This document shows, piece by piece, positions 1-47,617 of a stretch of DNA of 47,617 bases. The first letter of the stretch is position 1, and each line of letters starts with the position of its first letter. The notes under the pieces were generated by a model. It had not been told where the DNA came from, searched no databases, and saw only the letters and a program-made list of their open reading frames with translations. A program made the translations under genes and the position numbers. Source of the stretch: a virus; the IMG/VR virus record IMGVR_UViG_3300001782_000147, positions 1-47,617 of that record; one strand, written 5' to 3'.

Positions 1-381
1 CCAAATATCGCGGTCGTCAAATCGTCCGAACCGTGTCTTATCAGTACGCCTATCCGGGGCAAGTCCCAAATCGATACCATCACGTTCGAGAGTAATTGAG
101 ACCTGTTGGTACGCCCGACTCGTTCCGTATCTCACGTGCTCTTGCCCTATCAATTCGGAACTGAATCGAGACCGTACTAAGTCGACAAGCATCTCTGTGC
201 TGACCGGTTGATATTGGTCGCTGACGGGAACCTCAATGTCCCACTCCGATTTTTTCGGAGCATAAGAATAAACCATCGAATAACCGGTCGGTGACCCGTC
301 CGTTCCGATAATTCGATTGGCACGGAATTGACCGTACCTATCTTCGACTTCCCAATTTGTCTGTTCTGATATTTGTACCAT
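1..381 (-). CDS. DUF932-family phage/plasmid protein, N-terminal part (cut by window edge)
   Basis: The frame opens at ATG 381, preceded by AAGGAG seven bases upstream, and runs without a stop for 127 codons to base 1. The residues (a WEVEDRYGQF segment, then a RYGTSERAYQ segment near residue 85) resemble the N-terminal half of DUF932 proteins, which are common in phages and plasmids and have no settled biochemical role. The missing C-terminal half is found at the other end of the window (47617..47212), so this is one gene across the junction of a circular or permuted genome. The codon phase of the two halves requires 2 + 3n extra bases between the ends. It is the first gene of the early minus-strand unit. 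Confidence 0.7.
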   Translation of the reverse strand, partial: MVQISEQTNWEVEDRYGQFRANRIIGTDGSPTGYSMVYSYAPKKSEWDIEVPVSDQYQPVSTEMLVDLVRSRFSSELIGQEHVRYGTSRAYQQVSITLERDGIDLGLAPDRRTDKTRFGRFDDRDIW

Positions 382-388
382 CTTATAG

Positions 389-404
389 CTCCTTAAAAGT
401 GGTT
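389..404 (-). repeat. Leader motif copy 1 (AACCACTTTTAAGGAG)
   Basis: On the minus strand AACCACTTTTAAGGAG lies just before the DUF932 start. It contains the ribosome binding site and matches the leader motif found before five other early genes (consensus AAYCACTANTAAGGAG). Confidence 0.55.
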
Positions 405-428
405 GAAAAAAGTTTTGAACGATAGAAT

Positions 429-484
429 CCGCCCCGTGACTATGATGTCACGTACGATAAAAATATCGTAGTTCATACGGGCGG
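429..484. other. Three-stem structured element in the DUF932 leader
   Basis: An outer stem CCGCCC (429-434) pairs with GGGCGG (479-484) and encloses two perfect hairpins: GTGAC/GTCAC (436-440 with 447-451) and TACGATA/TATCGTA (453-459 with 464-470). The fold is a compact three-way junction about 50 bases upstream of the DUF932 start. Because it is symmetrical it could act as RNA on either strand or as a DNA element. It resembles no RNA family I can name. Confidence 0.45.
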
Positions 485-887
485 TTGCTGATTTATAAAC
501 TATCTCCTTGTGCGTGACTTTATCTTGTAATCTGCCAGCGTTTTGACGGACTTTGGCAACTCAAATCGAAAATCCAATAGAGCAAGTGTTTTTGATTTGT
601 CCTCCCAGTATCCCGTGCTTGCTGGTGTCCGATAGCACCTTTTTGATAATTAGCTGCGTTTTCTCGCTTCCCGCCGACGCCCACAATTACGTCCGGTAGA
701 ACACCTTGCCGTGTCCCTCTCGGTCTATTATTGGAACTGCTATAACGTCCCGACTATTGAATTTTCAATCCTGTTTGCTCTGTAATTTGCTCACTTCACT
801 AACAGGTACACCGTATAACGGAATTGCTCACGTTAACCGGATTACGAATGCCCCCGTTGCTCTATTGGTTTGTGTTTGATTTTTTTC
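485..887. other. Long gene-free region between early genes and integrase
   Basis: About 400 bases separate the divergent DUF932 and integrase genes. I see no start codon with a credible ribosome binding site leading into an open frame here. A minus-strand frame of about 78 codons (roughly 755 to 520) is open but lacks a usable start. The position, next to the integrase, makes this the likely home of the early minus-strand promoter and possibly attP, but I could not identify either by sequence. Confidence 0.4.
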
Positions 888-916
888 TTGTATTTTTTGA
901 AACTTTTTGTTATAAT
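888..916 (+). promoter_or_regulatory. Sigma-70-type promoter for the integrase
   Basis: TTGTAT (888-893) and a perfect TATAAT (911-916) are separated by exactly 17 bases, in a very AT-rich context. Transcription would start near 923 and run into the inverted repeat at 931-961 and the integrase gene. The same TTGTAW-N17 layout occurs at two other promoters in this region. Confidence 0.65.
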
Positions 917-930
917 AGGCAAAATAGGGG

Positions 931-961
931 TTTTACTGATAACCAACAATTATCAGTAAAA
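931..961. repeat. Perfect 12-bp inverted repeat before the integrase
   Basis: TTTTACTGATAA (931-942) and TTATCAGTAAAA (950-961) are perfect inverted copies around a 7-base spacer (CCAACAA). It lies just after the predicted transcription start of the integrase promoter. Being AT-rich, it is a better candidate for an operator or integrase arm/accessory site than for a strong terminator. Confidence 0.5.
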
Positions 962-1054
962 ATTAAAGAAAAGGATTGCTAAATGAACTAACGGATATTA
1001 AAATACTACTTCGGGGCTTGGCTTGCCGTGCTCGTGGATTTTTAGAACGTCAAA

Positions 1055-1885
1055 TTGATAAAACCGATTTCGAAACAGCAAACAGGGACGTTTTTTTCCG
1101 TTGAGGCCATTCAAAGGTTTTTACAATACATCGAACGTAGATATTCAGTACATACATATCGAGTTTATCGGACTATCCTTCATCGCTTTAATGAATATCT
1201 TCCAGAAGATGTTGACGACCTTACCCCTGAACATATTGAGCGGTATCTTTCATCTCTGCAAAATCTTACTAATCGAAGTGTAAATCATCATATTGCTACC
1301 ATCAAAAGTTTTTGTCGTTATCTCGAAGAGTGGCACAATATATCGTCACCGGCACGGAAAATTCGAAAATTACCGGAGGCTCCGCCGAAACAAAGAATCT
1401 TGACCGAGGATGAATATCAAAAAATCCTTCAAGTCTGCGACTCAATCGATGGCGATATAATTCGATTCTTGGCTAATACCGGCTTGCGAGCTTCGGAGTT
1501 CTGCGGCTTGAATCCCGGTAACATAAATCTTAACAACACTGCTTTAACCGTTACCGGTAAAGGCCGAAAACAACGAATGATATCTCTCAATAAGACGTGT
1601 CAAGCAATCCTGCTCAAACACAAATCCGATATAAAATTTTCAAAGAGCTTCACTATCTACACCTTATATTATCTCTGTAAGCGAATCAGTAAAAAAGCCG
1701 GTATCCCGATTGCCGGACCTCATTCGTTCAGACACTTTTTTGCTGACCGCTTACGGCGTAAAAAGGTCAGTATATATACCATCTCAAAATTGCTCGGACA
1801 CGCATCGGTAAAACAGACAGAGGACTATTTGCATTGGAGTCAAAACGACGTCATAGGTGCGACCGATGTCCTCGATGATATATAA
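1055..1885 (+). CDS. int: Tyrosine recombinase (phage integrase)
   Basis: This is a site-specific recombinase of the XerC/XerD-lambda integrase class, expected to integrate and excise the phage at an att site. The 276 residues contain a SAM-like N-terminal core-binding domain (about 15-95) and a catalytic domain with Arg145 (LRASEFCGL), Lys169, His223-x-x-Arg226 (HSFRHFF), His249 (LLGHAS) and the nucleophile Tyr258. The only in-frame start is TTG 1055, and it has no good ribosome binding site. Upstream, ATG 983 follows AAAGGA and is in the same frame, but TAA (989) and TAG (1043) interrupt it, so the real initiation is uncertain. It is the only phage enzyme gene on the plus strand. Confidence 0.9.
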   Translation: MIKPISKQQTGTFFSVEAIQRFLQYIERRYSVHTYRVYRTILHRFNEYLPEDVDDLTPEHIERYLSSLQNLTNRSVNHHIATIKSFCRYLEEWHNISSPARKIRKLPEAPPKQRILTEDEYQKILQVCDSIDGDIIRFLANTGLRASEFCGLNPGNINLNNTALTVTGKGRKQRMISLNKTCQAILLKHKSDIKFSKSFTIYTLYYLCKRISKKAGIPIAGPHSFRHFFADRLRRKKVSIYTISKLLGHASVKQTEDYLHWSQNDVIGATDVLDDI

Positions 1886-1887
1886 CT

Positions 1888-2073
1888 CTATTTACTTGTC
1901 AACTTCTTTCGTTTGTTTTTCAGAAACGTTTTTACTTTGCTAAGCGTGTTGTCCGGAAAGATTCGTACGATTCCTGCCCGTGCTATCGGTTTGATAGCTA
2001 ACTTGCGGATTGCGTACGAAACCGCGTCAAGGTCGACTTTCAATTTTCTTGATATTGTGCCGGTCGTTTCCAT
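1888..2073 (-). CDS. Small helix-turn-helix DNA-binding protein (excisionase/regulator-like)
   Basis: A 61-residue basic protein with the pattern T-x-S-x-K-L-x-V-x-x-x-x-V-x-x-x-I (about 5-22) followed by a wing-like segment RAGIVRIF, as in small MerR/Xis-type winged HTH proteins. It is read convergently with the integrase and its stop lies two bases from the integrase stop. It has its own promoter with a palindrome over the -10. This suggests an autoregulated excisionase or lysogeny switch protein. No dimerisation domain is visible, so a Xis-like role is somewhat more likely than a CI-like repressor. Confidence 0.65.
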   Translation of the reverse strand: METTGTISRKLKVDLDAVSYAIRKLAIKPIARAGIVRIFPDNTLSKVKTFLKNKRKKLTSK

Positions 2074-2087
2074 TTTTATTCTCTAAT

Positions 2088-2101
2088 TACTACGAGTAGT
2101 A
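2088..2101. promoter_or_regulatory. Palindromic operator over the -10 box
   Basis: TACTAC-GA-GTAGTA is a perfect 6+6 palindrome. Its right half overlaps the -10 box (2103-2098) of the minus-strand promoter for the HTH gene, so a protein bound here would block transcription. Autoregulation by the HTH protein is the simplest reading. Confidence 0.5.
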
Positions 2102-2126
2102 TAAAACTTATGTCGGAAAAATACAA
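2098..2126 (-). promoter_or_regulatory. Sigma-70-type promoter for the HTH regulator
   Basis: On the minus strand TTGTAT (2126-2121) is followed after 17 bases by TATACT (2103-2098), 25 bases upstream of the HTH start at 2073. It diverges from the cassette promoter at 2209-2237. Confidence 0.6.
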
Positions 2127-2208
2127 GCGAAAAATACGGTTTTTTTGAAAATTTTTTGCATATTCTTGTAACCTACGCTAAAATAAGGATTTGCAGCAGA
2201 AAAAAAAC

Positions 2209-2237
2209 TTGTAATTTTTGGATTTTCCAGTTATAAT
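2209..2237 (+). promoter_or_regulatory. Sigma-70-type promoter for the prepilin cassette
   Basis: TTGTAA (2209-2214), 17-base spacer, TATAAT (2232-2237), followed by the cassette of three plus-strand genes. A near-consensus promoter independent of the lytic minus-strand unit fits expression from the prophage. Confidence 0.65.
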
Positions 2238-2275
2238 ATATGGTGTGAACAAGGTTTTCAGAGAAAAGAGGTCAA

Positions 2276-2410
2276 ATGGATAGGATACAAGATTTTCTAT
2301 ATAAACTCGAATACAATGAGTTTCTGAATCAATGGTGGTGGGTCGGCATTTTGTTGGCCGTGCCGATTATTGTTTGTTACCTGTGGAAGTGGTTAACAAG
2401 GGACATCTGA
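2276..2410 (+). CDS. Small single-span membrane peptide (44 residues)
   Basis: ATG 2276 follows AGAGG by four bases and opens a 44-codon frame ending TGA 2410. The protein has a polar N-terminus, then a tryptophan-flanked hydrophobic stretch (QWWWVGILLAVPIIVCYLW, about residues 24-42) and a short basic tail. It is the first gene after the strong promoter. Its stop overlaps the AAAGGAGG of the prepilin gene, so the two are probably co-translated. Possible roles are an assembly partner of the prepilin or a membrane exclusion peptide; I do not recognise a family. Confidence 0.55.
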   Translation: MDRIQDFLYKLEYNEFLNQWWWVGILLAVPIIVCYLWKWLTRDI

Positions 2411-2421
2411 AAGGAGGCAAA

Positions 2422-3252
2422 ATGAAAAATGGTTTTTCTCTCACTGAAATTTTATTAGCCATCGGTGTGCTTGTCATCGGAATGCTTTTTATAGCCGGTG
2501 TATTTCCGGTCGCCATTCATTTCTCTACAATGGCAACCGAGGAAACCATCGCTGCAATAGTAGCCGACGAAGCTTTTGCAAAAATAAAAATCTATGCATT
2601 AGGCGATTTGATTGATTACACCGATGATATAGACATCTCTAAATCTAAACTAAGAACAGATAAATTGACGCCTGTTACGTTTACGGCGTTGGACGATGTA
2701 TTTCCAGCAGCAAGGCACAAAGACACAAACCTTAACGAATTTGCATATCCGTCAACTGATACGGACTCGCAAAAACAATATTATTGGTCGGCCCTGTGCA
2801 GGCTTACAGAAGAATACAACAAAGATAATAACCCGAATCCACTTATGCAGGTAACCGTTTTTATTAGTCGAAAAGTTAATCAAAATCTAAAATACCGCAC
2901 CTTGAATGGCAGTGATGATGCTGATTGGCCGATGCCGATTAAAGTGAAAGTCGAACAAACCAGTCTTAGAAAAAATGAACTTCGGATAACAAGTCCAGAA
3001 ATACGTTTTTTTATCAACGATGGTTATATAATTGTCGATAATAAAACCGGTCGAATTTATCGAGTATTAGAGCGTTATGCAACTCCAAAAGATGATATAG
3101 TTTTACTTGATAGGTATTGGGATGGCAGACGCATTCCTCTTGGTAGTTCTCCTATTCTCGATGAACCGGAATATATCTGGGTAATTCCTTCGCCAATAAA
3201 TGGTGGCAGAAATCCCTGTATAAATATCTATCAAAAAATCATTGGTTTTTGA
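2422..3252 (+). CDS. Type IV prepilin-like / pseudopilin protein (phage-borne cargo)
   Basis: ATG 2422 sits behind AAAGGAGG. Residues 1-30 are a class III prepilin signal: a short basic leader (MKNG), cleavage Gly4|Phe5, Glu at mature position 5 (FSLTE), and a hydrophobic helix (ILLAIGVLVIGMLFIAGVF). The remaining 240 or so residues are a mixed globular domain without a motif I know. Such proteins are cleaved and N-methylated by PilD-type peptidase and join type II secretion or type IV pilus-like filaments. The gene is flanked by two membrane-protein genes and has no pilus ATPase or platform nearby, so it would have to use host machinery. It is 276 residues long, longer than most major pilins. 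Confidence 0.75.
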   Translation: MKNGFSLTEILLAIGVLVIGMLFIAGVFPVAIHFSTMATEETIAAIVADEAFAKIKIYALGDLIDYTDDIDISKSKLRTDKLTPVTFTALDDVFPAARHKDTNLNEFAYPSTDTDSQKQYYWSALCRLTEEYNKDNNPNPLMQVTVFISRKVNQNLKYRTLNGSDDADWPMPIKVKVEQTSLRKNELRITSPEIRFFINDGYIIVDNKTGRIYRVLERYATPKDDIVLLDRYWDGRRIPLGSSPILDEPEYIWVIPSPINGGRNPCINIYQKIIGF

Positions 3253-3260
3253 ATTTGCAA

Positions 3261-3710
3261 ATGAGCGTAGAAAAATGTAATAACTGCGAAAAAGAAATTG
3301 GTAATCTTGAGCCAGCATATGTGTTTAACGGCAAAATAGTTTGCTCAAAATGCAATGATATAATCAGAACAGAAGTCCCTGACAAAACGGCAACAAACAA
3401 GCCTGAAAAAATAACCAAAAAATATATATTTCTAATAGTAATAGGCGGTATAGCTGTTTTTTCCTTATCCATTATCTCCGTTGCTCACTTTACGCACCGC
3501 ACAATCACTTCGATACTTCAAGAATCATTCGCGGCAGCAATACCGTTATCAATTATAGCTGCTATTCTTTTCGGTCTCACAATCAAACCGATTCGGAAAG
3601 CTGTCGGCTTGTTGCTTATTATTCTCGGCGTCCTCGAGTGCTTATCCTGCATAGGAATGATTATCGGTGTTCCGTCCATAATCGTTGGAGGTGTCTTTAT
3701 CTTTTCATAA
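3261..3710 (+). CDS. Zinc-ribbon membrane protein
   Basis: A 149-residue protein starting at ATG 3261, eight bases after the prepilin stop. Cys6-x2-Cys9 and Cys28-x2-Cys31 form a short N-terminal zinc ribbon. Three or four hydrophobic segments follow (about 54-73, 84-105 and 111-149). It is the last gene of the plus-strand cassette and ends 80 bases from the converging lysis genes. This architecture is common among uncharacterised bacterial membrane proteins. Function unknown; a role with the prepilin or in host envelope modification is only inferred from the shared operon. Confidence 0.65.
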   Translation: MSVEKCNNCEKEIGNLEPAYVFNGKIVCSKCNDIIRTEVPDKTATNKPEKITKKYIFLIVIGGIAVFSLSIISVAHFTHRTITSILQESFAAAIPLSIIAAILFGLTIKPIRKAVGLLLIILGVLECLSCIGMIIGVPSIIVGGVFIFS

Positions 3711-3789
3711 AAAGCAGCCGGTGAAAGCACCCCGCAGACACACGGCTACTTTGTGCAGATATAAAACCTACACAGGAGGAACACTATCC

Positions 3790-4194
3790 TTAATCCTTGT
3801 TGGCAAAAAAGTGAATCGCCAGACCGATTGAAAGAGGCCAATAAGCAGCTATCATTGCCAAGTCAAATGTAGAAATACCTGTAATATCTATCTTGTCGAA
3901 CAATGTAAAATGTTGCCAAGCAGAGAAGATTATAATTACAGAACCGACGACGTAATCTACCGGTTTGTTACTTGTCAAATCCTGTATCCATTGTGAGACC
4001 GTCCTTGTCGGCTCGCCTATTTTGTTGCGGATTGCACAAGCGGCAGTGATTATTCCTGTCAGCCCGAAGGCTATCCAGCCGAGACCGAACTGTCTTATCA
4101 AGCCAAACAGTCCAGCCAAAATTATCAAGGCAGCACCGATAAGCTGTAATGGATACGATTGCCAATTTTCTTGAATAAAATCTTTGATTTTCAT
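3790..4194 (-). CDS. Holin candidate (four-helix membrane protein)
   Basis: A 134-residue protein with a charged N-terminus and about four hydrophobic helices (about 15-33, 36-52, 84-104 and 112-130). It starts at an ATGA overlap with the upstream lipoprotein-like gene and is the last gene of the minus-strand late unit, where lysis genes are often placed. Size and topology fit a holin or related membrane protein, but no signature motif is present, so this remains a positional inference. The recognisable cell-wall enzyme is far away (41627-42085). Confidence 0.5.
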   Translation of the reverse strand: MKIKDFIQENWQSYPLQLIGAALIILAGLFGLIRQFGLGWIAFGLTGIITAACAIRNKIGEPTRTVSQWIQDLTSNKPVDYVVGSVIIIFSAWQHFTLFDKIDITGISTFDLAMIAAYWPLSIGLAIHFFANKD

Positions 4195-4694
4195 TTTTGT
4201 TTTTCTCCTAATTTTCGTTTGACTGTTTCTGCGTTCCGTTCTTTTTGATATTCATACGCCTTCCAAACTAACAGTCCCAAGGTGATAGCTACAACGATAT
4301 ATGGAACCCACTCCGCCTGACCGGTAAATACTACAATAAAACCCATTCCCACAAGTGAGACCACCGGAATTACCCAACCGTATCTACTTCTTGTAAATCC
4401 CCAAAAGATAAATCCTCCGAGTAATGTTAAGAAAAGCCATCCGAAGTATTTTTTGAGGACACCGATTAGTTCGTTTAATCTGCCTTCTTTGGTTTGAATG
4501 TTAGCCGCCAAAGTCGCGGAGATTCTTTCGGCAATCATATCTGCTGCTTTGCCGGTGAACTCTATTGCTGTCTGTGGTTCATTAGCATCAATCGTATTCA
4601 CGGGTGACATTCGCATAGTCGAATTTAAAGCTGAGCACCCTGAAAGCAGAAAAATAGTCAAAACCAATAAACCGAACATTTTTATTGACCACAT
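4191..4694 (-). CDS. Lipoprotein-signal membrane protein (possible spanin/lysis accessory)
   Basis: ATG 4694 lies eight bases after AGGGAG. Residues 1-20 form a lipoprotein signal with lipobox LLSGC (Cys20). A polar, possibly coiled segment follows (about 40-78), then three hydrophobic helices (about 87-103, 109-124 and 129-146) and a basic tail. A lipidated N-terminus followed by several membrane spans is unusual. It could be a spanin-like or holin-associated protein, or an envelope protein for exclusion. It overlaps the holin candidate by four bases. Confidence 0.5.
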   Translation of the reverse strand: MWSIKMFGLLVLTIFLLSGCSALNSTMRMSPVNTIDANEPQTAIEFTGKAADMIAERISATLAANIQTKEGRLNELIGVLKKYFGWLFLTLLGGFIFWGFTRSRYGWVIPVVSLVGMGFIVVFTGQAEWVPYIVVAITLGLLVWKAYEYQKERNAETVKRKLGEKQK

Positions 4695-4719
4695 TTTTAC
4701 AACTCCCTAATTTACTCCT

Positions 4720-4953
4720 TTACCATTTACCTATAGGACATTTTTCATTCTCATCTCTTGCAAATCCCGGAACGTATGCGGATATATCCGGCCACAATGT
4801 TCTGCCGAAACGCCTAAGACGTAATTTGCAAAATAAACTTCTCCTTATCCAGAAATTCCATTCGCATTTCTGACAAGCCCTAATCCTATCATCTGTAAAT
4901 TCATATTTTTTTACCTTTAATAAATTCCTGTATTTTTTGCCATAACAAGGCAA
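4720..4953 (-). CDS. Small cysteine-containing protein between tail and lysis genes
   Basis: TTG 4953 with AAAAGGAG six bases upstream is the best start; no ATG in this frame is available. The 77-residue product has Cys27-x2-Cys30 (ACQKCEW), a further Cys near 42 and a closing CPIGKW, suggesting a small zinc-binding fold. Basic and aromatic residues are frequent. It lies 12 bases after the propeller gene and 25 bases before the lipoprotein-like gene. Role unknown. Confidence 0.55.
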   Translation of the reverse strand: MPCYGKKYRNLLKVKKYEFTDDRIRACQKCEWNFWIRRSLFCKLRLRRFGRTLWPDISAYVPGFARDENEKCPIGKW

Positions 4954-4965
4954 TAGGAACTCCTT

Positions 4966-6297
4966 TTAAGTCGCTGTGGCAGCATAATCTTGATTTGTTT
5001 TATCCTCTTGAACATTACTGTAAGCTCTATTGGCTGGGTCAAAAGTATAACCATCTTTCTCTGGGGTAACTGTTCCTGTCCATCCGGCACTTACCAATCC
5101 AGCATAGAAACCATCTTCATCTGTTAAAGGATTATTTGTGAGATTTGTCATCGTCACATCAGCAAGCGGATTGCCACCTTCTTTTACTGTACCAGAAATG
5201 ACAAAAAATATTGCAGGCGTTATAGCAACAGAGTTAATATTATGTGATTCAGGTGCACATTTAACAATTTCACTACCATCAGAAACCTTCAGTTGTCTGA
5301 CATATCTATAATTATCACCGACAAGAATCCTATCTTCGCTTTCTGTTATAGCAAGTGAATTACCATAAATTGTAGAAGCATTATAAGTACCAAGTTCAAA
5401 TGACCATTGAAGTTCACCACTGGAATTAAGTTTCCACACTGTTTTGCTATCAGTTCCGTCCGTACCGGTAGTATAAACATCTTTCGAACTATCCACTGCA
5501 ACGCTTCTTAGATTATCACTGCCTGTATCATACCACCATACTAAAGTCCCGGAACTGTTTATTTTCCATATATTAGCAAATTCTGGGTTAATTTCATCCC
5601 AAAATTCATTTTCCCTTTCACCTGCTGCATAAACATTATGCGAATCATCTACAGCAACAGCACGAATCAGGTTATTCGTACCGAAAGCCCATTTAAGATT
5701 GCCGCTTGAACTTAATTTCCACACAGAACAAAGACGACCAAAAATTCCCACATCGCAATCATTAGGTGGCAATTCTGCCGGAGCACCACCTACATAAACA
5801 TTAAAATTATCATCTACTGCAACGCTATTGGTCGAGTTTCCAGTAAAATAAGTCCAGGCCACAGATTGACCGTTTGGATTTATTTTCCAGACACTTTGCC
5901 ATATTGGCTCTTCCTCTGTACCGGCATTTACAGGCTGACCCACAGCATAGACATTACCACTATAATCAACAGCAATACCTAAAACATCCCCGCCAGTATC
6001 AAAACTCCATACTAATAAACCTTCCGCAGTAAACTTCCAAACACTTTTATTATTTATTCTATTACCCCCGACATAGCAAAAGCCATCTGAGCCTACGGCA
6101 ACAGCCTTTATATGCGAACCTATATCGTAAGACCAAACCGTACCACAAAAGACGGTACTCATAGAGTATTTTCTGACATTTACTCCAAGACTCGAGCCGC
6201 CCAATAAAAAGACATATTGTTTAACAACCAATACTTTTTTAGTAACCGGATTGAAAAGAGCCTTTAATGTACTCGGATTGAATTGTACTTTTGTCAT
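4966..6297 (-). CDS. Seven-bladed propeller virion protein with C-terminal carboxypeptidase-regulatory-like domain
   Basis: The 443-residue protein (ATG 6297, three bases after the previous stop) carries about seven repeats of the form W-x-(Y/F)-x-T-G...AVAVD...NVY-x-x-G...VWK (about residues 55-355), a beta-propeller of the SBBP/NHL-like kind. The last 80 residues (ISGTVKEGGNPLADV onward) form a carboxypeptidase regulatory-like beta-sandwich whose ending (GYTFDPANRAYSNV) is typical of secreted proteins of Planctomycetota. It comes last in the tail module and is a strong candidate for a receptor-binding or adhesin protein at the tail tip. It probably descends from a host surface protein. No upstream SD is clear, so translation may be coupled. 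Confidence 0.7.
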   Translation of the reverse strand: MTKVQFNPSTLKALFNPVTKKVLVVKQYVFLLGGSSLGVNVRKYSMSTVFCGTVWSYDIGSHIKAVAVGSDGFCYVGGNRINNKSVWKFTAEGLLVWSFDTGGDVLGIAVDYSGNVYAVGQPVNAGTEEEPIWQSVWKINPNGQSVAWTYFTGNSTNSVAVDDNFNVYVGGAPAELPPNDCDVGIFGRLCSVWKLSSSGNLKWAFGTNNLIRAVAVDDSHNVYAAGERENEFWDEINPEFANIWKINSSGTLVWWYDTGSDNLRSVAVDSSKDVYTTGTDGTDSKTVWKLNSSGELQWSFELGTYNASTIYGNSLAITESEDRILVGDNYRYVRQLKVSDGSEIVKCAPESHNINSVAITPAIFFVISGTVKEGGNPLADVTMTNLTNNPLTDEDGFYAGLVSAGWTGTVTPEKDGYTFDPANRAYSNVQEDKTNQDYAATAT

Positions 6298-6299
6298 AA

Positions 6300-7007
6300 T
6301 TAAGCCGAATAACAATCACATTCCTCGTCACCTGAGAAACCTTCAGTACACCACCATTTACCGCCTGAGTTTACAACCATCAAGTAATCATCATTAGCCA
6401 ATCGGCGAATAGCATCGTTTAAGGCTGTACCGTGAGAAATATTACAATATACTTCAATGCCAGAACCAAGTCCGGACGTTATTTCAACTCCATCGTTGCC
6501 GATTAGGTTGCAAGTTATATGGTCGTTAGCTGTAGCAGACTGGGTCGTCCTTGCTCTACGGGTAGACGGAACTAACGGAATCCCGACCCATCGTGCTTTT
6601 CCTTCATCGTCGAACCATTCCCACGCTGCTATCCGGTCTTTAAGAGCAAGAGCCGGTGTATAATCCGCCTCGACATCGTTCTCCAGAAGATTCAAAACCT
6701 CAACGATATTGGTATCGTGGTCGAGAAACTTATCAAAACCGGTTGTGTCAATCCAGTTCGTGGAATCGAGGACTTGCTCATAACAGTTATAAACGCCATC
6801 ACCGGTAGCTGCCGATTGCACCTCAAAGATTTTAATCTCAAGGTCGTTCAGTTCCGGTTGCCGCGTGTGCAGACCTGAACTGTCACGTAGACCTACGACC
6901 GGGATTGATTGAACTAATTCGTTGACGTTCTGTGTCGTTTGATTCAGTACGCGTGCACTCGGACGGTCACGATTCCCTACGAGCGGTTTGAAAGGTACAG
7001 GTCTCAT
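6300..7007 (-). CDS. Putative distal tail structural protein
   Basis: A 235-residue protein starting MRPVPFKPLVGNRDRPSARVL. It overlaps the upstream gene by one base and is followed three bases later by the propeller gene. It lacks signal or membrane segments and looks globular, with a Trp/Gly/Cys-rich end (GGKWWC...EECDCY). The position after tape measure and one further tail gene suggests a tail-tip or baseplate-hub component. I recognise no domain. Confidence 0.5.
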   Translation of the reverse strand: MRPVPFKPLVGNRDRPSARVLNQTTQNVNELVQSIPVVGLRDSSGLHTRQPELNDLEIKIFEVQSAATGDGVYNCYEQVLDSTNWIDTTGFDKFLDHDTNIVEVLNLLENDVEADYTPALALKDRIAAWEWFDDEGKARWVGIPLVPSTRRARTTQSATANDHITCNLIGNDGVEITSGLGSGIEVYCNISHGTALNDAIRRLANDDYLMVVNSGGKWWCTEGFSGDEECDCYSA

Positions 7008-7861
7008 TACCCACTGTAATCAATAAAACTATCAAAACTTACCGGCGGATATGGTTTCACGTCCGCACTGTCCGATACACGCTGAAGTTCATCCATTACG
7101 AGGCCTGAGCTACCGCTAATAGACGGTCGTGGGAATTTATTGTGTCCCCACGGACGCCATAAGAACTTTACCGTAATCGCGTATGCGGTCGTTCCGTCAC
7201 TCAATACTTCATTGGCGATATGCGGATTACAGCATAGCAACGTCTCAACTGCAAAACTCTGATTCATTCCCTTAGCTTTATAAGTTTTGTTGTTGACTAA
7301 TCCGATAATATCGAGAAGTGCATTCGGCACGGACGGACACCGGTGTAAGGTATAATTCCATTCCATCATAGGAACTAAAATTGCCGGTGCCTCGTTTGCT
7401 GAAATACTTGCTCCGTCACTTTTCCATTTTAATCCTTGACGCGGTAAGGTCATAAATTCTACAGCCGGGTCAAACGTTTCAGTCGCGTAAACTCCGCCGG
7501 GTTCCTCTTCCTCACCGGCACCATATTCCGGGCTTTTGTAATACGCGGTCAAAAATGCTGTTTTATATTCTGCAGTTTTTTTGTCCGCAGGAGTTTCGAC
7601 AAAAGTTCCTATCGGTTTGAACTCCACTTCATTCACGAATAAGTTCATATCTTTATATTTGTGCGGTCGATAAGTGATAATGTCACCGCCACGACTCACG
7701 GTGTAACCGGCTAATTGCTGAGCAAAGAGCAATACATCTTTCCACGCACATTCGAATACACACGTTATACCTGAGCCGTTTTGTCGAATTGTACCGGTCG
7801 GAGAGCCTTCGACTTCAACATAGTCAACCGTTATTTTGCAGTCTTTTGTTTTCTTTGACAT
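7007..7861 (-). CDS. Putative distal tail protein after tape measure
   Basis: A 284-residue protein immediately downstream (6 bases) of the tape measure gene, the position of distal tail or minor tail proteins in siphoviruses. It starts MSKKTKDCKITVDYVEVEG and has a mostly beta-type composition with an acidic linker (GAGEEEEPGG, about 115-125). A repeat-free C-terminal half contains LLCCNPHIANE and KFLWRPWGHNKFP. Function is inferred from position. Confidence 0.5.
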   Translation of the reverse strand: MSKKTKDCKITVDYVEVEGSPTGTIRQNGSGITCVFECAWKDVLLFAQQLAGYTVSRGGDIITYRPHKYKDMNLFVNEVEFKPIGTFVETPADKKTAEYKTAFLTAYYKSPEYGAGEEEEPGGVYATETFDPAVEFMTLPRQGLKWKSDGASISANEAPAILVPMMEWNYTLHRCPSVPNALLDIIGLVNNKTYKAKGMNQSFAVETLLCCNPHIANEVLSDGTTAYAITVKFLWRPWGHNKFPRPSISGSSGLVMDELQRVSDSADVKPYPPVSFDSFIDYSG

Positions 7862-7867
7862 TTTTTA

Positions 7868-9901
7868 CTACGGAGCAACCGTACCTATGCCATCTAAAGC
7901 ATCGATTAGTTCGCTGTGTTGTGTTTGTGCCAATCGTGTTTCGGTTTTCAACTGAGTCAGTGATTTCTTTCCAACATCGAGTATTTGTTTTTGTGTTATT
8001 TCTGTCGCGATGTCTCTTTGCGGTTCTGTCAACGCCCGTGCCATCGTTTTCCACGCCTCGGCAAGACCGACAAAACCGACCGCACCGACAGCACCGGCGG
8101 CAGCCGGTATACCGGCACCGGCCAAACCGCCGCGACCGCGACCGCCGGTTCGGATGATTTCTCGGTTTAATTGCTGAGCATATTTCTTGGCAATTTGAGC
8201 ATCTAACGCGACAATTCTATCTGCCATATCACCGAATATGTCTCGGATTTCGCTCGGTACATTCAATGCTATCAAACGAGCAGCGTTAGAAAACTCTGCG
8301 GTTGTTTTTCTCAAAACATCTGCCCACATAATTCCGGCAGTTGCACGCGGACCTACAAGTGATTCGATTGAGCGACCAGCTCCACCGTGCACAACCCAAC
8401 CCGGCGGAACTTCTATCCCACGCCAGCGTTGAATTTTTGCACGTATCTCTAAAAATCTTATTGCGACGTTACGCATAGCATTCTGCCACGCAGCAACAAG
8501 CTCGGCTGAGATTTTTTCCCAGATATGTTTGAGCGAACGACCGAACGCGACAAACATAGTCAGAACTGAATTGAGACCGTAACCGATAGCGGTTCTCCAA
8601 TCAGAATAGATATACTTTGCAAGATTCCAAAATGCACCCGCAAGAACCTGTATCCGAGCAGCTATCCGTTCTCCCCACATCTGAACCGCCGTTCCGTGCT
8701 TCCGTAAAAAGACTGTAATCTTATCGGCCATTGTGCCGATACTTGTCGCTAATCGTAATATCGCCGGTGAGAGTAATTGTCCTATCGTCCGTGACATTCT
8801 CGTTATTCTCTGCCATACTTGCCCTAAACGCTCCCAGAAAGATAGCATCTGTTTCTGAGCTATTTTCTCCGCAGTACCGCCGGACTTTTCGAGCATTTCG
8901 GTAAAGTCACGCAACGCGGTATAGCCCCGGTCAAAGATAGCAATCTGACCAGTAATAGCTCGTGCTCCAAACATCGTCTTGAACATAAGATTCCGTTGCT
9001 GCTCGGACGCGTTCCGTAAGACAGCGGATACCTCGTTGATAATAGTCAAGAATGATTTCATTCGACCGGAACTGTCATAGATTTGTATATTGTACTGAGC
9101 AAGAAGGTCGCGGAGAGCACTCATCGGTGCCATCAAGTTTATGAGACCGCGACGGAGATAAACTCCGGCACGTGAGCCTTTGATTCCGACGTCGGCCATC
9201 GCTGCGATTAGAGCGGTTGTTTCCTCTAACGTGTTGTTTGCGGTTCGAGCGACTCCGGATACGAGCGACAACGATTCTCCTAACTGAGCAAAGGTCATAT
9301 TGCTTGACGTGACCGCTTTTGCTAACACGTCCGTGACGTGCGTTGTCCTTTCGAATCCGAGGTGGAATCCTTTCATCGTATCGACGACCATCTCGGCGGT
9401 TTCTCCCATCTCCATTGTCGCTGCCTTAGCCAAGGTCGCGACCGGAACGAACGCCTGTATCTGCTGCGTGGCAGATAGCCCGGCACTGCCGAGAAAATAA
9501 AACGCGTTGGCGGTTTTCGATGCCGCCATATTAAGACGAATTGATTGTGTTTCAGCCATTCGAGTCATAAGCTCGAACTGAGTGGATGTGACTTCGCTAA
9601 CGGCGGTCGCTCGACGCATTGACCGTTCAAAGTTACCGAACGCCCGAAGCGATAACGTAGCGTAAGCTATAATAACAACCGAAAGTCTTTTGAGAATCCT
9701 GAACATACTTTCAGCGACTCTTTGAACCGTCTGCAAGACGGTTGTTATGGTTCCGGTTACGAGCCTCGTAATCCCACCGGCAACCGCAGCCAACGGAGTA
9801 AACCCTACTTTGAGAGCACCTAAAGCCGACGACATCGACGACATAAAACTTGACCGACGAATTGTAAGGTCGATATATCCTTCACCGAGTTCAAACGCCA
9901 T
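7868..9901 (-). CDS. Tail tape measure protein (TP901-type core)
   Basis: A 677-residue protein, the longest in the window. It begins with a hydrophobic, Gly/Ala-rich region (about 20-80). The core resembles the TP901 tape-measure family (about 110-330, with AKAATMEMGETAEMV and GESLSLVSGVARTANNTLEE), including KGSRAGVYLRRGLINLM. The C-terminal part has helical and Gly-rich segments (RTGGRGRGGLAGAG). It sets tail length and is threaded through the tube. The start ATG 9901 overlaps by one base the stop of the frameshifted tail chaperone, the usual arrangement. The length suggests a short tail. Confidence 0.85.
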   Translation of the reverse strand: MAFELGEGYIDLTIRRSSFMSSMSSALGALKVGFTPLAAVAGGITRLVTGTITTVLQTVQRVAESMFRILKRLSVVIIAYATLSLRAFGNFERSMRRATAVSEVTSTQFELMTRMAETQSIRLNMAASKTANAFYFLGSAGLSATQQIQAFVPVATLAKAATMEMGETAEMVVDTMKGFHLGFERTTHVTDVLAKAVTSSNMTFAQLGESLSLVSGVARTANNTLEETTALIAAMADVGIKGSRAGVYLRRGLINLMAPMSALRDLLAQYNIQIYDSSGRMKSFLTIINEVSAVLRNASEQQRNLMFKTMFGARAITGQIAIFDRGYTALRDFTEMLEKSGGTAEKIAQKQMLSFWERLGQVWQRITRMSRTIGQLLSPAILRLATSIGTMADKITVFLRKHGTAVQMWGERIAARIQVLAGAFWNLAKYIYSDWRTAIGYGLNSVLTMFVAFGRSLKHIWEKISAELVAAWQNAMRNVAIRFLEIRAKIQRWRGIEVPPGWVVHGGAGRSIESLVGPRATAGIMWADVLRKTTAEFSNAARLIALNVPSEIRDIFGDMADRIVALDAQIAKKYAQQLNREIIRTGGRGRGGLAGAGIPAAAGAVGAVGFVGLAEAWKTMARALTEPQRDIATEITQKQILDVGKKSLTQLKTETRLAQTQHSELIDALDGIGTVAP

Positions 9902-10706
9902 TATTTACCCTTCTGTTTTTCTTTCCACAATCTATACTCATCTAAGGAGCCAAATCGCCTACTCCGTTTGAACGCTGACGGTCTTAATTCCGTTGTACCG
10001 GTAATTCCGAGCAGATAAATAAATATCTGCGGTAACGTCAAACCGTCGACGGTATCCGGGTCCCATTCATAAAATTCTGCTAATCGGCAAAGCAGAGCTA
10101 CGAAGGTGTCTGCTCTGCCGTCCGCACTTTTTTTTCTGGATTGTCGCTGTTACTTTGTGCCTCTTCGGCTTTTTCCTCAACCTTTTTAACAACGTCAATG
10201 TCGGGTAAACTTAACGGTACGATGATTTCATACATCTTGCTCAAAGACTCATAGTCACTGCCGATTTTTTCGTCTAATCCGTCAAGGCTGAATTTCGGCT
10301 TGCCGTGTCTGCCCGGAACGTCTCGTATCGACAGATGAACTACCCGAAGCATACCTTCAAACGTGTCGAGAAAAGCTGCTCTATTTTGCATAGCATCGGA
10401 CGCTGTAAGTCTTTCACGAAATTGTTCCGGAGTCTCACCAGGTATTATTTGAGCAGCACCGCCGAAAAAACAGGTTGTTAAACATAACCGCTCCGCTTCC
10501 TGCTGGCCGAGACGAATAATCTCTCGCTTTTCAGATTCCGTAAAATCCGCATCCCGGAGCGATTCGATTGTCGCGTTTATAATTGAAGTCCGCATCCATT
10601 GTTCTATTCGACCCCAGTCCCTCATCCGTAGCGGATACAACTGAACGGTATCACCGTGCAAATCAAAATCAACCGGTGCTGCCGTTGCTTTTCCTAAACT
10701 TGTCAT
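9901..10706 (-). CDS. Tail assembly chaperone, long -1 frameshift form
   Basis: The upstream frame (10706 to 10128) reaches GAA AAA AAA GTG. Slipping back one base at A-AAA-AAA (10134-10128) opens a second frame, AGT GCG GAC..., that runs 75 codons to TAA 9903-9901 and overlaps the tape measure ATG. The extension (FVALLCRLAEFYEWDPDTVD near its start, LDEYRLWKEKQKGK at its end) is a sensible helical protein with no start codon of its own. This is the gpG/gpGT logic of lambda-like tails: the fusion binds tape measure and tail tube during assembly. The total would be about 268 residues. Confidence 0.75.
10098..10706 (-). CDS. Tail assembly chaperone, short form
   Basis: A 202-residue protein (MTSLGKATAAPVDFDLHG...) between the tail tube genes and tape measure. 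Its body is helical and acidic (about 15-170) and its tail is low-complexity (EEKAEEAQSNSDNPEKK). It ends at TAG after VRTAEQTPS unless the ribosome shifts at the A8 run. Order and frameshift identify it as the gpG-type tail chaperone. The gap of about 150 bases to the tail tube gene holds no other gene. Confidence 0.75.
   Translation of the reverse strand: MTSLGKATAAPVDFDLHGDTVQLYPLRMRDWGRIEQWMRTSIINATIESLRDADFTESEKREIIRLGQQEAERLCLTTCFFGGAAQIIPGETPEQFRERLTASDAMQNRAAFLDTFEGMLRVVHLSIRDVPGRHGKPKFSLDGLDEKIGSDYESLSKMYEIIVPLSLPDIDVVKKVEEKAEEAQSNSDNPEKKVRTAEQTPS
10128..10134 (-). promoter_or_regulatory. -1 programmed frameshift slippery heptamer A-AAA-AAA
   Basis: The zero-frame reading is GA[A AAA AAA] GTG inside an eight-A run (10135-10128). 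Both tRNAs can re-pair fully after a -1 slip. The run lies 30 bases before the zero-frame stop and leads into a 75-codon extension. I saw no obvious strong downstream hairpin; A-rich slips often work without one. Confidence 0.75.
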
Positions 10707-10858
10707 AAATACCTCCCGTATAGGTTACGTTATTAAAAATACCGCCAATTCGACCGATTCTGCTCACCAGATTGCCGAATTTGACGTTTTCTCAGGCCGT
10801 TAAGTCAATTTGGTCTTGAAAAACACAAACACCGCCTTAAATCGAGTCCTACGCGTTT

Positions 10859-11260
10859 TTACGCTCCCGCGAAGACAATATCACCGTCGCCATCGATAAC
10901 AAGCGTACAACTGAGCATCTCGGAGTTCTCGATGTCGATTTCAAGATTCTCGATTGAATCAATCCGTGCAGTACCGGTCGCGGTTTTTCCGGTATTACTT
11001 GTCAGTTCAAAATCAACTGACTGACCGGCGTACCAAGTCGGCCAAACACCGTCGTTAAGATATACATCAATCGAACCGTCAAAACTCTTATTACCCTCTG
11101 CGGATTTTTTCCAACCGCCTGTATCACTTGTTGCATATTTCTTGTTGTCTGCACGCTTATTGACTGTGAACTTTCGGACGGACGCAAGGGCAGCAAGGAC
11201 TCCGCCAGCAGCTATCATCTTGACGCTGCCTTTTATGCCGGTTATCGGTTCATCTGGCAT
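10859..11260 (-). CDS. Tail tube protein paralog B
   Basis: A 133-residue beta-rich protein that shares an 18-residue identical stretch, KYATSDTGGWKKSAEGNK, with the neighbouring 122-residue protein. Both also end in similar I-x-(N/S)-(I/L)-E-I-D-I-E repeats. Small size, position before the tail chaperone and beta-sandwich character fit a tail tube subunit. The 33 bases at 11087-11119 are identical to 11496-11528, showing recent duplication or gene conversion. One copy may be the main tube and the other a terminal or decorated variant. Confidence 0.6.
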   Translation of the reverse strand: MPDEPITGIKGSVKMIAAGGVLAALASVRKFTVNKRADNKKYATSDTGGWKKSAEGNKSFDGSIDVYLNDGVWPTWYAGQSVDFELTSNTGKTATGTARIDSIENLEIDIENSEMLSCTLVIDGDGDIVFAGA

Positions 11261-11279
11261 CTGTCACCTCAATATGGTT

Positions 11280-11648
11280 TTAACTCAAAGGACCATTGCC
11301 GTCGATATTTATGCTATAGCCTTCCATTCCACTACCTTCAATATCGATTTCAATATTCTCAAAGCTACGGATTCGACCACTACCGGACCTTGTCTTTCCG
11401 GCAGCCGTTTGAAAGGTACAGGCAACGACGGCTCCGACTGTATATGTCGGAAACGCTCCGTCTTCCATATAGACTTCAACAACCGCATCCCAATCCTTAT
11501 TACCCTCTGCGGATTTTTTCCAACCGCCGGTGTCTGAGGTAGCGTACTTTTGATTGTCTGCTCTTTCATTTATTGTAGCTTTCCGAACCGAAGCAACTTC
11601 GGTATCAAGCGTCACATTACCGCCTATCGCTGTAATTGGATCTGGCAT
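11280..11648 (-). CDS. Tail tube protein paralog A
   Basis: A 122-residue protein starting MPDPITAIGGNVTL, 19 bases upstream of its paralog. It shares KYATSDTGGWKKSAEGNK and overall layout with it, but lacks the extra Ala-rich insertion near residue 20 (GGVLAALAS) of paralog B. A role as tail tube subunit is inferred from size, repeat and synteny; neither copy shows breakage. Confidence 0.6.
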   Translation of the reverse strand: MPDPITAIGGNVTLDTEVASVRKATINERADNQKYATSDTGGWKKSAEGNKDWDAVVEVYMEDGAFPTYTVGAVVACTFQTAAGKTRSGSGRIRSFENIEIDIEGSGMEGYSINIDGNGPLS

Positions 11649-11672
11649 AGCAAATCTCCTATTTTTTTATTG

Positions 11673-12185
11673 TTAGTCAAGTCCCATAAGGGCTATTTCG
11701 ACATCCATTGAACTCGAACCGGTACCATCGTGTTCAATTTTCAGATTCTTGTTCGTAGTAACATCAAGACCGGCTGCCGACGGGTCTATCCATACAAACG
11801 TACCGCCCGGTTTGACCTTTACAATATCCGTCGCGTCTGCACATATACCAACCGGAGTAGTACCTCCGAAAAGTTGCAAGGTCGCGTCAGCCGACTTATT
11901 CTTGATATATAGAAACTTCAATGCTGTCAGCGTCAATAAGTCACCGTGTTGGTCTTTTAACGTTCCTGATTCGTAAAGGTCTAATACCTCGTTTGCACCG
12001 TCCGCCAAGGTCCGTATATCGTGAAAAAGAATTTGAACCTGATTTGCACCTGTACCGGATGTCCAATTTTCACCTCTCGTAATGTTCAACGAGTCTTGCA
12101 ATTTGTTAAAATCCAACTCCTTATAGTTGTTCAGTGCAAGAATAATTGATGTCTGACCTGAAAGAGTCTTATCACCTACTGCCAT
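11673..12185 (-). CDS. Putative minor virion protein with beta-sandwich character
   Basis: A 170-residue protein beginning MAVGDKTLSGQTSIILALNNY with a clear ribosome binding site (TTAGGAG). The composition is Thr/Gly/Asp-rich with a Lys-Val-Lys-Pro-Gly-Gly turn (KVKPGGTFVW), as in small beta-sandwich tube-decorating or capsid-attached proteins. It lies between the tail terminator-like gene and the two tail tube genes. I cannot assign a family; virion association is inferred from position. Confidence 0.45.
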   Translation of the reverse strand: MAVGDKTLSGQTSIILALNNYKELDFNKLQDSLNITRGENWTSGTGANQVQILFHDIRTLADGANEVLDLYESGTLKDQHGDLLTLTALKFLYIKNKSADATLQLFGGTTPVGICADATDIVKVKPGGTFVWIDPSAAGLDVTTNKNLKIEHDGTGSSSMDVEIALMGLD

Positions 12186-12199
12186 TTTTTTCTCCTAAC

Positions 12200-13084
12200 T
12201 TATGATTTTAATAACGCTCGTTCGAACCACATCTCAACGACTATCGCAAAACCGGCTGACCAGCCGGGAACTTTTTCGATATTTCGAAAATCCTCGACAT
12301 CTTCGAGTAGTATCCGACGGACGTACGACAGACCTAAATTGTTATCAATCGACACAAGGGCCTTGAAGACCGCCCACTTGAGCGGGAAAAATACCTTGTG
12401 CAACCGTAATTCTCCGGTTACGAGACCGACTTCGTAACGCTGAACGATTCGTGCTCCGGTGTTCGTAGCTGCTACATTCATATTGCCGCCGCCGGGTTCG
12501 ATTGTTATCTCCGGCAAGTCACTGGTCGAATACTTATCCTTTTCCGGGTCACTTTTCTTTGTTCTATCAGTTAACTTAATCCGATTCCCGGTTGAAACTA
12601 ACGCGGTGATTTCCGGCTGACTTTCGAGCAATTCCCACAACGCATCAAGAACCTCTGTCATCGGGTCGCCTTCACCGGCCTCTACCGCAGACGCGATGTT
12701 AAATTGAAACTCGTCAATTTGACCGGATGCTCCTGATGTACGTGTGTTATACATCCGCACACGTGCCATTATGACGGTGAAAGTTCCGCCTAAACTTTTT
12801 TCCTCCCACGTTTTGTCTATAAAGCTTCCTTCATATACATCGTGCCACGCGTCGTCATACCAAACATCGACGTCGATTTTATCTACGAATTGTCCGGGAC
12901 CCTGCGTTGCATAAAATCTTATCTTGCTGGTTTTTAAGGCATCTATCGTAAGCTCTAAAAACTGTGACCAGCTACTTGCCGGTATATTCGTGAACGCACC
13001 GGTTAAGATATTATTGTCGTAGGAGTCCTCTTCGTTAATCCACGTCGAAGTCTGGTCGTTATATCCTGTCGGACTTTTCCACAT
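12200..13084 (-). CDS. Tail terminator/completion-like protein with N-terminal beta-sandwich
   Basis: A 294-residue protein. The C-terminal half (about 140-294: MTEVLDALWELLESQPEITALV...NRIKL...EVGLVTGELRL) resembles small tail-terminator proteins. The N-terminal 135 residues (KSPTGYNDQTSTWINEEDSYDN...) resemble a discoidin/jelly-roll-like sandwich, suggesting a fusion that adds a surface module at the head-tail joint. It overlaps the virion morphogenesis gene by one base. Confidence 0.5.
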   Translation of the reverse strand: MWKSPTGYNDQTSTWINEEDSYDNNILTGAFTNIPASSWSQFLELTIDALKTSKIRFYATQGPGQFVDKIDVDVWYDDAWHDVYEGSFIDKTWEEKSLGGTFTVIMARVRMYNTRTSGASGQIDEFQFNIASAVEAGEGDPMTEVLDALWELLESQPEITALVSTGNRIKLTDRTKKSDPEKDKYSTSDLPEITIEPGGGNMNVAATNTGARIVQRYEVGLVTGELRLHKVFFPLKWAVFKALVSIDNNLGLSYVRRILLEDVEDFRNIEKVPGWSAGFAIVVEMWFERALLKS

Positions 13085-13665
13085 TACAAACTCTTTCCTA
13101 TTCTGTTGATTCCGCGTGACAAGTCACGCAACATTCGATTTACAAGTTCCGGATTCGGTCGATGCAATATCTGCCGCTTCGGTAGTTTGCCTTCTCCGGT
13201 ATCGTGATAAACTGCAATGTCACGAATCTTAGCTTGACCGCTTTCGTGTCGTGCAGGACCGCCGAAACCAACGCGGACGCCTTCACTGATATACTTAAAG
13301 AGATTGCCCGGAGAACCGACGCTCAACGCCTTATATAAAGTTCCGGTATCTTTCAAAATAGAGACGTTTGCAGCGGCACGCCTCTCTCTTATTTTTTGTT
13401 GCATTCGCCGTCCACGTCGTCCGCCGCCGCGTGTTCGTCTCAGATTCATTCCGGTAGCCCGGCGATACGAGACACGTTTGAGCTTAGGCCAGCTTACACC
13501 TTCAGCAGTCCCGCCTTTCGATTTTATATCAAAGAGCTTTTTCGTCCACGATAGATAACGAGTTCCCCACTGCTTGAACGTCGGTCGCAGCGGACCTCGT
13601 GACCCTTGAGCTATGAGTCTTCTGAACTTGTAAAATTTTCTCAAATCTAAGTAAAATTTTGCCAT
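13084..13665 (-). CDS. Phage virion morphogenesis protein (Mu gpG / P2 gpS-like)
   Basis: A 193-residue, very basic protein with the family's layout. Near 55-70 is GVSWPKLKRVSYRRATG, then an Arg/Gly-rich insert (RRTRGGGRRGRRM), then SILKDTGTLYKAL (about 103-115), VRVGFGG and HDTGEGKLPKRQILHRP (about 155-170). In Mu and P2 this family acts in tail completion and head-tail joining. It follows two connector-region genes with one-base overlaps. The Arg-rich insert is a distinctive feature. Confidence 0.7.
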   Translation of the reverse strand: MAKFYLDLRKFYKFRRLIAQGSRGPLRPTFKQWGTRYLSWTKKLFDIKSKGGTAEGVSWPKLKRVSYRRATGMNLRRTRGGGRRGRRMQQKIRERRAAANVSILKDTGTLYKALSVGSPGNLFKYISEGVRVGFGGPARHESGQAKIRDIAVYHDTGEGKLPKRQILHRPNPELVNRMLRDLSRGINRIGKSL

Positions 13666-13958
13666 TAGCTAAGTGTCCCGATAACGGCAACTATCCTCAG
13701 TTGTTCATTTATACAAGCCGGATTATTACACTTTTTCTGAATCTGTTGACCGATTTTCGGTCGAGAATACGATTGAAGCGTCGCAAAGTATCTACGTCCG
13801 CATCTTTGACATTCCGTCCGCAATCGATACAACATCATAAACTTCTGCTCTACCGGCTGAGTTATTTTTTTATTTTCGATGCGACCTTGTTCAGCCTTTG
13901 CTTTACCGACCTTGGTAAGTGACTTCGGTCTCTTCCGTTGAACTTTTCTTTTGCCCAT
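13665..13958 (-). CDS. Basic zinc-ribbon protein in the connector region
   Basis: A 97-residue protein with a Lys/Arg-rich N-terminus and Cys49-x2-Cys52 (CQRCGR), then Cys-x4-Cys (CNNPACI) about 25 residues later, forming a zinc ribbon. It overlaps both neighbours by a single base, so it is translationally coupled between the gp36-like and virion morphogenesis genes. Function unknown; a structural or assembly role is inferred from position. Confidence 0.55.
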   Translation of the reverse strand: MGKRKVQRKRPKSLTKVGKAKAEQGRIENKKITQPVEQKFMMLYRLRTECQRCGRRYFATLQSYSRPKIGQQIQKKCNNPACINEQLRIVAVIGTLS

Positions 13959-14365
13959 TACGTTATCACCGTCGGAGCACTCGGTTGTTGACTACCTCTG
14001 CGTTTATTTGCTGTTAACTGTCGTTGACCGGATACATATGCTTCAATTTCAATATCGAGGTTGTCACGCATATCCTTGAATCCCGCGATTTGCTCTTCCC
14101 TTGCATTCTTGTAATCCGGTCGAGATTCAAACAGCCAAAGTCCGGCTAAGGTAGACACCCAATGCTTGATTACAACCGGCACCGGAGAAAACGGTATCGC
14201 ATACTTGCCGTTACGAAACCGGTTTTCGATATCTTCGGCTGCATAAGCTAACGCTGCCGCTATCCGGATAGTATCGATGTCTGATTCACCTTCGAGGTTG
14301 CTCCATTTGGCAACATTATCTTTGCCGAAAACGTTCTCGATGTCACTTTGCGTCGCGTAAGACAT
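13958..14365 (-). CDS. Mu gp36-like head-tail connector protein (DUF1320)
   Basis: A 135-residue helical protein beginning MSYATQSDIENVFGKDNVAKWS. The family pattern is visible: an early Y-(A/T)-x-x-x-D-(I/L) motif, then ALAYAAEDIENRFRNGKYAIPF (about 38-59), then a long C-terminal helix. In Mu-like phages this protein sits next to the major capsid gene and is thought to be a head completion or connector protein. The Ser/Pro-rich tail (SQQPSAPT) is variable. Confidence 0.75.
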   Translation of the reverse strand: MSYATQSDIENVFGKDNVAKWSNLEGESDIDTIRIAAALAYAAEDIENRFRNGKYAIPFSPVPVVIKHWVSTLAGLWLFESRPDYKNAREEQIAGFKDMRDNLDIEIEAYVSGQRQLTANKRRGSQQPSAPTVIT

Positions 14366-14380
14366 AATTCAAAACAAACA

Positions 14381-14415
14381 GGCGTGGAGCAAGGAGCTAT
14401 CAAAAACCCCACGCC
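14381..14415 (-). terminator. Hairpin after the major capsid gene
   Basis: On the minus strand GGCGTGG (14415-14409) pairs with CCACGCC (14387-14381) around a 21-base loop and is followed by TGTTTGTTTT. It lies between the capsid and gp36-like genes and could be a partial terminator that sets capsid mRNA levels above those of downstream genes. Confidence 0.45.
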
Positions 14416-14460
14416 CATTTACAAAACGCACAAGGGATACGTTTTTAACTTACCGTCTTA

Positions 14461-15561
14461 TTACACAGTTACGTCGGCGATAAAGATTGCCTTCGGAACT
14501 GCGATTACCGGCAGCATCGTATCTCCGCCATATTGACAAATTCCGACCGGGTCGTGCGTAATCGCTGCATAACCGAACATACCGAACACTGTTCGAACGC
14601 TGTTCAACGCTGCCATCGCGTCACCGTAAATCTGCCCGATATTCGTAGGTACACCATAGCTGCCCTGCAAGAATCCCCACCAGCCGGAGTCGGTGTCATC
14701 AGGCGTAAAGACGACCATATCGTCATCCCACAACTGCTGAGCAACGTTGCTTTTGTCGGCGTAAAATGCCGAATAAGCCTCTCGCCACTGCAAGTTGATA
14801 AAGCCGTCCGGAATCTCTCCGCGTCGAACCGCCTGATTACTGCCCGGATTCATCTTGAGAAACTCTTTCATAGCTGTATTTTTCGCGATATAGCTCGGAA
14901 TGTTCTTGCCGTAATACGCTGTCGTAATCCGATAACCGGTCAACTGAGCGGATGCTTGTTGTATACCGGCGATTTGCAGCGGAATGTCAGTTGTCGCAGT
15001 CGCCCAAGATGCGGTTATAATGTCGCCCTTGCCGAGAGCATTAAGCTGATTCTTGTTGCCATCCGGAACGCCGAAGTCAATAATTATCGCAGCACCCTTT
15101 GAACTATTCAGTAGATTGCCTTCATCGTCGAGGTAAATCTTGCCCTTAGAGAGTGCACAGTACCACGCGGCCTTCCGCAGATTCAAGAACCGCTTAGTAA
15201 ACTCTCCTGCCTGACGACCGACTTCCTGTGCTCCCATCTGTTGTATGGTATCGTCGGTGCTTTTCAAAACCGCGACAAGATTCGGGTCGTGGTCAAAGTG
15301 CTCGTAGGCGTGCAATAATGTTACCGGAACCTTGCTGACACCGGCCATCTTGACCGCCTTGCTCGGTGAGCCGTACATTACCGCCTGAGCGACCTGCCGG
15401 GTGCTTGTGACTTTGAAATAATAGCCGACGTTGCCGAGGAAACTTTTTGTCGGTCGAAACATCGCGTCCGGTATGATACCTTCCGGGACACCTCGCTTCA
15501 CTGCCTCAATCGTCGCAATGATGTTCTCGAAGTGTAAAATTTCTTCTATTGGTTTTGACAT
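14461..15561 (-). CDS. Major capsid protein (lambda gpE-like family)
   Basis: A 366-residue protein starting MSKPIEEILHFENIIATIEAV, with a clear AAGGGA upstream. The order and features fit the Phage_cap_E group of HK97-fold capsids: an N-terminal helical arm, a central segment VSKVPVTLLHAYEHFDHDP (about 80-98), and ITTAYYGKNIPSYIAKNT (about 195-213). It follows the protease/scaffold and decoration genes, as in lambda and Mu. Hairpins on both sides suggest a separately controlled transcript. I am confident in capsid, less in the exact family. Confidence 0.75.
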   Translation of the reverse strand: MSKPIEEILHFENIIATIEAVKRGVPEGIIPDAMFRPTKSFLGNVGYYFKVTSTRQVAQAVMYGSPSKAVKMAGVSKVPVTLLHAYEHFDHDPNLVAVLKSTDDTIQQMGAQEVGRQAGEFTKRFLNLRKAAWYCALSKGKIYLDDEGNLLNSSKGAAIIIDFGVPDGNKNQLNALGKGDIITASWATATTDIPLQIAGIQQASAQLTGYRITTAYYGKNIPSYIAKNTAMKEFLKMNPGSNQAVRRGEIPDGFINLQWREAYSAFYADKSNVAQQLWDDDMVVFTPDDTDSGWWGFLQGSYGVPTNIGQIYGDAMAALNSVRTVFGMFGYAAITHDPVGICQYGGDTMLPVIAVPKAIFIADVTV

Positions 15562-15606
15562 TTTTTTCGTCCCTTAAAAAAGTTTTTCTTTCTTGGAAAT
15601 TGCCTG

Positions 15607-15626
15607 CTGATTCAAGCGTGAATCAG
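15607..15626 (-). terminator. Hairpin spanning the decoration gene stop
   Basis: CTGATTC (15607-15613) and GAATCAG (15620-15626) form a perfect 7-bp stem with a 6-base loop. The stop codon of the decoration gene is inside it. There is no immediate T-run on the minus strand, so it is more likely an RNA stability or pausing element before the capsid gene than a full terminator. Confidence 0.35.
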
Positions 15627-16993
15627 ATTAGATTCTGAAAATCGTCATTGAAGACAAATCGACCGCCGACCGCGTTGTTCATCGTGGCTTTGAGCCACTT
15701 TTGCAGAGAGCTTTCCGTCGGATAGTTGATTATCTGTTGAGAAGCTATGATTCCGCCGATAACCGGCTTAGAGAACTGTACGTCAACGCTAAGTCCGTCT
15801 ACATCGGTGACCTTGATTCCGGTATCCGGATGACCGATAAGACAGAGTGGGTTTTCTGAGCCGTCTGCTGGCATAATCAAACTGCCGATAGGGAACGTTC
15901 CCTTGACACCTGCGGTAGTCATTGTAACTGTCGGACGCAGAGTAGCGGTAGGAACCGGTGTAGTAATGTCGATTTCAATAAGCGGGACCGGTCGATTAGC
16001 CCAGTTGTGAGAAACATCATCGAAAGTAAATATAATCCCTGTCGGAACTGTACCGCTAACTGCAATATCGTTCGCTCCGACTACGGTCGTAAGTTCAGTC
16101 TCGATATTTGCCGTAGATGTATCACCGGCAAGTTCTTTCGTGTGGTAAACTACGCCGGTATCCGGATGGGTCAGCTTCAATACATACTTGTCACCAGCAG
16201 CCATATTGGTTGCATCGATAGTTTGAACACACGTCACGCCCGGAGTAGCAGCACCGGCCAGTTCACCCGGAGTCGTCTCGACAAAAGTGCAGGTTGTCGG
16301 ACCTGTCGCGGCACTTATATCCATACTGAGCATCGGCACATCACCGAGAGTAGTAGCGAACGTCCACGTACAAGTCAGTTCGGTATCCGGTTCGTGTGCA
16401 CCTTGTACGGTAATATCACCGGTATTGACGGACGGCAATGCGTCGAGAGCAGCCTGAATCTGAGCGGTCGTAGCATCGAAAGCAATGTCAGCAGTCGTAT
16501 AGCCCTTGTAGCTCAAGGTGAACGTTCCTGCGGTCATAAGGGCATCGAGAGTAGATGTCTGAACCTCAGCAACCGCCGCGTTTGTCGCAAGCGTAATCGT
16601 TCCGGCTTTAGCCGTTCCGGAATAACTGAATGTCAAAGCCCGTACATCATCGCCGCCGTCCGTAGTCGGACCTACGATTTTGAAAACACCACCGGCTTTG
16701 ATACGTCGGTCGAGTTCAGTTCCGGTCGCGACACTGACAGAAACGGTTGCGGCACCGGCTGTAATAGCAGCGGTGACAGTACCGATGATACTCGGAGCAA
16801 ACAGACCGTTGTTAGACCGCTTACCCATAACGATACCGGGACGGAGCACATCGACATCACCGGTATTAAGCGGGTCTCGACTTTCAGAACCGTCAATAAC
16901 CCGACCGCCCGGCAAAAACATTGCACCGAGTAGCGATGCGAATATCTGACGCGGTGTCGTGCTTCTTGTAGTTCCAATTCCTGGTACTTGCAT
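15623..16993 (-). CDS. Capsid decoration-like protein with inserted repeat domains
   Basis: A 456-residue protein between protease/scaffold and capsid. The N-terminus (about 1-95, ending GVFKIVG) and C-terminus (about 350-456, GTFPIGSLIMPADG...) resemble a small decoration or head-stabilising protein interrupted by inserts. The middle holds tandem beta domains of the form F-T-L-S-Y-x-G-x-T-T...A-Q-I-Q-A-A-L-x-A-L...I-T-V, a module seen in several phage and bacterial surface proteins. A weaker second copy (KLTHPDTGVVYHTKEL...) follows. The inserts could project from the capsid. Confidence 0.6.
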   Translation of the reverse strand: MQVPGIGTTRSTTPRQIFASLLGAMFLPGGRVIDGSESRDPLNTGDVDVLRPGIVMGKRSNNGLFAPSIIGTVTAAITAGAATVSVSVATGTELDRRIKAGGVFKIVGPTTDGGDDVRALTFSYSGTAKAGTITLATNAAVAEVQTSTLDALMTAGTFTLSYKGYTTADIAFDATTAQIQAALDALPSVNTGDITVQGAHEPDTELTCTWTFATTLGDVPMLSMDISAATGPTTCTFVETTPGELAGAATPGVTCVQTIDATNMAAGDKYVLKLTHPDTGVVYHTKELAGDTSTANIETELTTVVGANDIAVSGTVPTGIIFTFDDVSHNWANRPVPLIEIDITTPVPTATLRPTVTMTTAGVKGTFPIGSLIMPADGSENPLCLIGHPDTGIKVTDVDGLSVDVQFSKPVIGGIIASQQIINYPTESSLQKWLKATMNNAVGGRFVFNDDFQNLI

Positions 16994-17054
16994 TTTGAAA
17001 ATCTCCTATAAAAAGTTGTTTTTTATTTTCAAAACATCCTGAACATTAAAAACG

Positions 17055-17624
17055 TTACGTGGTTTTTTGTTTCTGTGGGTCAATGCCAGCACCCATCAAC
17101 ATCGCTTCTTTGGATTTTTCGTCCGGCTTGACTTCATCGCTGTCGTCCGGTGAACTACGGGAGAGGTCGACAACCTGACGTTTCGTCATCTCTCCGAGTT
17201 TTACCGGGTCGTTTTCCTTCAATGCTGTATAAATCTCATCTGCTACCGACGGTTGTTCAGCTTTTTCTCCGCGTAGTGACAGCATAGCAATTTTGCGTTC
17301 TCCTTTTGTGCCGATTAGAATTGCACATAGTTTGTCCTTGACCACAGGCGTAATTTTTCCGGTCTTGACCAGTTCCGCAAAACGTTTCTCCTGCGTATCA
17401 GCGATTTGCTCCGCAAGATTCGGGTCTATGCTCGCAGCCTTTTGCTTTGTACCGCCGGTGGATTCCTTTTCAGCTTTGAGGTCAACGACTTCTTGACTCA
17501 GGTTAGCTATCTTTTCGTCTTGTTGCTCGAAACGTTCCTTGAGTCTTTGCACAGCGTTGTCTGCGGTCAAGTCGTCACCGGCACCAAGAAGTTCCTTGAG
17601 TTGCCCTAAAGTTTTTTCATCCAT
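17055..17624 (-). CDS. Nested in-frame capsid scaffold (Mu Z / lambda Nu3-like)
   Basis: Inside the protease gene, ATG 17624 (residue 344) is in frame and preceded by TAAGGAG nine bases upstream, a far better ribosome binding site than chance would give within a coding region. The product would be 189 residues, starting MDEKTLGQLKELLGAG and dominated by a coiled coil (about 25-55) and a charged C-terminus. In Mu and lambda, scaffolds are made from nested starts within the protease gene in this way. Inference from position and SD only. Confidence 0.55.
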   Translation of the reverse strand: MDEKTLGQLKELLGAGDDLTADNAVQRLKERFEQQDEKIANLSQEVVDLKAEKESTGGTKQKAASIDPNLAEQIADTQEKRFAELVKTGKITPVVKDKLCAILIGTKGERKIAMLSLRGEKAEQPSVADEIYTALKENDPVKLGEMTKRQVVDLSRSSPDDSDEVKPDEKSKEAMLMGAGIDPQKQKTT

Positions 17625-18653
17625 TTGTTCAGTCTCCTTACTTAGACTTGATAACGTAAATACAGGTATTTTCTCAGCAGAACCGCGTGCCGCCGCTTTG
17701 TCGACGCTTTCAAAATCACTTTGACCCGGCACGACCGGCTGCTGAACAATACTAACGTGAACGATTGCCTCTCCGTATGCGTTACCCTTACCGTCCTTAT
17801 ACTCTCGGTCAATAGCTACGCTGACGTTCTTGTTGCGTTTTACAATATCGATAGCATCGTGACCGCGTATTTCGAGAATGAATGACAAAGTTTTTTTGTT
17901 GTCGTTTTCCGGATTGGTTTCAATCATCGCATCGACCGCATAACCGAGATTGTCAGCAGCCGAGCGGCTGTGGTCTAACGGAACTTCAACATCTACTCCG
18001 TTTTGACGCATCATCTTAAAAGCTGATAGAAAATGATTGAGACGTTCCTCGGTTACATCGAGTTTCCAGCCGAAAAGAGGATGAGTATAAACGCCGATTG
18101 GCAATGCGTCCTTCTTGAAGTGTTGAATCGGGTCTTCTCCGTCTTTTTCCTTCACACTGCTAACCGCAAACGGTAAATCTCCTTCAACGCCGATGCCATA
18201 AAACGGTAACGAACTTCCTTGTTTTTGCTGTTCAAGCATACGACGTGCTTTTGCCTGCACGCGGTCTTTGACGTTTTGAGGCAGATTGCTCTGTGGAATC
18301 CGAGCAATTGCATTACGTAAATGAGGTAAATCGATTTTGCCGTTAGCGTCTTTGTACGGAAAATGCCGGAGAGAGCGAGGTACGGTTTTCCCGTCACCGT
18401 CTTTGTTTCCACCGGATTCGATATAGAGAAAGGCAGAGTCCGGCAAATCGTTTATGTACTTTTGTGTCCAAACAGCCAACTCGTCATAAACGTTGCTCAG
18501 ATTTCTATTGATTGCAGCAGCTTGTTTTTGACAAGCCTCTTTCGAATCGTGACCGCCTCCGTCGACTGGGTTGCCCTTAATCGTTTTTTCGATGTTGCCG
18601 CTTGAATCGACAATCCGCCAAACATCGTTTTTTTGAGCACAATGTACGGGCAT
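17055..18653 (-). CDS. Head maturation protease fused to scaffold (Mu I-like)
   Basis: A 532-residue protein. Residues 1-50 form a small N-terminal domain (MPVHCAQKNDVWRIVDSSG). Residues 80-130 contain LRHFPYKDANGKIDLPHLRNA, a segment shared with phage prohead proteins and ChaB-like domains. A protease-like domain (about 150-320) includes VDVEVPLDHSRSAADNLGYA and ends VSIVQQPVVPGQ. The C-terminal 190 residues are a coiled-coil scaffold. The whole matches Mu gpI, which cleaves scaffold and capsid during head maturation. A terminator and structured leader precede the gene. Confidence 0.7.
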   Translation of the reverse strand: MPVHCAQKNDVWRIVDSSGNIEKTIKGNPVDGGGHDSKEACQKQAAAINRNLSNVYDELAVWTQKYINDLPDSAFLYIESGGNKDGDGKTVPRSLRHFPYKDANGKIDLPHLRNAIARIPQSNLPQNVKDRVQAKARRMLEQQKQGSSLPFYGIGVEGDLPFAVSSVKEKDGEDPIQHFKKDALPIGVYTHPLFGWKLDVTEERLNHFLSAFKMMRQNGVDVEVPLDHSRSAADNLGYAVDAMIETNPENDNKKTLSFILEIRGHDAIDIVKRNKNVSVAIDREYKDGKGNAYGEAIVHVSIVQQPVVPGQSDFESVDKAAARGSAEKIPVFTLSSLSKETEQMDEKTLGQLKELLGAGDDLTADNAVQRLKERFEQQDEKIANLSQEVVDLKAEKESTGGTKQKAASIDPNLAEQIADTQEKRFAELVKTGKITPVVKDKLCAILIGTKGERKIAMLSLRGEKAEQPSVADEIYTALKENDPVKLGEMTKRQVVDLSRSSPDDSDEVKPDEKSKEAMLMGAGIDPQKQKTT

Positions 18654-18664
18654 TTTTCACCTTT

Positions 18665-18697
18665 CAAAAAAACAAGGGCTGTCATTTTCGACAGCCC
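18665..18697 (-). terminator. Intrinsic terminator upstream of the protease gene
   Basis: On the minus strand GGGCTGTC-GAAAAT-GACAGCCC (18697-18676) is a perfect 8-bp stem followed by TTGTTTTTTT. It stands only 12 bases before the protease start codon, inside the head operon, so it must be bypassed for protease and capsid expression or act as an attenuator. Confidence 0.8.
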
Positions 18698-18760
18698 CTA
18701 TACCGAGCTTCGATGGGTATAGCATCTCGACGGTAGCTAACCGCCTGTGCTCAGATTTTT
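18698..18760 (-). ncRNA. Structured leader before the terminator (attenuator/riboregulator candidate)
   Basis: Just upstream of the terminator the minus-strand RNA can form a junction: GAGC (18752-18749) with GCTC (18708-18705), CGGT/ACCG hairpin (18743-18731) and GATG/CATC hairpin (18726-18712). An alternative pairing ATACC/GGTAT (18720-18700) competes with these. Mutually exclusive folds directly before an intrinsic terminator are the hallmark of attenuators, riboswitches and put-like antitermination RNAs. I recognise no known class. Confidence 0.45.
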
Positions 18761-18829
18761 TGCTCTAATTTGAAACTAAGTCAGAAAAAAACGGAATTCC
18801 AATAATTTTTCAAATTTTTTTGAAAATTT

Positions 18830-19726
18830 TCATACAAGCATATCTGCAAAGACTTTACCGTAATTTACGTCCCAATCTCTGTCGGGTATCGGCTCATAAA
18901 TCTTGCCGTCCCGCTCGATTGACGTCGGTCTCTTTTCCGCGTATGTTTCGTCCTTGAAAATCTCGTTGCAATCACAACGGCAGCAAAAACCGTTCGGAGG
19001 CCAGATACTATCCCACATCGGACTATCTTTCGGCAAAGTAGTCCCTTCAAGTGCCTCGTGGCTCGGCCTGACTCTATCGTCTCCGGCGGTCACGTACTCG
19101 TAGCCCCAGAGAATTTCCTGTATCTCCGAGGATTCGTTCGCGTTCCAACGACCGGCACCATACGCGACTTCAATCTGCGTGCGAACCAAGGTCTCTATGA
19201 GCCACGGATGAGCAGCCTCGATCCCGGCGTTCGTAAAGGCAGTACGCAGATGTGATATTCCTTCGCGGACGTGCATACCGCGTTCGACAATTTCAGCAAC
19301 CGCGATTCGTGCTTTGTTCTCAACCGCCATACCGAGCCTCCGTGTCACGTGTGTTGCTTCGTTGCCATATTTCCCTCTTAATGCAACAAGACGCATCTCC
19401 GGAATGTCGAGCCATCTTTTGACGAACTCCGTAGCGGTATCGTACGGACCTAAGCCGATTTGATGTCTACGCATATAATCTGCCGCAGTCAGAACGGAAC
19501 GCCGTCGACCGTACAGGTGAGCGGCAATCAACGCGTCAAGTATCAACGGTTCGAGTTCGAGTAGTTCTTGAAAGACGGCAGTACCGACATCACCGGGACC
19601 GATATATGCCCGGATACCTGCGATACGAGCATTGACACCGATACGTTTTGCCTCACGCATACCGATTCTTACAAGCCGGTTTTTGTCGCGTCGGAATTGT
19701 CGGAATTGTCGGATTCTACTATTCAT
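18830..19726 (-). CDS. Phage Mu F-like head morphogenesis protein
   Basis: A 298-residue protein with an N-terminal helical region and the MuF C-terminal domain (about 180-280). The signature is RTQIEVAYGAGRWNA, YVTAGDDRVRPSHEALEGT and PPNGFCCRCDCNEIF, where the Cys cluster is typical of the family. MuF proteins are minor head proteins made with the portal and sometimes packaged or ejected. The start overlaps the portal stop as ATGA. About 100 bases follow before the structured leader and terminator. Confidence 0.85.
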   Translation of the reverse strand: MNSRIRQFRQFRRDKNRLVRIGMREAKRIGVNARIAGIRAYIGPGDVGTAVFQELLELEPLILDALIAAHLYGRRRSVLTAADYMRRHQIGLGPYDTATEFVKRWLDIPEMRLVALRGKYGNEATHVTRRLGMAVENKARIAVAEIVERGMHVREGISHLRTAFTNAGIEAAHPWLIETLVRTQIEVAYGAGRWNANESSEIQEILWGYEYVTAGDDRVRPSHEALEGTTLPKDSPMWDSIWPPNGFCCRCDCNEIFKDETYAEKRPTSIERDGKIYEPIPDRDWDVNYGKVFADMLV

Positions 19727-21117
19727 TTTGCCTTGCTGAAAATCTTACGCACCCATTTCTCCATTCGTCCGGGTGAACGACTTTGCTCCTCAATATCTTC
19801 GCGGTTTTTTTCATCGTCGGTCTGCTCTTTTTTCTTGCTTATATTTTCCTCAGTTGGGATTTTTTCGGTTGCTTTCGGCAGACCGACAGTATCGAGTAAC
19901 GAATTTACATCAATCCATTGCAGGAACAAATCGATGTTCGATTTTTCACCGAGGACGGCCTTGATAATCTCCTTGAAAAAGATTCGCTGAATCGGGTCAA
20001 TACTGCCGCGTTCAAGCCAGACGGAATCTTTATAGTGTTGACCGAAATTGTATGTCACTAACGGATTGACGATTTGCTTGCTGACTTCCTCCAAGATATC
20101 AAGGAATACCAAATCCGCAATCACAAGGGCAAGTTCCGCCTGCGTCTCAGATTCTGCCTTCGTTCCGTACTGACCTTCGGTCGCTGCACGTTCCGGTATG
20201 AGCCAGCCACGCATCATAAGAGATTCCAAATGCCGAAGCATATCGGTGAATCCTCTTGCGTGTGCCCCTTTAGATTCGAGAAATTCGATATGCCACGCCT
20301 TTAGCTGAGTGATGTCTATACCAGACCGGGCAAGGTCCCCGGCAAAAGCTGCCATCGTATTCGGCATCGCGACACCGTTACCCATACCTAAATTTGACAG
20401 AACCTTTTTAGCAAGTTCCCAGTTAGATTTTGTCGAGCCGGTTTCGTCCTGTCCCTCACCTTCCGGATATTCGACAATCGGGATTATACCGGCTGTTTTC
20501 TTTGCGTATTTTCCGCGTCGTTCTGAAATTTCCTGCCAGTGATGCCACGCCGTTCTACGGATATTCTCGTGCCGAGACCGACCGAAGATGTTTCCTGCCT
20601 CCCCGTCATAAGTGAAAACGAAACATTTCACCGGCGGTAAATCCACGTCCATATTACGAATGCCCTCAAAGACTCCGGTTTTTTTATCGACTAACGGAAC
20701 GGATACGTCAACCAACAACGGTTTGAGTTTTTCATAGATAAGTTTTCCTTCATCGTTGATATTCCAGACTTTTTCAAACGGTGACCAGCCGTAATCCAAA
20801 GCATATAGAACATTCTTGATTAACTGAGACCATACCGAGCCGATTTGCTTTTCAACGAGAACTTTTATATCTTCTGGGACCTCATCGGCTGTCACAACAG
20901 ACCACATCGCGGTTCTAATCGGAGCGGTCGCGACCGAACGAGCAAGAGCTATTGTCGGATTAGCCCTCATCGTGCGATACGTTTTATAAGTTCCTATTGC
21001 AGCCTGTCCGTAACCGGCAAACGAACTAATGACACCGGCAACATCAGCAACGTATGTCTGGGTTTTTGTACGCTCTCCTTTTTCCGGTAGCTTCGGTTTT
21101 TGATTCTGTTTTGCCAT
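19723..21117 (-). CDS. Portal protein (Mu gp29-like, DUF935)
   Basis: A 464-residue protein in the portal position between TerL and the MuF protein. Features of the DUF935 family include an early NPTIALARSVATAPI segment (about 53-67), QLIKNVLYALDYGWSPFEKVW (about 97-117), and LAKKVLSNLGMGNGVAMP followed by KAWHIEFLESKGAHARGFT. The tail is charged and helical. The dodecameric portal forms the DNA channel and docks the terminase. Start ATG 21117 has AAGGAG upstream. Confidence 0.8.
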   Translation of the reverse strand: MAKQNQKPKLPEKGERTKTQTYVADVAGVISSFAGYGQAAIGTYKTYRTMRANPTIALARSVATAPIRTAMWSVVTADEVPEDIKVLVEKQIGSVWSQLIKNVLYALDYGWSPFEKVWNINDEGKLIYEKLKPLLVDVSVPLVDKKTGVFEGIRNMDVDLPPVKCFVFTYDGEAGNIFGRSRHENIRRTAWHHWQEISERRGKYAKKTAGIIPIVEYPEGEGQDETGSTKSNWELAKKVLSNLGMGNGVAMPNTMAAFAGDLARSGIDITQLKAWHIEFLESKGAHARGFTDMLRHLESLMMRGWLIPERAATEGQYGTKAESETQAELALVIADLVFLDILEEVSKQIVNPLVTYNFGQHYKDSVWLERGSIDPIQRIFFKEIIKAVLGEKSNIDLFLQWIDVNSLLDTVGLPKATEKIPTEENISKKKEQTDDEKNREDIEEQSRSPGRMEKWVRKIFSKAK

Positions 21118-21127
21118 TTGAAACTCC

Positions 21128-22546
21128 TTAGCCTGTTATGATTCGACCGCCGATTTCGGAACCTTCTATACGGATTGGCCGAACGAACCAAATCCGATAA
21201 CCGTCAGCAGAACTCGGATGACTTAATTTGCGGTCTGTAAGAGCAATTTCACCGAATTTATCACGCATCATCTTTCGCAAGTCCTCGATAAGTCTTTCAC
21301 AGCGAGGATGGATTTGATAGTGCATCTTACCGGTATAATCTTTCAAGGCACAGTTGACGGCATTGATTCTATCAACGACTAATGGATTTGACCGTGGTAC
21401 GCGGATTCGATACGGGATATTTTGTTGTTTAAGATGTTGCCGCAAAATAGAGTAGCAGCTCTGTCCGGTGCCAGCCCATTCGCTTTGTCCGGTTGCATCA
21501 CCGAAAATCTCCAGAGGTCCGGATTCCTGCCAGTTCCATCTTAGCTTTTTCAATAACAAAATAAGGTGATTGGCAGCCTGAATAACATCCATTCGAGGTC
21601 CGTGTATCTCATAAACAGTCGTAAATAAATCGAGGTCTCCGTGATATTGACCTATCTCCACGTGCATACCCGGAACGATATTAAAATCAAGTGTAATCTG
21701 TAACGGCAGACCTTGTCTAAGCTTGACGTTCGGATTGACGTGCAAGTCCATATCGAATTGAGAGTATACCTTGCCGCCTCCGAATGAGGCAGCTTTGCCC
21801 ATAAGATACTGCTCGGCAAGTTCCGGGGTTAGAATACCTTGTTGTCTGCGTAAAAAATCCTGTGCAGCCGGGTTCTCACTTGTCGGTGAACGATATAATG
21901 CCCTGTCGGTTTTCCCTGCGTGCATTTCCTCGTAAACTTTCGTGGTGTCACCCTCGTTTGTATAAGTGAGTATAACCTGTAAGAGTTTTGCTTTTTTGAC
22001 ACTTTTTTCGTGCGGCTGTCTGACACGACCGAGCATCTGTATGAACGGGTCATTCAGAGGATTATACGGGTCTGACTTCCACCGAGCCGGTTCGTCCGCC
22101 CACGCGATAGCGACCGTAAAGCCTGTAATTCGTTTCGGTACGTCCGCAGACCGTATCAAGATGACGCTCGGATTGTACTTTGTCCCCAAATCCGGCAGAA
22201 TCAAAGCAGGTCCGGAGTAACGACCGCCGGTTATCGAACCGCTACCGCACCAACGGTAAGATATATTTGCTTCCTGTAATCTGTCCTGCAGATGTGGTAC
22301 GCAGAAGTCCATAGCATTGCTGTATGTCGGTGCTACGCACAGACTCGGAATATAAGTCGGTTCACCGGAATCGTCAAATGCGTTGTAGATATGTCCGGTT
22401 ACTTCCTTCCCTGAACCGGCAAATGTTTTACCGGAATACCAACCGCCTTCGAGACCGACGATAAAATGCTGCCAATCATTTGCAAATTTTTCTTGACCGC
22501 CCGGATTCGGTGTTATAACCGGTTCGGCTGCAAGCTCAATCTTCAT
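21128..22546 (-). CDS. terL: Terminase large subunit
   Basis: A 472-residue packaging motor with Walker A GGWYSGKT (34-41) and Walker B VAIAWADE (Asp151-Glu152). The nuclease domain has acidic residues at LDFN (Asp287), GDATGQ (Asp350) and the late SSADGYRIW (about 444-452). It cuts and translocates DNA into the prohead at the portal. The start overlaps the preceding 93-residue gene by ATGA. The packaging mechanism cannot be read from sequence alone, but the permuted ends of this assembly would fit headful packaging. Confidence 0.9.
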   Translation of the reverse strand: MKIELAAEPVITPNPGGQEKFANDWQHFIVGLEGGWYSGKTFAGSGKEVTGHIYNAFDDSGEPTYIPSLCVAPTYSNAMDFCVPHLQDRLQEANISYRWCGSGSITGGRYSGPALILPDLGTKYNPSVILIRSADVPKRITGFTVAIAWADEPARWKSDPYNPLNDPFIQMLGRVRQPHEKSVKKAKLLQVILTYTNEGDTTKVYEEMHAGKTDRALYRSPTSENPAAQDFLRRQQGILTPELAEQYLMGKAASFGGGKVYSQFDMDLHVNPNVKLRQGLPLQITLDFNIVPGMHVEIGQYHGDLDLFTTVYEIHGPRMDVIQAANHLILLLKKLRWNWQESGPLEIFGDATGQSEWAGTGQSCYSILRQHLKQQNIPYRIRVPRSNPLVVDRINAVNCALKDYTGKMHYQIHPRCERLIEDLRKMMRDKFGEIALTDRKLSHPSSADGYRIWFVRPIRIEGSEIGGRIITG

Positions 22547-22824
22547 ATTTTCAGTTCGTCAAGTATCTTTTCCCATTTCGGGATTGCTTTTTGCAAGTCG
22601 TTGACAGTTGTATTTTTGTCCGTCCGCAGTTCTATTATCTGTGCTACCAGTGTCACTAACTTACTTTGCTGAATCGATGACAATGGTTCACGCAAGAATG
22701 CGGCTTGTGCTTGTTTCATAGACCGTTTGCTTGCTGCATCCGGTTTTGTGTTAAGCTGTGCAGTCTCTTTTTTAGGCTGCGAACTTTTTTTCTCCGCCTT
22801 TTCTTTTCCGCGTCCGAATACCAT
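22543..22824 (-). CDS. Small helical protein before TerL
   Basis: A 93-residue protein with a Lys/Ser-rich disordered N-terminus (KEKAEKKSSQPKKE) and a helical C-terminal half ending PKWEKILDELKI. It has a clear TTAGGAG ribosome binding site and an ATGA overlap with TerL. Translational coupling to TerL suggests a packaging or head-assembly accessory; no family recognised. Confidence 0.5.
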   Translation of the reverse strand: MVFGRGKEKAEKKSSQPKKETAQLNTKPDAASKRSMKQAQAAFLREPLSSIQQSKLVTLVAQIIELRTDKNTTVNDLQKAIPKWEKILDELKI

Positions 22825-22835
22825 AACAAAATCTC

Positions 22836-23171
22836 CTAACCGTGTTTTTTATAAAGTAACAATCCGAAAACTACAATTGCGATAATAGCCCACACAATCA
22901 GCCTTTGCAGAATCGGTCTCCAGAACTCACGGGTATTTATCCGTGACTGATTGCTGCTTTTTTTGCAGTTGCTTAACTGTTGAACCTTTGTCACCAGTCC
23001 GGTATCCGGAGTCGGGTTACCGAAGGTTACGTCTTTCAATTCTTGTATTTGTTGCCCTCTGTTCTCACAGCGTTGGTCTATCGTCCCTTTCCACTGAAAG
23101 AGTTCGACAATCATTTCGTGCGTTTTAGTGACGACATCGTGAACATCTTTTATAGTAGGATTATAGCTCAT
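22836..23171 (-). CDS. Coiled-coil protein with C-terminal membrane anchor
   Basis: A 111-residue protein with an N-terminal helix (MSYNPTIKDVHDVVTKTHEMIVELF), a polar middle and one hydrophobic segment near the C-terminus (LIVWAIIAIVVFGLLLY, about 92-108) followed by KKHG. The layout is like XhlA-type or holin-associated proteins and small phage proteins of DUF-class. Its place between a virion protein and TerL is unusual for lysis genes, so function is open. Confidence 0.5.
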   Translation of the reverse strand: MSYNPTIKDVHDVVTKTHEMIVELFQWKGTIDQRCENRGQQIQELKDVTFGNPTPDTGLVTKVQQLSNCKKSSNQSRINTREFWRPILQRLIVWAIIAIVVFGLLLYKKHG

Positions 23172-23184
23172 CTTAAAACCCTTT

Positions 23185-24177
23185 TTAACCCGTTTTTGTC
23201 TGATAAATAACTTGCCATTCTAAACGCAGCAAAAGTATCACTGAACCGTATACGACCTCGACAAAAACAAAGTGCTTTTCCGTTGAAAACAAACCGCCGA
23301 TATTATCCGGAATTGTCCCTTTATAATTACCCGATGAAGTCGGTATGTAAGTCAAACTTATATCCTTGCCGTTCGGCAGACCGACATAGAATCCCTCGTC
23401 GCCGTCAAACGTTTCGGCGACGTATGTTTTGTCGATAATGAAGTTGTCTGCGTCTCTAATCGCTTCAATATCGTACTGGTCATTATGCTGGTCTGTGCTC
23501 TCAATTCGAATAAAATCGCTGCTATCGAGACCGTGTGCCGTTGCCGGAATTTTCGTCCGTTGATTTTTCGTTGAATCAGCAGTTATCGTTGCAAAGTTAT
23601 CAAGATGACAGTTACCGGTCTCCGTCACTACCCACGCTTTTGTAAACTTAAACTTTGTATCGTCGACCTTCGTAATTGTATAAGTGCCGTTGTAATTAGT
23701 CGTATCGGTTATCTCGACCGAATCTCCGGTCAACGCACCGTGAGCGGACGCACAGTTTGCCTGAACTTCTCCGCCACCGGCATCTTCGAACGAACTGATT
23801 GCGACTTGAGGTCCGTCCATATCCTCGGCGGCACTAAATGTTCCGATCTGCGATGATATATGCAAATCACCGGCTGCGTCACCGCCAGCCCACGTTCCGG
23901 ACGATACTTCAATTTGTTCTATTACAGCCGTTGCTCCGCTCGTAACTCCGACGATAGTATCACCGAGAGTAGGCACGTGGACTCCGCCGCTCGTAAAAGA
24001 TAACTTGTGTAAAGCTACCGCAGAACCGGCAGTGATAGAACCTAATTCCGGTTTGAAAATCGAAACCTTTACCGAATCCGCGTTGTTGATATATGAACCG
24101 GTATCGTTGTCCTTTAATCCGGTGATTTGAAATAAGGTGTCACTCCCTATAAAGATTTTGTCAGTTAGTTCAGCCAT
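23185..24177 (-). CDS. Putative virion fibre or decoration protein, beta-rich
   Basis: A 330-residue protein, Thr/Gly/Asp-rich, starting MAELTDKIFIGSDTLFQITGL. It contains repeated short beta units, for example HGALTGDSVEITDTTNYNGTY and HGLDSSDFIRIESTDQHNDQY (about 145-165 and 212-232), each followed by a D-x-(K/N)-F motif. These repeats are typical of phage structural proteins that fold as beta stacks. It overlaps the LamG gene by eight bases and probably works with it in a fibre complex. Confidence 0.5.
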   Translation of the reverse strand: MAELTDKIFIGSDTLFQITGLKDNDTGSYINNADSVKVSIFKPELGSITAGSAVALHKLSFTSGGVHVPTLGDTIVGVTSGATAVIEQIEVSSGTWAGGDAAGDLHISSQIGTFSAAEDMDGPQVAISSFEDAGGGEVQANCASAHGALTGDSVEITDTTNYNGTYTITKVDDTKFKFTKAWVVTETGNCHLDNFATITADSTKNQRTKIPATAHGLDSSDFIRIESTDQHNDQYDIEAIRDADNFIIDKTYVAETFDGDEGFYVGLPNGKDISLTYIPTSSGNYKGTIPDNIGGLFSTEKHFVFVEVVYGSVILLLRLEWQVIYQTKTG

Positions 24178-25000
24178 AAGCCTTTTTCGCTCCTATTGTG
24201 CTGATTGTTAACCTCGATTTGCTTGACGGTACAGCAATCAACTTGCTTTTGCTGCTTGGAGTTCCTATCAAAGAAGATTTTGAATATAATGAAGTTAAAC
24301 CGATTGACATATCCATAAGCTTTTCAGTTCCATAACCACTGTTCCACAAAAAATCACGTTCGGCTTGTGTTAAAACTTTATCAACCCAAAAACCAAAGCA
24401 ATCAAAATAAGCGTCTATAGGGTCGCCTCCGCTAAAGTTCGCACCGATGTGAGTAGGGTGTGTTTGTATTGATTTTTTGGGTCTGCCTGTTTGTGAGGCA
24501 TAAAGGGTATTGCCATTGTCAATCCAGATATGGGCACTTGCATTTGTATTGTGAACACGCTGACAAATAATTTGATGCCAATCCCCATCATCGGGTATGG
24601 CATTTATATCTGTCTGCAAGTTAATTCCATATCCAGCATCGTAGTCATAAAAATGAATTCGCTTTGCAGCACTAAAACGGACAGCCCAAATCCCTTCATT
24701 ACCACTATCAGTCCTTTGAACTACAAAAGAACCATCATTATTATAATCTGATAATTTAACCCAGAAAGCTACCGCAAAGCTCATTATGCCGTATGCACCA
24801 TCCAAAACTGTTATATAGTCTGGGATGGCATCATCGCTTCTCAATGATTGATTTATTTTTCCGGCAGATGATAGGATATTTGTATTGCGTTGTGCCGTAC
24901 CATCTGAATGTCCAGATATAGAATTCAACACGGTTTTGTTGGCTGCATTATCGTTCATCTTCAAATGCATACTGCAATTTTCACGCAAATCAACCGACAT
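24170..25000 (-). CDS. LamG/concanavalin-like fibre protein
   Basis: A 276-residue protein whose core (about 10-215) is a LamG-like jelly roll: LHLKMNDN-type opening (here CSMHLKMNDNAANKTV), then MSFAVAFWVKLSDYNNDGSFVV, DGDWHQIICQRVHN and AHIWIDNG. Such domains bind carbohydrate or surface polymers. The C-terminal 45 residues are a Ser/Lys-rich repeat (SKSSLIGTPSSKSKLIAVPSSKSRL). It sits beside another beta-rich gene just before the terminase genes, far from the tail tip genes, so it may be a head fibre. Confidence 0.65.
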   Translation of the reverse strand: MSVDLRENCSMHLKMNDNAANKTVLNSISGHSDGTAQRNTNILSSAGKINQSLRSDDAIPDYITVLDGAYGIMSFAVAFWVKLSDYNNDGSFVVQRTDSGNEGIWAVRFSAAKRIHFYDYDAGYGINLQTDINAIPDDGDWHQIICQRVHNTNASAHIWIDNGNTLYASQTGRPKKSIQTHPTHIGANFSGGDPIDAYFDCFGFWVDKVLTQAERDFLWNSGYGTEKLMDMSIGLTSLYSKSSLIGTPSSKSKLIAVPSSKSRLTISTIGAKKAYG

Positions 25001-25241
25001 CTTTTTCTCCGTTCGTGTTCAATTTCTCGACAGATTTTTTCCCAATTTCGAGAAGCTCGTTCGACAAATTACTCGTCGATTTTTCAAGCTGATTGAGATT
25101 TGCCAACGCACGTGTATACATTTGTTCTAAGATATTCCGACAGTCACCGAGTGCCTGTTGAAACTCCGTTACGACCGCCGATAACTGATTTGCTTCTCTC
25201 CGGATTATTCGGCAACGGTCTTGTTCTTCATCTTTCAGCAT
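24990..25241 (-). CDS. Small coiled-coil protein
   Basis: An 83-residue, almost entirely helical protein (MLKDEEQDRCRIIRREANQL...), with heptad-like spacing from about 15 to 70. AGAGGTG provides a ribosome binding site. It overlaps the LamG gene start by eleven bases. It may trimerise or chaperone the fibre that follows, or belong to the packaging group; no family recognised. Confidence 0.5.
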   Translation of the reverse strand: MLKDEEQDRCRIIRREANQLSAVVTEFQQALGDCRNILEQMYTRALANLNQLEKSTSNLSNELLEIGKKSVEKLNTNGEKDVG

Positions 25242-25293
25242 ATATAAATCACCTCTTTTTTTAACGTAAAACCGCTCAGAATGGATTGCAAAA

Positions 25294-25749
25294 TTATTTC
25301 TGAGAAATTTTTGAAATATCGAACGGACTTTTTATAAGTTTCGGTCTATCCTCAGCTTGCTTATCCTTACGTAGTTCGTCGATGTACTGCAAAATCGGCA
25401 TAATATCCCTGAAAGCAGCTTTGATTTTCGGAACTGTAACATAGACAACCGCTCCACATTTCGGGCATTTAGTTGACGTTCTGCCGATAAGCTGAACAAG
25501 ATAGCTTTTCTTGACGTGCTCAGCGACGGTGAGGTTATTCTCGAACTCCTGCTTAGCTTTCGTATCCGTTTTTTTTTGAGCGTCTTGTTCGATTTTCAGC
25601 AACCGCTCATCCCAACGGTCGAGCCGCCTGTATTTGCGAATTGTAGGTTCAGAAACCCGTAACTTCCTCGAAACTTGTGCGATAGACTTCTTTTTCAGCC
25701 ACGCTTGAAACAGTTGTTCACGTTTTTTTAGAGTTAACGGTAACGCCAT
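25294..25749 (-). CDS. Terminase small subunit-like HTH protein
   Basis: A 151-residue protein with an N-terminal helix-turn-helix (QLFQAWLKKKSIAQVSRKLRVSEPTIRKYRR, about 12-42, split by key residues S-I-x-x-V-x-x-x-L-x-V-S-x-x-T-I) and a Cys-x2-Cys zinc knuckle (about 96-99). The C-terminus is helical. TerS proteins recognise pac sites and feed TerL. It is placed upstream of the packaging genes, although four genes intervene before TerL. There is no clear SD and a short 6-base gap after the DUF4338 gene. Confidence 0.6.
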   Translation of the reverse strand: MALPLTLKKREQLFQAWLKKKSIAQVSRKLRVSEPTIRKYRRLDRWDERLLKIEQDAQKKTDTKAKQEFENNLTVAEHVKKSYLVQLIGRTSTKCPKCGAVVYVTVPKIKAAFRDIMPILQYIDELRKDKQAEDRPKLIKSPFDISKISQK

Positions 25750-25755
25750 ATTTGA

Positions 25756-26895
25756 TTACGTAGAAATAGCAGGACGCACGGATTTGCACCGGCCTCTACT
25801 GTCTGGATTGACAGTCGCAACGCTATCTTTGCTTGCCCCGCTTATTACTGATTCACAATGTTTTATCTGACTATTGATAAGATAAGAATTAAAATCGAAT
25901 GATTGAATCTCGTCAATCTTTTTTGGCAATCTCATAGAATACCAACGGTTGAGCCACCAGTCACGAACACTGTTTTCAGGTCTGTTGACTTGACATCTTA
26001 ACTGCTTCGATTCACCACGTAGAACTGAAAGACTATTTTTTGCAAATAGACTCATATATACTCCGCGTTGTTGCTGTGACTTAATTGTCTCATTTGGAAT
26101 ATGGAGAGCGTTACAAATAGCAAACAGACTTAAAAGTTTAGAGTCCATTCCAAAGAAGCCGTGAGCACGGCTTAATAAATTATTCTCCTTCATAAACGCA
26201 CGAATGAGTTTCCAATCTGCTTCGTTGATATGACTGACACCGCCGCCGGGTGTATCACCGATATATTCCCATTCCTTAACTCGGTTGTATATAGATGATT
26301 TTCCGAAAAGAGAAGTCGTGCACATACCGGCAAGTTTTTCTCCGTATCGGTTGTGCCAATCTTTGCGGATTCGATTAGACGTGATAGCGACTATCTGATA
26401 CTTACCGCCGGTTAGCAATCCGAATGGTGCTACACAAACACACGTACCGACGTTTGCAAGAAAATTCAGTCCGCCGTGATTCCGTCGTTTCAAAGTCCAG
26501 CCGATGTATTTCTCACGCGGTCCTAAAATCAGAACATCGGAACCAATATCAAGCACTCCGATTATGCCGTTTGTATTTGCATCAATGCAAAATAAATATA
26601 ATGCTCGACCGGGTCGATGCGTAAATGGTGCACTTGAAAGAATGTTACGATACCAAAACCACAAGTCTCTCGTCTCCGGACTGACATATACAAGTTTCGG
26701 AGAAATATTTTTATAATTAACTTTTGCCATCAACTTTATGCAGCCACGTTCGAGTTTACGAAGTCTTGTGTACCACTTTTTGAGATTTTCTAATTTACGT
26801 TCGAGCAAGACCGCACGAACGTCGTCCTTCGACTTCGGTATTTTACTTCTGATACGGTTAAATACTTCTCTTATCTCTTTTTCGAGTTTATACAT
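25756..26895 (-). CDS. DUF4338 (DruA-related) protein
   Basis: A 379-residue protein whose centre fits DUF4338, the fold of Druantia DruA: GRALYLFCIDANTNGIIGVL, DIGSDVLILGPREKYIGWT (about 117-145), NFLANVGTCVCVAPFGLL, then RIRKDWHNRYGEKL and SSIYNRVKEWEYIGDTPG. An N-terminal Lys/Arg-rich helix (about 1-60) precedes it. No other Druantia gene is present. It starts inside the ParB-like gene and precedes TerS, so a role in DNA modification or packaging, in the manner of Mu Mom, is possible but unproved. No SD is visible. Confidence 0.6.
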   Translation of the reverse strand: MYKLEKEIREVFNRIRSKIPKSKDDVRAVLLERKLENLKKWYTRLRKLERGCIKLMAKVNYKNISPKLVYVSPETRDLWFWYRNILSSAPFTHRPGRALYLFCIDANTNGIIGVLDIGSDVLILGPREKYIGWTLKRRNHGGLNFLANVGTCVCVAPFGLLTGGKYQIVAITSNRIRKDWHNRYGEKLAGMCTTSLFGKSSIYNRVKEWEYIGDTPGGGVSHINEADWKLIRAFMKENNLLSRAHGFFGMDSKLLSLFAICNALHIPNETIKSQQQRGVYMSLFAKNSLSVLRGESKQLRCQVNRPENSVRDWWLNRWYSMRLPKKIDEIQSFDFNSYLINSQIKHCESVISGASKDSVATVNPDSRGRCKSVRPAIST

Positions 26896-27542
26896 TTTGT
26901 CAAAAGATAATGTAAGGCGTTCCCGGCCTTATGAGGGTTCTTTGAACTTTCGCCGTGACCATTTTCGATAGCTTTATTGATAATTTTCTTAACGTGCTCA
27001 GCTTGATTTGAAGTTAGACGAAAAACAACTTCGATGATTCCTTTTGACTCACTTTCCTCCGGAGTATAATCCGGGTCTATCGTAGGCCCGACAACTATAT
27101 TTTCTATTTCCTCCGGGGTAAAACCGGTCAGGCCGAGGTCGACATCGAGCTGGTTAAACTCCGTGAATAAGTCCGCGAGTTTAAGTCCGTCCCAATCGGC
27201 TAACTCAACCGACTTGTTGTCGAAAACTCCGTATACACGAGCGTCAACTTCGTCAAGGTCAAGATAGATAACCGGTATGATTTTTGCCCCCATTTTTTCC
27301 ATTGCCTTCAATCGCGTGTGACCTGCGATTACAATGTTGTCCGCTCGTCTAACGAGTATCGGATTAGTGTATCCGAAAGCCTCAATCGACCGGACGACAG
27401 CGTCGACCGACTCGTCATTCTTACGCGGATTCCCGGAGAACGGAATGACCTTGTCTATCGGTACATATTCGACCGTAAGCTGTTTTTTAGTTTTGACTGA
27501 TTTGCTGACCGGTTTCTTTGACTTGCCGGTTTTCTTTTTCAT
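26871..27542 (-). CDS. ParB/sulfiredoxin-fold nuclease-like protein
   Basis: A 223-residue protein. After a Lys-rich N-terminus (1-25) comes the ParB N-terminal fold: VPIDKVIPFSGNPRKNDESVD (about 27-47), SIEAFGYTNPILVRR and IVIAGHTRLKAMEKMG (about 72-87). Phage versions are usually linked to DNA modification or packaging genes. The C-terminal part (about 140-223) is charged and specific. AAAGGAG lies 20 bases upstream and serves better a 22-codon overlapping frame starting ATG GCG ATA, so translation may be reinitiated or coupled. Confidence 0.8.
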   Translation of the reverse strand: MKKKTGKSKKPVSKSVKTKKQLTVEYVPIDKVIPFSGNPRKNDESVDAVVRSIEAFGYTNPILVRRADNIVIAGHTRLKAMEKMGAKIIPVIYLDLDEVDARVYGVFDNKSVELADWDGLKLADLFTEFNQLDVDLGLTGFTPEEIENIVVGPTIDPDYTPEESESKGIIEVVFRLTSNQAEHVKKIINKAIENGHGESSKNPHKAGNALHYLLTKCINSKKR

Positions 27543-27571
27543 TTTTTATCGCCATTCTGTGCTCCTTTAGG

Positions 27572-28075
27572 TCAAAAAGGTATGTTTTCGTCTGCCGATG
27601 ATTCCTTGTCAACCGGAATCTCATCGAGCCAGCGTTCCGTCCCGGAGCGTCTACTCTCGATACTATCGCCAGAAGCCTTGTCTGGACGCCCCACATCGCC
27701 CGTATTGCGTTTTGGCCGGTCGTCGGTACTGTTTTTACCTAACATATCCGGAATCGCAAAAGACTCGACTATAACGCGGTGTTTTCGCTGCTTCGTGTTC
27801 GTTTTCTTGCTCGTCCAGATTTCCAGCGTCAACCGGCCTTCAATGAAAATTGGTTTGCCCTTGTGCGTATTATTCTTGATAACCTTAGCCGGTTCTCCGA
27901 ACGCCCGGCAATCGATAAAACAGACCTCGTTTTGCTTCTCCCCGGACTTGTCGTTATAATACCGGTTCACAGCTAAGGTAAAATCAGCAGCCGCTACCTG
28001 ATTCGGCATATATCCGAACCGTACATCATTCGTCAAACGACCGAACAGAAAAACCTTGTTGACATCAGCCATCAT
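27572..28075 (-). CDS. ssb: Single-stranded DNA-binding protein
   Basis: A 167-residue SSB with an OB fold (MMADVNKVFLFGRLTNDVRF, VAAADFTLAVNRYYND, FIDCRAFGEPAKVIKNNTHKG, IFIEGRLTLEIW; about 1-105), a Ser/Arg/Lys-rich linker and the acidic C-terminal tip DENIPF used to recruit partner proteins. The start ATG 28075 follows GGGAG; 12 upstream in-frame codons are less likely. It supports replication and recombination with the Rad50-like ATPase and nucleases of this genome. Confidence 0.88.
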   Translation of the reverse strand: MMADVNKVFLFGRLTNDVRFGYMPNQVAAADFTLAVNRYYNDKSGEKQNEVCFIDCRAFGEPAKVIKNNTHKGKPIFIEGRLTLEIWTSKKTNTKQRKHRVIVESFAIPDMLGKNSTDDRPKRNTGDVGRPDKASGDSIESRRSGTERWLDEIPVDKESSADENIPF

Positions 28076-28254
28076 TCTTTCTCCCGCATCTTTTTTGTTA
28101 AAAAACATAAAGCCTTAATGTGTTTTTGTGGTTCTGGCAGTTGTTGTATAAATTGCCTCAGCGTCAAAGTTGTTAATGCTCTGCCCTGCAAGAAAGCTGA
28201 ACATTTGAACAGAAGTTTTTTGCTCATAAACCACTGAATAGCCGCATTTAACAA
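28072..28254 (-). CDS. Uncertain small basic ORF upstream of ssb
   Basis: The 240 bases between the PD-(D/E)XK gene and ssb contain a frame open from the previous gene to TGA 28072, which overlaps the ssb start in an ATGATG cluster. The product is basic and helical (MSKKLLFKCSAFLQGR... and LTKKMREKE at the end). The only starts are TTG 28254 or ATG 28227, both with weak ribosome binding sites. It may be a small coupled gene or a decayed one; no family recognised. Confidence 0.3.
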   Translation of the reverse strand: MLNAAIQWFMSKKLLFKCSAFLQGRALTTLTLRQFIQQLPEPQKHIKALCFLTKKMREKE

Positions 28255-28328
28255 ACGAAAACCGCTTATCGTATTGGCTGCGGCAACAAAAAGAACCGGA
28301 TTCGGCCAACATCTGTTATTGCATACTG

Positions 28329-28853
28329 TTATTCTCGTTTTTCTTTCTCCACCCTTTCTATGAAAACCGCAGTTGAAATCCGCAATCTGCGCAAGATAGA
28401 AACGAGAAAGTTTACTTCTGCGTGTTTATCCGCATCAAACATCAAGGAGTCCTTTGCTTTTCTGATTGAGCGAAATCCGCCTATTTTCTCATATACATTT
28501 AGAAGTCCCAAGCCGTCCGGTAGTTCTTCCGGTTTCACAAGACCAACGGGTACTGCATAATATCGGTGCTGCCCCATCCCGTTTTGGGAATCTCTTCTGA
28601 AAGATTTGTTTTTATCAGCAAAAAAATCTGGACGTGATGTTTTACACTCTATTAGACAGGAGTCACCACCATAACCAAAACCCATCACGTCCGGCGTCTC
28701 TGAATTTGATGTATGCAATTCTTTGGCTGTTACCCTATACCCTTTGCCACGCAACCACGCTTCCGCCCTATTGACAAGTTCACTGTGGGTAATTTTCGGG
28801 ATGTTTTCACTTTTTCCTTCAGTAAAATAATCAAGTTTTCTGATTACTGGCAT
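28329..28853 (-). CDS. PD-(D/E)XK nuclease-like protein (MmcB-like)
   Basis: A 174-residue protein with the restriction-like core: an N-terminal helix with Glu (HSELVNRAEAWLRGKGY, about 23-39), PDVMGFGYGGDSCLIECKTSRPDF (about 54-77; Asp and Glu-x-Lys) and RYYAVPVGLVKPEELPDGLGLL. This is close to MmcB-type and phage nuclease-like proteins. It likely acts in recombination or repair. It overlaps the coiled-coil gene start region by 23 bases. Confidence 0.7.
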   Translation of the reverse strand: MPVIRKLDYFTEGKSENIPKITHSELVNRAEAWLRGKGYRVTAKELHTSNSETPDVMGFGYGGDSCLIECKTSRPDFFADKNKSFRRDSQNGMGQHRYYAVPVGLVKPEELPDGLGLLNVYEKIGGFRSIRKAKDSLMFDADKHAEVNFLVSILRRLRISTAVFIERVEKEKRE

Positions 28854-29652
28854 TTTTTTTCCCCAGCATATCTATTGTTTCCTCAATCTGTTTGTCAAAT
28901 TGCTCGTCGGCAAAATTGTATCCTGCAAGAAAAGCCATCTCTAACCGATTGCGAAGATATTGACCTGATGCTTGGCCTTCGCTGCATTTTTTGCCATCTT
29001 CACTCTCAAACCATTTATCCCTTGCTTTTGCTAATTCTGATTTCATCTCATTCACCGCCTTTCTTCTTTTAATTGCTTCGGGATTAAGGGTTTTTATGAT
29101 AAGCTCGGAAGCTTCTCTGCTTTTGTTTGTGTTAATTAAGTAATGACAATCCCATATTAGTTTCTCAAGCCGCTCGATTCGTGGTTGTAATTTAGCAGCA
29201 CAATCTCGAAATCCCCTTGCGTATTGGCCGTCCATTATCCCCGTTAATTCCTTGATTCGCTGGGCTTGCTGCTGAAGGCAGGCGAGGGCTTGTTCAAAAC
29301 CTGTTAATAAATTGTCTATTTCCCCAAAAGTATCATCCCAACCAACACAATGTTCTTTTATGTTGTGTCTTGCCCCTGCTATGGCTTGCCGACATTTTTT
29401 CAGAAACTCATCGCTCGGCTGGCAATGTTCGGCCTTTATCACTGTTACATCTATACCCAATTCTTCCTTTGCTGCTTGTTTACTAAATTCATCCGCCACA
29501 AGTACGGGTGGATGTTGCTCGGCCTTGAGAAGGGAGAGGACTTGATTGATAAGACAGGCGGGACAATCACAATGGGTTCTATCGTGTTCCCAATTAAAAT
29601 CTTTGTCTGTTAAGCACTTTTCCAATAACTCAATCGCTTTTTCATTGCTCAT
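28831..29652 (-). CDS. Cysteine-containing coiled-coil protein
   Basis: A 273-residue protein beginning MSNEKAIELLEKCLTDKDF, with a Cys/His cluster (HDRTHCDCPACL, about 23-34) and long helical segments (LLTGFEQALACLQQQAQRIKEL and ERLEKLIWDCHYLI). The N-terminal Cys-x-Cys-x2-Cys could bind zinc. Similar mosaic coiled-coil proteins are frequent in phages and are of unknown function. The start ATG is overlapped by the stop of the upstream zinc-finger gene (ATGA). Confidence 0.6.
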   Translation of the reverse strand: MSNEKAIELLEKCLTDKDFNWEHDRTHCDCPACLINQVLSLLKAEQHPPVLVADEFSKQAAKEELGIDVTVIKAEHCQPSDEFLKKCRQAIAGARHNIKEHCVGWDDTFGEIDNLLTGFEQALACLQQQAQRIKELTGIMDGQYARGFRDCAAKLQPRIERLEKLIWDCHYLINTNKSREASELIIKTLNPEAIKRRKAVNEMKSELAKARDKWFESEDGKKCSEGQASGQYLRNRLEMAFLAGYNFADEQFDKQIEETIDMLGKKNASNQKT

Positions 29653-29822
29653 TTTTTAGCTCCTTCGCTAAACCTATAAAGATATTTCTCACCAGATGTA
29701 TACGATATTACGCAATTTTGTTTTTTATCACGATGCATAGCTCTGTGTCGGGCAATACCCAAATAATGGAAATCTTTTTTACAAGTGTAGCAATAGCAAT
29801 TTTTATCGTTTGTTACCTTCAT
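29649..29822 (-). CDS. Small C2H2-type zinc-finger protein (57 residues)
   Basis: ATG 29822 opens a 57-codon frame behind AAGGAAG. The product has Cys11-Tyr-Thr-Cys14 and His26-x3-His30 around an 11-residue spacer with an internal His, a classical C2H2-like finger (CYTCKKDFHYLGIARHRAMH). The tail holds a second Cys and aromatic residues. Its stop overlaps the next start (ATGA), and its start lies inside the end of the preceding gene. Possible DNA or RNA binding regulator. Confidence 0.6.
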   Translation of the reverse strand: MKVTNDKNCYCYTCKKDFHYLGIARHRAMHRDKKQNCVISYTSGEKYLYRFSEGAKK

Positions 29823-30018
29823 TTTTTACTTCCTTTGTTTCAAGTTCCGTATAAATTCTAAAATCCATTAAGCAATGAACAGCCGTTCTCGCTTGGTCGA
29901 TATGCAGTTTGATTCCGCACAAATCCGCATACGTCGGATTAACCCGACCGAGTTTTTCTTTTGCTTTTGTCAGGTGGTCTAACGCGTCGCTCTTGAGCAA
30001 TTCTTTTTCCGGCAACAT
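29803..30018 (-). CDS. Small helical protein
   Basis: A 71-residue helical protein (MLPEKELLKSDALDHLTKAKEKL...) with two predicted helices joined by NPTYADLCGIK. It overlaps the nuclease-like gene upstream by 80 bases in another frame and the zinc-finger gene downstream by 20 bases. The long upstream overlap is odd for phage genes, but both frames look protein-like. Function unknown. Confidence 0.5.
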   Translation of the reverse strand: MLPEKELLKSDALDHLTKAKEKLGRVNPTYADLCGIKLHIDQARTAVHCLMDFRIYTELETKEVKNEGNKR

Positions 30019-30535
30019 ACATCAGCCCTCTAAATAACATATTATCAATCATTGGTTTTAATGTTTTATTCTTGAAATACACACTTGCGTTTATGACTTC
30101 GTAGCCAAGTTGCTGTATATCCGAGATTCTCTTTATTTTCGTCCGTCCGGTTTTCTTGCGACCGGTCGGTATTCTATCGATTATCAATGCTGCCTTGACG
30201 TCCGGGTAATACCGCTTCAAACACCGCAGACGCGTCACGTCTTTTTGTTCCATTAGTCCTTTGATTTCGTGATAGATAAGCTCGTCGTTTTCGGTCACTA
30301 TACCAAAATCAAGACGGTAGACCGTGACACCGTGTTTTTTGTGTTCGGTAAAATCGAAAGTCTTCTGCTCGTAATCCCACGACTTTATTCGAACGCCGAA
30401 AATCGTTTTTGCCAAATCCGGAATCAGCAGGCAAAGCTCCAGCACGCACGCCCACTTCGCTTCGAACCGGCTCTTATAGTACCGGAGCTTACCGCCTATC
30501 CGATACCACGCCTTTTGACTTCGTCTGTGATTCAT
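29939..30535 (-). CDS. PD-(D/E)XK-type nuclease-like protein (DUF1064-like)
   Basis: A 198-residue protein with an endonuclease-like core: FEAKWACVLELC (Glu, about 24-35), VYRLDFGIVTENDELIYHEIKG (Asp and Glu-x-Lys, about 72-93) and RLRCLKRYYPDVKAALI. The arrangement R-L-D-F...E-I-K-G followed by helix and K-R-Y-Y-P matches small phage nucleases/DUF1064. Possibly a Holliday-junction or repair nuclease. The C-terminus is Arg/Lys-rich. Confidence 0.6.
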   Translation of the reverse strand: MNHRRSQKAWYRIGGKLRYYKSRFEAKWACVLELCLLIPDLAKTIFGVRIKSWDYEQKTFDFTEHKKHGVTVYRLDFGIVTENDELIYHEIKGLMEQKDVTRLRCLKRYYPDVKAALIIDRIPTGRKKTGRTKIKRISDIQQLGYEVINASVYFKNKTLKPMIDNMLFRGLMYVAGKRIAQERRVRPPDKSKRKTRSG

Positions 30536-31280
30536 TCAATAGTTTCCTTAGATTTTCTGCCGCTTCTTTCGCGGCCTTCGCAATGCGGTTGTGCTCTCGT
30601 TCGGTGTTCTCAAGGTCCCTGATGTGCATTCCGATTCGCGTCGCATCTCGAACAATCTCGACCGCTTCTCCGAGCGAACGCCCGTTATATGTACTTATTT
30701 CAATACCGGAGATTTCCTCGAATCGTTTAACCTGTTCAAGAATGTTGTTTACCCTAACCATAAGGTCTTTTTGCGGTAATTGACCTTGAGTAATGCCGTC
30801 TTTTTTCCCTCGTTCGTACTCCGCGTGCAACTGTGCTCCTACCGGAGAATTTACATAGATTTTTTTGAATAATGACACGAGAAAACCACGCGTCCACGTC
30901 TCTGCCTCTCGTTTCGGTGCTGCTCTTACCTGTCGTAATCCTTGACCGTACGGAATCAGTAAACCCCAATACGGCGGTAACTCCGCTATATTAACGATAG
31001 TTTTGTCACCGACGACTAGCCACCACCGGTCACAGTAGCCTTGAATGTTCTCCGACTTTTTAAGATTCCGGAATTCCTTCAAAACATCGTCACGATTTGT
31101 TTTGAGTTCGAATCCGTGAACCTCGCACCCTCTCGACGGATAGAGATTGACCGCCATACCGTCCGCGTAAGTTACTGCGGAACTGTAACCGAGCGTACTT
31201 CGGACTTCCCTGATATAAATCCACTCCGGCATACAGAATCGGCTCTTTAATCTTGCGTGTAATTCGTCAACCGTCAGCAT
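30489..31280 (-). CDS. PD-(D/E)XK-like protein with C-terminal coiled coil
   Basis: A 263-residue protein. The N-terminal domain has YADGMAVNLYPSRG (Asp), HGFELKTNRDDVLKEFRNLKK (Glu-x-Lys) and YCDRWWLVVGD (about 40-92), the nuclease-like family seen in many phages. After residue 145 it becomes helical, ending in a charged coil (ENTEREHNRIAKAAKEAAENL). It may process DNA with the Rad50-like protein. It overlaps the following nuclease gene by 47 bases. Confidence 0.65.
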   Translation of the reverse strand: MLTVDELHARLKSRFCMPEWIYIREVRSTLGYSSAVTYADGMAVNLYPSRGCEVHGFELKTNRDDVLKEFRNLKKSENIQGYCDRWWLVVGDKTIVNIAELPPYWGLLIPYGQGLRQVRAAPKREAETWTRGFLVSLFKKIYVNSPVGAQLHAEYERGKKDGITQGQLPQKDLMVRVNNILEQVKRFEEISGIEISTYNGRSLGEAVEIVRDATRIGMHIRDLENTEREHNRIAKAAKEAAENLRKLLNESQTKSKGVVSDRR

Positions 31281-31512
31281 TCTTATCTCCGAGTTCTTTT
31301 GCCAATTGAATCATCCGTTCGCTTATGAATGGTTCGGCATTTATGTCAACATCGAGAATGTCCGGAATGAACTCTAAACGTATTTTGTTTGGTTCGTTCC
31401 TATTACAATCCATCAAAATTTCAACTGCTGTAACTTCCAGCGGCTTACCATCCATTAAGATTTTCACGTCATTTGGGAACGCACCGCTTTTAATTTCAAA
31501 TTTGTGTAGCAT
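31267..31512 (-). CDS. Small phage protein of unknown function
   Basis: An 81-residue acidic protein with alternating beta-type segments (FPNDVKILMDGKPLEVTAVEIL, IRLEFIPDILDVDINA) and a helical end (ISERMIQLAKELGD). It overlaps the next gene by 14 bases and starts two bases after the small basic ORF. No family recognised. Confidence 0.55.
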   Translation of the reverse strand: MLHKFEIKSGAFPNDVKILMDGKPLEVTAVEILMDCNRNEPNKIRLEFIPDILDVDINAEPFISERMIQLAKELGDKNADG

Positions 31513-31514
31513 TA

Positions 31515-31637
31515 CTATCCTCTTTTCCGTTTGCTTCGTTTTTTCCGTATGCGTGTTTTTTTCGACCGACGCATCTTTTCCGCTTCTCTCTGAACCTTAC
31601 GTCGTACAGCACCGGACATCGTGACGATTTCAACCAT
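31515..31637 (-). CDS. Very small, highly basic protein (40 residues)
   Basis: ATG 31637 lies in the end of the zinc-ribbon gene and opens 40 codons, ending two bases before the next start. Half of the residues are Arg or Lys (RSKKTRIRKKRSKRKRG at the end), so it could bind nucleic acid. The tight packing between two overlapping neighbours supports a real gene over chance, but no homolog is recognised. Confidence 0.45.
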   Translation of the reverse strand: MVEIVTMSGAVRRKVQREAEKMRRSKKTRIRKKRSKRKRG

Positions 31638-31893
31638 TTTCTCGAATTTCCTTCCGGACCTTATTTACCGCGTGTGCCGGGTGAAGTCCTTGCTTCTCGT
31701 ATTTTTTGACTCGGTTCTTAAATTCTGCAAGCAAAGCATTGTCACCGTGACACGTAGGACAATCAAAATCTTTAGTTTCCCATCCGTTTTCAGAACCGTT
31801 TGTAACAATTTCTAATTTAGTTAGACATCCGTGACACGTTGCAACTTCATTGTCATTTGGTTCGTTTTTAGGCCACACAAAATATCCAAACAT
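31630..31893 (-). CDS. Zinc-ribbon protein with helical tail
   Basis: An 87-residue protein with Cys20-x2-Cys23 (CHGCLTKLE) and Cys45-x2-Cys48 (CPTCHGD) forming a zinc ribbon, then a basic helix (LLAEFKNRVKKYEKQG) and a second helix. Ribosome binding site GGAGCTAAA. Likely a small nucleic-acid-binding or structural phage protein. Confidence 0.6.
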   Translation of the reverse strand: MFGYFVWPKNEPNDNEVATCHGCLTKLEIVTNGSENGWETKDFDCPTCHGDNALLAEFKNRVKKYEKQGLHPAHAVNKVRKEIRENG

Positions 31894-31902
31894 TTTAGCT
31901 CC

Positions 31903-32265
31903 TTAAACTAATTCCACCGGCGGTTGCGGCACTGTTCTTTTTTGTGGTTTCCATAAGTGCAAACAATACGGGTGGAGATTCTTATATTTGTCTTTCGACG
32001 GGTGATACTGCACGACCGTCTCGTCCGGATTCCAAAAGAGATTTTTAACAAAGCACATCTCCGCCCACGTCGGCGGTCTACATTCCGAAGTGTGAACGGA
32101 GACGTGGTCCCAACCGTGACCCCAGCTTGCAACCACGAATAAGACTATGTGGTCACGGTCGATTCGTAGCGAAAGACCGGTTTTGCCTTCCGAAAAAATC
32201 AGGACCGGATTTCCGTTTTTGTGAATGTCGCAAAGCTGCCTATAAATTTGTTGTTTGCTTCTCAT
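31903..32265 (-). CDS. DUF7694-type conserved phage protein
   Basis: A 120-residue protein with the well conserved core GWDHVSVHTSECRPPTWAEM (about 51-70), then CFVKNLFWNPDETVVQYHP and HPYCLHLWKPQ. This block is found in many phages with no known function. It overlaps the MazG-like gene stop by one base. Confidence 0.75.
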   Translation of the reverse strand: MRSKQQIYRQLCDIHKNGNPVLIFSEGKTGLSLRIDRDHIVLFVVASWGHGWDHVSVHTSECRPPTWAEMCFVKNLFWNPDETVVQYHPSKDKYKNLHPYCLHLWKPQKRTVPQPPVELV

Positions 32266-32558
32266 TACCAGTCGACCTTACACGCATTGATACAGCTAAA
32301 ACCGAACACCGAACCGACGCCTATATCAAGTAATTCACGAGCGACGTCGTCGAGAGACCCGGCTCTAACAGCTTCAATAAGTTCGTCGTATTCCTCCGCA
32401 ATCGTCCCTAAAATCTCGTGACGAGATACAAAAGCACCGGCTCCTTTTTCGTTCAAGCGTTTAGCGAGCTTGACTGACAACGCGGTTATTCCGCGATTGA
32501 CTTCCTCCGCTGTTATAAGCGGTCTATGTATGTCAGATGTTTTATCGTTTTGAGGCAC
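32265..32558 (-). CDS. MazG-like nucleotide pyrophosphohydrolase
   Basis: A 97-residue protein beginning GTG 32558, with AAAGGAG upstream. It contains the MazG-type metal-binding arrangement EEYDELIEAV...ARELLDIGV (E-E-x-x-E then E-x-x-D, about 55-80). Such enzymes hydrolyse NTPs or modified nucleotides in nucleotide-pool control. The protein is at the short end of the family. Confidence 0.55.
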   Translation of the reverse strand: MPQNDKTSDIHRPLITAEEVNRGITALSVKLAKRLNEKGAGAFVSRHEILGTIAEEYDELIEAVRAGSLDDVARELLDIGVGSVFGFSCINACKVDW

Positions 32559-32559
32559 T

Positions 32560-32841
32560 TTAGCTCCTTTCTAAAAATTCGATGATAACGTCACCGTGAC
32601 ACGGTGACGGTTTACACCAGCAACCGAGTTTTTTACCCTTCAAATTCAAAACCTGTTGTTTGAATGATTCACTTTTTTTTATGAGCAAATTAAACGCAAT
32701 CCGGTATTTATCGATACATTCCTTGCGGTCTCCGTCCTTGCCGATTCTGAACGGATTTCCGAACGGACTACTACGGTCGATTCGCACGATGTCGCTATCC
32801 TTGCACGTTTTCATATTTACAAGTGTGGTTTTAACCGCCAT
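32560..32841 (-). CDS. DUF4326 protein
   Basis: A 93-residue protein starting at ATG 32841 behind GGAG, within the previous gene's end. It has SSPFGNPFRIGKDGDRKECIDKYR (about 25-48, split) and LGCWCKPSPCHGDVIIEFL near the end, the diagnostic Cys-Trp-Cys...Cys-His of DUF4326. Function unknown; metal or nucleotide binding is often assumed. Confidence 0.8.
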   Translation of the reverse strand: MAVKTTLVNMKTCKDSDIVRIDRSSPFGNPFRIGKDGDRKECIDKYRIAFNLLIKKSESFKQQVLNLKGKKLGCWCKPSPCHGDVIIEFLERS

Positions 32842-33055
32842 CGAGTTGCTCCAAAAAATGTGCAATGTCACGCAAACAGTTTTTATCAAATACCGCAGTT
32901 GCCATAGCCGCAAACACGTACAGTCGCCATCGTGGGTAATAAAAAACTTGACCTAACGAATCACCTGATTTGGTATTAACACAGGAATAGCATCGTTTTG
33001 AAGCATATAAACCACCCCTCCGTAGAAAATGAATATGCTTATATTTTGTTTTCAT
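32831..33055 (-). CDS. Small cysteine-containing protein
   Basis: A 74-residue protein with AAGGAG upstream of ATG 33055. It has Cys22-Tyr-Ser-Cys25, a Trp/Tyr-rich middle (VFYYPRWRLYVFAAMATAVF) and a helical end overlapping the DUF4326 start by 11 bases. No family recognised; the good ribosome binding site and coupled overlap support a real gene. Confidence 0.5.
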   Translation of the reverse strand: MKTKYKHIHFLRRGGLYASKRCYSCVNTKSGDSLGQVFYYPRWRLYVFAAMATAVFDKNCLRDIAHFLEQLDGG

Positions 33056-33071
33056 TTAGAACACTCCTTCT

Positions 33072-33809
33072 TTAGAGCAATCGGTTCATACATTTTGGAA
33101 ATTCCCTCTTTTGATAAATTAGAGGCCATTCATCCGGATTCTTACTAACCTCAAAACCGGTCTTAGTTAACAAGTGTATTTGTTTGACATAAATTGGAGT
33201 GTCCGGGTATTTTGTGATAAGGCTCATTATTGCTTCAGGCGGACAATACTTTTTTTCTTTACCGGTCTCCGCTCCGAAAATAAGCCAATAAAGCAAGGAC
33301 ATATTGATAAATTTCAGAGTCAATTTCTCGAATAGCGGTTCGAAACTAATGAATTTTCTCGTATAAAAAGGAACACAATCGATTAAAATTTTAATACGCT
33401 TTACTTCTGTCTGTCGACGGACGGTCGTTCCGACAATGCAGTTTCCCGGAATAGAAAATTCACGGTATCGCTTCGGGTTTTGAGTCAAGAACATAAACCA
33501 AGCCGGTTCTCCCTTGCATTGGTCAAAGATTTCTTGAATCCATTCCCACGGGACCCAATCTCCGAAAATATCATACATACTACCGACGAAGATAATCGGG
33601 TTTCTTTTCCGTTCGTGGACAAATTGTTTAACTTGATTCCAATTGTACCAGTCCGTAACGAACGTCATTTTTTCAGACCAGCCGAAACGGAGACGTATTT
33701 GCTCAGCATAACAATTCGGGCATTGATACTGACATTTGCCGCGAACCGGATTCGCGGTGAAGTCGCACCATCCGATTCGGTTATCAGGACCGTTCATTCG
33801 TTTTGACAT
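33072..33809 (-). CDS. DUF5131 (phage Gp37/Gp68-like) protein
   Basis: A 245-residue protein opening with IGWCDFTANPVRGKCQYQCPNCYAEQ (about 12-37), a Cys-x3-Cys-x2-Cys cluster like a radical-SAM iron-sulfur site, followed by PIIFVGSMYDIFGDWVPWEW, WFMFLTQNPKRY and ISFEPLF. This is the conserved Gp37/DUF5131 family, common in phages; its reaction is not established, though radical-SAM chemistry such as photolyase-like repair or modification has been proposed from the fold. Confidence 0.8.
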   Translation of the reverse strand: MSKRMNGPDNRIGWCDFTANPVRGKCQYQCPNCYAEQIRLRFGWSEKMTFVTDWYNWNQVKQFVHERKRNPIIFVGSMYDIFGDWVPWEWIQEIFDQCKGEPAWFMFLTQNPKRYREFSIPGNCIVGTTVRRQTEVKRIKILIDCVPFYTRKFISFEPLFEKLTLKFINMSLLYWLIFGAETGKEKKYCPPEAIMSLITKYPDTPIYVKQIHLLTKTGFEVSKNPDEWPLIYQKREFPKCMNRLL

Positions 33810-33820
33810 CTTATAGCCCC

Positions 33821-34261
33821 TTATTTGTGACGCGGATTGAGTGCTCTCCGCTCTAACGATACATCGTCGCTGAATATGTTTTCTAATACCCGGACAGCTT
33901 CTTTGAGTACTTTCCTATCCGATTTCGGTAAATTCTGATTGCCTTTTGTTTGTGCAAGAATCCCTTTCAACACTTCGGTTGTCTCCGGCGGTAATACCAT
34001 CGCTGCTCGACCGGCGGTTTTTGCCACCCACTTCAAAAAGCTGTCTGCAATATCGTTCGGTAAATGTATCCCTGCGATTTTATCCCATTCGGGTGCGTTC
34101 GGACGGCTCAGTTGAACCACTAAACCGCCGTGACCGTAATCGGTAAAAATGATGTGATAACCTTCTTCGCCGTTGTATGTAAACGGCTCTGATAGCTCCT
34201 TGGGTATGTGTGTCCCAAGGTTTTCCGACATTACTTTATCACAATATAAACCGATTTGCAT
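33821..34261 (-). CDS. Putative phage protein of unknown function
   Basis: A 146-residue protein with the preferred start ATG 34261, four bases after the preceding stop; a longer frame upstream would sit inside the replication gene. It has a beta-rich half (EGYHIIFTDYGHGGLVVQL) and a helical half (LKEAVRVLENIFSDD). No family recognised. Confidence 0.5.
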   Translation of the reverse strand: MQIGLYCDKVMSENLGTHIPKELSEPFTYNGEEGYHIIFTDYGHGGLVVQLSRPNAPEWDKIAGIHLPNDIADSFLKWVAKTAGRAAMVLPPETTEVLKGILAQTKGNQNLPKSDRKVLKEAVRVLENIFSDDVSLERRALNPRHK

Positions 34262-34265
34262 ACTG

Positions 34266-35042
34266 TCAAACCTTTTTTGTATAACCGAGTTCCCGACGTA
34301 AAGTCGAAAAGAAAAGAGCAATCGGTTTATTCCCTTTTTTCTGGGCTTCGTATGCATAATCAAGGACGCGATTGAAAATTTGTTCAGAGAACTTCTGCTT
34401 TATAATTCCGTCAATAAGCCAATCTACAAGGTTGATGTTTGCTATTCTGTCCGACTTGCCAGCCGGGGTTATTATATTTTCAAGTGTTGATACAAATCGC
34501 AGACGCACCGAAGCGAAATCCGAAACCGAGAGATTTTGTAAATCCGAAGTGTTAGTTTTTCTGTTAGTTTCTTTATCCTCCGAATAAGGTTTAACCTTAC
34601 TACGCTTCGAATTCGAAGGTTTACCTTCTATTTCGTTTTCGTTTTCGTTAGTTGGACGTGTGTTCGAACGCTGTTCAAGCTGTGCTCGTCTAACCTGACC
34701 GCTTCTAATCCCTGCATTTATCTTAGCTTGCAGTAATTTCTTAGCTCGCTTTAATTCCTTCGTGACTCGTTTGTGTGTTACGACATTCATTTTTTTGCGA
34801 AATTTCTTGCCGATTTTCGGCCAGATTTTTTGCTGAAAATAAAGCACGTCCGGCGTGTGCATACAGATTGAAGCTAAAACCTCCGGCTCGGCAGAACACT
34901 TGCCGTAATTGCAGTAAAGATAAAAGATTAACTGCCAGTACGCTCGATATTGACTGTCCGTCATACTGGCAACCTCTGCGTCATTTAGAGCTTCCGCAGC
35001 TTCAAATCTAATATGCTTTATCTTGATTTTTCCGTTGCTCAT
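34266..35042 (-). CDS. DUF1376/replication-organiser-like protein
   Basis: A 258-residue protein beginning ATG 35042 with CGGAGG upstream. Residues 10-60 (IRFEAAEALNDAEVASMTDSQYRAYWQLIFYLYCNYG, in parts) match DUF1376, a DNA-binding winged helix at the N-terminus of phage replication proteins. A basic linker (about 85-150) follows, and a helical C-terminal domain (LVDWLIDGIIKQKFSEQIFNRVLDYAY) resembles replisome organisers. It likely loads the host helicase at the phage origin. No phage polymerase or helicase gene was recognised. Confidence 0.65.
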   Translation of the reverse strand: MSNGKIKIKHIRFEAAEALNDAEVASMTDSQYRAYWQLIFYLYCNYGKCSAEPEVLASICMHTPDVLYFQQKIWPKIGKKFRKKMNVVTHKRVTKELKRAKKLLQAKINAGIRSGQVRRAQLEQRSNTRPTNENENEIEGKPSNSKRSKVKPYSEDKETNRKTNTSDLQNLSVSDFASVRLRFVSTLENIITPAGKSDRIANINLVDWLIDGIIKQKFSEQIFNRVLDYAYEAQKKGNKPIALFFSTLRRELGYTKKV

Positions 35043-35077
35043 ACGTCGCCTCCGTGCCTGTTTCTGAACACAAATTT

Positions 35078-35167
35078 CAAAAAAGCCTGCCGGTAAATAC
35101 AGCTTTGACCGGTGCCAGCCCAAAGGCAAGGAATCGTGGGCAGAAAACCTCAAACCGACAGGCTTTT
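35078..35167 (-). ncRNA. Large stem-loop with terminator-like tail
   Basis: On the minus strand AAGCCTG-T-CGGT (35166-35156) pairs with ACCG-G-CAGGCTT (35094-35083), enclosing about 60 bases that can form a smaller CTTTG/CAAAG hairpin. The closing arm runs into TTTTTT. It fills the gap between the Rad50-like gene and the replication gene. It could be a terminator with an elaborate loop, or a regulatory leader of the replication gene. Confidence 0.5.
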
Positions 35168-35183
35168 CGACCGCTAACGGCTG

Positions 35184-36857
35184 TTATATTCTTTTAATCA
35201 CCCCCTTATTCACGGTAAAAACTTCAAGCCATTTCGGAATTTCAACAACCGTGTAATCAGCAACCGAGCTTGCACAGACAAAGACGTTATTCAGACCGCA
35301 CTCGTTGACTACGTCGAAAAACTGATTAGCGTTATCACCGACTAAGGTTTCGAACTCATCGAGAGAACAGATACCGACGTTGCCGATTTTACTGAGAGCC
35401 AACGCCATCACCGACGACGCACGGTATTGTTCACTTCGAGACGCCTGTTCAATCGGTCGACCGTTATATAGAATCTCTCCGTTGTTTTGCCAAGTCAGAC
35501 CTGTCATACCCCAGACATCTAAGAGTTTTTGATTGATTGGGAGTTCCCGGCCTCCGGCTGCAATCGCGGACTTGACGGGACCGCCATCTTTGAGAGCATC
35601 ATCTATTCGGTCGCATTGTTTTACGAGTTCTGCAAATTCATTGTGTTTTTTCTGATTGATTTTTACCTGCATCGCTTGGTTTTGAAACTGCCGGTAATGT
35701 TCGATGTTATCGTTAAGAACCGACTGTTGTGCTCTCAGAGAACTCAACTCTTTTTCGATTTTAGGTCCGTCTAATTCCGGTAATTCAGCAAGGTCGGCTT
35801 CCAGCTTTTTCAGATATTCTTTGAGACCGTCGACTTGTCGTTGCAGTCCTGCATTTTTCTTGACAATCGCGTTTCGTTCCTCAATGGCTGTTTTGAATTT
35901 CGTCAGCCATTGTTTTCTCGTTCCTGCAACGGCAAGAAGTTCATTTACCTCAACATCTTGTTCGCACGTCGGACACTGAATAATATCGTTGAGATTGTCG
36001 TGTTTCTTGCCGATTAGATTAGCAAGCTGTACGATGAGTTCAGAGGTTGCGACCTTATCCGCTTCGTCCATTACTCCGATTCTCGGTTCAGGCCGAATAT
36101 CCGCTTCGTGTTCTTTAATCGCTTTTCCGATATCGTGAATGTTTGCCTGAATCTGCAAGCGTTCCTTAACAATAGCTATGTCACGCTCGGCTTGATTGAT
36201 ATGAGCTGTGATGCTCGCAAGTTCTTTTTCGTCCTTATCAACCGCGTAGTTTTCCGGTAATTGATAGCTCGTCAAAGTCGGTTCGAGCAAATCGAGTTCA
36301 TTTGCTTCACGTTTATATCCTCGACGTATCATAACAACCTCGTCGCGGAGAGCATCGACATCATAGATATTGACACCAGCAGCTTTAATCTCCGCACGTA
36401 TCGGTTCAGGGAAATCGCCGATATGCGTCGCGATTGCTTCTTTTATCAGTTCGTTGAGACCTTCTCCGAGCACCGACGCAAGTATCTTGCCGCGTTCCGG
36501 AGCGGACAACTTCAAGAACGCCTGAGAATCAAGACAGTACGGAATAATCGGATTCGGGTCGAGATTCTTGCTCGCGTTCGATGTTGACCGCTTAATCACG
36601 CAGAGTTCTCCGTCTTTATCCTTGTAGTTGACGTGAACCTGCATTCCCTTTTGACCGCCGTGAGAGAGAGCACCGGTATCTTTGAACTTCGAAATTGACC
36701 GGCACTTACCGGTGAACGCGAACGTCAACGCATCAATTATTGACGACTTGCCTTGATTGTTCCGTCCGACAAAAAGAGATACCGGTTTGTTAAAGACAAG
36801 TTCCGCAGACGGAATACCCTCAAATCTTGTGATTTTTAACATCTCGATTTTTCTCAT
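35184..36857 (-). CDS. Rad50/SbcC-like ATPase (recombination)
   Basis: A 557-residue protein starting at ATG 36857 with AAAGGAG upstream. Walker A is GRNNQGKSS (31-39). A central coiled coil carries Cys-Pro-Thr-Cys (a zinc-hook-like CPTCEQDVEV, near 298). Near the end are SSVMALALSKIG and GICSLDEFE (Walker B). These are features of SMC/RecF/Rad50 ATPases. Phage SbcC-like proteins pair with a nuclease subunit to process ends in recombination-dependent replication; a dedicated SbcD-like partner is not seen, but several PD-(D/E)XK proteins are. Confidence 0.8.
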   Translation of the reverse strand: MRKIEMLKITRFEGIPSAELVFNKPVSLFVGRNNQGKSSIIDALTFAFTGKCRSISKFKDTGALSHGGQKGMQVHVNYKDKDGELCVIKRSTSNASKNLDPNPIIPYCLDSQAFLKLSAPERGKILASVLGEGLNELIKEAIATHIGDFPEPIRAEIKAAGVNIYDVDALRDEVVMIRRGYKREANELDLLEPTLTSYQLPENYAVDKDEKELASITAHINQAERDIAIVKERLQIQANIHDIGKAIKEHEADIRPEPRIGVMDEADKVATSELIVQLANLIGKKHDNLNDIIQCPTCEQDVEVNELLAVAGTRKQWLTKFKTAIEERNAIVKKNAGLQRQVDGLKEYLKKLEADLAELPELDGPKIEKELSSLRAQQSVLNDNIEHYRQFQNQAMQVKINQKKHNEFAELVKQCDRIDDALKDGGPVKSAIAAGGRELPINQKLLDVWGMTGLTWQNNGEILYNGRPIEQASRSEQYRASSVMALALSKIGNVGICSLDEFETLVGDNANQFFDVVNECGLNNVFVCASSVADYTVVEIPKWLEVFTVNKGVIKRI

Positions 36858-36872
36858 AAAAACTCCTTTCAT

Positions 36873-36927
36873 AAAAAACGGTCGACAGCAGACACGTGTC
36901 ACAGTCACGCGTCTATTCTGCCGACCG
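36873..36927 (-). terminator. Long imperfect hairpin with T-tract upstream of the Rad50-like gene
   Basis: On the minus strand CGGTCG (36927-36922) and CGACCG (36884-36879) close a stem that continues with CAG/CTG, AGAC/GTCT and CG pairs separated by small bulges, followed directly by TTTTTT. It forms an intrinsic terminator or attenuator 15 bases before the ATPase start. Confidence 0.65.
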
Positions 36928-36980
36928 AAGGATGAAACTATTACTGCACAAGTACCCGACAGGTCGCTCAAGTACAGTAA

Positions 36981-37910
36981 TCAGCTTGCGAATAAATTAC
37001 ATTTTTTTCCCGGTTCGGTTGCTTCTCTTTCGTTGTTTTGTGCTTCGTCAACCTTAGTCGTGACACCGCCGTCGTCAAAATCCGGTAAAACATCACCGAC
37101 TTTTTTAGACGATTCATCTTTCGGTTTTTTCTCTACCGGAGGAAAAACCGTATCGACGGTCGCGTCACCGTCACGGATAGAGTTTGCGAATCCGATGAGT
37201 TTTACAAGGTCGTCGACGTCGACATCTTCGATACTTCTTTTCTCAAGAGCCGCAAGAATGCGTTCTTTCGTCGCCCCCATTTTTTGCAAATACTGAAACG
37301 CCTTTATCCGTCTTGCCGCTAATGTTGATGCGTCTCCGACAGCGACTTGCTTGACCTTCGTGAACACGTCTTTGATAAACGCTCCGGGAACGATTTTGAA
37401 AATCGCGTTCCGGAGGGCAATCGAGCACGCCGCATTAGCGGTTACTGCTATCATATCATCGTTGAACCGTTTGCCGTTACGGTCGGTTATGCGGCGTCGT
37501 GTCGTAATTCTAAACGCTACGTTTTTCTCAAGGTCTCTGCACGTTCCGACAGCGTAAATGTACCGGCCATCTTCGTGAATCACCTCGGCTTGAGCGAGAG
37601 CGTTGCCCCACGCCGACAACGCGATTTCAGCAAGCCGAATGCTCGGTCCTTCGATTGTCGTCCCGGCACGCGGTAAGACGTAAAAGCACGATTCAGCCGT
37701 ATCCTTATCCATAGTCGCCAAGGTCAGACATTCACGTTGAAACGCGGAAACGCTTCGCGGATACCGTTTCGCAGTTGCTATCTGACTGTCGATTTCCGCT
37801 CTTTCGGTTGGTGTCGGTTCCATCACCGGTCTTGCATTGACGACCTCGACCGATGTCACTCCGCCGATTGATTTCGGCAGTTCTTGTTTTTTCTGTTTTG
37901 TCTCTGTCAT
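36981..37910 (-). CDS. Conserved phage protein of recombination cluster (possible annealing/ssDNA protein)
   Basis: A 309-residue protein with the conserved phage block CFYVLPRAGTTIEGPSIRLAEIALSAWGN (about 76-104), RRRITDRNGKRFNDDMIAVTANAACSIALRNA (about 138-169, in parts) and IPGAF-like KIVPGAFIKD. A helical segment ERILAALEKRSIEDVDVDDL and an acidic tail ending NLFAS follow. Next to a Rad50-like ATPase and a Cas4/RecB-like nuclease, it could be an ssDNA-annealing or replication-accessory protein; that role is inferred from context only. Confidence 0.6.
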   Translation of the reverse strand: MTETKQKKQELPKSIGGVTSVEVVNARPVMEPTPTERAEIDSQIATAKRYPRSVSAFQRECLTLATMDKDTAESCFYVLPRAGTTIEGPSIRLAEIALSAWGNALAQAEVIHEDGRYIYAVGTCRDLEKNVAFRITTRRRITDRNGKRFNDDMIAVTANAACSIALRNAIFKIVPGAFIKDVFTKVKQVAVGDASTLAARRIKAFQYLQKMGATKERILAALEKRSIEDVDVDDLVKLIGFANSIRDGDATVDTVFPPVEKKPKDESSKKVGDVLPDFDDGGVTTKVDEAQNNEREATEPGKKCNLFAS

Positions 37911-38217
37911 ATAAAGCTCCTTTGCCTAAATTATGTTCTATTAACTGTTTTTCGATTCCCTTCACGATAGACCAAAAATTAAAACGCCGGTCAAAATCAA
38001 TCTTGACCGTTAACGGCTTCTGTGTTTTTTCGTCGATTTCCTTGATTCGATTGCCTTTCTTGTCTTTTTGATAACCGCCTGTATCCCTTTTTTTATAGAC
38101 ATAGTCCCAACTGCCGAACGTATCAATCGTCGAATCCGGGCTGCGAATACACGCAAGCAACTTTCGGATTTCACTCGGCCATAACCTTATGTTTATCCTT
38201 GTCTCCGACACTTTCAA
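37732..38217 (-). CDS. Uncharacterised protein with long out-of-frame overlap
   Basis: The first 100 codons look protein-like (WPSEIRKLLACIRSP, FDRRFNFWSIVKGIEKQLIEHNLGKGAL). The remaining 60 codons overlap the start of the next gene by 180 bases and give only a low-complexity, charged tail. No ATG is available; GTG 38211 or TTG 38217 must be used. Either the long overlap is real or the true stop has been lost by mutation or sequencing error. No family recognised. Confidence 0.4.
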   Translation of the reverse strand: MKVSETRINIRLWPSEIRKLLACIRSPDSTIDTFGSWDYVYKKRDTGGYQKDKKGNRIKEIDEKTQKPLTVKIDFDRRFNFWSIVKGIEKQLIEHNLGKGALYDRDKTEKTRTAEINRRSDIGRGRQCKTGDGTDTNRKSGNRQSDSNCETVSAKRFRVST

Positions 38218-38869
38218 ATCCTTTCGATTCGTCCGGCAGCAGCTCTCCGGTTTCTCCGATTCGTTTGACTTTAACTAACGTGATTCCGCGTTCGACAAGC
38301 TGTTCGAGTTCGTCTTTCGTTTCTCCGCCTTTTACGATGTACTCGATAGCCGTCGGTCTGAACGCGTGAAAGATTCCGGGTGTACAACGATTGCCTTGTT
38401 CATCGCAGTCTTTACAATCCTCACAACTATCAGCGTTCGGGTGTGAACAGTATTGATGTATCGCTTTTCGGTGAGCCAAGAGTACCCGCGTCTCTCCGAG
38501 TTTGAAGTCTTTCGGTATCGCGGAGATTCGACGGGAGACGCCCATCTTGATTGTTTCGGTGATAAATTCATTCGTTGTTTTGTAATACTGTTCACCTATC
38601 CAGAGCAGGCCGACGCGTCCTATTGATTCCGCCAGAGGGCATATATGACAATCATTCCGTCCGCATTCCCGGCCTTCGATAAACTTGTCTCCGTCTATCC
38701 ACGTCCATCCACGCGACGGCTTGATACCGGCGTGACAAGTAGGACAGACTTCCAACGGTATCGGCAACTTGCCGCACGGCTTCATAAGACCGCCGGAGAC
38801 GAGATACTTACCGCCCGGCTGTCGATAACCACAGCCTCGTTTTGATTCGTAACTAATTTCTATTTCCAT
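38171..38869 (-). CDS. Cysteine-rich conserved phage protein
   Basis: A 232-residue protein with the sequence pattern CGYRQPGGKYLVSGGLMKPCGKLPIPLEVCPTC (about 13-45, in parts), GIKPSRGWTWI, ECGRNDCHICPLA (about 68-80) and a second Cys cluster CSHPNADSCEDCKDC. Twelve or more cysteines point to two or more zinc sites. This family recurs in phage early regions with unknown function; a single-strand nucleic acid role is possible. Confidence 0.65.
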   Translation of the reverse strand: MEIEISYESKRGCGYRQPGGKYLVSGGLMKPCGKLPIPLEVCPTCHAGIKPSRGWTWIDGDKFIEGRECGRNDCHICPLAESIGRVGLLWIGEQYYKTTNEFITETIKMGVSRRISAIPKDFKLGETRVLLAHRKAIHQYCSHPNADSCEDCKDCDEQGNRCTPGIFHAFRPTAIEYIVKGGETKDELEQLVERGITLVKVKRIGETGELLPDESKGFESVGDKDKHKVMAE

Positions 38870-38871
38870 AC

Positions 38872-39162
38872 TTATTTTTTCTCCTTAACTTTAATTGCAG
38901 CTTTTACTATATCCAAAAACGTCCACGGCCTCGGTAGTTTCAAAAACGGTGCTTTATAATGCTTGTCACGATAGATTCTCTGCTTTGATGGGTAGAGATG
39001 TAGAATCCAGCTTGTGTTACCGTTTTTTTTGTATTGAGTCAACGAGAAGTGCCACGGAGAACCGTGCTGAACTAAGTCCATATTGTTGTCGTATGCCAAG
39101 TCTTGAGCCGCGTCAAAAGTTGCTACCGCCCGGTCATAGTTTCGTTTTTTTGTTCCTTCCAT
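38872..39162 (-). CDS. Small phage protein of unknown function
   Basis: A 96-residue protein with SD GAGGTG. It has a helical N-terminus (RAVATFDAAQDLAYDNNMDLV), a beta-type middle (SPWHFSLTQYKKNGNTSWILHLYPSKQRI) and a basic end. The middle resembles short ssDNA or nucleotide-binding folds only loosely. Its tail supplies the ribosome binding site of the following gene. Confidence 0.55.
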   Translation of the reverse strand: MEGTKKRNYDRAVATFDAAQDLAYDNNMDLVQHGSPWHFSLTQYKKNGNTSWILHLYPSKQRIYRDKHYKAPFLKLPRPWTFLDIVKAAIKVKEKK

Positions 39163-39170
39163 TTTTCACC

Positions 39171-39569
39171 TCAGAAATTTGTCTGTGCCCATTGCCGGTA
39201 GACTTCCTCTTTGATTTGACGTCTGCGACGGACTAATTCAATAGTCGGCAGATAGATATGTTCGATGTTTTGGATCTTCGCTCGTGTTCGAATGATGGTC
39301 TCCGGTGACGGCAGATTCATTAAGTCCGATAGCGTGACAGTGATATTGTTCGGCAAGAGAAAACCGAGACCGCCACAATCAGGACATTTAACAGTTTTAT
39401 ACAAATCATAATCTCGGCAAAGCGTGCACGGCAGATTTTCATCTTGACCTAAAATTTTCTGAAAGACCCGGAAGCACAGATACTTATCGCAGTTCCGGGC
39501 TTTAATGTCTGAGCGTAAAACTTCCCTGACGAGTGTACCCGTCTCTTTGATTTCCTTTTTCGGTTCCAC
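39171..39569 (-). CDS. Zinc-binding phage protein
   Basis: A 132-residue protein starting GTG 39569. It has Cys48-x2-Cys51 (CTLCRD), Cys62-x2-Cys65 (CPDCGG) and a helical C-terminus with the conserved block NLPSPETIIRTRAKIQNI (about 84-101), found in numerous phage early proteins. The role is unknown; the family is often adjacent to recombination genes. Confidence 0.65.
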   Translation of the reverse strand: MEPKKEIKETGTLVREVLRSDIKARNCDKYLCFRVFQKILGQDENLPCTLCRDYDLYKTVKCPDCGGLGFLLPNNITVTLSDLMNLPSPETIIRTRAKIQNIEHIYLPTIELVRRRRQIKEEVYRQWAQTNF

Positions 39570-39627
39570 GTGCGTAGACTCCTTTCTAACATTCCGTAAA
39601 GTGATTGAACCCCCCGCAGAGTTTTTT

Positions 39628-39888
39628 TCAGTTTATAGACGGCTTTGGGAAGTGCCTTTTCTTACATACTTTTATATCAGCAAGTTCGTTGACATCGTGA
39701 TATATTACACCTGTTAGTTCTTTATCCCATTCGACCGCATATTTCGCCTTATTGTTTGCTTTGATACAGTTATCACAGAGAACCGTCGCACGCACAGCAC
39801 TTGACTTTTTCCTTGATTTTTTGAAAGTCCATTTTATTTTCCCACGAATTTGCAGTGACGATAGAACCGGCACCACTGCGGACTGCAT
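39628..39888 (-). CDS. Small cysteine-containing protein
   Basis: A frame of 86 codons that overlaps the end of the nuclease gene by 55 bases. The C-terminal 50 residues look real: VLCDNCIKANNKAKYAVEWDKELTGVIYHDVNELADI, with a Cys-x2-Cys. The start is uncertain: ATG 39888 has no strong SD and a start near 39840 lacks a standard codon. No family recognised. Confidence 0.4.
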   Translation of the reverse strand: MQSAVVPVLSSLQIRGKIKWTFKKSRKKSSAVRATVLCDNCIKANNKAKYAVEWDKELTGVIYHDVNELADIKVCKKRHFPKPSIN

Positions 39889-40637
39889 TTCCAGCTTGAC
39901 CGGTGAGCCGGAGCGAAGATACCGGCTTTGATTGATTCGTGCATTACGAGCATACGTTCGAGTACCGCTACTATCTGTTTGTCGTCCCGATGCGTGATTA
40001 GCGGATATGCACTAACTCGACCGGACGGCGTACAGATTACGCAGTGATGTCTGAATCCGGTCGGGTCTTTTTTTTGATATGCACGGAATCCGAGAGTATA
40101 GATGCTCGGCTGATATTCGCTGTCGGATTTTTCCTGCGTCCACTTACGCTTGCTTGTCTTACAGTCGTCGATATAATTCTCGGTATCAAGACAATCGAAG
40201 CGGAGAGCAATATTGAACGGCCAATCAGTGAGTATGACCTTGCGGTCTACTTCGACCTCGGTCGGCTGAATCGTACTTTGCAGGTTACGCCGGTCAATCT
40301 CGACCATCTTGACCGTCCGGTCTATGATTCGTCCGGCGGCAGAACTTTTGCTAAGACCGGCAAGCTGCTCACTTTGCAAATCGACATATCCTTCCTCAAC
40401 ACGTCGGTTGATTTCGTCACGAGCACAGTCGAGCATCCGAGTTAAGTCCATATCGACGCCGGACTTTATCTTCTGCCGCAGATTCAATTCTCTTGCGGTG
40501 TGTACGCCGTGACCGCCGGTTGTGTAGAAGTTGCCGAGTTCGCGTTCCTCCACAATATGTTCAAGATAGTAAGCCCATCCGCAGAAGTCGAAGCAACCTA
40601 AGTGTGTCGTGTGATACGTCGGTTTTTCGGTTTGCAT
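39834..40637 (-). CDS. Cas4/RecB-type PD-(D/E)XK exonuclease
   Basis: A 267-residue protein with an N-terminal Cys pair (CFDFCGWAYYLEH, about 15-27), LRFDCLDTENYIDDCKTSKRKW (about 146-167; Asp and Asp-x-Lys) and QPSIYTLGF (Q-x-x-x-Y of RecB-like nucleases). It ends with CSPQWCRFYRHCKF. Four cysteines in this layout suggest a Cas4/AddB-type iron-sulfur cluster. Probably a 5'-3' exonuclease that generates single-strand tails for annealing in this phage's recombination module. Confidence 0.78.
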   Translation of the reverse strand: MQTEKPTYHTTHLGCFDFCGWAYYLEHIVEERELGNFYTTGGHGVHTARELNLRQKIKSGVDMDLTRMLDCARDEINRRVEEGYVDLQSEQLAGLSKSSAAGRIIDRTVKMVEIDRRNLQSTIQPTEVEVDRKVILTDWPFNIALRFDCLDTENYIDDCKTSKRKWTQEKSDSEYQPSIYTLGFRAYQKKDPTGFRHHCVICTPSGRVSAYPLITHRDDKQIVAVLERMLVMHESIKAGIFAPAHRSSWKCSPQWCRFYRHCKFVGK

Positions 40638-40645
40638 AATTCCCC

Positions 40646-41230
40646 TTATTTTTTCATTGGCATTTGTATATAAGTCAAACTGCCGGTTTTCGGAACGGTC
40701 CCGTCAAAGTATTTTAGGTCTCCGCGTATTACGAATGGTTTTTCTGCCGGTGTATTTGCTGCTACTGAAATTCGGACATCTTCAAGCGACGCATTAAGTT
40801 TCAATATCAGCCCAATTACAGTTCGCAGCATCTCGGTATTGAAAAACATATCGGCTCGGTGTAGTTCGTAAAGAACAAGATTCAGCGTCGCTCCAATATC
40901 AATACCGAGACAGGATTTTTCGAGAATCTCTTTTTCTTGTTTCAGAAAAACATCTTGATATTTTGGGAACTTTTCCGCTTCTTTATCGAGCAGACAGTAG
41001 CCGTCCTTCGTGAGAAAATACAATCCAGATTCGAATTTGTTTTCTAATTTGAGTTCTAAAAGACGACGACCGTCCGAAACCGCAAACGTTGTTTTATTTA
41101 TGAACACCCGATTGATTGCATATCGAGTAGTACTATCGCACATACATTCAACTAAAAGATTTCTTAAACCCGGAGAGACGTGCGGCACTCCTAATTTTTG
41201 TTCGAACAGTTTTTGATTTCTTGCCTTCAT
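40646..41230 (-). CDS. Possible sliding-clamp-like (DnaN-type) protein
   Basis: A 194-residue protein. Features reminiscent of the beta clamp are TFAVSDGRRLLELKLENKF (about 48-66), LYFLTKDGYCLL and KFPKYQDVFLK (about 88-98), and a C-terminus IRGDLKYFDG...SLTYIQMPMKK, which resembles the VVMPM end of DnaN. At 194 residues it would be only half a normal clamp, so it could dimerise or trimerise differently or be a clamp-derived decoy. This is inference from motif likeness and its place beside the exonuclease. Confidence 0.45.
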   Translation of the reverse strand: MKARNQKLFEQKLGVPHVSPGLRNLLVECMCDSTTRYAINRVFINKTTFAVSDGRRLLELKLENKFESGLYFLTKDGYCLLDKEAEKFPKYQDVFLKQEKEILEKSCLGIDIGATLNLVLYELHRADMFFNTEMLRTVIGLILKLNASLEDVRISVAANTPAEKPFVIRGDLKYFDGTVPKTGSLTYIQMPMKK

Positions 41231-41457
41231 TTTAAGCTCCTTCTCTTTTTGATTTTGACGATTTCAACAGCATCCTTGTGGTGAATCCCGAACAGACTTT
41301 TAGCCAAGTTTTTCGAGACCGGTTGACTGACAATCCGACTGCTGTAATTTTCCGAATGTTTGTAAATGACACGATATTTGCGTTGAGGGTCAGGTTTCGA
41401 TTTCTGATATGTCCTTAATTTTTCTGATAACCATTCAATCAGCCATCGTATTCGCAT
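41227..41457 (-). CDS. Small basic phage protein
   Basis: A 76-residue basic protein (MRIRWLIEWLSEKLRTYQKSK...) with an amphipathic Trp/Leu helix (about 3-17), which could bind membrane or DNA, and a Lys-rich tail (VEIVKIKKRRSLK). It overlaps both neighbours by 1-4 bases (TAATG and ATGA), typical of a coupled operon. Function unknown. Confidence 0.55.
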   Translation of the reverse strand: MRIRWLIEWLSEKLRTYQKSKPDPQRKYRVIYKHSENYSSRIVSQPVSKNLAKSLFGIHHKDAVEIVKIKKRRSLK

Positions 41458-41636
41458 TAAAGTTCTCCTTCACTTACAAGTATGTCCGTAATTTTTTGAA
41501 TGATTTTTTGTTCGTGCTCCGTTTTTGCTCTCGGCAGATAACGATAAAGTTTTTTCAAAGTAGAAATATCGAGTTCGTCGAGAACGTCGATGTCATCCGG
41601 ATAGTTCCATTTCCTTTTCGGTAGTTTTACCGACAT
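41457..41636 (-). CDS. Small helical protein (59 residues)
   Basis: ATG 41636 overlaps the 3D-lysin stop and runs 59 codons to TAA 41457, which overlaps the next start by one base. The product is MSVKLPKRKW...DIDVLDELDISTLKKLYRYL..., a small acidic-helical protein. Overlaps at both ends indicate a real coupled gene that is too short for most ORF cut-offs. No family recognised. Confidence 0.5.
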   Translation of the reverse strand: MSVKLPKRKWNYPDDIDVLDELDISTLKKLYRYLPRAKTEHEQKIIQKITDILVSEGEL

Positions 41637-42085
41637 ATTTCAACGTCCAATCTCTGGACGCCCCAACGGAGGGCATCGTCGTGATTGTTGAAAAAAACCT
41701 CGATATGATTTTCAGGACCCCGGTCGAGTACCGGTACAGGTTCTGCATTGTTGTATCCCGGAATCCGGAGCATCGTTCCGAATGGTATCTCTACCGGTGC
41801 GGCCACAAAACGGTCTCCATACCGGATTTTATGACCGCACGCGGTATACCCGTCGCTCCATCGACCGCAGCAACGATTACACGGACAATAAGCCATCACA
41901 ACGTAAATCGACCTTGATAACTTTTCTCTGTCCGTATTAGTCTCAGAGGTAGGCGTTTGACGGCAGAATCGACTGTTAGACGCCTTATACCTACGGTGTA
42001 AAGAGCCGTCGTCAAAACCGAGCAAATAACCGGCGGTAAAACAGAGCAGCCAAAAGACGATGAGATATATCCTGCGACCGTTCAT
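41627..42085 (-). CDS. 3D-domain protein (lytic transglycosylase-like)
   Basis: A 152-residue protein starting ATG 42085 (ATGA overlap with the methyltransferase-like gene, GGGGGG upstream). Residues 5-23 form a signal anchor (IYLIVFWLLCFTAGYLLGF). The 3D domain (about 62-150) shows YVVMAYCPCNRCCGRW, DGYTACGH, PFGTMLRIPGY and VLDRGPENHIEVFF, with its three conserved Asp. It resembles MltA/RlpA-type folds that cleave or bind peptidoglycan. Likely the phage lysin or an injection-aid enzyme, in the early cluster and far from the holin candidate. Confidence 0.75.
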   Translation of the reverse strand: MNGRRIYLIVFWLLCFTAGYLLGFDDGSLHRRYKASNSRFCRQTPTSETNTDREKLSRSIYVVMAYCPCNRCCGRWSDGYTACGHKIRYGDRFVAAPVEIPFGTMLRIPGYNNAEPVPVLDRGPENHIEVFFNNHDDALRWGVQRLDVEICR

Positions 42086-42999
42086 AACAACCCCCCGGTC
42101 TCGTCGTATCCGCACGCCTTCATCTTCTCGATTATCTCCATTGAGCCTAACAAGTCGCGGTAATCGTGAAAGAGATAATTCAACGCAGCTTCCTTGCTAA
42201 GTTTACGGTCAATAATTTCTTTCCAGAACGGAACTTTTAGAGCACCGTACAATCCGTAAATGTGCTTAATCTCAGCAAGTTTTCGTTTACGCATATAGTA
42301 GAATTGAGTTTGAACCGTTGACGCTAAACCAGTTATGACTTGACCGTACATAACGTCCTCATTCCAGCAATAGATATGCTCGTTCGGAATGATGCCCGTT
42401 GATGCTTTTCGTAACGGCAAGATGTGTTCGAAGATAGTACGTTCTCCGTCACTACGCCAAATATCGTAATACGCGTAATCGAACCGCAGGTCTGTATCGC
42501 GGAGAAAACCGTAAATATCTCCGCAATGAAACAACGCCTTATCGTTGATTCCTAAATGCCTCCAAACAAGTTCGAAAACTTCGCGTGCGATTTCTACAAT
42601 GACAATCCCGGAGACTTCGGTTTTTTTGGCGATTCGATGAGCAACATAACCGAGTCCGAGACCGCCGATAAGAACTCGTCCGGTCGCTACGTCGATAAAA
42701 TTCTGTGCCTGTTCAATCTCACGCGGTTCATCTTTCATCCAAACGCCGTCTTTGTTAGATAAGCAATGAAAGTGACCGTCGGAGAGCATACGGCCTTTTT
42801 TTTGCGGTCGACCGGTCATTATCGCGGTACGAGCATCGATTAGAGAAAACTCGTCTCCGGCCTTATACGGCTCGTGTGTGATTTCGTAATCTCCGCATTT
42901 TCCTTCCGGTATGTCATAACCGACGTGCAGATTAAAGACGCCTTCGACCTTGCTTTTGGGTTTTCTTGCTTTTCTTTTTTTTCTTTTTGTCTTTGCCAT
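42082..42999 (-). CDS. Rossmann-fold methyltransferase-like protein
   Basis: A 305-residue protein with a Lys/Arg-rich N-terminus (MAKTKRKKRKARKPKSK, 1-17). A SAM-binding-type Rossmann core follows: RVLIGGLGLGYVAHRIAKK (about 108-126; G-G-L-G-L-G loop), IVIVEIAREVFELVW and FDYAYYDIWRSDG (about 174-186). Spermidine-synthase or small-molecule and DNA/protein methyltransferases share this layout. The substrate is unknown. The basic N-terminus suggests nucleic acid. Start ATG 42999; a TTG six bases earlier is less likely. Confidence 0.6.
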   Translation of the reverse strand: MAKTKRKKRKARKPKSKVEGVFNLHVGYDIPEGKCGDYEITHEPYKAGDEFSLIDARTAIMTGRPQKKGRMLSDGHFHCLSNKDGVWMKDEPREIEQAQNFIDVATGRVLIGGLGLGYVAHRIAKKTEVSGIVIVEIAREVFELVWRHLGINDKALFHCGDIYGFLRDTDLRFDYAYYDIWRSDGERTIFEHILPLRKASTGIIPNEHIYCWNEDVMYGQVITGLASTVQTQFYYMRKRKLAEIKHIYGLYGALKVPFWKEIIDRKLSKEAALNYLFHDYRDLLGSMEIIEKMKACGYDETGGLL

Positions 43000-43243
43000 T
43001 TTCAAACGCCTCGGTTTTTGCCAGACGCCATATCACAGCGTCGGCTCTAATGGTGTATTTTTTTCTCGTTCCCTTGATTCGGCAGATAATCATTCCCGGC
43101 GGTTTGATTTCAACTATCACCGGGCGATTTTCCCCGCGATAAAAAATTGTGAAATCCGTTTCGCGTCTGATAGGTTTCACAAGTTTAGATTTGTTCTTTT
43201 TTCTGTCGTTAGTAACATTAAACGTAACTTTACGTTTCGCCAT
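42932..43243 (-). CDS. Small basic conserved phage protein
   Basis: A 103-residue protein with a beta-type core (DFTIFYRGENRPVIVEIKPPGMIICRIKG, about 30-58), the layout of a small beta-barrel nucleic-acid-binding protein, and a long Lys tail (GKDKKKKKKSKKTQ). It overlaps the methyltransferase-like gene by 68 bases. It is preceded by a copy of the early-gene leader motif. Confidence 0.6.
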   Translation of the reverse strand: MAKRKVTFNVTNDRKKNKSKLVKPIRRETDFTIFYRGENRPVIVEIKPPGMIICRIKGTRKKYTIRADAVIWRLAKTEAFENGKDKKKKKKSKKTQKQGRRRL

Positions 43244-43250
43244 TTTGAAC

Positions 43251-43266
43251 CTCCTTATTAGTGATT
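43251..43266 (-). repeat. Leader motif copy 2 (AATCACTAATAAGGAG)
   Basis: AATCACTAATAAGGAG on the minus strand ends eight bases before the start at 43243, containing its ribosome binding site. Closest of all copies to the consensus AAYCACTANTAAGGAG. Confidence 0.6.
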
Positions 43267-43269
43267 GAT

Positions 43270-43737
43270 TTACATATCGAACAATGTTTCAGCCTGTTTT
43301 TTTGATGCAGGTCGCTTATGGCATCTTTTTTTCAAATCCCTCAGAGCATTGAGTACCGGGTGTTGTATATCTCCGCCACGTGCCCGGTAGATTGTATATT
43401 TCAGTTCCTTCAATTCGCGTTCCTCATCTTTGGACAGTTCGGTTTTTCGAATCTCCGGAGGTACGGTCGCACCTCTACGTTCCATCACTTTAGTTGTCAC
43501 GTAGAAATAGACTTCTGCAAGATAATGAGGTAGCGGTGCCCTGAAACTTGCCGTCATAAGATACGCGACAATCTCTGCGTCACCAACCTTATCAACGTCG
43601 GAAAATTCGTCATTACCTATTGCGACCAAACCGAGTACCATCCTCTCTGTTTTAATTTCCTCTAAAAGCCAATCCGGTATGCAATCCGCCCACCCCGCGT
43701 CACCGACTACAAGTCGGTTTTCTTTTAACTTTTTCAT
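43270..43737 (-). CDS. Conserved phage protein of unknown function
   Basis: A 155-residue protein (MKKLKENRLVVGDAGWADCIPDWLLEEI...). The central LGLVAIGNDEFSDVDKVGDAEIVAYLMTASFRAPL (about 36-70) with a conserved G-D-A-E-x-x-A-Y-L pattern is found in phage early proteins. The C-terminus is charged. It overlaps the upstream gene by four bases. Confidence 0.55.
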   Translation of the reverse strand: MKKLKENRLVVGDAGWADCIPDWLLEEIKTERMVLGLVAIGNDEFSDVDKVGDAEIVAYLMTASFRAPLPHYLAEVYFYVTTKVMERRGATVPPEIRKTELSKDEERELKELKYTIYRARGGDIQHPVLNALRDLKKRCHKRPASKKQAETLFDM

Positions 43738-43997
43738 CCTACCGGTTCACACGCTTCGCAACGTGAGTACCCATTCGCCATAAATTGATAGACGACATCG
43801 TTCCCGTACTCTTTTTGAAGTTCATCGATTACCTCTTTCGGTGTTTGAACCGCGTCGGTTAATCCGGCAAGCGGTTTGTATTTGTCGTCCTCGATAACGA
43901 GCATCCAGACGCTTTCCGGGTCCGGTTTTTCGATAACGATTTTCTGCTCGCCGCGTGACGGGTGTATTGGTAATTCAAAAACTTTTCTCTTATACAT
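43734..43997 (-). CDS. Small phage protein with terminal cysteines
   Basis: An 87-residue protein with a beta-rich N-terminus (KVFELPIHPSRGEQKIVIEKPDPE) and a helical part (AVQTPKEVIDELQKEYG). It ends CEACEPVG. The ribosome binding site GGAGGATAAT lies within the upstream gene. Four-base overlaps on both sides. Confidence 0.5.
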   Translation of the reverse strand: MYKRKVFELPIHPSRGEQKIVIEKPDPESVWMLVIEDDKYKPLAGLTDAVQTPKEVIDELQKEYGNDVVYQFMANGYSRCEACEPVG

Positions 43998-44202
43998 TTT
44001 GATTATCCTCCTTCAGTTTCTCCACTGATTTCAGGATTTTTTGGGCTTGCGGATAAAAATCGATGTCACTGGCTTTTGCCAAGTCATTGCCGAAATTTAT
44101 CAGAAAATCTACAATGTTGTGTTCTGCGTTTATTATTTTTTCCGGTGTCCAAGGGAACGGCAGGACTTCGTGATAGTGCAGCATAATTTCTTTACAGGTC
44201 AT
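43990..44202 (-). CDS. Small helical phage protein
   Basis: A 70-residue protein starting at ATG 44202 (GATAGG upstream; a longer start at 44223 lacks an SD). It has two helices (IINAEHNIVDFLINFGNDLAKAS and YPQAQKILKSVEKLKED). No family recognised. Confidence 0.5.
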   Translation of the reverse strand: MTCKEIMLHYHEVLPFPWTPEKIINAEHNIVDFLINFGNDLAKASDIDFYPQAQKILKSVEKLKEDNQNV

Positions 44203-44259
44203 TTTGATACCTATCGTCCGCATAACTAAAAACCAATGCGATTAGACTTTTGAAGATTT

Positions 44260-44862
44260 TCATTGCTTCTGTAGTTTCCGCCTATTGCTCATTTCTTCTT
44301 TGAAATCTTTAGCTGAAATTGTGAATCGCCTTTTTATTTTAGAAGGTGTATGGCCTTTTGGGTCTGGATGGTATGCACAAGCAATTAGGGAATTTACATC
44401 ATCTTTGAAGTTCGTAACTATTACCCTTTCGCCTTTCCAGCTAAACTCTGTCCCTTTAACTAATCGACCAGCGGATTTGGCTTGCGTAGCGTGATTAGAA
44501 AAATGGGGCCAACAATCGTGGTAATCAAGACCGATACCTATAAAGGGCATTCGTCCCTTGAGTTTTTCGTAGGCATAAGCAAAAGTTAAATTTCCACATC
44601 TGACAGCCAAAGAATAATGACCTTCATCGACTCCATACCAAGATGGGCTATATCTTGAACCCGTACAACAAGAGCACTTTTCCCTTATTAATATTAAATC
44701 CGTTTTCTTAAAAGCAAAACCGGAACTAATAAGCAAAAACCAAAAAGCTGACCAAGCGTGTGATACTTTCTCTCCCGTATAATTCATTGTTGCCCAACTA
44801 CCTCTGGAATAAACATCAAACATTTTTTGTACATCTGATTCTTTATTCTCTATCATTTTCAT
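44260..44862 (-). CDS. Uncharacterised Cys/His-containing protein
   Basis: A 200-residue protein with a membrane-like segment (HAWSAFWFLLISSGFAF, about 35-51) and Cys64-x-Cys66-Cys67 (KCSCCTGSRY). A later HDCWPHFSNH block and a basic C-terminus follow. It comes immediately after a strong terminator on the minus strand and so may need antitermination or its own promoter. The nature of the protein is unknown; the hydrophobic stretch is probably a buried core because Ser/His are interspersed. Confidence 0.5.
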   Translation of the reverse strand: MKMIENKESDVQKMFDVYSRGSWATMNYTGEKVSHAWSAFWFLLISSGFAFKKTDLILIREKCSCCTGSRYSPSWYGVDEGHYSLAVRCGNLTFAYAYEKLKGRMPFIGIGLDYHDCWPHFSNHATQAKSAGRLVKGTEFSWKGERVIVTNFKDDVNSLIACAYHPDPKGHTPSKIKRRFTISAKDFKEEMSNRRKLQKQ

Positions 44863-44870
44863 ACCTCAAT

Positions 44871-44900
44871 AAAAAACCGGAGGCGTATACACGCCCCCGG
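44871..44900 (-). terminator. Strong intrinsic terminator
   Basis: On the minus strand CCGG-G-GGCGT-GTAT-ACGCC-T-CCGG (44900-44877), ten paired bases with one mismatch, is followed directly by TTTTTT (44876-44871). It ends transcription of the Toprim-like gene, ten bases before the start of the next gene's ribosome binding region. Confidence 0.85.
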
Positions 44901-44901
44901 C

Positions 44902-44944
44902 AACCACTAATTAAGGAGTGGGGTTGGGTAAACCACCCCTTAGT
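44902..44944. repeat. Large imperfect inverted repeat after the Toprim-like gene
   Basis: Bases 44904-44944 form a long stem (about 14 pairs: CCACTAATTAAGG...CCTTAGTTGG with one bulge). The left arm, read on the plus strand, is an exact copy of the early-gene leader motif (AACCACTAATTAAGGAG, 44902-44918), here inverted relative to genes. It adds a second stem directly upstream of the terminator. Confidence 0.5.
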
Positions 44945-45545
44945 TGGCTAAATCCGAAACTTCGTCCCAGTTATCCGCGATATACTGCAACTTGTCACGG
45001 TATTGTTCCTGTTTGGTTATCAGTTTTTGACGCTTCTTTTTGTCTGTATATTCGTTGATAGCCTTAGTGATTAGCTCGTTAATTGCCTTCGGGTCGAGAG
45101 CATCGAGTTCCCACGAGTCCTCACCGTACTCAGCGACGTACCCTTCATATCTGCTGTCACTGACTTTTGCAGGATTCGGCGGTGGATTGTACTGCTCGAT
45201 TTGGTCAAGATTCAACGCGATTCTATCAACAATACCGCCGTAACCGAAGATGTCGAGACGGTCTTGTATGTCACGTGTCATATCGATACCGGACGGGTCG
45301 TGGTCTCCGAGGTGTATAATCACCGTATCACGACCTTGCCGTTTGATTCGCATAGCTGCCTGCCACATAGCAGACTGGCTTACAAACCCGCGACATGACA
45401 GAAACGGCACGTCAAGTTCGGTACACGCACGCTCGACAACACCGATGAGAGCGTCTTTTTCAACCCAGACTTTCTGACCAGTGAGAGTTGCCTCGTTTCG
45501 GTCTTGTTCGGTCGACGATAGTATCCCAATCAACCAGTCCGGCAA
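44940..45545 (-). CDS. Spo11/TopoVI-A-like Toprim protein, C-terminal fragment
   Basis: The region from about residue 23 (GQKVWVEKDALIGVV) to the end matches the Toprim half of phage TopoVI-A/Spo11-like proteins: FVSQSAMWQAAMR and VIIHLGDHDPSGIDMTRDIQDRL with the D-x-D motif. The first 22 residues read from a shifted frame of the N-terminal gene and are not homologous. In related phage proteins a segment of about 30 residues joins the two halves; here it is missing and the frame has shifted. The Toprim half could still bind metal, but the gene is probably inactive as one enzyme. Confidence 0.65.
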   Translation of the reverse strand: MPDWLIGILSSTEQDRNEATLTGQKVWVEKDALIGVVERACTELDVPFLSCRGFVSQSAMWQAAMRIKRQGRDTVIIHLGDHDPSGIDMTRDIQDRLDIFGYGGIVDRIALNLDQIEQYNPPPNPAKVSDSRYEGYVAEYGEDSWELDALDPKAINELITKAINEYTDKKKRQKLITKQEQYRDKLQYIADNWDEVSDLAN

Positions 45546-45750
45546 GACGAGCCTTGTTGATTATTGAGCCGAGATTCGCGTAATCTCTGTCCGTGTTCGG
45601 AATGATGTTTCGAGCAACGAACTGATAGTACAACTGTCGTAATGTCAGGTCGTAACCCTCCGCTTCATATTCCGCGATAATTGAATTCGCGTAGTCAATC
45701 AACGCTAACGATTTTTTCCTGAAATTGAAATCGAGATATGGAATTTTCAT
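45460..45750 (-). CDS. Spo11/TopoVI-A-like protein, N-terminal fragment
   Basis: A 96-residue frame with the family N-terminus: FRKKSLALIDYANSIIAEYEAEGYDLTLRQLYYQFVARNIIPN and DYANLGSIINKARLAGLVDWDTIVDRTR. The winged-helix/5Y-CAP region retains the catalytic-type Tyr pair (QLYYQF). After NSHWS it ends out of frame with its C-terminal partner because about 90 bases appear deleted. Leader motif copy 3 precedes the gene, so it is still transcribed. Together with 44940..45545 it is one broken gene. Confidence 0.65.
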   Translation of the reverse strand: MKIPYLDFNFRKKSLALIDYANSIIAEYEAEGYDLTLRQLYYQFVARNIIPNTDRDYANLGSIINKARLAGLVDWDTIVDRTRPKRGNSHWSESLG

Positions 45751-45757
45751 TTTTTTG

Positions 45758-45774
45758 TTCCTTAATAGTGATTT
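45758..45774 (-). repeat. Leader motif copy 3
   Basis: AAATCACTATTAAGGAA precedes the Spo11-like gene start (45750) by seven bases on the minus strand; one base off the consensus in the SD part. Confidence 0.5.
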
Positions 45775-46029
45775 CTAATTATATGGTGTCGGAATTTCGA
45801 TATTCATTGCATCGTCGCAAACATTCGTGAGGGTATCAATTATTTCGTCAAGTCCCTCAATAGCAGTTTCTAACTGTTTGAATTTCTCGGTATTTTCGAG
45901 ATTTGTTCCGGAGAGACCATCACGCCAGTTTTCAAGCTCTTCTTTGACACTTTCAATCTCACTATTAGCCTCTTGCACGGTTGAAACCGCTTCACCGAAT
46001 CTTGCTGCTCTACTTTTGTTTTTTGCCAT
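45775..46029 (-). CDS. Small coiled-coil phage protein
   Basis: An 84-residue protein beginning MAKNKSRAARFGEAVSTVQEANSEIESVKEELENWRDGL, almost wholly helical with heptad spacing (about 15-75). Phage proteins of this composition occur next to TopoVI-A-like genes. Leader motif copy 4 supplies the ribosome binding site. A scaffold or partner role is possible. Confidence 0.6.
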   Translation of the reverse strand: MAKNKSRAARFGEAVSTVQEANSEIESVKEELENWRDGLSGTNLENTEKFKQLETAIEGLDEIIDTLTNVCDDAMNIEIPTPYN

Positions 46030-46035
46030 TTGCTT

Positions 46036-46052
46036 CTCCTTAAAAAGTGGTT
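46036..46052 (-). repeat. Leader motif copy 4
   Basis: AACCACTTTTTAAGGAG on the minus strand, six bases before the start at 46029. Nearly identical to copy 1 at the DUF932 gene. Confidence 0.55.
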
Positions 46053-46070
46053 AGAAATTTATAAACGGCT

Positions 46071-46113
46071 GACCCTCCGCGATTGATAAGGTGGTGATAA
46101 AAGCCGGAGGGTC
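46071..46113 (-). ncRNA. Stem-loop A of the tRNA-region array
   Basis: GACCCTCCG (46071-46079) pairs perfectly with CGGAGGGTC (46105-46113) around a 25-base loop. It is the last of the hairpins on the minus strand before the coiled-coil gene leader. Confidence 0.45.
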
Positions 46114-46130
46114 ACGCCGACTGACTTCGA

Positions 46131-46161
46131 GCAAGCCAACACGTACAATTTGTTGGCTTGC
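46131..46161 (-). ncRNA. Stem-loop B of the tRNA-region array
   Basis: GCAAGCCAAC (46131-46140) pairs perfectly over 10 bp with GTTGGCTTGC (46152-46161), loop of 11 bases. The 3' side on the minus strand is TCGAAG, not a T-run, so a terminator is unlikely. Confidence 0.5.
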
Positions 46162-46188
46162 TTAGGAGGAGAGGAAGGATTGATTGCC

Positions 46189-46269
46189 GCGAACGAGTCA
46201 CCGTCCGAGAAACCGACTGCCTAAAATCGGGTATAGGAATTCAAACGTCTTAAAGGATAACTCGTTCGC
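46189..46269 (-). ncRNA. Large closed element C (10-bp stem around 61 bases)
   Basis: GCGAACGAGT (46189-46198) pairs perfectly with ACTCGTTCGC (46260-46269). Inside is a small CCGA/TCGG hairpin (46212-46231). The size is tRNA-like, but no anticodon arm, T-arm or CCA end is found. It may be a small RNA processed from the tRNA transcript. Confidence 0.45.
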
Positions 46270-46286
46270 TTGGGAGAGAAACACAA

Positions 46287-46361
46287 TAGCGGAGGCAGGA
46301 TTCGAACCTGCGTCGAACGGCTTATGAGACCGTGCTGGAACCAACTCCAGTCTACTCCGCT
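46287..46361 (-). tRNA. tRNA with CAT anticodon (elongator Met or Ile2)
   Basis: Read on the minus strand from 46361 to 46287: acceptor stem AGCGGAG/CTCCGCT (7 bp) with discriminator A, anticodon stem ACGGT/GCCGT with loop CTCATAA (anticodon CAT), variable loop TCGAC, and T-arm GCAGG-TTCGAAT-CCTGC. The anticodon stem lacks the three G:C pairs of an initiator, so it is an elongator methionine or, if modified by TilS, an isoleucine tRNA. The D-arm (CTGG/CCAG with AGTTGGTT loop) begins two bases later than normal. CCA is not encoded. Confidence 0.85.
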
Positions 46362-46366
46362 ATAAA

Positions 46367-46396
46367 AGCCAGATTCCGATACGCAAGAATCTGGCT
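46367..46396 (-). terminator. Hairpin D directly 5' of the tRNA
   Basis: AGCCAGATTC (46367-46376) pairs perfectly with GAATCTGGCT (46387-46396) over 10 bp around a 10-base loop. On the minus strand it is followed by TTTTATA and then the tRNA six bases later. It may be a terminator for the upstream gene or a processing signal for the tRNA precursor. Confidence 0.5.
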
Positions 46397-46515
46397 CCGG
46401 AGGAATTGATATGCATAAGAACCCGGCTGACAGGATTGATGGACTGTTACCCCATTTGTTACGAGGACAGCGATAGACGGCCTATCAAACCGCATCATTT
46501 CCTGCCGCCGGCCTT
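46397..46515. other. Non-coding stretch upstream of the tRNA array
   Basis: About 120 bases between the gene at 46516 and hairpin D hold no start codon with a ribosome binding site leading to a sizeable frame, and no further strong stem. Together with the array it makes a 480-base gene-free region (46030-46515), the longest within the early unit. Confidence 0.4.
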
Positions 46516-46812
46516 TCAAACAACTACAAATTCCGGATTCGTGAACCTCGGTGCACGTTTACTCTTTTTTGCAAATTCAATGATGTTCATTCCGACGATT
46601 CCGCGTGTCGGCCACGTCCCGTTTTTGTAAAGGCAGAATTGACCGGCTTGACCTTCGCGTACATCAATCGGAATATACGTCACGAGGTAGTAATCCGGCA
46701 ACTGCTTCACGCTGAAAATCCGGGCGTGAAAAAGATACTCCTGAAAGTGTTTGCCGCGTGCTCGTTTGCGAATGCGTAATTCAATTTTGTCGTGCTTTTT
46801 CGGTACTAACAT
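46516..46812 (-). CDS. Small basic phage protein
   Basis: A 98-residue protein starting ATG 46812 behind AAGGAG. It has a basic beginning (MLVPKKHDKIELRIRKRARGKHF), a beta-type middle (YLFHARIFSVKQLPDYYLVTYIPIDVREGQ) and a conserved-looking LYKNGTWPTRGIVGMNIIEFAKK. No family recognised; preceded by leader motif copy 5. Confidence 0.55.
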   Translation of the reverse strand: MLVPKKHDKIELRIRKRARGKHFQEYLFHARIFSVKQLPDYYLVTYIPIDVREGQAGQFCLYKNGTWPTRGIVGMNIIEFAKKSKRAPRFTNPEFVVV

Positions 46813-46821
46813 TTTTCGATT

Positions 46822-46838
46822 CTCCTTGCTTAGTGGTT
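46822..46838 (-). repeat. Leader motif copy 5
   Basis: AACCACTAAGCAAGGAG on the minus strand, nine bases before the start at 46812. Two bases differ from the consensus. Confidence 0.5.
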
Positions 46839-46844
46839 TTGATT

Positions 46845-47087
46845 TCAGCCTTGATAAACGCGATAGACACAACCGCCCATCGCTTGTACGTAGTACCGGA
46901 GTTTTTCCCAGATTGCATCGATAAACTCATTACCGCCTTCGTCAAGTGTCAATTCACTGCGGACCTCGACGTAAGGTCGACCATCGGTAAAGTGATAACG
47001 TTCCGCGATGATATGAGGCATCCGGTACTTTTCTGCAATGCGATTCCCAATTTTTTTGATTCTTGCAAGTTTCATTCTCATTTTCAT
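46845..47087 (-). CDS. Small phage protein
   Basis: An 80-residue protein starting MKMRMKLARIKKIGNRIAEKYRM with a basic amphipathic helix, then a beta-type segment (FTDGRPYVEVRSELTLDEGG) and a Tyr/Val-rich end. A good AAGGAG and leader motif copy 6 precede it. Possible DNA-binding early protein; no family recognised. Confidence 0.55.
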   Translation of the reverse strand: MKMRMKLARIKKIGNRIAEKYRMPHIIAERYHFTDGRPYVEVRSELTLDEGGNEFIDAIWEKLRYYVQAMGGCVYRVYQG

Positions 47088-47089
47088 AG

Positions 47090-47105
47090 CTCCTTATTAG
47101 TGGTT
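47090..47105 (-). repeat. Leader motif copy 6 (AACCACTAATAAGGAG)
   Basis: AACCACTAATAAGGAG on the minus strand, nine or fewer bases before the start at 47087. A perfect match to the consensus. Confidence 0.6.
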
Positions 47106-47119
47106 TGAATCGGCTATCT

Positions 47120-47180
47120 CATCAGGCGTAGTCTGCCACACTACACGACACCGTCCGCACGGTGGAAACTGTGGATGGAC
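47120..47180 (-). ncRNA. Two adjacent small hairpins downstream of DUF932
   Basis: In the 120-base gap after the DUF932 stop, GTAGT/ACTAC with loop CTGCCAC and CACCGT/ACGGTG with loop CCGC form adjacent hairpins. Several CGTCC/GGACG pairings offer longer-range alternatives. Similar structured gaps occur at other leaders of this unit. Confidence 0.35.
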
Positions 47181-47211
47181 GATTTGCCCGTAGCGGACGA
47201 TGTTTCGACTT

Positions 47212-47617
47212 TTAAGCTGCCAGCCGAATTATCTGCTCGATAATTGGCTGTAAGACCGTGCTTCTTTGAAGTGACATCTCGTGGTTTTGTTGATACGTCA
47301 AGAAATTCAAGACGTGATACGCGTTGTCGTGTTGACTTTCATCGAGTTCCTTGCCGTATTTTTTCGGCATCTGTTTTTTGATTTTGTCGAGTTCGTCTTT
47401 AGACATCGGTTTGTTAACGAGCTTGTGTAAAAGTTCTCGGAATTTGCTAACATTCCACTCGAATTCGCTTACTTCGTTAACAAGGGTATCGATTGAACGT
47501 TCAAAGTGCCGATGTTTGCTTACGAACCCACTACCTTCAAACGCCGGTACAATAAGGCCGTTGCTGCAAACCATCCGGAACCAACCGGCTATCACAGTAG
47601 CTTCTATAGCCGTGTTG
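47212..47617 (-). CDS. DUF932-family protein, C-terminal part (cut by window edge)
   Basis: The frame is open from the window edge to TAA 47212. It contains the conserved core AIEATVIAGWFRMVCSNGLIVP, then FVSKHRHFERSID and a helical end (NHEMSLQRSTVLQPIIEQII). These match the C-terminal half of DUF932 proteins and complete the N-terminal piece at 381..1. A start at GTG 47595 would cut the conserved block, so the real start is 381. With both pieces the protein would be about 265 residues plus the missing junction residues. Confidence 0.75.
   Translation of the reverse strand, partial: NTAIEATVIAGWFRMVCSNGLIVPAFEGSGFVSKHRHFERSIDTLVNEVSEFEWNVSKFRELLHKLVNKPMSKDELDKIKKQMPKKYGKELDESQHDNAYHVLNFLTYQQNHEMSLQRSTVLQPIIEQIIRLAA

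Follow-up and report, generated by a model that had tools for sequence, protein, structure and literature searches.

A temperate tailed phage carries, beside its integrase, a predicted minor-pilin gene that probably alters host surface filaments while the virus is dormant

Why would a tailed phage keep a gene for a pilus-type subunit next to its integrase, and what could such a subunit do in the host? This question is raised by the IMG/VR virus record IMGVR_UViG_3300001782_000147, the whole of which (47,617 bases, hereafter the window) was analysed in this study. Three open reading frames form a cassette that has a tyrosine integrase on one side and the late-operon end on the other, and that runs in the direction opposite to that of the late genes (Table 1). 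The initial annotation had placed a three-gene cassette here, comprising a membrane peptide, a protein with a class III prepilin signal and a zinc-ribbon membrane protein, and its coordinates were right.

Table 1 Features of the cassette and its surroundings in the window
Feature	Position	Strand	Basis
Tyrosine recombinase (integrase), 276 aa	1055..1885	+	PF00589 E 6.7e-24; phrog_1 E 6e-52
Candidate promoter, TTGTAA-17-TATAAT	2209..2237	+	10/12 match
Single-TM peptide, 44 aa	2276..2410	+	Open reading frame; Shine–Dalgarno 5/6; one predicted TM
Prepilin, GspI/PilV-like minor pilin, 276 aa	2422..3252	+	TIGR02532 above cut-off; G005 homologue; Shine–Dalgarno 6/6
149-aa protein, CxxC...CxxC then four predicted TMs	3261..3710	+	DUF5362 fragment at C-terminus; weak Shine–Dalgarno
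Likely bidirectional terminator, hairpin with flanking A-run/U-run	about 3711..3755		Between convergent cassette and late operons
Cys-rich protein, 77 aa, late-operon end	4720..4953	-	Marker used to find the phage group

The surroundings of the cassette are those of a phage. On its - strand, the window encodes the complete equipment of a tailed phage, with terminase, portal, major capsid and tape measure besides other genes for tail and head; all plausible larger genes from 3790 onward are likewise on the - strand, and the integrase is on the + strand. Candidate catalytic residues of the integrase, read by eye from the translation, are R (TGLRASE), HxxR (HSFRH), H (LGHAS) and Y (TEDYLHW). The record ends divide a DUF932 gene between them (1-380 and 47187-47617), and one frame reads across the join; an apparent frameshift lies about 150 bases or less from the left end. 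Another contig, G002, is near-identical and terminates at precisely the last base of the window. Because the DUF932 frame crosses the join and the end base is shared, the record is read as a near-complete, circularly joining genome, with ends that appear to join and the cassette inside phage DNA. The prepilin gene thus sits in a temperate phage, one that has an integrase along with structural genes for head and tail, and whose ends join. Near-identical contigs span 9367-47617, none reaching the cassette. Host contamination as the source of the cassette was ruled out, since the flanking genes are those of a phage and the record ends join.

Several further features of this genome were recorded. 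The late operon ends with a gene for an SBBP-type beta-propeller repeat protein (4966-6315; phrog_8401, E 7e-28) that may serve in receptor binding, and a protein with a Laminin_G_3 (concanavalin-like) domain is encoded upstream of the terminase (24170-25000). The stretches 11087-11187 and 11496-11596 are 76% identical, which suggests a duplication of neighbouring tail genes, and an overlapping inverted repeat (GGCGGCAGCCGGTATACCGGC) lies within the tape measure gene (8096-8123). A DUF5131 protein (PF07505, E 3e-26) is encoded at 33072-33809, and the relatives have genes of similar look.

Within the cassette, the genes are separated by 11 and 8 nt, and Shine–Dalgarno sites were scored against AGGAGG, that of the third gene matching at 2/6. 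The first product is a predicted 44-residue membrane peptide, for which profile searches gave no family above cut-off. For the third product, the paired CxxC motifs and the four predicted membrane segments bear out part of the earlier description; it matched PF17319 (DUF5362) with 27.0 bits (cut-off 25) across 36 residues, but zinc-ribbon families all scored below cut-off (LIM 14.4 vs 22.9), and the CxxC pairs are what suggest a ribbon. The supposedly strong promoter has the good match given in Table 1, but the scan returned 21 promoter-like sites where chance alone predicts 20.1, so the element is suggestive only. At the other end of the cassette, the hairpin has z values of -4.05 (- strand) and -2.86 (+ strand), the former beating 200 of 200 shuffles, and it is likely a bidirectional terminator that would insulate the cassette from the late operon. 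The G+C content of the cassette is 38-40%, against 47-51% in the structural genes; a G+C content below that of structural genes is common to many accessory genes.

The second gene product was examined for a class III signal, taken as a short basic leader ending in G or A, then F, M, L or Y, with E at mature position +5 and a hydrophobic helix of about 20 residues. Its N-terminus, MKNG/FSLTEILLAIGVLVIGMLF, has each of these elements: the signal MKNG/FSLTE is followed by a hydrophobic helix (segment 10-28), cleavage is predicted between G4 and F5, and E stands at mature position 5. Against TIGR02532 it scored 17.9 bits as a protein (cut-off 16.3) and 21.5 bits in a six-frame search, of which it was the sole match in 47.6 kb, and the initial assignment of a prepilin signal is upheld by these scores; against Pfam N_methyl it scored 14.5, under the cut-off of 21.2. 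Exact-peptide searches, mostly in the close-relative range, found no relatives of the prepilin, the integrase or the third protein in IMG/VR and none of the prepilin in GTDB genomes, where distant cellular homologues are possible; mostly close-relative searches of phage and plasmid collections likewise gave none for the prepilin.

A homologue was found through a degenerate DNA pattern around VADEAFAKI, the stretch just past the hydrophobic helix, picked from Planctomycetota prepilins that we take to be similar. Two scans of genome contigs gave no hit. With the pattern, one further virus contig was retrieved, G005 (54.2 kb), whose prepilin (E 1e-45) aligns over its full length with that of the window, with 114 of 227 aligned residues identical (50%) and two invariant cysteines; past position 58, identity is 78/171. 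For this pair, dN is 0.43 and dS 1.99, the latter close to saturation, and the resulting dN/dS of about 0.2 indicates that the prepilin gene is under purifying selection. A chance motif was ruled out by the single six-frame match together with this homologue under selection. A recently captured host gene without function would suit the low G+C content of the cassette; it is nonetheless extremely improbable, being disfavoured by purifying selection, with the motif intact and the gene layout recurring in a related phage (see below). The tail module of G005 has the same gene order as that of the window, and G005 is on this ground a distant relative of the window phage. Its prepilin gene, with phage genes on both sides, runs counter to the structural genes and is the first clear gene of a long early-type operon that has no recognised integrase near it.

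The type of subunit is suggested by the best named matches of the window and G005 pair, PilV (G005 E 9e-7) and GspI (G005 E 1.4e-6), both minor pilins. These GspI/PilV matches (TIGR01707, TIGR02523) concern the N-terminal 50-80 residues of both proteins and leave the large C-terminal domain of the window protein uncovered. The PilV scores were 22.7 bits for the window and 29.4 for G005 against a curated cut-off of 52.2, and the GspI score of G005 was 28.7 bits against 44.35; neither protein reached the curated NCBIfam cut-offs for a GspI/PilV equivalog. Two AlphaFold2 models had mean pLDDT values of 39.8 and 35.9, with the N-terminal helix alone moderately confident. Since the family scores are sub-cut-off and both models are too poor for a fold search, the C-terminal domain can be given a pilin fold only tentatively.

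The 77-aa Cys-rich protein, which is 66% identical to its G005 counterpart, yielded eight contigs as a marker of the phage group. Five of these represent three distinct phages with TIGR02532 prepilins above cut-off (G005; G007, the same as G008; and G011, the same as G012), and 13 further related records, several of them fragments, are without a prepilin motif. G011 has the integrase first, then a 92-aa membrane protein, the prepilin and a 137-aa membrane protein that gave weak TPR-like matches, after which comes the convergent tail end; the integrase is 44% identical to that of the window and equivalent in position. The layout of integrase, membrane protein, prepilin and membrane protein recurs with different proteins in G011/G012, and because it recurs in a related phage the cassette is not a unique host insertion. 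The two prepilins have no homology past the signal, and that of G011 (Pfam N_methyl 26.9, above cut-off) is GspJ/PilW-like by eye, without named-family support. The 44-residue peptide and the third gene likewise recur in protein type alone, as small membrane proteins, and not in sequence: the first membrane protein of G011 is homologous to a G016 protein (E 3e-8), and the 44-residue peptide of the window has no homology to the G011 or G016 membrane proteins.

Three other relatives use the same interval differently. In G016 (28183-29461, L063), G013 (32052-33337, L064) and G017 (26310-26929, L066), the slot, in opposite orientation to the late genes, holds predicted exported proteins, judged by eye from their N-terminal sequences, which lie behind a small conserved protein and are followed by an integrase. 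The small protein has the consensus KEDLAPVFGLKNILSAGL and is possibly a regulator. The very C-terminal end of a repetitive, predicted exported protein of G013 (32052-32909, L064) gave a weak PEP-CTERM-like match, scoring 14.9 where the cut-off is 20.7, which might point to a host that sorts proteins through an exosortase. Because G011, G016, G013 and G017 fill the equivalent interval with differing envelope proteins, we read the interval between late-operon end and integrase as a variable slot for envelope-directed cargo; the marks of a moron cassette seen here are the likely terminator and slot contents that differ among relatives, with the promoter at chance level. Such varied envelope proteins, the G013 protein included, would also fit a cargo that serves the host, with the subunit restoring or changing adhesion, DNA uptake or secretion of the lysogen and having no anti-phage role. 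We regard a pure fitness cargo as distinctly unlikely; nothing separates it from the main explanation, and the known precedent, described below, has been interpreted as exclusion.

The third prepilin of the group is placed otherwise. In G007 (29836-30297; G008 40453-40914), a GspH/ComGD-like prepilin is encoded just upstream of the terminase genes, and no integrase is nearby. Its position, and that of the G005 gene at the head of an early-type operon away from a recognised integrase, would suit a protein of the lytic phase or of early host takeover, anchored in the membrane by its pilin-like signal, or a component of the virion. This is very unlikely for the window, because here and in G011 the prepilin gene runs counter to the late genes, and the likely terminator sets the window cassette apart. 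As the G005 and G007 prepilins are not beside an integrase, a strictly lysogenic role in all members is argued against.

A precedent for the pilin itself was overlooked when the locus was said to resemble no described system. According to a review (PMC12826054), the minor pilin P-FimU of Pseudomonas phage JBD68 replaces that of the host and becomes part of its type IV pilus, and in JBD68 lysogens the phage pilin is thought to block similar phages with the pilus still working. This is the one characterised case of a phage-made minor pilin that could be found; PHROGs also lists a 'pilin' family under moron genes. In JBD68 (KY707339), the single convincing prepilin motif is that of gp10 (8677-9318), which is GspH-like (TIGR01708 E 9e-10) and is on this account taken to be P-FimU. 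Both phages are temperate and encode a prepilin of minor-pilin type, but the JBD68 subunit is of the GspH/FimU type and that of the window GspI/PilV-like, without usable similarity between them (BLASTP best E 2.9). Whereas gp10 lies within rightward late genes, about 13 kb from an integrase-like gene, the window prepilin belongs to an operon beside the integrase, with an orientation opposite to that of the late genes, and the partner genes differ too. Since a tip complex comprises FimU, PilV, PilW, PilX and PilE (PMC13170266), the H-type subunit of JBD68 and the I/V-type subunit of the window would take different places in the same kind of complex. The G007 prepilin has weak similarity to gp10 (E 3e-6) and also matches phage-encoded prepilin-type families, namely PHROG 3433 'pilin' in the moron category (phrog_3433 E 2e-4) and, among PHROGs with pilin-like N-termini, phrog_11596 (E 4e-5); the window prepilin matches no PHROG of pilin kind. 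A generic pilin query hit 3 of 50,697 phage records and missed JBD68 too, and is thus unusable as a base rate.

Other prophages shut the pilus down. Tip (D3112), Aqs1 (DMS3) and further prophage-encoded inhibitors target the host type IV pilus, and switching off the pilus is an established way for prophage proteins to bring about exclusion (PMC12826054, PMC11436027). The phage prepilin might similarly poison filament assembly or occupy the prepilin peptidase, and the two small membrane proteins encoded with it could help to block the assembly platform, giving a pilus-negative lysogen. We hold this inhibitor or decoy role to be unlikely. Neither Tip nor Aqs1 is a pilin; both are small and have PilB as their target. 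The large C-terminal domain conserved in two divergent phages exceeds what a peptidase decoy needs.

The explanation that we prefer, with a probability of roughly one half, is that the cassette occupies a lysogenic-conversion slot and that its cargo, a GspI/PilV-like minor pilin, enters the type IV pilus or type II secretion pseudopilus of the host and changes or blocks the filament. In this temperate tailed phage, a slot in opposite orientation to the late genes would carry small operons for envelope-directed proteins, and the cassette would be transcribed in the prophage from its own promoter. The prepilin would be inserted in the inner membrane, where, judging from the motif, the host prepilin peptidase would cut after G4 and N-methylate the new end. 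The mature subunit may then join the tip or priming complex of either filament and replace, or sit beside, the I/V-type minor pilin of the host. The filament would be altered or blocked as a receptor or adhesin, and the lysogen would be shielded from pilus-dependent phages or changed in adhesion. The two flanking membrane proteins might, as guesswork, assist or tune insertion or assembly. This explanation draws on the signal above the TIGR02532 cut-off, the selected full-length homologue, the PilV and GspI best matches of the pair, the location inside phage DNA, the recurring layout, the further prepilin of G007/G008, the predicted exported proteins in the slot of G016, G013 and G017 and the likely terminator; the chance-level promoter, the sub-cut-off PilV/GspI scores, the poor models and the 13 related records without the motif count against it.

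A broader and tentative proposal, which we consider possible though doubtful, is that this phage group repeatedly captured different host minor pilins, of I/V type (window and G005), J/W-like (G011) and H type (G007), at least two of them in the integrase-side slot with partner membrane proteins, as a strategy of re-tipping the host pilus or pseudopilus subunit by subunit. If so, the swapping of pilus-tip subunits would be a wider phage strategy, as would be suggested by a group of uncultured phages with at least four prepilin-carrying lineages, two of which have an equivalent integrase-side operon with non-homologous subunits. The group provides concrete genes and a genomic slot in which other surface-changing cargo may be found.
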